Source of the DNA: a virus
Length of the DNA stretch: 30,099 nt
Strand: one strand, 5' to 3'
IMG/VR virus record: IMGVR_UViG_3300025759_000447
Span: 1-30,099 of that record
A program made the position numbers and the translations under genes. The notes under the pieces were generated by a model. That model was not told where the DNA came from, did not search any database, and worked only from the letters and a program-made list of their open reading frames with translations. Numbering within the stretch: position 1 is the stretch's first letter; every line of letters starts with the position of its first letter. Shown in pieces: positions 1-30,099 of the stretch.

Positions 1-824
1 GCTTAACGGCGCTTGTTGAAGCAGGAGCAGCTTTTGGTGGTGCTACATTGGGAGGGTTACTTACAAAAAACGGAGGCGCGCTTGCTAAAGTAATTGGAAC
101 TGGTGTCGGGGCCGGCGGCGGATATGCTATTGGTGAAAGCATTACTACTAATATTATACAACCAAATAGAACTATTACTACTTCCGATATTATAACATTA
201 TATGTTCCTCAATCACCACAGTCTACTTATGAAGCAGATTATCAGGATAGTGAATTAGGACTTGCAGGTGCGATAGGACAAAATGCAAAAAATGGTCTAG
301 GTGATTTATTAAATAGTGATTTAGGAGAATTTGCAACTCGACAATTAGTAAGTGCTGCCGACATAGGAAAAGCAATAGGACTTAATGTTAATATAAGAGG
401 AGCCATTCAAGCTGCCACAAGAAAAATTACAAATCCATTTAAAGAACAACTATTTAAAACTATGAACTTTAGGGAGTTTGGTTTTGAATTTAAATTTGCA
501 CCTAAAAATAATTCAGAATTAAATGCAACAACGAATATTATTAATACATTTAAATATCATATGCATCCAGAAAAAACACAAGATGGATTATTTTTAATTT
601 ACCCTTCAGAATTTGATATTGAATTTAGATACAAAGGAAAAGCAAATACTTTTGTTAATAGAATATCATCTTGTGCATTAACTAATATGAAAGTAGATTA
701 TGGTTCAGGCGGAGTTCTTACAACAATTCGTAATACTGCAGGTGCCCCTTCAGAAATTACAATGGGCTTACAATTTAAAGAACTAGAAATACTTACAAAA
801 GAAAGAATAGAGGACGGTTATTAA
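1..824 (+). CDS. gp48: Baseplate tail-tube cap protein, T4 gp48-like (5' end cut by window)
   Basis: In T4, gp48 sits on the central hub and caps the baseplate where tail-tube polymerisation begins. The reading frame is open from base 3 with no stop, so the gene begins before the window; the TTG at 48 is only an internal leucine codon. The visible part opens with a Gly/Ala-rich stretch, a low-complexity middle, then a C-terminal third resembling the T4 gp48 C-terminus: a beta-rich segment (FREFGFEFKFAPKN), a segment like INIYQYF (IINTFKYHMHP), a YPSEFDIEF strand, and a closing MGLQFKELEILTKE resembling TLEITMREIITLNR of T4. It is followed after one base by gp53. The assignment rests on this remembered C-terminal resemblance and on the hub/wedge neighbours. 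A gp54-type tube initiator is the main alternative. Confidence 0.7.
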   Translation, partial: LTALVEAGAAFGGATLGGLLTKNGGALAKVIGTGVGAGGGYAIGESITTNIIQPNRTITTSDIITLYVPQSPQSTYEADYQDSELGLAGAIGQNAKNGLGDLLNSDLGEFATRQLVSAADIGKAIGLNVNIRGAIQAATRKITNPFKEQLFKTMNFREFGFEFKFAPKNNSELNATTNIINTFKYHMHPEKTQDGLFLIYPSEFDIEFRYKGKANTFVNRISSCALTNMKVDYGSGGVLTTIRNTAGAPSEITMGLQFKELEILTKERIEDGY

Positions 825-825
825 A

Positions 826-1335
826 ATGTTTTTTGACTCATTTCCAAACTTAGGTTATAAAATAGATGATAAGATTGTTTCAACTAAGGATATTTTTAGG
901 CGAGTATCTCCTCTAAAAACTTTTTTAGACAACGATGCATTTTTAGAACATTATAGAATAAGTGCAGGAGAAAGACCTGAGGACGTGGCATTTGCCCTAT
1001 ATAAGGACCCTACATTACATTGGACTATACTATTAACTAACAATATTATAGACCCTTACAATGAATGGTATTATACACCAGACTCAATTCAAAAATTAGC
1101 CACACAAAGATATGGTGCAGGTAACGAACAACAAATACATCATTATTGTGATAATGAAGATAGAGAATATATAGTAGATTGGGATGCTGCCAAATTAGCC
1201 AATGGTGATATTATAGCAGTAACTAATATAGAATATGAAGAACAAGAAAACGATAAAAGACAATTAGTAAAAGTTATACAACCACAATATATTGGTGATT
1301 TTATTAATGAATTTAAAAGACTGATAATTAAATAA
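826..1335 (+). CDS. gp53: Baseplate wedge subunit, T4 gp53-like
   Basis: Structural protein of the T4-type baseplate wedge; in T4 gp53 joins neighbouring wedges at the inner baseplate. The 169-residue product (T4 gp53 is about 196) starts MFFDSFPNLGYKI and has the characteristic early segment in which a short two-domain protein describes position and displacement: GERPEDVAFALYKDPTLHW followed by TILLTNNIIDPYNEWY. The C-terminus IQPQYIGDFINEFKRLI also fits the family. The start ATG lies one base after the gp48 stop, with GAGGA inside the end of gp48 as a probable ribosome site, so translation is likely coupled. Its neighbours gp48 and gp27-like agree with the call. Confidence 0.9.
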   Translation: MFFDSFPNLGYKIDDKIVSTKDIFRRVSPLKTFLDNDAFLEHYRISAGERPEDVAFALYKDPTLHWTILLTNNIIDPYNEWYYTPDSIQKLATQRYGAGNEQQIHHYCDNEDREYIVDWDAAKLANGDIIAVTNIEYEEQENDKRQLVKVIQPQYIGDFINEFKRLIIK

Positions 1336-1336
1336 T

Positions 1337-2740
1337 ATGAGTGACCAAAGAGCCGGCAACACACGCGTTGATGAGATGTATATCACTACCTATGGTGGTC
1401 AGACCTTAGACCTATTTGAGTCCGGGTTTTTTATGGAACTCAAACTCAATGAAAGTATATATTTTAATTGTCTGATGGGGTCTGTATTATTAAATGATGC
1501 AGCTAATATATTAGTTGGGGCTCTAATTGCAGGAAAAGATACAATTACATTTAAATTGCGAACACCATCTTTTTCAGATACACCTGCAAACATAATATAC
1601 AAAAGTTTTTACATTCACTCTGTTACTGATAGAACATTAAATTCTGATAGAGAACAATTTTATCAAATAAACTTTATATCAATGGAAGGGTTAAAAGATA
1701 GTGTTGTAGTTCTAAATAATAAATTTAAAGGAACAACAGATGAAATTGCCGGAAAAATATTTCAAGATACTTTATTAACTGATAGAATATTAGGAACAGA
1801 CGGAGATGCTACAGGCGGAGTTACTCCATTGATAATTGGTGATACTCCTCATAAATCCAAACTAGAATTTATTGCTAACAATTGGTCTCCTTTTAGATGT
1901 TTAAATTATATTTGTAAAAATACAATAGGTAATACTTTAGATATGCCTAATACAATGTTTTTTGAATCTAATAAAGGTTACTACTTAACATCTATTACTA
2001 ATTTAATACAAGCTCAAAAAGAAGCAAGAGTATTATATGATGAATATAACTATATGGTTAATTTAGACGAGCAACCAAATTCTCCTAAAGACCTTAGAAC
2101 AAAGGGTGAATACAAATATAGTTCTCCTTTTACTAGTATGCGTCAATTGACAGTAGAAAAAATATATTATCCTACATACTTTGACCAACTAAGAAATCAA
2201 AGTTCTGGTTACTATGCAAATACAACATTTTCATATGATTGGACAACAAAGGATATTTATGATATTAAATTTGATTATACAGACAATCATAAAGACAGAC
2301 AATTAAAAAATTTAATACCTCAAACTTTTGAGAATTTTAAACATATAGGAGAAGTTGCTCCCTTTCCTAGTAAGCCATATTCCAATCCACTAAATAATAT
2401 TAAATATAAAGCTGGGGCTTCAAATTTATTTGGCAACGACTTAGCTTTTGATGTTGGGCAAGTTGCTTCGGTTTCATTTAGAAATACTGGATTAGCAGAA
2501 CTTGATTCTGTTAAAATTGAAATAACAGTTCCAGGAAAAACTGATATAGAAGTTGGCAGGCTTATAAGATTTAATTTTCCTAATGTAGGAGATAAAACAG
2601 CAACACCGGATAGAACGAATGTATATGATAAATTGGTATCTGGCATTTATGTTATTACAGGTATTAATCATATAATGAATAGAGTAGGACATACAATGTT
2701 ATTAGAATTAAGTAGAGATAGTTTAGGAGCGGATGTATAA
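1337..2740 (+). CDS. gp27: Baseplate central hub protein, T4 gp27-like
   Basis: Probable hub protein that forms the trimeric torus linking the tail tube to the gp5 spike. The 467-residue product has an N-terminal segment ESIYFNCLMGSVLLNDAANI that parallels the T4 gp27 strand-turn region, a middle part with an FEFIANNWSPFRCLNYI-like helical block, and a C-terminal beta-domain ending SGIYVITGINHIMNRVGHTM, typical of gp27/gpD-type hub proteins. T4 gp27 is 391 residues. It starts one base after gp53, and its TAA overlaps the ATG of the spike gene by one base (TAATG), implying coupled translation of hub and spike, which form a 3:3 complex in T4. Sequence similarity to T4 itself is weak, so the name rests on architecture plus position directly before gp5. 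Confidence 0.75.
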   Translation: MSDQRAGNTRVDEMYITTYGGQTLDLFESGFFMELKLNESIYFNCLMGSVLLNDAANILVGALIAGKDTITFKLRTPSFSDTPANIIYKSFYIHSVTDRTLNSDREQFYQINFISMEGLKDSVVVLNNKFKGTTDEIAGKIFQDTLLTDRILGTDGDATGGVTPLIIGDTPHKSKLEFIANNWSPFRCLNYICKNTIGNTLDMPNTMFFESNKGYYLTSITNLIQAQKEARVLYDEYNYMVNLDEQPNSPKDLRTKGEYKYSSPFTSMRQLTVEKIYYPTYFDQLRNQSSGYYANTTFSYDWTTKDIYDIKFDYTDNHKDRQLKNLIPQTFENFKHIGEVAPFPSKPYSNPLNNIKYKAGASNLFGNDLAFDVGQVASVSFRNTGLAELDSVKIEITVPGKTDIEVGRLIRFNFPNVGDKTATPDRTNVYDKLVSGIYVITGINHIMNRVGHTMLLELSRDSLGADV

Positions 2741-4212
2741 TGCAATATCCTTCTTTTAATTGGTGGCAAGGTGTTGTTGAAGACAGATTGGACCCTGAAA
2801 AAATTGGCCGTGTAAAAGTAAGAATACTTGGACATCACACCGAAGATAAAAATGTGTTGCCTACAGAAGACCTACCGTTTGCACAAGTATTACAGCCAAT
2901 ACAATCGGCAGCTATTTCAGGCATAGGGCATAGTGCAACAGGTATTGTAGAAGGAACTCATGTAGTTGGATTCTTTGCTGATGGAAGCGATGCTCAAATT
3001 CCTGTTATATTAGGAACATTAGGTGGATTTCCAATTGCACCTGCAGATGAAAGTAAAGGATTTAATGACCCATCAGGAACATATCCTAGATATGATTTAG
3101 AATCAGGACTTAATACAGTTCCAGAGTCAGATATATCTAGACTTGCTAGAGAGGAGATGGCAGAAAAACACAAGTCTTTACTCTTTAAAAGAGGGGCTAA
3201 AGTTGAAGACGTTCCAATTGCATTTGCACCAGAACTTCTAATAGGAAAAATATTAGGTGCAAGATATAAGGAATCGACTTGGAATGAACCTGACCCACAA
3301 GGAACAAAAGAAACAAAAAGTAAATACCCATATAACCATGTGCATGAAACAGAGTCAGGACACGTCTTTGAAATAGACGACACTCCCGGTGCAGAAAGAT
3401 TAAATAGACAACATAAAATAGGAACCTTTGAGGAAATACAACCTGACGGAACACGTGTTTCCAAAGTAATGGGCGATGACTATGAGATAGTAGTTAAAAA
3501 TAAAAATGTTTTTATTAAGGGTAGTGTTAATGTTACAGTTGAAGGCGATGCAACATTTAATGTTAAAGGCGACAAATATGAGGATATTACAGGAAATAGC
3601 TTTACGATTGTCAGAGGAGACCGCCATACAAAGATACAAGGTAATGAAGTAATAGAAGTTATGTCTGATATGTCCACTATTGTCGAAGGCTCTAGGGACA
3701 CACAGATACGTGCCAGAGGAGGAACAGGTGTTCCTAATACAGGCTCAGATACATTAGTTGTTAAAGGTAGAATGCAAACTGATGTAGGTAAGGATTATAA
3801 AATTAATACAGTTGAGAAATTCTCAGTATCGGCAATTACGGGTATTAAACTTTTAAGTTCGTTAGGAACATTTAGTGTTTATTCATTACGAGATTTAAAC
3901 TTTGGAACAAGCACATTATCAGATATTAGTTTCTCATCTGGAGGATTTAATATAGGGGCTTCATTAAATATGAATGTTGATGTTGGTTTAGTTAAAACTG
4001 AAACAGTTCTTGGCTCCAGCATTTACGTTGTTCCGTCAACAACATGGACGGGTATTATTAATCATATAGGTGCAAATAACCAAACAGGCAACCATACAGT
4101 ATTAGGAACAGTTTCTGGAACTGTAGTTTCACAAGGAACAACAATATTAGGAACACACGTTCATGCTATTACTAGTGGTTCATCTGCAGGCACAACGGCG
4201 CCACCAACATAA
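2740..4212 (+). CDS. gp5: Baseplate spike/hub protein, T4 gp5-like, no lysozyme domain
   Basis: Membrane-puncturing spike at the centre of the baseplate. Residues about 1-100 form the OB-fold (WWQGVVEDRLDPEKIGRVKVRILG, GFFADGSDAQIPVILGTLGG), as in gp5 and VgrG. Residues about 230-330 carry short V-x-G-type strands (IKGSVNVTVEGDATFNVKGD) expected of the triple-stranded beta-helix needle. Unlike T4 gp5 (575 residues), the approximately 130 residues between these parts show no T4-lysozyme-type segment, so cell-wall hydrolysis must come from elsewhere. The last 20 residues contain H473-V474-H475, resembling the HxH iron-binding tip of P2 gpV and phi92 gp138. The 3' end runs into the ribosome site of the next gene. 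Confidence 0.85.
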   Translation: MQYPSFNWWQGVVEDRLDPEKIGRVKVRILGHHTEDKNVLPTEDLPFAQVLQPIQSAAISGIGHSATGIVEGTHVVGFFADGSDAQIPVILGTLGGFPIAPADESKGFNDPSGTYPRYDLESGLNTVPESDISRLAREEMAEKHKSLLFKRGAKVEDVPIAFAPELLIGKILGARYKESTWNEPDPQGTKETKSKYPYNHVHETESGHVFEIDDTPGAERLNRQHKIGTFEEIQPDGTRVSKVMGDDYEIVVKNKNVFIKGSVNVTVEGDATFNVKGDKYEDITGNSFTIVRGDRHTKIQGNEVIEVMSDMSTIVEGSRDTQIRARGGTGVPNTGSDTLVVKGRMQTDVGKDYKINTVEKFSVSAITGIKLLSSLGTFSVYSLRDLNFGTSTLSDISFSSGGFNIGASLNMNVDVGLVKTETVLGSSIYVVPSTTWTGIINHIGANNQTGNHTVLGTVSGTVVSQGTTILGTHVHAITSGSSAGTTAPPT

Positions 4213-4221
4213 GGAGTATAA

Positions 4222-5028
4222 ATGAGTTGCGGACCAGCACAGGGCTTAATAGATTTAGCCGACAATATTGATAGCACATTACAGTATGCTGACGATGCCT
4301 TGGCAGCGTTAGATAAAAAGATTGCTTCTATTCCAGGTTTTGTTGAGGCACAATTAACAGCAGGTATTGATGCTCAAATTCAGTTAGCAAAAGAAATGCT
4401 AGAAGACCCATTGGCTTCAATTAAAAATAGAATACCTGGGTTGCCAGAAGACTTTGAAAAAATGTTGGATACGGCAAAAGGAATTGCCGGAACAGCTTTA
4501 TACTTAAATGGATTAAAAGAAAAATATAAAGATGTAGATGTTGATATAGATAATATTGCTGGCTTATTAAGAGATGTAGGTAACGATTTAAATTTACTTT
4601 GTCAACTTGTTCCTAATATGCAAAACATAGACGGGGAAGTTGTTAGATTAGGGCAACCATTATCATTTCCTACACCAACTGAAACAATGAAGTCTCTTTT
4701 AAAGGAAGGAAAGTTTCCTGATATAACAACTCAATTTAAAGATGCTATTAAAGATGGAACACTTGTCTTTGTTCCAAATCAAAGTGGAAGTGGTATTTCA
4801 TTTAGAGAAGAGCCAGGCGACCCATTTAGATTGAATGGTAGTAGAAGAAATATAAAACAAGGAATACAAAGTATTGCTGATAGAATTAGAAGTTTAAAAA
4901 ATCAAGCAGAAAGTATAGGAGATGAATTACTAACAGCAAGTTTAGACCAAGCAACAGTTTCTATATTAGGAGATGTTGATACTGATGATAGTATTGTAGA
5001 AATATTAACAGGCGGAGGAGATACTTAA
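4222..5028 (+). CDS. Unassigned virion-associated protein between gp5 and gp25
   Basis: I do not recognise this 268-residue product. It is mostly predicted helical: residues 1-120 contain heptad-like hydrophobic spacing (IDLADNIDSTLQYADDALAALDKKI; DFEKMLDTAKGIAGTALYLNGLKEKY), the middle is Pro-rich (LGQPLSFPTPTE), and a second helix sits near 215-245 (IKQGIQSIADRIRSLKNQAESIG). It has no signal peptide and no transmembrane segment. A GGAG ribosome site begins one base after the gp5 stop, at good spacing to the ATG. Placed between spike and gp25, it is probably a baseplate or baseplate-assembly protein, but that is inference from position only. Confidence 0.8.
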   Translation: MSCGPAQGLIDLADNIDSTLQYADDALAALDKKIASIPGFVEAQLTAGIDAQIQLAKEMLEDPLASIKNRIPGLPEDFEKMLDTAKGIAGTALYLNGLKEKYKDVDVDIDNIAGLLRDVGNDLNLLCQLVPNMQNIDGEVVRLGQPLSFPTPTETMKSLLKEGKFPDITTQFKDAIKDGTLVFVPNQSGSGISFREEPGDPFRLNGSRRNIKQGIQSIADRIRSLKNQAESIGDELLTASLDQATVSILGDVDTDDSIVEILTGGGDT

Positions 5029-5036
5029 TTTTTAAG

Positions 5037-5044
5037 TATAAATA
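5037..5044 (+). promoter_or_regulatory. TATAAATA late-promoter motif before gp25
   Basis: An exact match to the T4 late-promoter -10 consensus lies in the 20-base gap before gp25. The motif ends four bases before the gp25 ATG, and no Shine-Dalgarno sequence is visible. If used as in T4, transcription would begin at or just inside the start codon. Confidence 0.55.
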
Positions 5045-5048
5045 ATAC

Positions 5049-5447
5049 ATGGCTCACAAACAACCAACAAGGCTTTATTCCGATTTAGACTTATCGTTTA
5101 ATATCAATCCTATCACAGGTGATATTGGTAAAAAGGTTGATGTTAATTCTGTTAGACAAGCAATGGAGATATTGCTAAAAACAAAATATAGGGAAAAACC
5201 ATTTACACCAAGATTCGGTTCCCCCATATATTCAATGATGTTTGAGCCAATGGACTTCAATACAGCAAAGGCATTAGAAGGATTAATTGAAGACGCCTTT
5301 TTAAATTGGGAACCTAGAGTAGAAGTAAGTGAAGTGGCTTGTAGTCCAAATTTTGATGATAATGAATATGATATTTTTATTTACTTTTATGTAAAAGGTA
5401 TTAGGGAACAACAAGTATTTAGAACAACATTAACAAGATTAAGGTAA
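5049..5447 (+). CDS. gp25: Baseplate wedge subunit, T4 gp25-like
   Basis: Sheath-initiating inner wedge protein of contractile tails (GPW/gp25 family, distantly lysozyme-like in name only). At 132 residues it has the usual length. Family marks visible are the N-terminal YSDLDLSFNINPITGDI, the central SVRQAMEILLKTKYREKPFTPRFGSPIYSMMFEPMD with the conserved RPF/GS-type turn, and the terminal YFYVKGIREQQVFRTTLTRLR. The start is fixed by the conserved N-terminus. No ribosome site is visible upstream; instead TATAAATA lies four bases before the ATG. The gp6 gene follows after six bases, the same order as in other T4-like phages. Confidence 0.95.
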   Translation: MAHKQPTRLYSDLDLSFNINPITGDIGKKVDVNSVRQAMEILLKTKYREKPFTPRFGSPIYSMMFEPMDFNTAKALEGLIEDAFLNWEPRVEVSEVACSPNFDDNEYDIFIYFYVKGIREQQVFRTTLTRLR

Positions 5448-5453
5448 CAAGAC

Positions 5454-7367
5454 ATGGCAGTTAAAAATGTAACAGAATTAGATTACGACCAAATTAGAAG
5501 TAATTTAAAAACTTTTATGGCATCGCAAAGTGAGTTTGCGGATTATGACTTTGATGCATCGGGTCTATCTGTAATTTTAGATTTACTCGCATATAACACC
5601 CACTATAACGCAATATTAGCACATATGACAGCTAATGAGGCTTTCTTAGATTCCGCTATTAAAAGAAGCTCTATTGCATCCATTGCTAAAACAATGGGGT
5701 ATACAGCTAGGTCAGCAAGATCGGCACGGGCTACAGTTACATTAGAAATTGAACCCGACTCAAGTTATTCATTACCAACTTTAACTTTAACAAAAGATAA
5801 AACATTTACTACTTCATTAAATGGAAAAACCTACACCTTCTATCCGGCTAAAGATTATACAGTAAATAAAACAGTTAATGGTGGTGGCAGAGAATGTTTC
5901 TTATTTGAGAATATAGAAATAATTGAGGGTAAATTATTAAGAACATCACAGATAATTGAAACAGGGTTTGAACAAGGACCTGTTTTATTAAATAACCCTA
6001 ACGTGGATTCGACTACAATTTTAGTTACAGTTCAGGAATCCGCTACAAATACAGATACAAACAAATATACACTTAGCAATAGTATTAATAGTGTAACCGG
6101 CACAACTAAAGCATTCTTTGTTGAGGAGTCTGTAGGTGGATTATATGAAATAAGATTTGGAGACGGTGTTATAGGTAATAAACTTGAAGCAGGAAACATT
6201 GCTATTGTAGACTATATTTCAACTAATCACGAAGCAGGCAATGGTGCAAAAAGTTTTACGGCTCCTTCCTTAGTTACAGGTTCAGGCGAAACAAAAACAT
6301 TAACGGTAGTTACAAAATCAGCCGGCGGTGCTAGACAGGAGAGCGTAGATAGTATTCGTTTTAATGCACCTAGATTTAATGCCTCAAAAAATAGAGCAGT
6401 TACAGGAAATGATTATTCATCATTAATATTACAAGCTAATCCTAACGTTAAATCTGTAACCGTATGGGGCGGTGAAATTAATGACCCACCTATTTACGGA
6501 AAAGTTTTTGTTTCATTACAACCTAAAGATGGATTGGTCATAACACAAGACGATAAAGATGTTTTATTAAGAGATACAATTTCTCCTAAACAACCAATAT
6601 CATTAACTACAGAATTTATTGACCCAGAATACACTTATATAGGTATGAAGGTTAAAGCACAATACGATAAAAAATTAAGTAAATTAACACCCGGAGAAAT
6701 TTCAAGTTTAATTTCAACCGAGATTACTAATTATTTTAATGAAGAACTTAATACATTGGATGCTAATTTTTATTACTCCAAATTGACCACACGAATTGTT
6801 GGATTATCAAGAGCCCTATTAAGTGCTAACTTAGAACTTAGATTACAAAAAAGAACATCGCCTGTTTTAAACGCTTCAGCAAAATATATTTTAGACTTTA
6901 ATAATAAAATAAATGGATATTCAATTAACAGTAATTACTTTAATGTAAAAATAAACGGCGCTACAAGTAAAGTCTTTATATCAGACATTCCTAATACAGG
7001 AGTTGTTTCACCCGATTGGAATGGCACAGGAACATTAGTCTTAAAAACAGCAACACAAAAAGTTATAATTAATTCTAATGTAGGAACAGTAGACTATACA
7101 ACAGGTAAAGTAACATTAAATGATTTATTCATTACAGAAATTACTGGTCAATTAACAGATTTAAGAGTTACATCTATACCACATGAAAGTTCAAAAGATA
7201 TTAAAACAGAAACTTTAACAAGAAAATCTGAGATTTCAACAGGTCCTGTAACAGCACTTCCTGCTAAAAATACAATTTTGGTAAAAGATGATAGTGTATT
7301 GGATGCACCTAATAATGTTCTTGCAGGAATAGATATAACGGCTTATGATTTAACATTGGATAGTTAA
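5454..7367 (+). CDS. gp6: Baseplate wedge subunit, T4 gp6-like (baseplate J-like)
   Basis: Dimeric wedge protein forming the inner iris ring of the baseplate. The 637-residue length is close to T4 gp6 (660). The N-terminus LDYDQIRSNLKTFMASQSEFADYDFDASGLSVI followed by LDLLAYNTHYNAILAHMTANEAFLDSA is highly characteristic of gp6. The middle has the baseplate-J-like core (YEIRFGDGVIGNKLEAGNIAIVDY; DSIRFNAPRFNASKNRAVTGNDYSSLI). An AAGG ribosome site sits upstream in the gp25 stop region. Nothing looks truncated. Position between gp25 and the gp7-position gene supports the call. Confidence 0.95.
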   Translation: MAVKNVTELDYDQIRSNLKTFMASQSEFADYDFDASGLSVILDLLAYNTHYNAILAHMTANEAFLDSAIKRSSIASIAKTMGYTARSARSARATVTLEIEPDSSYSLPTLTLTKDKTFTTSLNGKTYTFYPAKDYTVNKTVNGGGRECFLFENIEIIEGKLLRTSQIIETGFEQGPVLLNNPNVDSTTILVTVQESATNTDTNKYTLSNSINSVTGTTKAFFVEESVGGLYEIRFGDGVIGNKLEAGNIAIVDYISTNHEAGNGAKSFTAPSLVTGSGETKTLTVVTKSAGGARQESVDSIRFNAPRFNASKNRAVTGNDYSSLILQANPNVKSVTVWGGEINDPPIYGKVFVSLQPKDGLVITQDDKDVLLRDTISPKQPISLTTEFIDPEYTYIGMKVKAQYDKKLSKLTPGEISSLISTEITNYFNEELNTLDANFYYSKLTTRIVGLSRALLSANLELRLQKRTSPVLNASAKYILDFNNKINGYSINSNYFNVKINGATSKVFISDIPNTGVVSPDWNGTGTLVLKTATQKVIINSNVGTVDYTTGKVTLNDLFITEITGQLTDLRVTSIPHESSKDIKTETLTRKSEISTGPVTALPAKNTILVKDDSVLDAPNNVLAGIDITAYDLTLDS

Positions 7368-7368
7368 T

Positions 7369-10071
7369 ATGGCAGAAGGGCAAAGTTTTGTTCGTTTTAT
7401 AAAACGAATTAATATTACGAATCCGGGGAACGGTTATAGTTCTTCCGACGCCCCTACCTTATTTATTGGTGCCCCTACAACAACTATTATAGGAGCAGAC
7501 ACAAGACAGGCTACAGCAACAGTAGCAATTGCAAGTAATATAGTTGACTCAGTTACAATAACAGATGAGGGTTTAGGGTATCTAACAGCACCTCAGGTAT
7601 ATTTAATTGGCTCTTTATCAGCTTTTACACATACTACAGCAGCCGACACAAACAGGGGTGCAGGAACATTTACGGGTGTAGGGTCTACATCTAGCGGAAG
7701 AGGAACGGGTGCACAATTTACAGTTATTGTAGATGAAAATGGTGCCGTAACTAGTGTTACAATTACTGCCAAAGGTAGTGGTTATGCTGAAGGAGATACC
7801 GTAACTATTAGTGATATATCTTTAGGCGGAGATGAAAGAGCAGATGATATTGTTTTAACAGTTACACATATTTCTGCAGGCTCCGGTGCCACCTTTGAAG
7901 TTGAATTGGGAGTATATCAAAGATCCCCAGAATACTATCATCAAAACTTTTCATATCTTATTGACCAACAAATACCAGAATTCATTAGAGCTGAATATCC
8001 TAACTTTGCTACTTTTATTAATAAGTATTTTACAGGATTAGATTCAAGTGGGAATCCAAATTATGTTTTACAGGAGTTACTTGATTCCTGGAATGTTGAC
8101 CATTATGATGGTGCCTTTTTAGAATCGTTATTACAACAATATGCTATAGACTTTCCTTTAGATTCATCTGTAAGTGATAGATTACTTATTAAAAGGATAA
8201 GAGATTTTTATGAATCCAAAGGTTCCATAGAAGGTGTTAAAACATTTTTTAGATTGGCGTATGGAGAAGAAATAGAAATATTTAAACCATCAGAATATAT
8301 TTTAAGACCATCAGATGGTATTTATTCTAGAGAAGTTGTAATAAAAGTTTATGCTAATGAAACTTTAGACCCCAAATATAATCCTTTAGATTTTAGAGGA
8401 AAAGAAACAGATATAGTTTACTACACATCAGAAGGCTCTATTACAAAAAGAAATAGATTAAAAACATCAGTGTCTAGGTCTAAAAAGATAGCCTATACAA
8501 ATCCAGAAGCATTTGAATTAGTAATAGATATACCTGCAGAAACTGTTATACCTGGTTATGGTGTAGAGGGAGAAATCTCATGCACAGTAAGTGGTGGTGC
8601 TATAAACTCGATTAGTATTGATAATGCAGGACAAGGTTATAGTGCTAATCCTAGAGTTGTTATTTTACCTGATAGTGGTGATACAATTACAACAGTCGCA
8701 GATTTACAAGTTAGAATTAATTCAACAACAAATCAAATAGATTCAGTTATTATTAATAACGGTGGTGCAGGTTATACAGTTGCACCTACATTAGCATTAG
8801 TAACTGATGATGTAAGAACGTGGATAGGGTTAGAGGATGTTCAAGATGAAAATATAAATCGTAAAGCATTTTTGACTAGAGTTTTAAACAAGGTAGTTAA
8901 TAAAACAAATACAGGAACATCGGATGGTGGATTTAGAATTGGTGATACATTTCAAGTTCAAGAAACAGGAGACATTTTAGGTGTTTACGCTTTAGATTAT
9001 TTTGCAGAAGATTATACATTAACAGGTATTAGTAATAATGCCTATATAAGAATTACACAAATAGATAGTAATAGTTATCCTTCATCTTTTGAAGTTATTG
9101 CTACAGGAACAGGTTTCCAAAGAGCGTCCTTTGATTTTATACTTACATCAAGCAACAGCGAAACACAAACCATAACTTGTCAGACAGGATTCTCACATAC
9201 ATTCCCGGGCAAGTTTAAAAACATACGAGGGTTTTTATCAGACGCCAACAGATTACAGGATAATGAAATTTATCAACAATTTTCATATCAAATTAAATCA
9301 TCACTTTCTAAATCACAATGGGGAGAGGCTTTAACAAGAGCAGCACACCCTGCAGGTATGGTTGCATTCTCAGACCTAACTATTGATCATATAATTAATG
9401 TAGGTGCTAACTATAATATTATACCGGATTTATTTGTATTTAGAATTTTTGCAGAAATTGAAACTGTATTGGTTCAAGATGCACCAGCTTTACACGTTCA
9501 TAAACCTGCAATTACAGATAGTTTTGTAATACAAGATGATGAGGCTTTATTAGAACCTAACTTAGGTAAATTTGAAGTTCCAGAAATGTCTGAAAATTAC
9601 TTCTTTGACGTAGAATTAGTTAAAGTAGATACAACAGATATGTCTGAAAACATTGTTAAAGATTTACATAAACCAACTATTGAGGATTCTGTAACGTTTG
9701 GAGAAGTAGTATCAACATTACTATTCTTCTTTAGAACCCCTATAGATTCTGTAGACTTTACAGAAACAGTTTTATTTGCGGTCGAATTACATAAAGCAGA
9801 TACTTTTGTAGTTGATGATACAACAAGTTTACAGCCTAACTTAATTAAATCTGAAAATACAGATTTGTCAGAGGAACAAACTTTTGATATAACTAAGCCG
9901 GGTGTAACAGATAATCCTAACATAAACGATAGTCCTAGTTTAGGCTTTGAAAGAGATGGCATTACAGACAGTGCAGCAACCTCAGAGACAGGGACGGTTG
10001 TAAGTCAGGACTATGGAGAAATAGATTATTTTAGAAACGATTATGTCGGAGAAGCTAGAACTATTTCTTAA
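7369..10071 (+). CDS. Large baseplate-associated virion protein in gp7 position, multi-repeat
   Basis: A 900-residue structural protein occupying the T4 gp7 slot (T4 gp7 is 1032 residues), though direct similarity is not evident to me. Residues about 11-180 hold three GxGY-centred beta modules (GY near residues 22, 70, 138). Residues about 185-340 form the conserved core seen in marine phage structural proteins: QQIPEFIRAEYPNFATFINKYF, then IKRIRDFYESKGSIEGVKTF and FRLAYGEEIEIFKPSEYIL. Two further GxGY modules lie at about 404-480. Residues about 709-875 are an acidic tandem repeat with a D-S/T-containing unit often ending in lysine, and the protein ends DYFRNDYVGEARTIS. It starts one base after gp6 without its own clear ribosome site, suggesting coupling. 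It may be a gp7 functional equivalent or a gp10-type fibre-attachment protein. Confidence 0.85.
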   Translation: MAEGQSFVRFIKRINITNPGNGYSSSDAPTLFIGAPTTTIIGADTRQATATVAIASNIVDSVTITDEGLGYLTAPQVYLIGSLSAFTHTTAADTNRGAGTFTGVGSTSSGRGTGAQFTVIVDENGAVTSVTITAKGSGYAEGDTVTISDISLGGDERADDIVLTVTHISAGSGATFEVELGVYQRSPEYYHQNFSYLIDQQIPEFIRAEYPNFATFINKYFTGLDSSGNPNYVLQELLDSWNVDHYDGAFLESLLQQYAIDFPLDSSVSDRLLIKRIRDFYESKGSIEGVKTFFRLAYGEEIEIFKPSEYILRPSDGIYSREVVIKVYANETLDPKYNPLDFRGKETDIVYYTSEGSITKRNRLKTSVSRSKKIAYTNPEAFELVIDIPAETVIPGYGVEGEISCTVSGGAINSISIDNAGQGYSANPRVVILPDSGDTITTVADLQVRINSTTNQIDSVIINNGGAGYTVAPTLALVTDDVRTWIGLEDVQDENINRKAFLTRVLNKVVNKTNTGTSDGGFRIGDTFQVQETGDILGVYALDYFAEDYTLTGISNNAYIRITQIDSNSYPSSFEVIATGTGFQRASFDFILTSSNSETQTITCQTGFSHTFPGKFKNIRGFLSDANRLQDNEIYQQFSYQIKSSLSKSQWGEALTRAAHPAGMVAFSDLTIDHIINVGANYNIIPDLFVFRIFAEIETVLVQDAPALHVHKPAITDSFVIQDDEALLEPNLGKFEVPEMSENYFFDVELVKVDTTDMSENIVKDLHKPTIEDSVTFGEVVSTLLFFFRTPIDSVDFTETVLFAVELHKADTFVVDDTTSLQPNLIKSENTDLSEEQTFDITKPGVTDNPNINDSPSLGFERDGITDSAATSETGTVVSQDYGEIDYFRNDYVGEARTIS
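7399..7908 (+). repeat. GxGY beta-module repeats in the gp7-position protein (N-terminal set)
   Basis: Protein-level repeats: NPGNGYSSSDAPTLFIG, DEGLGYLTAPQVYLIG and AKGSGYAEGDTVTISD share the pattern x-x-G-x-G-Y, then x-A-P or an equivalent, then a beta-strand. A second set (NAGQGYSANPRVVIL, NGGAGYTVAPTLALV) lies at about 8578-8808. DNA copies are diverged, so the repeat is conserved as protein rather than as recent DNA duplication. Confidence 0.7.
9495..9990 (+). repeat. Acidic C-terminal tandem repeats of the gp7-position protein
   Basis: About eight degenerate units of 16-24 residues, many with a T/D-D-S or M/L-S-E-N motif and a closing leucine-x-lysine or arginine, for example KPAITDSFVIQDDEALLEP, VDTTDMSENIVKDLHK, ADTFVVDDTTSLQPNLIK and SENTDLSEEQTFDITK. 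They are Asp/Glu rich, a composition common in extended or calcium-binding phage appendage repeats. Unit boundaries are by eye. Confidence 0.55.
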
Positions 10072-10077
10072 AACCTT

Positions 10078-10085
10078 TATAAATA
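10078..10085 (+). promoter_or_regulatory. TATAAATA late-promoter motif in the 45-base gap after the gp7-position gene
   Basis: An exact TATAAATA lies just after the preceding stop codon. The downstream gene has a proper AGGAG ribosome site at about 10106-10110, leaving room for a leader of roughly 25 bases. Placement fits a T4-type late promoter for the 151-residue virion protein and gp8. Confidence 0.65.
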
Positions 10086-10116
10086 AATAAACATTTTAAT
10101 TAACCAGGAGAAATAA

Positions 10117-10572
10117 ATGTTCAACAAAGAAACAATGAAAGCAACGGGTAAGGTTAACGTCGCTTTATATGACCAACAAGGTAACCTTAAACAAACACAA
10201 ACTATCAACAACCTTGTAGTTGATGATGGGTTAGATTATATCGCTTCTAGAATGAAGGATACATCAGAAACAGCGATGTCTCACATGGAAGTAGGAACAG
10301 GAACTACATCACCAGTTGCTGGAGATTCCACATTGGAAACAGCAATTGCAGGATCTAGAGTTTCATTAACTTCTACTACAGTTACTTCTAATGCTATAGA
10401 ATACGTTGGAGACTTTCCAGCAGGAACAGGAACAGGTGCGGTAACAGAAGCCGGCGTGTTTAACGATTCATCTGCAGGAACTCTTTTATGTAGAACAGTA
10501 TTTTCAGTAGTAAACAAAGGTGCAGACGATACTTTAAAAATTACTTGGACTGTTACTGTATCTGACTCTTAA
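10117..10572 (+). CDS. Small virion structural protein of unknown role
   Basis: The 151-residue product belongs by eye to a family of small phage structural proteins: an N-terminal sandwich strand (GKVNVALYDQQGNLKQTQTI), then NNLVVDDGLDYIASRM, a central MEVGTGTTSPVAGDSTLETAI turn, and EAGVFNDSSAGTLLCRTVFSVVNKG, closing with a strand (ADDTLKITWTVTVS). This arrangement recurs in tail-tip or fibre proteins of many tailed phages; I know no experimentally defined function. A strong AGGAG ribosome site and an upstream TATAAATA suggest high late expression. It lies between the gp7-position protein and gp8, a slot that T4 does not use, so it may be an extra baseplate decoration. Confidence 0.85.
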   Translation: MFNKETMKATGKVNVALYDQQGNLKQTQTINNLVVDDGLDYIASRMKDTSETAMSHMEVGTGTTSPVAGDSTLETAIAGSRVSLTSTTVTSNAIEYVGDFPAGTGTGAVTEAGVFNDSSAGTLLCRTVFSVVNKGADDTLKITWTVTVSDS

Positions 10573-10596
10573 TAACTACCTAACTAGGAGTTATAA

Positions 10597-12195
10597 ATGT
10601 CGTTACTATTAAAAAACGAAGCAAGAGTAGAATTTGCTAGGTCTTTTTATAGAGATATCTATAATGAGAACGACTTTTTCTATTTGTTTGCATCTAAAGC
10701 TACAGCATGGGCTGATGAAGTTAGTCCAGACTTGCCTATAGACTCTAATTTTTATACAGCAAAATATCGTCATGATATGATGTTTGTAAAAAGAGTGCAG
10801 GCAGCTGATGTAGTTTTACTTGCTAGAAAGTTGGAATGGGTTTCAGGAACAGTATATGACCCATATGATGATAATTATTCATCAGACAATCCTGCAAATT
10901 CAGGAGCAACCACTTTAGCAGATGCACTCTTTTACGTTTTAACAGATGATAATAACGTATATAAATGTTTAGATAATAATAGTAATGCAACAAGCACAAT
11001 AAAACCTACATCAACAGGAACAGAACAATTTGAATTAGATGACGGTTATATTTGGAAATTTATGTTTCAAATTGGCTCAGCAGATGCAACCAAATTTGTA
11101 ACTACAAATTATATGCCTGTTAGAAAAATAGCAGGAACAGGTCAGCCGACATTTGATGTAAATGGAGAATTAGATTCAATAACAGTAACAGCGGGTGGTT
11201 CTGGTTACACCTCTGCTCCAACTGTTATTATAGAGGGAGACGGCACAGGAGCAACAGCAACGGCAACATTAACAGGTGATGCCGTAACAAGTATTACAAT
11301 AGACACCGCCGGAAGAGGTTACTCTTTTGCTCTTATTCAATTTTCAGGCGGAGGTGGCTCCGGGGCTCAAGCAACTGTTCAATTAGGCTCAACAGAAACT
11401 CCTTCATTACAACAAGCCGTAGAATCAACAGCAGTTAGCGGAACATTAGATAGAATAGTTGTTCAAACACAAGGACTTGATTATATTACAGGGGATGCAG
11501 TAGTTACTATTACAGGTGATGGAACAAATGCAGCTGCCTCACCAATTATTAATAATGCAGGAAGCATAACAGGCGTAACAGTTACAGACCCTGGGCAGAA
11601 TTATACCTTTGCAGATATTACAATTACACAAACAGTTGGTAATGGAACAGCCTTTACTGGCAGAGCAATTATTTCTCCTTACTCAGGACATGGTGGTAAT
11701 GCACCAAAAGAACTTTTTGCTAAAAACTTAGGATTAACAGTTTCTTTTATTAGTGATGATAAAGACGTAATTGTAGGAAACGAATATAGACAAATTGGGC
11801 TAATTAAAAATATACAAAACTTTGGAGAAACGGCTCTGTATACAACATCAATTGGAACTCCATGTTTTGTTGTTACAGTTTCAACTCCCGATGATTGGAA
11901 CTTAGATGATGAACTTACAACATCAGATGGTGGTAAGTTTAGAGTAATACAAAAATTAGATTTGGATGATGATGGAACTATAGAAACTGTTTACTTACAG
12001 GAAATATTACCCAACATTACAGTAGGTTCTATTTTTGAAAATTTAACAACGGGTTCATCTGGAATCGCTATAAATAGTGTAACGAACCCAGAGATATCAA
12101 ACCATTCAGGTGAAATAGTTTATATCGACAATAGACGTCCAATTACAAGAGACGAAAAACAAGTAGAGACAATTAAGATAATAATTAACTTTTAG
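10597..12195 (+). CDS. gp8: Baseplate wedge subunit, T4 gp8-like with internal repeat insertion
   Basis: Wedge protein contacting gp6, gp7 and gp10 in T4. The N-terminal half (FYRDIYNENDFFYLFASKATAWADE; DDGYIWKFMFQI) corresponds to T4 gp8 (FGRSEPWSSN; GDGYVWEYLFEI), and the C-terminus NHSGEIVYIDNRRPITRD...VETIKIIINF closely parallels T4 gp8 HSGEMIYMENRPPI...EEINILFTF. T4 gp8 is 334 residues; this protein is 532, and the excess is an insertion at about residues 178-360 made of GxGY beta modules. An AGGAG ribosome site precedes the ATG, embedded in GGAGTTATAAATG. An exact TATAAATA inside its 3' end could serve the next gene. Confidence 0.92.
   Translation: MSLLLKNEARVEFARSFYRDIYNENDFFYLFASKATAWADEVSPDLPIDSNFYTAKYRHDMMFVKRVQAADVVLLARKLEWVSGTVYDPYDDNYSSDNPANSGATTLADALFYVLTDDNNVYKCLDNNSNATSTIKPTSTGTEQFELDDGYIWKFMFQIGSADATKFVTTNYMPVRKIAGTGQPTFDVNGELDSITVTAGGSGYTSAPTVIIEGDGTGATATATLTGDAVTSITIDTAGRGYSFALIQFSGGGGSGAQATVQLGSTETPSLQQAVESTAVSGTLDRIVVQTQGLDYITGDAVVTITGDGTNAAASPIINNAGSITGVTVTDPGQNYTFADITITQTVGNGTAFTGRAIISPYSGHGGNAPKELFAKNLGLTVSFISDDKDVIVGNEYRQIGLIKNIQNFGETALYTTSIGTPCFVVTVSTPDDWNLDDELTTSDGGKFRVIQKLDLDDDGTIETVYLQEILPNITVGSIFENLTTGSSGIAINSVTNPEISNHSGEIVYIDNRRPITRDEKQVETIKIIINF
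11166..11675 (+). repeat. GxGY beta-module insertion within gp8
   Basis: Units read SITVTAGGSGYTSAPTVII, SITIDTAGRGYSFALIQF and VTVTDPGQNYTFADITI, each preceded by a G-x-(I/V)-x-x-(I/V) strand and separated by Gly/Thr/Ala-rich connectors (GDGTGATATATL, GGGGSGAQATVQL). The first unit shares TAGGSGYTSAP with a unit in the 2063-residue protein, using different codons. Absent from T4 gp8 as I know it. Confidence 0.75.
12069..12076 (+). promoter_or_regulatory. Possible intragenic late-promoter motif TATAAATA
   Basis: An exact TATAAATA inside the 3' end of gp8, about 130 bases before the 2063-residue gene. It could give that large gene its own late transcript, but A/T octamers occur by chance in this composition, so support is weak. 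Confidence 0.25.
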
Positions 12196-12203
12196 GAAAC
12201 AAC

Positions 12204-15200
12204 ATGGCATTGAATTTAAACACAGGTCCTTATTACGATAATTTTGACCGTAGCAAAAAGTTTAGTAAAATACTATTCAAACCAGGTGTGCCTGTTCAAG
12301 CTAGAGAACTTACTCAATTACAATCTATATTAGAACAAGAGCATACAGAACATTTAGACCACATATTTAAGGAAGGAGCACCTATATTAGGAGCCAAAGG
12401 ATTTATACAAAAATTTCCTTTTATTAAGATTAACGATTTAGATGCGGGTGCAGCCTCAGTTTCAAATGACACTTTAGTTAATTATGTAGGTGATACAGTA
12501 ACAGGTGGCACAAGTGGAATGGTTGCTAAAATTAAATCTGTCAGAACAGGTTCAGATGGTGACGCCGTAGAAAAGAAAACACTTTATTTAGAATATATAG
12601 GTGGTGATTCCACAGGAACAAATTTACATTTTGCAGCTGGTGAAACTTTAACAGTTACATCTACAGATTCCGGAAGAAACGGAAACACTTTTGTTGTAGA
12701 TAATAATACAAGTGCAGTAAATGTAACAACTAATTATTTTGGTAAAGCATTATTCTTTACTATTGAAGATGGACTTATTTACATTAATGGTAGAATCGTT
12801 GTCCACACAAAACAAACAATTAACTTAGAGCCATTTAAATTAAATGCAAGTTATCATATAGGTGTAGAGTTAGATGATAGTATTGTAACCGCAGATGATG
12901 ACGCCACACTTAATGACCCAGCACAGGGAACATTTAACTATAATGCTCCTGGTGCAGACAGATATAAATTATCAACAACTATTGCTAAATTAGCATTGAC
13001 TGCAGAACCAGGTGCTGACTTTGTTAGTATGTATACCGTAGAAAACGGAGAGTTCTCAAAAACAGTAGATGCTGATATTGACTTTTATGCAGAGTTAGGT
13101 AAATCATTAGCTGCCAGAACTTTTGAAGAATCAGGTAACTATGTAATTAAAAACTTTGATGTTAAAGTTAGAGAACATTTAAAAACTAACGACAATAATG
13201 GTTACAAAGCAGCACCAGACGGAGATGCTAATAAAATAGCTGTTTCAGTTTCAACAGGTATTGGTTATGTTAATGGGTTTAGAAAAAGAATCGAAGCCCC
13301 TACATATATTGATGTCCCTAAAGGAACAGATTCAGTTGTGGAAGAAGGCTTTACAGTTCCAACATCATATGGTAACTATGTAACAGTTAATGAAGTCGCA
13401 GGATTATGGGACATTGAAGAAGGTAGTATTGTAAAATTAGGCGATACTGCTTCCAATGCAGTTACAGACGGAACACACGGTTCACACGCTGCCCCATCAA
13501 CAGTTATAGGACAAGCAAGAGTTAGACAACTTGTTAGGTCTAATAACACACCAGGAACTGCTTCGACAGAATATAGACTATACTTATATGACATTAGAAT
13601 GACATCTAATGAATTTAAAAATGTAAGAACAATTTATTGGAGTAATTCTACAAGCAGTGGTTTTGCAGACCCTGTATTGGTAGGTGGTAATGCTATTCTT
13701 AACGAATCTAAACTTAACCAACTGGTATTTAGAAATCCTTTTTCAGCAACAAAAACATTAGCAACAGACGTAGGCAGCACATACGATAATAACTTCTTTT
13801 ATCAGAAAGAATTTGACCAAACGTTTGCAAGTAACGGGCAATCATCATTATCATTAACAGGGTCTACAACTTTTCCTTATTCATCTTCTATAACTGATGC
13901 AACAGTTAATGATGTTTTTGTAATGGTAATTAAAGACTCGGTTACAATTAATGGAGTAGCATATATTCCTGGACAAGTATTCCCACTAACATCTTCTATG
14001 TTTACAAGTGTTAGTTCTAGCTCTTTAGCTATAGATGTTGGCACAGTTTCAGTTGCTTTTGATGCTAAACTTTATGTTGTTGTAAAACAAACAGACGTAG
14101 CTCCGGTTCCAAAAGAAATAAGAAAGAATAGATTTGTAACAATAGATACATCTACACACCCAGAAGGTGCTCTAGGACCTTATAACTTAGGGCATACCGA
14201 CATTCTACGTATTGATGCAGTCTATATAACTGATTCATCAGGTAGTTATGTAGAAGCAGGCACAGACTATAAAGAACAGTTTATATTAGATAACGGACAA
14301 ACAGATAACTTCTATGGACATGGTAAGTTAATTAAAAAATTAGGTAGTTCTGTAAGTCTAACAAATAAGAAAATAACTGTTAAATTAAGTTACTTTAACC
14401 CTAACTTTACAGCTACAACAGCAACATATTTCTCATATAACAGTTATCCTGTAGATGACACAGGAGCATCTGGTATTTACACATATGAGATACCTTTATA
14501 TAGGTCAGCAAGAACAGGACTTTATGACCTACGTGATTGTCATGACTTTAGACCATATGTTCAATCGACATCAAGTGATGCTACATTACTTTCATCAGCA
14601 TCAGAAAATCCGTTAGAAACTGTTCAATTAAGAAATCCAGGTGGAGCAGGGTATACAATGCCTGCACCTCACCAATCAATGACAACAGATGCCGAATATT
14701 ATTTAGGTAGAATTGATAAAGTCATGTTGTCAGAAACAGGACAACTAAAAAGAATTAAAGGGGAGCCGTCAACAAAACCAATTTCTCCTTTACAAACAGC
14801 AGATGGTATGCCATTAGCAGACCTTTACATTGCACCTTATCCTTCAATCAGTCCTTTCCTTGCGAGAAAGAAAGGCAGAAAAGACTTAGGAGTAAGAGTT
14901 AAAAACCTACAAAACAAACGCTATACAATGGCGGATATAGGTCAAATTGAAAACAGAATTAATAGATTAGAATACTATACTGCTTTAAGTATGTTAGAGA
15001 AAAATACAACAGACTTAACAGTTCCAGATGCAAATGGTATTGACAGATTCAAAAATGGTATATTTGTAAATCCATTTGATTCACACGCATTAAGTAATGT
15101 ATTAGACCAAGATTATAAGTGTTCTATAGACCCTAAATTTAAAACTTGTCAACCATTCTTCTTTGAGGAAAACTGGGATGCTGTTTACAATTCAACAGAT

Positions 15201-18200
15201 TCAAACCTAGTTACTAAGACAGGAAATATTGTAACACTTCCTTATACAGCGACTTCATATAAGAAAGTATTAGTTGCATCTAAACCACGTAATTGTGTAG
15301 GTGAATTGTTATTTAATTACAAAGGAACACTTACAGTTAACCCACCTTCAGATAACTTTACAGATATAGAAGATGGTGGTGAAGTTAATATCTTAGATAA
15401 CAACTTATACGACACAGTAGAAAACTTAGCACAAGGTTTAAATAATGCTAAACTAGTAAACCAATTAGATTTCGGTTGGCAAGGCGAACCTGAATCAATA
15501 CCACTTTCAGAATTAAGTATTCCGGCACCACAAATTAGTGCTAGTGGAGATAGCTTTGCAGGTTCTTTTGAGAGTTCAGACTCCGCATTCTTCGGTGATA
15601 CTGCTAACTTAGACGGAGCTGTAATTGGTGGTGGTCGAAGAGGTAGAACTAATATAACAGGAACCGTTGGCATGACAGGTAGTGCCAATAGTGTAACAAG
15701 TGGTGACTTCTCAGGTAGTGTTAATCTAGCTGCGACTTCTACAGGTAGCACAACATTTAATGTTTCCGGAACAACAGATGGAATTACCCTTTCAACAGAT
15801 GTAATGACAGTCAGTGCAACAAAAGGCGAAGTTGTTAAAAACGGAGAGTTTGGTGCAATAACAGACGTAACATTCCAAACCTATATGAGGTCTCAGGTTG
15901 TTACTTTTGTTGGTAGAAGAATGAAACCTAATACAAGATTGTATCCATTCTTTAATGGTGATGATGTTTCAGCTCATTGTAGACCTGCAAGTTCTTCAGC
16001 CGTTGATGCGATTAGTCCAAATAGTTTTTGGTCAGACTTTGCAACAGCAGTTACAGGAGATTTTGGTGATGCTATTACAACAGATGCAGACGGAAATGTT
16101 GCAGGACAATTTAGAATACCTGCAGAAACATTCTTAGTAGGAGAAAGAATTTTAAGATTAACAGATGACTCTTTAAATAGAGACTCCTTTACAACCACAT
16201 CCTGTGAAACAAAATACAGTGCTTATGGTTTAACATCAACAAAACAAACAGCAGTATTTTCAACACAAATTCCAAACATACATTTTGGTTCAACAGCAGG
16301 TAATACAGAAACTATTACAGGTATTTTAACAGACGTAAAACTAGATGGCTCTTCAGATGTAAGTATTTCTGTAGATGCTACAGCAGACTTTGAACTTAAC
16401 TCCACAACATCGATAGAAGTTGATGCACAGCTTGATGGTGGTATTAATGTTATGCAAGATGACCCAATAGCACAAACATTCTTTGTTAATAATAGAGAAG
16501 GTGTTGTTGTTCCTAAAGTAGATATTTACTTTAGAACTAAGTCTGCAACTAATGGAATTGAATTACAAATTAGAGAAGTTATCAACGGTTATCCAGGAAA
16601 CAAAGTTATTCCTTATGGTAGTAAAACACTATCAAGTAGCCAAGTAAATGTATCAACTGAAAGTTTATCAGGAGCAGTAACATTCTCACCAACAACATTT
16701 ACATTTGATACACCAGTTTATTTAAAACCAAATGCAGAATATTGTATAGTTCTTTTACCACAAGGTAATGACCCAGACTATAATATATGGGTTGCAGAAT
16801 TAGGACAAAATCAAGTAGGAACATCCAAACGAATCGTATTAGATGATATTAACTTAGGAGTCTTATTTACTTCTTCAAACAATAGAACATGGAATGCTTA
16901 TCAGGCTGAAGACATGATGTTTGAAATATATAGAGCTAAGTTTGATATTAGTAATGAGGGCAGAGTTGTTCTTAATAATGATGATATTGATTGGTGTAAG
17001 TTACAAGACTTTACAGCTGGAACTCCTAAAGCAGGAGACGCATTACATGGATTTGATATAGCACTTACAAGTGGTGGGTCAGGTTATGCTGTAAATGAAA
17101 TTGTTACACTAGAAAATGGTGGCGGTGGAACCGGTGCTAAAATTAAAGTCCTTACAGTTTCATCAGGTGTTATACAAACTGTTGAACTTAATGACCCGGG
17201 TTCAGGGTTTACATCTGACCCAGGTTTACTAGGGCAAACTTCAACTGATGGCTCAGGTTCGGGTGCTACATTTACTTTAACTTTAAATAGAGGCATTGTT
17301 GAAAATTATGCTAATGTTTATGGAGTTGCAAGAATTAAAAATACACATGGATTATTTGCTGCCAGTGACCTTGTAGGAAACGGCACAACTAATATGTCTA
17401 TTTCCACAATAGAAAATAAAACATTTAACGAACTTAGAACTAATATAAGTTACCTAGACTTTCCAGAAACTACAATTGAATTTGAGTATGCTGGAACTAA
17501 GTCATCAGGAGTAAGTGTTCCAGGAACAGATTATAAAATATTAATTGGAGGAGTTAGAAAGAAAACACCTGAAGAGTTTGCGGTATATTCATATGCTAAT
17601 GAAGCAGGAAGTTTAAGCTCTCTCAAATCATTTACTTCGAGACTTGATTTGAACTCTGATAATAATTATTTATCACCTATTATTGACCTTTCAAGAACAT
17701 CGTTCCTAGGTAAGCGTAATCATATTAATAATGATTTTACAAACGAAACAAAAAATAATGGAAACGCACTTTCAAGATATATTAGTAAAAACATTATATT
17801 AGCAGACGGACAAGAAGGTGAAGATTTAAGAGTTTACTTGGCACAAAAAATGCCACTAAATACTGATATAAGAGTATATGGTAGATTCTTAGCACCTCAA
17901 GATGATGCTAACTTTAATAATGATTTAGATTATGTAGAGTTAGAGGCAGTAGAAGTTCCAGGCGTAGGTGCTGAGGAAAGTTTTGCAGACTTTACATATG
18001 CAATACCTGAGGCAAATAAAACATCAGGTGTTTATAATTATGATGTAACAAGAGTAGCAAGTGTAACTATTACAGCTGGAGGAAGTGGGTATACATCTGC
18101 ACCTTCAGTAACATTTAGTGGCGGTGGTGCTACTAAACAAGCAACAGGTTACGCTGTATTAAGTGGCTCTGGTGTTTCAGAAATTATTATTACAGACCCA

Positions 18201-18395
18201 GGTAGAGGTTATACATCAACTCCTACTATTACAATTGCTGGCGGAGGCGGAACAGGCGCAACGGCTACAGCAACAACTGGAACTGTAACATATGAAGGTA
18301 TTAAAGCTTTTGCTGTTAAGGTAGTATTCCTTTCAGACAATAGTTCATTAATACCAGAAATTAGAGAATTAAGAGCAATTGCTCTACAGGCTTAA
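12204..18395 (+). CDS. Very large virion protein with DUF4815-type N-terminus
   Basis: A 2063-residue structural protein, the largest gene here, placed where T4 has gp9-gp11. The N-terminus GPYYDNFDRSKKFSKILFKPG then VPVQARELTQLQSILEQE is the DUF4815 hallmark of marine T4-like phages. The central part has strand-rich sequence with a helical block (YTMADIGQIENRINRLEYYTALSMLEK) that should trimerise or pack against the baseplate, and a Ser/Gly-rich linker around residues 1115-1200. Two pairs of GxGY modules lie near residues 1619-1695 and 1949-2029. The C-terminus KAFAVKVVFLSDNSSLIPEI then RELRAIAL is the conserved family end. An AGGA ribosome site overlaps the gp8 stop. Likely a baseplate-periphery or fibre-attachment protein; the role is inferred. 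Confidence 0.9.
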   Translation: MALNLNTGPYYDNFDRSKKFSKILFKPGVPVQARELTQLQSILEQEHTEHLDHIFKEGAPILGAKGFIQKFPFIKINDLDAGAASVSNDTLVNYVGDTVTGGTSGMVAKIKSVRTGSDGDAVEKKTLYLEYIGGDSTGTNLHFAAGETLTVTSTDSGRNGNTFVVDNNTSAVNVTTNYFGKALFFTIEDGLIYINGRIVVHTKQTINLEPFKLNASYHIGVELDDSIVTADDDATLNDPAQGTFNYNAPGADRYKLSTTIAKLALTAEPGADFVSMYTVENGEFSKTVDADIDFYAELGKSLAARTFEESGNYVIKNFDVKVREHLKTNDNNGYKAAPDGDANKIAVSVSTGIGYVNGFRKRIEAPTYIDVPKGTDSVVEEGFTVPTSYGNYVTVNEVAGLWDIEEGSIVKLGDTASNAVTDGTHGSHAAPSTVIGQARVRQLVRSNNTPGTASTEYRLYLYDIRMTSNEFKNVRTIYWSNSTSSGFADPVLVGGNAILNESKLNQLVFRNPFSATKTLATDVGSTYDNNFFYQKEFDQTFASNGQSSLSLTGSTTFPYSSSITDATVNDVFVMVIKDSVTINGVAYIPGQVFPLTSSMFTSVSSSSLAIDVGTVSVAFDAKLYVVVKQTDVAPVPKEIRKNRFVTIDTSTHPEGALGPYNLGHTDILRIDAVYITDSSGSYVEAGTDYKEQFILDNGQTDNFYGHGKLIKKLGSSVSLTNKKITVKLSYFNPNFTATTATYFSYNSYPVDDTGASGIYTYEIPLYRSARTGLYDLRDCHDFRPYVQSTSSDATLLSSASENPLETVQLRNPGGAGYTMPAPHQSMTTDAEYYLGRIDKVMLSETGQLKRIKGEPSTKPISPLQTADGMPLADLYIAPYPSISPFLARKKGRKDLGVRVKNLQNKRYTMADIGQIENRINRLEYYTALSMLEKNTTDLTVPDANGIDRFKNGIFVNPFDSHALSNVLDQDYKCSIDPKFKTCQPFFFEENWDAVYNSTDSNLVTKTGNIVTLPYTATSYKKVLVASKPRNCVGELLFNYKGTLTVNPPSDNFTDIEDGGEVNILDNNLYDTVENLAQGLNNAKLVNQLDFGWQGEPESIPLSELSIPAPQISASGDSFAGSFESSDSAFFGDTANLDGAVIGGGRRGRTNITGTVGMTGSANSVTSGDFSGSVNLAATSTGSTTFNVSGTTDGITLSTDVMTVSATKGEVVKNGEFGAITDVTFQTYMRSQVVTFVGRRMKPNTRLYPFFNGDDVSAHCRPASSSAVDAISPNSFWSDFATAVTGDFGDAITTDADGNVAGQFRIPAETFLVGERILRLTDDSLNRDSFTTTSCETKYSAYGLTSTKQTAVFSTQIPNIHFGSTAGNTETITGILTDVKLDGSSDVSISVDATADFELNSTTSIEVDAQLDGGINVMQDDPIAQTFFVNNREGVVVPKVDIYFRTKSATNGIELQIREVINGYPGNKVIPYGSKTLSSSQVNVSTESLSGAVTFSPTTFTFDTPVYLKPNAEYCIVLLPQGNDPDYNIWVAELGQNQVGTSKRIVLDDINLGVLFTSSNNRTWNAYQAEDMMFEIYRAKFDISNEGRVVLNNDDIDWCKLQDFTAGTPKAGDALHGFDIALTSGGSGYAVNEIVTLENGGGGTGAKIKVLTVSSGVIQTVELNDPGSGFTSDPGLLGQTSTDGSGSGATFTLTLNRGIVENYANVYGVARIKNTHGLFAASDLVGNGTTNMSISTIENKTFNELRTNISYLDFPETTIEFEYAGTKSSGVSVPGTDYKILIGGVRKKTPEEFAVYSYANEAGSLSSLKSFTSRLDLNSDNNYLSPIIDLSRTSFLGKRNHINNDFTNETKNNGNALSRYISKNIILADGQEGEDLRVYLAQKMPLNTDIRVYGRFLAPQDDANFNNDLDYVELEAVEVPGVGAEESFADFTYAIPEANKTSGVYNYDVTRVASVTITAGGSGYTSAPSVTFSGGGATKQATGYAVLSGSGVSEIIITDPGRGYTSTPTITIAGGGGTGATATATTGTVTYEGIKAFAVKVVFLSDNSSLIPEIRELRAIALQA
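17058..17290 (+). repeat. GxGY beta-module pair, first set in the 2063-residue protein
   Basis: Units TSGGSGYAVNEIVTLENGG and NDPGSGFTSDPGLLG with Gly/Thr connectors, matching the modules in gp8 and the gp7-position protein. They sit immediately after a conserved DDIDWCKLQDF segment, like an insertion between two structural domains. Confidence 0.7.
18049..18290 (+). repeat. GxGY beta-module pair, second set in the 2063-residue protein
   Basis: Units SVTITAGGSGYTSAPSVTF and EIIITDPGRGYTSTPTITI are followed by AGGGGTGATATAT, nearly the same connector as in gp8 (GDGTGATATATL). The pair interrupts the C-terminal domain just before its conserved family end. Confidence 0.75.
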
Positions 18396-18396
18396 T

Positions 18397-18414
18397 TATA
18401 AATTTATATAAATA
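18397..18414 (+). promoter_or_regulatory. Tandem late-promoter-like motifs TATAAATT and TATAAATA
   Basis: In the 21-base gap after the 2063-residue gene, TATAAATT (18397-18404) is followed by an exact TATAAATA (18407-18414) that ends two bases before the ATG of the next gene. No Shine-Dalgarno sequence is present. Confidence 0.5.
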
Positions 18415-18416
18415 CA

Positions 18417-18629
18417 ATGTCCATTAAAACAGATAAATTCATAAGAGACCCAAATACAGGTGCACTTATTAGCAATGACGTTGATGGCCTCAAGTCATAT
18501 AGGATGCAAAAACAAAAGGCTTCTCAAATTACAGAAATGTCCAAGGATATAAATAATTTGAAAGAAGAAATGTTAGGCATAAGAGATGCCTTACAAGAAA
18601 TTTTAAACTCATTTAAACAGGAAAAGTAA
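18417..18629 (+). CDS. Small coiled-coil protein, probable fibre-associated
   Basis: A 70-residue product. The first 30 residues (KTDKFIRDPNTGALISNDVD then GLKSYRMQKQK) resemble short proteins found between large structural genes in marine T4-like phages; the rest (ITEMSKDINNLKEEMLGIRD then ALQEILNSFKQE) has clear a/d heptad spacing of I, L, I, L, M and L, predicting a coiled coil. Function is unknown; a trimerising adaptor for the fibres encoded next to it is plausible. There is no ribosome site upstream, only TATAAATA two bases before the ATG. The following fibre gene begins three bases after the stop. Confidence 0.8.
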   Translation: MSIKTDKFIRDPNTGALISNDVDGLKSYRMQKQKASQITEMSKDINNLKEEMLGIRDALQEILNSFKQEK

Positions 18630-18632
18630 GAA

Positions 18633-19514
18633 ATGTCCACTATTACAACACGTTCAGGTAAAGGTTCTCCGTTAACAAATACGGAAGTCGACACAAACTT
18701 CACTAATTTAAACACAGATAAATATGAATCTGGTTCTGATGCTAGCTTAGCTTCATTAGATGTTACAGGTAATATTGTTTTAGGTATCGATGCCGGTGTT
18801 ACAGCTGCGGGAACTACCCAAGGAACAGGAACAGCATTAACTAAAACATATAACATTGTATCCACAGCGACTGCTAACCAAGGAGTTGTTTTACCAGACG
18901 TTTCAACTGGTTTAAAATGTGTAGTTTATAACTCTACATCAGCAATTATTAAAATATATCCAGCAGCCGGAGAGTCCATAGATGACGAATCTGCAAACGT
19001 TGCTGTTACATTAAGACCAAACAAAGGTAGAGAATATGTTGGTGTTTCAGGAACACAATGGAATTCAATAGATGAAAATCCAGAAATCCTAGATATCACA
19101 GGAGACGCTACAATTGGCGGAAGTTCTACAGTAGCAGGAACATTTACTGTTACAGGTAACGCTACATTAAACGGATTAATTGCACATGGTGTTACAGCTA
19201 ACGTAGCAGCTGCAGGGTCTGACCAAGGTGGAGCAACAGCATTAACAGAAACATTGAATGTTGTTACTTCTGGAACAGGCGGAGTTAAACTTCCAACAGC
19301 AGTAAGCGGAAGAACAGTTACAGTATTCAACACTTTATCAGTTGATTTAACTTTATACCCAGATTCATCAGATAACATTAATGGCGGTTCCGACGATGCA
19401 GGTATTACATTACCAGCAAATACAACTAAGACGCTATCATGTAAGGACGATGCTGCTTGGGTAAGTGTAAGACCATTGGCTGTATATAACAGCAGTGGAA
19501 CTTTAGTAAATTAA
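18633..19514 (+). CDS. Tail-fibre-like protein with internal duplication
   Basis: A 293-residue fibre-type protein. The N-terminus STITTRSGKGSPLTNTEVDT then NFTNLNTDKY is a recurrent start of marine phage fibre proteins and probably the attachment end. The rest consists of two homologous units of about 92 residues (about 55-146 and 186-280), each running GVTA...QG..TALT...N(I/V)V...GVxLP...V..N......YP......A.(I/V)TL, joined by a TGDATIGGSSTVAGTFTVTG linker of the type seen in trimeric fibre shafts. AGGAAAAG in the end of the preceding gene can act as ribosome site. No chaperone or enzymatic domain is seen. It may be a short fibre or a decoration of a longer one. Confidence 0.85.
   Translation: MSTITTRSGKGSPLTNTEVDTNFTNLNTDKYESGSDASLASLDVTGNIVLGIDAGVTAAGTTQGTGTALTKTYNIVSTATANQGVVLPDVSTGLKCVVYNSTSAIIKIYPAAGESIDDESANVAVTLRPNKGREYVGVSGTQWNSIDENPEILDITGDATIGGSSTVAGTFTVTGNATLNGLIAHGVTANVAAAGSDQGGATALTETLNVVTSGTGGVKLPTAVSGRTVTVFNTLSVDLTLYPDSSDNINGGSDDAGITLPANTTKTLSCKDDAAWVSVRPLAVYNSSGTLVN
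18795..19472 (+). repeat. Internal protein duplication within the 293-residue fibre protein
   Basis: Copy 1 is at about 18795-19070 and copy 2 at about 19188-19472. They align along their whole length by shared GVTA, TALT, GVVLP/GVKLP, VVYN/VFN, KIYP/TLYP and VTL/ITL landmarks. DNA identity looks low, so the duplication is old. Confidence 0.65.
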
Positions 19515-19541
19515 TTTAAACTATAAAAGGAGATAGTCCCC

Positions 19542-20645
19542 ATGGCAGGACCACTAAAAATAAAAGCAAGTTCGTTCCCGGTATCTGCCACATCTTTTGA
19601 AGGTGTGCAAGAACTTACAGATGTCGAAATTAAGGATACAATTGCTTATGTTTTAACAAAGAAATTTTCAGATGATACAGATGGTTCTGGGACTGCTGAA
19701 TTAAACATTAACGGTTCAGGAACTTCCATAGGGACATTTACTAACAGAGAAAGACAAGAATCAGTTGGAACTCACCCAGCTGCCGGAACTCTTACATCCA
19801 CAGTATACGACTTTAAACAAATTACAAGTGCAGCCACAGAGTCTGTAACAAGACCTGCTAGGTTCGATGGTGATAGCGTTGCTGAAATGACAGACGGTGA
19901 AATAGATACTGAAATTTTAGATAAAGTTATTACAGCTATGGTAACTGATGATGAACATACAACAGGTATCTATAAAATCTCAACAACAACACCTACCTCA
20001 GGTGGGACTTGGACATCACGTTATACAATCGCAGAAACACAAGTTGACGGAACAGATGTAACATATTACTTATGGCAAAAAACAACAGCTAATACAACTC
20101 CAGCAACAGATAGAAATTTCCCTGTTAAATTAGATGGTGAAAGTGTTGTTGAAATGACACAGGCAGAATTGGAATCATTAACAGCTGCCATGAGAAACAG
20201 AATTATTACTACAGGTGTTGGCACATATTTACTAGATAGCTCTACACCGAGTGCAACAGGAACATGGGTATTGATGGGCTCTGCAATGGACGATATTATT
20301 AAGTCTATTGCTAGCATAGCTTATGCAGGTGCTTATTCCTCAGAGTTTACAGGTTACTATATAACAAACTTTGCAGGAGCATATGCCAACAACTTTACAG
20401 GTTATTACACAGGAAACTTTACAGGAGCATACACACTTTACTATGGTGGTTATGTAGGTGGATATTTTTCCGGAACATATTCAAGTAATTTTGCAGGAAC
20501 ATATACTGGTTACTTTACAGGTTATTATGCTGGTGCTTTTGCAGGTAACTATACTGGTTACTTCACTGGTTACTATGCGGGTAATACAATTCAAACAACT
20601 CCGCAAACTCAGGAAACAAAACACCTTTACATTAGAACCGCATAA
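19542..20645 (+). CDS. Tail-fibre-like protein with C-terminal aromatic octapeptide repeats
   Basis: A 367-residue protein in three parts. The N-terminal part (1-95) has a beta-rich ELNINGSGTSIGTFTNRERQ region; then two similar blocks (about 95-180 and about 185-245) share a DGxSVxEMTxxE motif followed by a helix and GxYxxxxxxP...GTW. The C-terminal approximately 88 residues are eleven tandem octapeptides of the form F-(T/A)-G-x-Y-x-x-x, giving an aromatic residue about every four positions, and the tail ends QTQETKHLYIRTA. Repeats of this kind suggest a regular beta-structure in a fibre tip or shaft. The ribosome site AAGGAG is strong. The product could be a receptor-binding fibre; no direct evidence of receptor. 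Confidence 0.85.
   Translation: MAGPLKIKASSFPVSATSFEGVQELTDVEIKDTIAYVLTKKFSDDTDGSGTAELNINGSGTSIGTFTNRERQESVGTHPAAGTLTSTVYDFKQITSAATESVTRPARFDGDSVAEMTDGEIDTEILDKVITAMVTDDEHTTGIYKISTTTPTSGGTWTSRYTIAETQVDGTDVTYYLWQKTTANTTPATDRNFPVKLDGESVVEMTQAELESLTAAMRNRIITTGVGTYLLDSSTPSATGTWVLMGSAMDDIIKSIASIAYAGAYSSEFTGYYITNFAGAYANNFTGYYTGNFTGAYTLYYGGYVGGYFSGTYSSNFAGTYTGYFTGYYAGAFAGNYTGYFTGYYAGNTIQTTPQTQETKHLYIRTA
20322..20585 (+). repeat. 24-base tandem repeats encoding aromatic octapeptides
   Basis: Eleven in-frame 24-base units: YAGAYSSE, FTGYYITN, FAGAYANN, FTGYYTGN, FTGAYTLY, YGGYVGGY, FSGTYSSN, FAGTYTGY, FTGYYAGA, FAGNYTGY, FTGYYAGN. Phase is exact throughout with no insertion. A half-period of four is also visible, (F/Y)-x-G-x. 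Similar DNA words (ggttactttacaggttatta-like) recur, so unit number could change by slippage. Confidence 0.9.
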
Positions 20646-20648
20646 ATA
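20641..20648 (+). promoter_or_regulatory. CATAAATA late-promoter-like motif
   Basis: CATAAATA overlaps the preceding stop codon and matches the relaxed NATAAATA form used by cyanophage T4-likes. The next gene has a GGAG ribosome site and starts about 31 bases downstream, giving a normal leader. Confidence 0.45.
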
Positions 20649-20679
20649 AACATATAACGTTTATTATTGGAGATATATT

Positions 20680-21123
20680 ATGAGCGAGGAAAAACAATTT
20701 CCTAAATTTAAAAACCCCTATTATTCAAATAGGGAAACAGGTCAAATCACCGCAGAGATGCTTATCGGGTCAGATTACTCTAGGGTAGTCATCAACCCAC
20801 CCACCGAAGAAGGGCTAGTTAATGCCGACTATGAGGAAATCCTAGCAGAGTTTGGTGAAGATACTATTGAAGCAAGAACAGTTGAACTTGAAACAATACA
20901 CCACAAACACAAAGAAGCACAAAAAGAACAAGAAGAAGCAAAACGTGATAGAATAAAACAGGAGTCTTTATTTAATGCTAAGATGGAAGCATTTGAAATA
21001 CAAGAAATTAAGGATTCTGAAAACGCCGAACTTAAAAAGAAACTTAGAAAATCCACTACACTAATCGAAGTTCAAGCATGGTCAACTATCATTATACAGG
21101 AACAATATAACAAGAATGGATAA
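20680..21123 (+). CDS. Charged coiled-coil protein of unknown function
   Basis: A 147-residue protein I do not recognise. Residues 1-60 have a mixed fold with Pro/Tyr-rich start (FPKFKNPYYSNRETGQITAE) and INPPTEEGLVNADYEEIL. Residues about 65-130 are strongly charged and helical (HHKHKEAQKEQEEAKRDRIK), predicting a coiled coil. It ends with WSTIIIQEQYNKNG. GGAG lies nine bases before the ATG. Its stop overlaps the next start by eight bases (ATGGATAA), tying it translationally to the glycosyltransferase-like gene. Location after fibre genes suggests a fibre-associated or assembly factor, which is inference only. Confidence 0.8.
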   Translation: MSEEKQFPKFKNPYYSNRETGQITAEMLIGSDYSRVVINPPTEEGLVNADYEEILAEFGEDTIEARTVELETIHHKHKEAQKEQEEAKRDRIKQESLFNAKMEAFEIQEIKDSENAELKKKLRKSTTLIEVQAWSTIIIQEQYNKNG

Positions 21124-21823
21124 TGGATATCTGCTAGTTGCATCTGTAGATAAACAATATTATGAGGCAGCAATTAAACTTGCCGAATCTATATTAGACT
21201 TTGACCCTCGTGCTAAAATAGCATTGTTTACTCATACAGAATGGATAGAAAATGATGAACGTGTTCAACGTTTATTTTATCATATAGATGGAACAGCTCC
21301 CAATAGCATACGTGCTAAACTTTGGGCTTTACCACAAACACCCTTTGAAACAACTCTTTATATAGACGTAGATGCGGTAGTCCAGCATGAGGACATCTCT
21401 ACGGTGTTTGATTTATTAGGTGATAACGATATACTGTTTACACGTAATAGGCCCTACAATGCTAAGATAACAAAGCTAAGCGACAATGAAGAAATGATTT
21501 ATCATTGTGGATTGTTTTTATATAACAATAAGCCTAATACTTTAAAACTAATGAAAATGTGGAATGAAAATTGGCACAAACAACAGGAGCCTGATTGGGA
21601 ACATAAGTATAAGAATTTAGGAGTAACACCTTGGGATACGTTTACAATGTGGGATTTATTAAACAATACAGAGTTTAAAGATACTATAAAGGTAGGAGTT
21701 TTTCCAACTCCAGATGCGAGATGGAACTTTGTAAATGGATATAAATATTCAGAGTTAAATAATGAAGATATTGTAATATATCATTATACTCTGAGTCGTG
21801 TTAAGCCGGGTCTTTCTTTATAA
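21116..21823 (+). CDS. Glycosyltransferase-like protein, GT-A fold with DxD motif
   Basis: Probably transfers a sugar from a nucleotide-sugar donor in the cytoplasm. The 235-residue product starts with a Rossmann-like strand (GYLLVASVDKQYYEAAIKLAESI), has APNSIRAKLWAL like nucleotide-binding helices of family 8-type enzymes, and the metal-binding DxD motif in LYIDVDAVV (D84-V85-D86). Further conserved-looking elements are YHCGLFLYNN, PWDTFTMWDLL and the terminal histidine segment IVIYHYTLSR, which could supply a third metal ligand. No membrane segment. It differs clearly from the four minus-strand paralogues. It overlaps the upstream coiled-coil gene by eight bases. Donor and acceptor cannot be told from sequence. 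Confidence 0.82.
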   Translation: MDNGYLLVASVDKQYYEAAIKLAESILDFDPRAKIALFTHTEWIENDERVQRLFYHIDGTAPNSIRAKLWALPQTPFETTLYIDVDAVVQHEDISTVFDLLGDNDILFTRNRPYNAKITKLSDNEEMIYHCGLFLYNNKPNTLKLMKMWNENWHKQQEPDWEHKYKNLGVTPWDTFTMWDLLNNTEFKDTIKVGVFPTPDARWNFVNGYKYSELNNEDIVIYHYTLSRVKPGLSL

Positions 21824-21893
21824 CTAGTTTAATAACTTTTTGTAGTCTTCCAGCTTTCATCATTTTATGAAATCTTTTAAAAATTTTACTCAT
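21801..21893 (-). CDS. Candidate 30-residue basic peptide (doubtful)
   Basis: On the minus strand an ATG at 21893 opens a 30-codon frame reading MSKIFKRFHKMMKAGRL then QKVIKLVIKKDPA, ending TAA at 21801 and overlapping the end of the plus-strand glycosyltransferase gene by 23 bases. It is strikingly basic and amphipathic (Lys/Arg about one third), unlike random antisense. No convincing ribosome site; a TATATATA-like stretch lies just upstream. Either a real micro-protein or chance; I lean only weakly to real. Confidence 0.25.
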   Translation of the reverse strand: MSKIFKRFHKMMKAGRLQKVIKLVIKKDPA

Positions 21894-21910
21894 ATACTAT
21901 ATATAAGAGT

Positions 21911-21950
21911 TTGTTACAAGATTGTAACAAATGTAACAAAACTGTAATAA
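21911..21950. repeat. Perfect 9-base inverted repeat plus iterated TGTAAYAA
   Basis: TTGTTACAA (21911-21919) and TTGTAACAA (21922-21930) are perfect inverted copies separated by GA. TGTAACAA recurs directly at 21923, 21932 and, as TGTAATAA, at 21943. The array ends two bases before the 2OG-oxygenase-like start. With a two-base spacer it is a poor RNA hairpin but a good protein-binding dyad; an operator or an alternative-promoter element is the likeliest reading. Confidence 0.6.
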
Positions 21951-21952
21951 TT

Positions 21953-22585
21953 ATGAAAATAATAGAAATAGGCCCACAATTAAATAATATATTAACAACA
22001 CACTCTGATTGGTTTTTCTCACAGGAAGACTATTTAGAACTGCCTGACTCGCCCTGTGAAATAAAGGAACATACACATACGATACAAAGTGCTTGTGGAG
22101 AGGAATACTTAGCAGAGGTGCAAGCTAAGGGTAGAGACCATAGGGGAGTTCCGGAAATATCTAGAGCAACTTCCTTTCAAACTGATATGTGGGTTCCAAA
22201 AAAATATAAAGAAGAATCTAAAAGAATAAACAAAGAACTATTAGATTTTTTAGGTGCAAAGTTTAGTGCTGTTCACGTATTTTACAAACCAGATTGTTTT
22301 ATGTCTTGGCATTGTAATTGGGATTGTCCTGGATATAATGTGTTATTAAGTTATAATAAAACAGGCAATGGTTTCTTTAGATATCAAGACCCAATAACAA
22401 AAGAAATTGTTACTATGGAAGACACGCCTGGCTGGTCATGTAAGGTCGGTTACTTTGGTGGACATGAAGAAGAAGATAAAATATTCTGGCATACCGCAGG
22501 CTCATATGAACCAAGAATTACATTTGGTTTTGTAGTCCCACATAAAGGTATGTGGGAAATGATGATAGAGGATATTGGAGATTAA
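21953..22585 (+). CDS. 2-oxoglutarate/Fe(II)-dependent oxygenase-like protein
   Basis: Probable cupin-fold hydroxylase. I chose ATG 21953 (MKIIEIG, 210 residues); the frame extends to a TTG at 21911, but that would translate the repeat array. The core is FYKPDCFMSWHCNWDCPGYN then VLLSYNKTGNGFFRYQDP, with H120 as first metal ligand, then GYFGGHEEEDKIFWHTAGSY containing H170, and R178 in EPRITFGF as the likely 2OG-carboxylate arginine. The usual HxD is H120-x-N122 here; D124 is nearby. Phage proteins of this type are common in marine genomes but their substrates are mostly unknown. Its stop overlaps the convergent methyltransferase stop by three bases. Confidence 0.7.
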   Translation: MKIIEIGPQLNNILTTHSDWFFSQEDYLELPDSPCEIKEHTHTIQSACGEEYLAEVQAKGRDHRGVPEISRATSFQTDMWVPKKYKEESKRINKELLDFLGAKFSAVHVFYKPDCFMSWHCNWDCPGYNVLLSYNKTGNGFFRYQDPITKEIVTMEDTPGWSCKVGYFGGHEEEDKIFWHTAGSYEPRITFGFVVPHKGMWEMMIEDIGD

Positions 22586-23265
22586 CCTAACGTTTGTCTT
22601 TGTCCTATAACCATAAACCTATCATATTCTTTTTTACCGTCCCAAGAATAATAGTTTTGTTTTTTAACACCCTCAAAGCCTATCTCATCTAAGGAGACTT
22701 GTTCTTTTAAGGCTTCTAAAGTATTAACACAATTAATACCATACATTTCTTCTACAACATTAGAATTTTGAACAGCAAATATACTAATAGGATTTTTAGT
22801 AGTTAGTTCTTTTAATGGATACATCTGCTCTGTGTGAATACAAATAACAATGTCAACATCTATTTTATTTAAATTGTCAAACTCAAAAGGAATGTCTAAG
22901 TTGTGGTGTCTTGTTTTAATAAATTTATCTTGTGAATAATGTTTGTGAAATAATTTACTAAGTTCAATGGCTTCATCATCTATATCAACTAAATGTAATT
23001 GTGAAACATCTATATTTTCACATAGTAAAGGAACAAGAGGAACACCTAACCAAGAATTTAAAATTAAAACACGCATACTACCCTGTTTAAGATAATATTC
23101 ATCTATATAATTTTTTAATTCTTCAACTAGCCATATGCTAGCATCCATATTATTTTGTTCAAGACTTTGCCTAAAGTCTGTAAGTTTATGAGGCATTCTA
23201 CGTTCTATTACTTGGAGAGCCTCTCCCCAATATTTAAAGTTATTTAAAAAATTAAAATTTAACAT
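22582..23265 (-). CDS. SAM-dependent methyltransferase-like protein, last gene of minus cassette
   Basis: Likely class I Rossmann methyltransferase, 227 residues. I start it at ATG 23265 (MLNFNFLNNFKYWGEALQVI), overlapping the upstream gene by 14 bases; the frame is open upstream but only through the neighbour. Visible elements: an N-terminal ERRMPHKLTDFRQ helix, motif I region VLILNSWLGVPLVPLL (66-81) in which the usual GxGxG is degenerate, the acidic strand end HLVDIDDEAIELSK (D94/D96) that would bind the SAM ribose, and VDIVICIHTEQM (137-148) in the motif IV position. C-terminal YSWDGKKEYDRFMVIGQR closes the sheet. Acceptor could be a sugar or lipid made by its glycosyltransferase neighbours. 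Confidence 0.7.
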   Translation of the reverse strand: MLNFNFLNNFKYWGEALQVIERRMPHKLTDFRQSLEQNNMDASIWLVEELKNYIDEYYLKQGSMRVLILNSWLGVPLVPLLCENIDVSQLHLVDIDDEAIELSKLFHKHYSQDKFIKTRHHNLDIPFEFDNLNKIDVDIVICIHTEQMYPLKELTTKNPISIFAVQNSNVVEEMYGINCVNTLEALKEQVSLDEIGFEGVKKQNYYSWDGKKEYDRFMVIGQRQTLG

Positions 23266-23926
23266 CTTCACTTTTTCCCATTGAATCGAATATACATACA
23301 TAAGGTAAATCCCTAAACACGTGCTTAGTCGTGTCTTGAGGATATAAGTAGCCGTGATTAAAACTATAAACCCATCCTACAGGAAAAAGTTTTTGTTTAA
23401 CAACACGTCTATTATAAAAGAAGTTATCCAAACCTCTATAATACCAAAGTATCTGCTTCTTATATTTATTAAAATAATCGGTAAGTTCCTGTGTATTTAA
23501 GGAATCATTCCACCGTAATACAGAACTATTTAAATCTGTATATTTGTGAGGTATGTGTCTAGTATTTTTATATGATGCATCTAAATCGTGCCACCATGTT
23601 TTAACAAAACATAAACTATCCTCACATTCAAAGTTAGCAAAAATATCTATGTTCTTTTGAATAATAGTATCCAAGTCAAAAAACATTTTTTCGCCTTCTT
23701 GTTTTACAATCATTGGGTCAAACAAATACATCTTGTTCCACCATTTTTGTAATTTGTTATTCTCAGGAAATTCTAAAACATTTATTTCCTCAGATAAACC
23801 CGTGGCATCTTCTGTTAAACAATAAAAAGTAAAGTCTTGTGTTAAGTGTTCTTTACAAGACGCAAGGATTTGTTCTACGTGTTGAGCAGAATATTTAGTC
23901 CCCCATTTTACTGTATAAATGTTCAT
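23252..23926 (-). CDS. Glycosyltransferase-like protein, paralogue 4
   Basis: A 224-residue member of the minus-strand family. Start chosen at ATG 23926, which overlaps the upstream TGA as ATGA; the more distal TTG lacks support. It begins MNIYTVKWGTKYSAQHVEQI, the family signature KWGxKYS, continues FTFYCLTEDATGLSEEINVL, has WWNKMYLFDP and the DxD-type motif FFDLDTIIQKNIDIF (D84-L85-D86). Later motifs NSSVLRW, YRGLDNFFY and GWVYSFNHG match the paralogues. Probably a GT-A-fold sugar transferase with metal bound by DLD. The last residues DSMGKSEDVKF overlap the methyltransferase start by 14 bases, which points to coupled translation. Confidence 0.8.
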   Translation of the reverse strand: MNIYTVKWGTKYSAQHVEQILASCKEHLTQDFTFYCLTEDATGLSEEINVLEFPENNKLQKWWNKMYLFDPMIVKQEGEKMFFDLDTIIQKNIDIFANFECEDSLCFVKTWWHDLDASYKNTRHIPHKYTDLNSSVLRWNDSLNTQELTDYFNKYKKQILWYYRGLDNFFYNRRVVKQKLFPVGWVYSFNHGYLYPQDTTKHVFRDLPYVCIFDSMGKSEDVKF

Positions 23927-24735
23927 CGCCAATGTGCTAATAATTCTGGGTCTGCCAATTCATCTTGTTTTGTGCTACCCCTACTACCATCTTCAAAAGG
24001 TAATAAGTCAACATTAAATACGCACAAAATACAATTAGGTCTATAAATTTTTATATTAAGGTCATCCTCTTCCCAGCTACGACCTCTATTATATGAGTAT
24101 GCCATCCAACTAGGAAAGTGGTCCCAAAGTTTTTTACCATAGTCTCCCCAACGCCAACTATGATAGTTATCTGTTCCATCTGTATATGTAAACCATATTT
24201 TTTCTTGATGTTCTAAAACATCGTTCCATATAGGTTCACATTGGTCATCACTCCAAACTTGACAACTGCCATTAGTATAGGCACCATGAGCAAGTTTAAA
24301 CCTTCTGGTGCTCATAGGTTGTGGGTCCTGCCACCAACTTCTTAATTTAGTAGGCTGTTCAGTATTATATGTAAGTATAGGTTCTAAGGAATTTTGTATA
24401 ATAACATCTAAGTCAAAGAATATAAAACGACCTGTAGGTTTATCTTCTGCAAAATTGTGGGTATTAAAAACAAAAGTTTTAGGCCTATCCCAACACCTAG
24501 CCATACCATATTTAAAGTCGTCTTTTTGAAACCAGTATTTAGGATGTATGTCTGGTATATCAGGAAATGGAATAACTTTTATATCATCATCAAGGCCTTC
24601 AGGTTTATCTGTATAACAATAAAAATGAAAATCATAATGGTCCGGAGTATTCCTTTTTGCCATATTTTTTAAACGATTAACAAAGTGTGGGCCATACTTA
24701 TCGCCCCACTTAGAACATATTGCATTAACACGCAT
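23923..24735 (-). CDS. Glycosyltransferase-like protein, paralogue 3
   Basis: A 270-residue family member. ATG 24735 (MRVNAICSKWGDKYGPHFVN) is preferred because it places the KWGDKY signature at the N-terminus as in its paralogues; it overlaps the upstream stop by 11 bases. Shared features are HFYCYTDKPEGLDDDIKVIP, the CWDRPKTFVFNTHNF block, FIFFDLDVIIQNSLEPIL with DLD at 108-110, CQVWSDDQCEPIWNDVLEHQ, TDGTDNYHSWRWGD and MAYSYNRGRSWEEDDLNIKI, ending ADPELLAHWR where paralogue 2 has LLIHWHG. This makes it the closest relative of the N-terminal domain of paralogue 2. Presumed cytoplasmic sugar transferase; donor unknown. Confidence 0.82.
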   Translation of the reverse strand: MRVNAICSKWGDKYGPHFVNRLKNMAKRNTPDHYDFHFYCYTDKPEGLDDDIKVIPFPDIPDIHPKYWFQKDDFKYGMARCWDRPKTFVFNTHNFAEDKPTGRFIFFDLDVIIQNSLEPILTYNTEQPTKLRSWWQDPQPMSTRRFKLAHGAYTNGSCQVWSDDQCEPIWNDVLEHQEKIWFTYTDGTDNYHSWRWGDYGKKLWDHFPSWMAYSYNRGRSWEEDDLNIKIYRPNCILCVFNVDLLPFEDGSRGSTKQDELADPELLAHWR

Positions 24736-26938
24736 TATCACAATCTCCACATTTTGCTTTACATATCGGTAAAGGGTTTCTACGTAAATGTTCACTTATG
24801 TTTTGAACATCACTATTATATATTACTTCATGCACAGTGATTTTTGAAGCATCACTATACTGCCAATTATAAGGATAGTCTAAAGGATGGTATGGAAATA
24901 ATTTATTTTCCCAAACATCTCTTCCTATATAGGAACATGGAAATAAATTACTCTTACTGTTTATATAAAAATACCCGCTTTTTCTAGCATCACACCATAC
25001 AGGGTCTTTATCCTTTATCTTTTTTCTTATATTTCTTAATTCAATTCCTTTTTTAAATTCTTTTAATGTATCTAAATTAACAGGAACATTTTTATCTGTT
25101 TGAATTTGTTCCTCAAGTTTTTCTATCTTCGTCTGTTCTTCTTGTTTTACAACTTCTATTGTATCAACATAATCTAATTTAACACCCTCTTGGAATGTTT
25201 GTAAACGCACAGAGCAATTTTGTTCTTGGAAGTAGTTACAAATACGTTCTAAATCTTCTACATGAATAGGGTCTGTTATCTCACAAACAAACGTAACCCA
25301 GTTCACTGGATATTTATCAAAGATAGTTTTAATACTATTGAGGTTATGTTCATAGCCATCTACAAATATATCATTAAATTCATTATTAGTATCATTTCTT
25401 TTTGTTGATAATTGTATCATTGCACCATCTGGCTTTTCATCATATAGACCTTTATAAAGGTCACTATACTCTTCGCCATAACTTTGAAAGTATTTAAATA
25501 ACGTATTGTCATCTGTGGAACCTTTTTGATTAAGGACACGTAATAATTCCTCTCGTGGCATAATGTTATACAACATACGAAATACTTCTTCATATTCCTC
25601 ATCATAAAATAATTCTGTAAGATGATAAAAATAATATTTTTTATAAAGTTCTGCACATTCATCATATGTTGCGTGCTGAAAAAATACTGAGGGTCCTTCA
25701 GTTTTATATCTTTCCATTAACCAGTCTTCTTTTTGTAAGGCAAACAACTCATCAAAGTTTTCACATAGTTCTTCCCCTGTAAGATTCCACATCATACTTT
25801 GGTCGCCGTGTTGTATATCCCATACTTCCGGAAAGGCTTCTTTAAAAGTTAAGTGAACAGAAACAATATCATTGTTATTATATGATTCTAATATTTGTTC
25901 ATGTGCATTAAAATTTAAATACCTGTCAGTTAAACTTCTATTGTTTAACCAATCAAACTCTAACCAGTTTCTCATATGTGGAAATTGTGTATGGTTTTGT
26001 TTCCAGTCTCTACCAAATCTGGGAAACTCATCTAAATATTTTTCTGCTAATTGTGTATAATTTTCTGCATCTAATAGTTCTCTTATTTTTACTAAATCTT
26101 TTGTATTGTAATTAAAGAACTCTTTCGGTAATTTAGGTAACCACAATCTTTCAAAATCATCTTTGCCGTGCCAATGTATTAATAAGTCATAGTCCTTTTT
26201 AATCTCATGCGGTTTAAATTGTTCGCCTGCATTAGGAGTTATATCAACATTAAACAAAGCTACTTTAGCTTCCTCTCTATATAAATGAGGTCTTACATCT
26301 TTACCAAACTCTTGTCCCCTATTATAACTGTAATACCATTCCTTAGGTAGGAAGTTCCAAAAGTTTTTGCCTACTACCATGTCCTCTCTATAATAATGAT
26401 AGTTGTCGCTACCTTTAAAGAAAGTTTTGAATACGGTGTCTTGGTGTTTTATTACATCATCATATATTTTTTCACATTGATTGCCGTTCCATAACATAAT
26501 ACTAGAGTTATATAATGAACCTCGCATATCAGTAAACCGTCTGTTCTTTAACACAGACGGGTCTTCCCAATTAGAGTATAACATTGTGGGTTGTTCTGTG
26601 GCTATATCAAAAAACTCATCTATATTATTTTGTATAATAATATCTAAGTCCATATAACAAAATGGTCCTTTTGTTTTTAGCCAATGGTGGGAATTGAATA
26701 TAAGAAACTTGGGTCTATCCCAACAATAGTTTTCCTTACCAAACCAATAGTCAGGATGCAAGGGTTTGACGTGAGGTATATTCCTTGTTATAATATGTTT
26801 ATCTAATCCACTTACATCATCAGTATAACAAATAAACTTAAAACGCTTACTGTATTTACGACTGACCATGCCGTATAAATTATTTACATAATCTGGGCTA
26901 TATCTATTTCCCCACTTTATGCAAAGAAAGTGCATCAT
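24725..26938 (-). CDS. Glycosyltransferase-like domain fused to SPASM-like cysteine domain, paralogue 2
   Basis: A 737-residue fusion. Residues 1-275 are a family glycosyltransferase: CIKWGNRYSPDYVNNLYG, CYTDDVSGLDKHI, CWDRPKFLIFNSHHW, YMDLDIIIQNNIDEFF (D97-L98-D99), YNSSIMLWNG, GSDNYHYYRE and LLIHWHG. Residues about 276-500 are helical and unassigned. Residues about 505-600 resemble part of a radical-SAM barrel (NWVTFVCEITDPIHVEDLER then ICNYFQEQNCSVRLQTF), but the CxxxCxxC expected near 510-521 is replaced by TKRNDTNNEF. Residues 645-737 look SPASM-like, with cysteines 649, 668, 726, 730, 733 and 737 (C-x18-C, then CKAKCGDCDNAC). The start overlaps the upstream gene by 35 bases; ATG 26935 is equally possible. 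Confidence 0.8.
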   Translation of the reverse strand: MMHFLCIKWGNRYSPDYVNNLYGMVSRKYSKRFKFICYTDDVSGLDKHIITRNIPHVKPLHPDYWFGKENYCWDRPKFLIFNSHHWLKTKGPFCYMDLDIIIQNNIDEFFDIATEQPTMLYSNWEDPSVLKNRRFTDMRGSLYNSSIMLWNGNQCEKIYDDVIKHQDTVFKTFFKGSDNYHYYREDMVVGKNFWNFLPKEWYYSYNRGQEFGKDVRPHLYREEAKVALFNVDITPNAGEQFKPHEIKKDYDLLIHWHGKDDFERLWLPKLPKEFFNYNTKDLVKIRELLDAENYTQLAEKYLDEFPRFGRDWKQNHTQFPHMRNWLEFDWLNNRSLTDRYLNFNAHEQILESYNNNDIVSVHLTFKEAFPEVWDIQHGDQSMMWNLTGEELCENFDELFALQKEDWLMERYKTEGPSVFFQHATYDECAELYKKYYFYHLTELFYDEEYEEVFRMLYNIMPREELLRVLNQKGSTDDNTLFKYFQSYGEEYSDLYKGLYDEKPDGAMIQLSTKRNDTNNEFNDIFVDGYEHNLNSIKTIFDKYPVNWVTFVCEITDPIHVEDLERICNYFQEQNCSVRLQTFQEGVKLDYVDTIEVVKQEEQTKIEKLEEQIQTDKNVPVNLDTLKEFKKGIELRNIRKKIKDKDPVWCDARKSGYFYINSKSNLFPCSYIGRDVWENKLFPYHPLDYPYNWQYSDASKITVHEVIYNSDVQNISEHLRRNPLPICKAKCGDCDNAC

Positions 26939-27587
26939 AATATTTTACATCTGCTCCTGGAAATTGTTCTTGTCCATTTAATAACGCTACTGTATATTCT
27001 GGTCTATATTTAAAACTTTGATTGTCTTCTTTAGTTGCACCATATACATAGGAATAGATAAGTTGTTCTGGGAAATGTTTGAAATCACACTCATGCCAAA
27101 AGAATCTATCATCGCCACCTACATATTTTGTCATATAGTAGTCTTCATCTTTTAAAAATTTTTCTACAATATTTATAGCAGATCTACCTGTCCAGGATAG
27201 AACACTGGAGTTATAATTACCCAAGTAATTTAATTTAATATCTTGATTGTAAACTCTTTCGGTAGGAAAATTTTTATCTTTCCAATGAGTATAAACTATT
27301 GTATTACTATTATAACTCGATTTCCATAAGATGTCAATACTTTTTTGTATGTTTATATCCAAATCAAAATACAAAACATGGCCCAAATCTGTTTGCTGTA
27401 ACATAAGAACTTTATTCCAATGCCCATACTCGGGGTCTAGCGGTCTTGTTTCTATAGCAGGGTCTATATCAGTAGGGTCATCTGTTAAACAGACATAATT
27501 ATACTTGCCATTTGTTTTTTCATAAATATCATTAACAGAGTCAGCACTAAACTTATTGCCGTATTTGATTGTTAATATAGTTTGCAT
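26904..27587 (-). CDS. Glycosyltransferase-like protein, paralogue 1, first gene of minus cassette
   Basis: A 227-residue family member. It starts MQTILTIKYGNKFSADSVND, has YVCLTDDPTDIDPAIETRPL, a GHWNKVLMLQ helix, VLYFDLDINIQKSIDIL with DLD at 75-77, NYNSSVLSWTG, VGGDDRFFWHE and LIYSYVYGAT, and closes EYTVALLNGQEQFPGADV. GT-A-type fold and metal-dependent sugar transfer are inferred from these. It has the promoter-proximal position: its start lies only 17 bases from the divergent plus-strand gene, with no strong ribosome site visible. The final 35 bases are also read, in another frame, as the start of paralogue 2. Confidence 0.82.
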   Translation of the reverse strand: MQTILTIKYGNKFSADSVNDIYEKTNGKYNYVCLTDDPTDIDPAIETRPLDPEYGHWNKVLMLQQTDLGHVLYFDLDINIQKSIDILWKSSYNSNTIVYTHWKDKNFPTERVYNQDIKLNYLGNYNSSVLSWTGRSAINIVEKFLKDEDYYMTKYVGGDDRFFWHECDFKHFPEQLIYSYVYGATKEDNQSFKYRPEYTVALLNGQEQFPGADVKYYDALSLHKVGK

Positions 27588-27591
27588 ATCT

Positions 27592-27599
27592 TATAAATA
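27592..27599 (+). promoter_or_regulatory. TATAAATA late-promoter motif in a 17-base divergent gap
   Basis: An exact TATAAATA ends five bases before the plus-strand ATG at 27605, which has no ribosome site. The same 17 bases are the whole upstream region between this gene and the minus cassette, so the cassette promoter must share them or lie inside the plus-strand gene. Confidence 0.55.
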
Positions 27600-27604
27600 T
27601 TGTT

Positions 27605-27931
27605 ATGGCAACAATACAAAACATCGTTATCGACCAGGGGACCACATTTAGTTTAGAGCTAACTCTAACAAATGATGATGGGTCCGCAACCGATTTAACG
27701 GATTATACTGTTTCCTCTCAGATGAGAAAAAGTCATTACTCTACTACTTATACAAGTTTTACTACAAATAAAGTTAATTTAACAGGAGTTATTACCATTT
27801 CATTAACAGCTACACAGACATCAGAACTAAAAGCTGGAAGGTATGTGTATGATATTGAAATTACATCATCAGAAGAAACTGTTAGAGTATTAGAGGGTAT
27901 TGTTACTGTAACTCCGGAGGTAACCAAATAA
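27605..27931 (+). CDS. Small beta-sandwich-like phage structural protein
   Basis: A 108-residue product beginning TIQNIVIDQGTTFSLELTLT and continuing DLTDYTVSSQMRKSH, then ITISLTATQTSELKAGRYVYDIEI and VRVLEGIVTVTPEVTK. This pattern is widespread in small tail proteins of marine and other phages (an all-beta domain with the ending of the type LEGxVxVxPEVT); function is usually given only as virion structural. It starts five bases after TATAAATA with no Shine-Dalgarno sequence, and its TAA overlaps the next ATG by one base (TAATG). Likely a fibre-attachment or baseplate-proximal component of the fibre proteins encoded downstream. Confidence 0.88.
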   Translation: MATIQNIVIDQGTTFSLELTLTNDDGSATDLTDYTVSSQMRKSHYSTTYTSFTTNKVNLTGVITISLTATQTSELKAGRYVYDIEITSSEETVRVLEGIVTVTPEVTK

Positions 27932-28164
27932 TGGCAATCAAAGTAAGTGCTACAAGAGGCGCAACTAAAGTATCAGTTAATACAGTAAACACTGGCTCGC
28001 AAAGAGTAACAAGTGCTTCATTACAACAATTATCAAATGTAGATACAACAGGAGGCTTAGAGGATGGATACACTCTAGTTTATGATGAAGACACAGGAAA
28101 ATGGGTAGCACAAGAGCTCAGTTCTTCTGTTCAATTAGATGTTTTAGATGGCGGAACCTACTAA
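27931..28164 (+). CDS. Short fibre-type protein ending DGGTY
   Basis: A 77-residue product, MAIKVSATRGATKVSVNTVN then ...SASLQQLSNVDTTGGLEDG, YTLVYDEDTGKWVAQELSSS, ending VLDGGTY. The middle (LSNVDTTGGLEDGYTLVYDE) is the common fibre phrase in which a descriptor is linked to a vector of values. The end matches the SLDGGSY end of the 456-residue fibre protein downstream. One-base overlap with the preceding gene and an AGG/GGAGG-type site (ccggaggtaacc) inside its end provide coupling. Probably a small fibre or adaptor. No function is established. Confidence 0.85.
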   Translation: MAIKVSATRGATKVSVNTVNTGSQRVTSASLQQLSNVDTTGGLEDGYTLVYDEDTGKWVAQELSSSVQLDVLDGGTY

Positions 28165-28182
28165 AATAAAAAGTAGGATTTG

Positions 28183-28190
28183 TATAAATA
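28183..28190 (+). promoter_or_regulatory. TATAAATA late-promoter motif upstream of the 456-residue fibre gene
   Basis: An exact TATAAATA lies in the 112-base gap 28165-28276. A leader of roughly 80 bases follows to an AAGGAG ribosome site. A weak inverted repeat CCTACT/AGTAGG (28157-28162 and 28172-28177) precedes the motif. I see nothing else in the gap. Confidence 0.6.
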
Positions 28191-28276
28191 AAATGGTATA
28201 AAACATATAATCAACAACTTTTACATTATAAAAGACAAAGCCCATAAGGGTAAATTTTAATCCAAGGAGAAAATTA

Positions 28277-29647
28277 ATGGCAACAGTAATTCAAATTAAG
28301 AGAAGTGTCAATGATACTGCTCCATCAACATCGGATTTAAGTGAAGGAGAATTAGCCTATAGCCAAGATAAATCAGGCGATGGTGCTAATGCGATACTTT
28401 ACATTGAATCAGTTGATTCTAGTAACGCTCAAGTTATTCAGAAAATTGGTGGTAAATATTATACAGACATTATCGATGGCGCTACGGATTCTAACACTGC
28501 TTCCAAACTAGTTAAAAGAGATGGTAGTGGAAACTTTAGTGCAGGCACAATCACAGCAGCCTTAACAGGTAACGTAACAGGAACAGTTTCAGACGTTTCT
28601 AACCATGACACAGATGATATTTCAGAAGGTTCAAGTAATCTTTATTTTACAGATGCAAGAGCTAGAGGTGCTATTAGTGCTTCTGGTGATATTTCATATG
28701 ACAGTTCAACTGGTGTTATTAGTTTTACTAATGATGCTGGAGACATTGAAAGTGTTGTTGCCGGTTCTGGTTTAACAGGTGGCGGAACAACAGGTGATGT
28801 TACACTAAACATTGGCGCAGGAACAGGTATTACTGTAGCTGCCGATACAGTTGGTTTAACAGACACAGGTGTTACAGCTGATTCATACGGTTCAACAACA
28901 GCAATTCCAGTCCTTACAGTTAATGCACAGGGACAAATTACAGCTGCAACAACAGCAGCCATTGCTACTTCATTCACACTTTCAGATGGTTCTAACACAG
29001 ATACATTTAGTGGCGGTGAAACATTAACATTCAGTGGTGTATCAAACGAAACAGACATCACAGTATCTGACAATGAAGTAACAGTAGGTTTGGTTACTAA
29101 CCCAACAATTGGTGGTAACTTAACAGTTTCAGGTAACATGACAGTTGCAGGAACAACAACTTCTGTTAATTCAACAAACTTAGAAGTTAATGACCCACTA
29201 TTTAAAATGGGTGCGAACAACGATTCATCAGACGCAATTGACTTAGGTTTTTATGGTTTGTATGATACATCAGGTTCACAAGACTTATTTGCAGGTTTGT
29301 TCAGAGATGCAAACGACGGTAAATGGAAACTGTTTAAAGATTCACAATCCGAACCAACAACAACTGTTGACACTACAGCAACAGGATATAGTGTTGCTAC
29401 TTTAGTTGCCAACCTCGAAGGCGATGTTACTGGTTCATTAACAGGCGGAACTGTTAGCGGACTAAGTGCAGCAATCGGTGTTGCAGACGGTGGAACAGGT
29501 GCAGGAACATTTACATCAAATGGTATTGTATTCGGTAACGGAACAGGCGCATTACAAGTAACAGCAGCCGGAACAGATGGTCAAGTTCTAATTTCCAATA
29601 GTGGAACACCAGAATTTACATCATCATTAGACGGCGGTTCTTACTAG
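28277..29647 (+). CDS. Tail-fibre protein with trimeric-fibre repeat phrases, ending DGGSY
   Basis: A 456-residue fibre protein. The N-terminus TVIQIKRSVNDTAPSTSDLS then EGELAYSQD is the usual start of such fibres and likely the attachment end. The shaft has SNLYFTDARARGAISASGDI, SGLTGGGTTGDVTLNIGAGT and GNLTVSGNMTVAGTTTSVNS, phrases typical of phage fibres; a globular-looking block NDPLFKMGANN...GFYGLYDTSGSQDLFAGLFR then DANDGKWKLFKDSQ lies at about 305-360; the C-terminus has GGTGAGTFTSNGIVFGNGTG and ends SLDGGSY. Ribosome site AAGGAG and an upstream TATAAATA suggest strong late expression, and a terminator follows the stop. Likely involved in host binding. Confidence 0.88.
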   Translation: MATVIQIKRSVNDTAPSTSDLSEGELAYSQDKSGDGANAILYIESVDSSNAQVIQKIGGKYYTDIIDGATDSNTASKLVKRDGSGNFSAGTITAALTGNVTGTVSDVSNHDTDDISEGSSNLYFTDARARGAISASGDISYDSSTGVISFTNDAGDIESVVAGSGLTGGGTTGDVTLNIGAGTGITVAADTVGLTDTGVTADSYGSTTAIPVLTVNAQGQITAATTAAIATSFTLSDGSNTDTFSGGETLTFSGVSNETDITVSDNEVTVGLVTNPTIGGNLTVSGNMTVAGTTTSVNSTNLEVNDPLFKMGANNDSSDAIDLGFYGLYDTSGSQDLFAGLFRDANDGKWKLFKDSQSEPTTTVDTTATGYSVATLVANLEGDVTGSLTGGTVSGLSAAIGVADGGTGAGTFTSNGIVFGNGTGALQVTAAGTDGQVLISNSGTPEFTSSLDGGSY

Positions 29648-29661
29648 GTCTTACTAAATTT

Positions 29662-29688
29662 GGGGGTCTTTCAATCAGGCCCCCTTTT
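29662..29688 (+). terminator. Intrinsic transcription terminator after the fibre gene
   Basis: GGGGGTC and GGCCCCC form a seven-pair stem (one T-G wobble) around a nine-base loop TTTCAATCA, directly followed by TTTT. It starts 15 bases after the fibre stop codon. The G/C run stands out sharply from the AT-rich surroundings. Confidence 0.85.
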
Positions 29689-29704
29689 ACAGGATAATTA
29701 AATT

Positions 29705-30099
29705 ATGGAATATAAAAGTGAAGGGGCAAAAAAGCCGGCAGGGAATAAAGTCCTTGACCATTATTTAAACTCATTGGCTGGTAAAGTTAATGAATTAAAT
29801 TTAAATAAAATATTTTTAGAGTCTCAACTGGCAATGAAGAACGAGGAAATACAAGAATTAACCGTTCAATTACAAAATGTGCCAGAAGTAAAAGACGACG
29901 AAGAAGATGATGAGAAATTTATTTCTATGAAAAAAGACTTATCTGATGCAAAGAAAAAAATAGCTCAGTTAAGTCAAGAATTAAAAAGTTCTGAATTTAA
30001 GCAAGGCGGAGATTCAGAGTTAGTGGAAAAATTAAGACAAAAAAACTTAAAACTTGAAAGTCAGTTACATGAATTACAAGTTGCAAGGAGAAAAGATAG
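29705..30099 (+). CDS. Coiled-coil protein, 3' end cut by window
   Basis: An open frame from ATG 29705 runs 131 codons to the window edge without a stop. AGGA (29691-29694) is a weak ribosome site. The product starts MEYKSEGAKKPAGNKVLDHY, then has heptad-patterned helices VNELNLNKIFLESQLAMKNE, an acidic linker (KDDEEDDEKF) and further LSDAKKKIAQLSQELK and LRQKNLKLESQLHELQ coiled coil. It is very Lys/Glu rich with no cysteine. It lies beyond the terminator and so probably begins a new transcript. I do not recognise the family; structural or scaffold-like roles are possible. Confidence 0.75.
   Translation, partial: MEYKSEGAKKPAGNKVLDHYLNSLAGKVNELNLNKIFLESQLAMKNEEIQELTVQLQNVPEVKDDEEDDEKFISMKKDLSDAKKKIAQLSQELKSSEFKQGGDSELVEKLRQKNLKLESQLHELQVARRKD

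Follow-up and report, generated by a model that had tools for sequence, protein, structure and literature searches.

SPASM and twitch domains are accessories of radical-SAM enzymes. Relatives of these enzymes that have been called pseudo rSAM proteins are already known as such, and those of IPR026418 presumably lack the core cysteines. They belong to peptide clusters of Bacteroidales and resemble the tail of the protein described here; the parts of the published account available to us describe no glycosyltransferase fusion among these bacterial proteins, whereas the fusion reported here lies in a phage gene island (PMC10352776). The role of the auxiliary clusters in SPASM and twitch domains "remains largely enigmatic", as one account puts it in the section consulted (PMC10470005). 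T4-like marine phages, TARA_ERS488813_N000010 among others, carry up to 12 radical-SAM genes together with an A-type Fe-S carrier, and the excerpts of that account make no mention of a glycosyltransferase/pseudo-rSAM fusion protein (PMC5332604). No such fusion was found in the literature searched. We analyzed a window of 30,099 nucleotides, comprising positions 1 to 30,099 of the IMG/VR virus record IMGVR_UViG_3300025759_000447, which encodes a protein of this composition.

Domain composition of the fusion protein

The original prediction placed a glycosyltransferase (GT), a radical-SAM remnant without SAM-cluster cysteines and a SPASM-like domain within one reading frame, which was recovered at exactly the predicted coordinates, on the minus strand and with a length of 737 aa (Table 1). 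This composition is supported by structure comparison, by the family profiles of relatives and by conservation. Among the matches listed, 71 distinct phage ORFs, many of them partial and 50 complete at both ends, are of the fusion type, and since they share the composition it is more than a chance arrangement. A chance likeness to radical-SAM proteins was likewise ruled out by the concordance of fold comparison, relatives' profiles and profile alignment.

Table 1. Coordinates of the fusion gene, its domains and the neighboring genes of the island (positions in the window).
Feature	Coordinates	Strand	Description
Whole ORF	24725..26938	(-)	GT8-like glycosyltransferase, helical insert, pseudo-rSAM half barrel and twitch domain; 737 aa
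GT-A/GT8-like catalytic domain	26165..26938	(-)	residues 1-258; DLD 97-99; H255, G258, K259
All-helical insert	25442..26164	(-)	residues 259-499; length varies; absent from 438-440 aa form
First half of radical-SAM barrel	25139..25441	(-)	residues 500-600; beta-alpha-beta-alpha-beta
TKRNDTNNEF, site of the lost CxxxCxxC loop	25376..25405	(-)	residues 512-521
Twitch (half-SPASM) domain	24728..24994	(-)	residues 649-737; C649, C668, C726, C730, C733; C737 unconserved
GTd, glycosyltransferase-like, upstream	26904..27587	(-)	its end overlaps the fusion-gene start
GTc, GT-like	23923..24795	(-)	overlaps the fusion-gene end; 42% identical to the fusion's GT domain
GTb, GT-like	23252..23932	(-)	
Methyltransferase-like gene	22582..23301	(-)	weak Pfam matches only

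The N-terminal domain proved to be GT-A-like and to bear the anticipated DLD. Residues 1-265 of the full-length model match the GT8 folds of glycogenin, LgtC, UGGT and LARGE1, so that the window protein has both the fold and the DxD motif of a GT8 glycosyltransferase, although sequence identity is 12-14% or less in most matches. It also shows His-x-x-Gly-Lys at 255-259, like GT8 enzymes, a stretch that we take to be the GT8 metal/donor motif. The DLD is kept in all 54 fusion-type ORFs with a complete 5' end. Of the 17 members of set A10, three match Pfam GT8 (PF01501) with E no higher than 1, the best value being 6.9e-4; neither the window protein (P0001) nor its GT domain matches this model. 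Unlike GT8 enzymes, the window protein carries a pseudo-rSAM/twitch tail.

The roughly 225 residues between these parts, previously left unassigned, are predicted to be all-helical, with pLDDT of 85-93 by blocks of ten over residues 281-440 of the AlphaFold model. The comparison of the full-length model lists no structural match for this region, which says little about its fold given that it was modeled only as part of the whole protein.

Half a radical-SAM barrel without the SAM-cluster cysteines

Structure prediction of the C-terminal part yielded the expected partial TIM barrel, of which only about half is present but with high confidence (across residues 501-600, blocks of ten have pLDDT of 84-97), and its best matches are radical-SAM enzymes. 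The barrel segment had been taken for the second half; it is instead the first half, beta1 to beta3, since the position of the cluster loop lies within it. In a Foldseek search of the C-terminal model against 350,542 chains, ranks 1-5 are all SuiB (E 1.5e-3 to 4.5e-3), and no match reaches E 0.001. With the AlphaFold model of the same part, VIA gives Z scores of 13.3 for SuiB, 13.0 for BtrN and 13.0 for PqqE, and its first 32 rows are all radical-SAM enzymes, as judged by title or by protein identity. The full-length model matches SuiB, PqqE and BtrN over approximately residues 500-709. A sequence-profile search of the PDB found no rSAM chain, its sole match being an unrelated AgrC chain (E 0.077).

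The position of the CxxxCxxC motif does read TKRNDTNNEF, as first noted, and this replacement loop is conserved among fusion-type ORFs. The core motif occurs in 0/68 of the fusion-type ORFs that cover the region, with no cysteine near the NDT motif in any of the 68, and it is also absent, outside the tail, from all 49 split-branch ORFs described below. No homolog with an intact CxxxCxxC was present among the ORFs listed from six viral scans (80 of 111 in one scan). The fusion thus shares half of the barrel fold with SuiB, PqqE and BtrN but differs from them in lacking CxxxCxxC, in having only about half of the barrel and in its attached GT. We infer that SAM radical chemistry is impossible in the fusion protein.

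A twitch domain with five conserved cysteines

All six cysteines originally listed (649, 668, 726, 730, 733 and 737) are at the positions given, and conservation extends to five of them: these five are found in 67/67 fusion-type ORFs whose 3' end is complete, and a counterpart of C737 in only 8 of the 67. Published definitions, in the portion of the source consulted, describe the SPASM/twitch pattern as CX9-15GX4C followed, after a gap, by a cysteine that comes after the next helix (PMC6231123). The window protein reads C-x13-[S]-x4-C ... C-x3-C-x2-C, with Ser663 in place of the glycine; L007, a relative 93% identical to it in the C-terminal part, has glycine there. By those definitions the spacing is closer to that of a twitch domain with one cluster than to that of a SPASM domain with seven cysteines and two clusters. 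The designation "SPASM-like" holds for the twitch, or half-SPASM, type and not for the seven-cysteine type. Cysteines before and after the beta-hairpin and after the next helix are common to the fusion and to SuiB, PqqE and BtrN, and the fusion, unlike SPASM radical-SAM enzymes, has no second (Aux II) cysteine set.

The twitch fold follows the barrel in the predicted structure, the VIA alignments to BtrN, PqqE and SuiB spanning both parts (model residues ~30-243); pLDDT falls below 50 in both models over the last 28-29 residues, the cysteine-bearing tail, so that the modeled geometry of the cysteines is of low confidence. Profile searches recognized the domain in relatives and not in the window protein, for which, searched by itself, neither Pfam nor NCBIfam gives a match. 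When 27 relatives were scanned one at a time, 22 matched Pfam SPASM at E up to 1 (best E 2.4e-4). In six fusion-bearing records the fusion ORF scores over the cut-off for PF13186 in two (22.2 vs 21.5 bits), below it in two and not at all in two; neither G001 nor G006 has a Pfam SPASM match in its 907-aa fusion. NCBIfam returned mainly unrelated models for set A7, with PapB-type rSAM in 2/27 members (best 0.072), and the pseudo rSAM (IPR026418) model name is absent from the NCBIfam matches of 17 + 27 proteins at E up to 1. Purifying selection on the twitch domain is strong: of seven pairs compared, six give dN/dS of 0.016-0.048 and the remaining one 0.115.

A split sister branch and the genomic island

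In a sister branch, the GT and the pseudo-rSAM-twitch protein are encoded by two overlapping genes at the position of the fusion gene, and the fusions cluster together in the tree beside this split branch. An overlapping GT gene lies upstream of the split-branch ORF in 47/49 cases. The profiles of the two families align with 99.4% probability (E 1.2e-21). Pfam models recognize split-branch members as SPASM (15/17) and Radical_SAM (5/17), and NCBIfam matches include the radical-SAM maturase TIGR04317 in 3/17 (best 4.2e-8), weak matches to other barrels (dihydroorotate dehydrogenase in 3/17, best 0.011) and unrelated models. A faint profile similarity (13.6% probability over 40 columns) hints that the split-branch protein might begin with a dead GT domain, in which the DLD position reads TPN.

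Both gene arrangements are embedded in a conserved island of glycosyltransferase-like genes, in the order GTd, fusion (or GT plus split gene), GTc, GTb and methyltransferase-like gene in all 18 loci examined. The island adjoins virion-type genes, including w108, whose PHROG matches include tail-fiber assembly. In the window, neighboring genes of virion type lie at 18633-19514, 19542-20645 and 27605-29647. For 21911-22585, Pfam lends no support to an assignment as 2OG oxygenase. Phages of this kind encode further Radical_SAM genes (matches over cut-off in 10/17 records) and in some cases an A-type Fe-S carrier (over cut-off in 3/12), and the fusion-bearing phages resemble the T4-like marine phages in both respects. 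A tblastn search of 50,697 phage records with the whole window protein matched only the GT part, in two records, and in the same records neither the C-terminal part, with E allowed up to 1, nor two split-branch proteins gave a match. For the 438-aa form, three records of Tetraselmis virus matched at E 0.06, in the GT part only. Bacterial and archaeal genomes gave 147 pattern matches and no relative, which is weak evidence of absence given that only two short peptide patterns were used.

Possible functions of the C-terminal module

The loss of the catalytic Fe-S site and retention of a second, probable metal site suggest that the latter was recruited to a new job. On balance we lean toward an active glycosyltransferase with a non-catalytic, metal-stabilized module that would position an acceptor, perhaps a virion protein. 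The C-terminal half is a pseudo-radical-SAM module of the phage glycosyltransferase; its twitch site would still bind one Fe-S cluster, or else a zinc ion, and so keep the module folded together, and the module would recognize the acceptor and present it for glycosylation by the attached or a partnering GT. The positioning role is reached by elimination. Counting against the reading is the split branch, where the position of C726 is histidine in 36 of 41 complete ORFs and another ligand position is lost, a change unusual for a cubane cluster. The positions of C649, C668 and C733 are kept there in nearly all, and the hairpin pair in 40/41. Zinc sites typically show such Cys/His exchange, and with one ligand position occupied by His in most split-branch members a structural zinc is a candidate. 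The twitch site would then be a rigid scaffold with nothing redox-active, a possibility that differs from the favored reading in the metal only and that we hold to be unlikely, given that the cysteine spacing is that of twitch domains, the five cysteines are always kept in fusions, and related phages encode radical-SAM enzymes and in some cases Fe-S carriers. Three cysteines of the GT domain are likewise invariant (25/25 each), so invariance by itself is no proof of a metal site.

Other roles for the module appear less probable still. By analogy with the hypothesis that pseudo rSAM and rSAM proteins are partners in peptide clusters, put forward in the part of the source available (PMC10352776), the module could dock the GT onto an active phage radical-SAM enzyme, so that one acceptor would be both glycosylated and radically modified. 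The Radical_SAM genes of these phages are consistent with such a partnership, but no listed Radical_SAM match falls within the island, the group of such matches in G001 is ~45-60 kb distant, and several fusion-bearing records, which are fragments, have no Radical_SAM match; we regard docking as improbable. A cluster site without a catalytic core, fused to an enzyme, might also serve as a sensor, switching the glycosyltransferase on or off during infection in response to redox state or oxygen, yet the ligand set is altered in the split branch and a conserved half barrel would be needless for this purpose, which leaves a switch quite improbable. That the C-terminal half is just what decay has so far left of an earlier fusion partner, as the loss of the core cysteines and of the barrel's second half might imply, is scarcely credible beside the conserved replacement loop; recent decay is ruled out by the low twitch dN/dS and the cysteine conservation.

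Within the favored reading of an acceptor-positioning module, there is a slim chance that an open iron site of the twitch Fe-S cluster binds the acceptor, for example through a peptide thiol, by analogy with the contact between substrate Cys and Aux I in CteB. If true, an auxiliary cluster of radical chemistry would have become the site at which a glycosyltransferase docks its acceptor, and a SPASM/twitch domain would be working without any radical-SAM activity. A phage family that lacks the SAM site while its auxiliary site is unchanged makes the stand-alone capacity of such a site directly testable, and the conserved island points to a phage pathway by which virion proteins may be glycosylated.

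Anatomy and relatives of the fusion protein

All features originally noted for P0001, the glycosyltransferase (GT) fusion protein, are present in its ORF. Searched alone, P0001 has no match in Pfam or NCBIfam and a single weak PHROG match, to a glycosyltransferase (E 0.002), so relatives and structure have to carry the case for its identity. Viral contigs were scanned six times, which yielded 18, 37, 44, 26, the best 80 of 111, and 77 loci, in overlapping sets in which a single contig often recurs under several locus ids. The window and the first five scans, including those best 80 of 111, gave 148 ORF instances, or 75 distinct ORFs: 71 fusion-type and 4 split-type. Among the 71, the 3' end is complete in 67, the 5' end in 54 and both in 50, the rest being truncated where their contigs stop. 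Lengths of the 50 complete ORFs fall into classes of 438-478 (19), 731-737 (11), 833-838 (11) and 907-912 aa (9); the middle region accounts for these differences, and in the shortest form the half barrel and twitch (half-SPASM) domain are attached directly to the GT.

Profile searches place the C-terminal end near SPASM proteins through these relatives, with 22 of the 27 members of A7, an alignment of fusion-type proteins, matching Pfam SPASM when scanned singly (E <=1; best 2.4e-4), although P0001 itself does not. SPASM was present in 9 of ten records and over cut-off in 6. Six records bear a fusion ORF (G001, G002, G004, G006, G008 and G010): two of these ORFs passed the cut-off, at 22.2 bits against a required 21.5, two scored under it, and those of G001 and G006 had no match, the SPASM matches of G001 being separate radical-SAM proteins.

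An AlphaFold model of residues 471-737 (30 sequences; mean pLDDT 66.3) predicts a beta-alpha-beta-alpha-beta half barrel at 501-600 (pLDDT 84-97 by blocks of ten), a twitch hairpin (75-79) and a poorly modelled end (last 28 residues <50). Against 350,542 PDB chains, Foldseek returned no match at E <=0.001, with SuiB at ranks 1-5 (E 1.5e-3 to 4.5e-3) and BlsE sixth. VIA-align 2, applied to the best 1000 of these chains, gave SuiB (Z 13.3, rmsd 3.8, 152 residues), BtrN (13.0, 3.4, 155) and PqqE (13.0, 3.3, 144). Every one of the top 32 rows, the lowest at Z 6.4, is a radical-SAM enzyme, judged by title or known identity; unrelated LOG proteins follow at 5.2. In a viral structure library, the phage proteins at ranks 1-12 carry the labels radical-SAM, Fe-S oxidoreductase or 4Fe-4S; E stayed above 0.001 for all of them. 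The full-length model (mean pLDDT 71.5, pTM 0.51) matches glycogenin (E 5e-4), its GT part LARGE1 (Z 12.9) and UGGT (12.1), and residues ~500-709 SuiB (13.6), PqqE (13.4) and BtrN (12.4). Unlike these enzymes, the fusion module lacks CxxxCxxC and the second barrel half; the remnant had been taken for that second half, which is instead the part predicted to be lost.

Conservation of the cysteines and loss of the cluster loop

The NDT motif replacing the cluster loop was located in 68 of 71 fusion-type ORFs, three being truncated, and no cysteine lies within ~12 residues of it in any of the 68, confirming the loss of the SAM-cluster cysteines. The loop of the short form, ELSNKHNDTGNSF, aligns with the usual ELTxxCNxxCxxC. 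Of the six cysteines assigned to the SPASM-like domain, those at 649, 668, 726, 730 and 733 occur in 67/67 ORFs with a complete 3' end, but a sixth follows in just 8/67. Other C-terminal cysteines vary in A7 (552 in 16/27, 567 in 19/27, 575 in 4/27). GT-domain cysteines 37, 72 and 94 are likewise invariant (each 25/25), so invariance alone is no proof of a metal site.

Purifying selection acts on all three domains. Nei-Gojobori dN/dS across seven pairs, rough since some synonymous distances exceed 1, was 0.048, 0.023, 0.020, 0.016, 0.115, 0.024 and 0.044 for the twitch; 0.096, saturated, 0.124, 0.047, 0.063, 0.108 and saturated for the half barrel; and 0.021, 0.038, 0.066, 0.029, 0.136, saturated and 0.067 for the GT.

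A split branch

Other contigs carry, at the same position, a GT gene overlapped by a second gene, whose product ends in this module and has a longer barrel. The scan of 77 loci gave 49 distinct ORFs of >=200 aa, 47 with the overlapping GT upstream (L216 and L242 start at or near a contig end) and none with CxxxCxxC outside the last 30 residues. The hairpin cysteine pair is preserved in 40 of the 41 ORFs that are complete and >450 aa (L249 fails the pattern). The last putative ligand block in these 41 ORFs is CxxxCGxC in 4, [I/L]H[N/D]EQxGxC in 36 and IWNEQEGIC in L246. The split-branch ORF at 5004-6041 of L278 stops at 346 aa, yet similarity to the family continues as far as base 6483, probably reflecting a frameshift or truncation.

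An alignment of 17 of the 49 (A9) matches the fusion module across barrel and twitch (99.4%, E 1.2e-21), and its members match, in Pfam, SPASM (15/17) and Radical_SAM (5/17, best 0.0024) and, in NCBIfam, the TIGR04317 tungsten-cofactor oxidoreductase radical-SAM maturase (3/17, best 4.2e-8) and StsB maturase (4/17, best 0.001). By sequence, the split-branch family thus bridges the fusion module and real radical-SAM/SPASM enzymes. In a 34-row tree of GT domains that uses the neighbouring GTc as outgroup, fusions group together (95/85), as do short (100/100) and long fusions (94/91); support for the split group as one side is only 53/62. One fusion event followed by barrel trimming would be the simplest reading.

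Genomic context

Across 18 hand-picked loci, the order w108 - GTd - fusion (or GT, then split gene) - GTc - GTb - methyltransferase-like holds throughout, as far as each reaches, with w108 on the strand opposite to the island's genes; in L245 only the GT half of P0001 is matched. A homologue of 21911-22585 is next in 17/18 (exception L260). The island adjoins virion-type genes, given the PHROG matches of w108 and gene 28277-29647, and the acceptor may be a virion protein; the repeat protein at its other side is a possible glycosylation target.

Features of the 30,099-base virus record
Feature	Position	Strand	Description
Very long ORF	12204-18395	+	2063 aa; upstream of tail-fibre-like genes
Repeat protein	19542-20645	+	GYFTGYYAG-like aromatic repeats at C-terminal end; adjoins island
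Modification island	21116-27587		five GT-like genes, methyltransferase-like gene, gene 21911-22585
Gene 21911-22585	21911-22585		2OG-oxygenase-like by eye; Pfam support none
P0001	24725-26938	minus	fusion ORF, 737 aa
w108	27605-27931		phrog_1084 (unknown function), phrog_3304 (L-shaped tail fibre assembly, E 2.4e-21)
Gene 28277-29647	28277-29647		matches structural PHROG

Radical_SAM exceeded cut-off in 4/10 records of one set and 6/7 of another, with up to nine matches per record and, among the matches listed, none inside the fusion ORF. An A-type carrier matched in 4/12 records, over cut-off in 3; absences of either say little because records may be fragments. As many as 12 radical-SAM genes, along with an A-type carrier, have been described in T4-like marine phages (PMC5332604). 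In G001 (165,637 bases, the record of L037), radical-SAM genes with intact CxxxCxxC cluster at ~137-148 kb, four with SPASM over cut-off. L053, L062-L064, L073 and L076-L081 are loci of such genes, and at L053 one ORF or more has the cysteine pattern ahead of its core, an arrangement seen in N-terminal twitch proteins.

Possible roles of the module

DLD is found in 54/54 fusion-type ORFs with a complete 5' end, and H255, G258 and K259 in 25/26, 26/26 and 23/26 members of A7; the GT domain is therefore likely active and metal-dependent. With CxxxCxxC and the second barrel half lost, SAM radical chemistry by the module is very unlikely. The twitch site is retained. Its putative metal may be zinc instead of Fe-S, a serious alternative in view of the split branch, where 36/41 complete ORFs conserve a Cys-to-His change in the putative site ([I/L]H[N/D]EQxGxC replacing ICxxKCGxC, e.g. 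L220-L276). In characterised twitch/SPASM domains, auxiliary clusters are fully ligated in BtrN, bind substrate in MoaA and take a cysteine from the peptide substrate in CteB (PMC6231123).

Pseudo radical-SAM proteins are already known, with a proposed radical-SAM partnership on a peptide (PMC10352776). Within the literature searched, which covered few subscription papers, no fusion of one to a glycosyltransferase was found, and the combination is apparently new. We regard the anatomy described here as close to certain. By elimination, the module would most likely shape the enzyme or bind the acceptor; that it positions the acceptor is a tentative proposal, a little short of even, and the joint reading of this anatomy with acceptor positioning is slightly favored.
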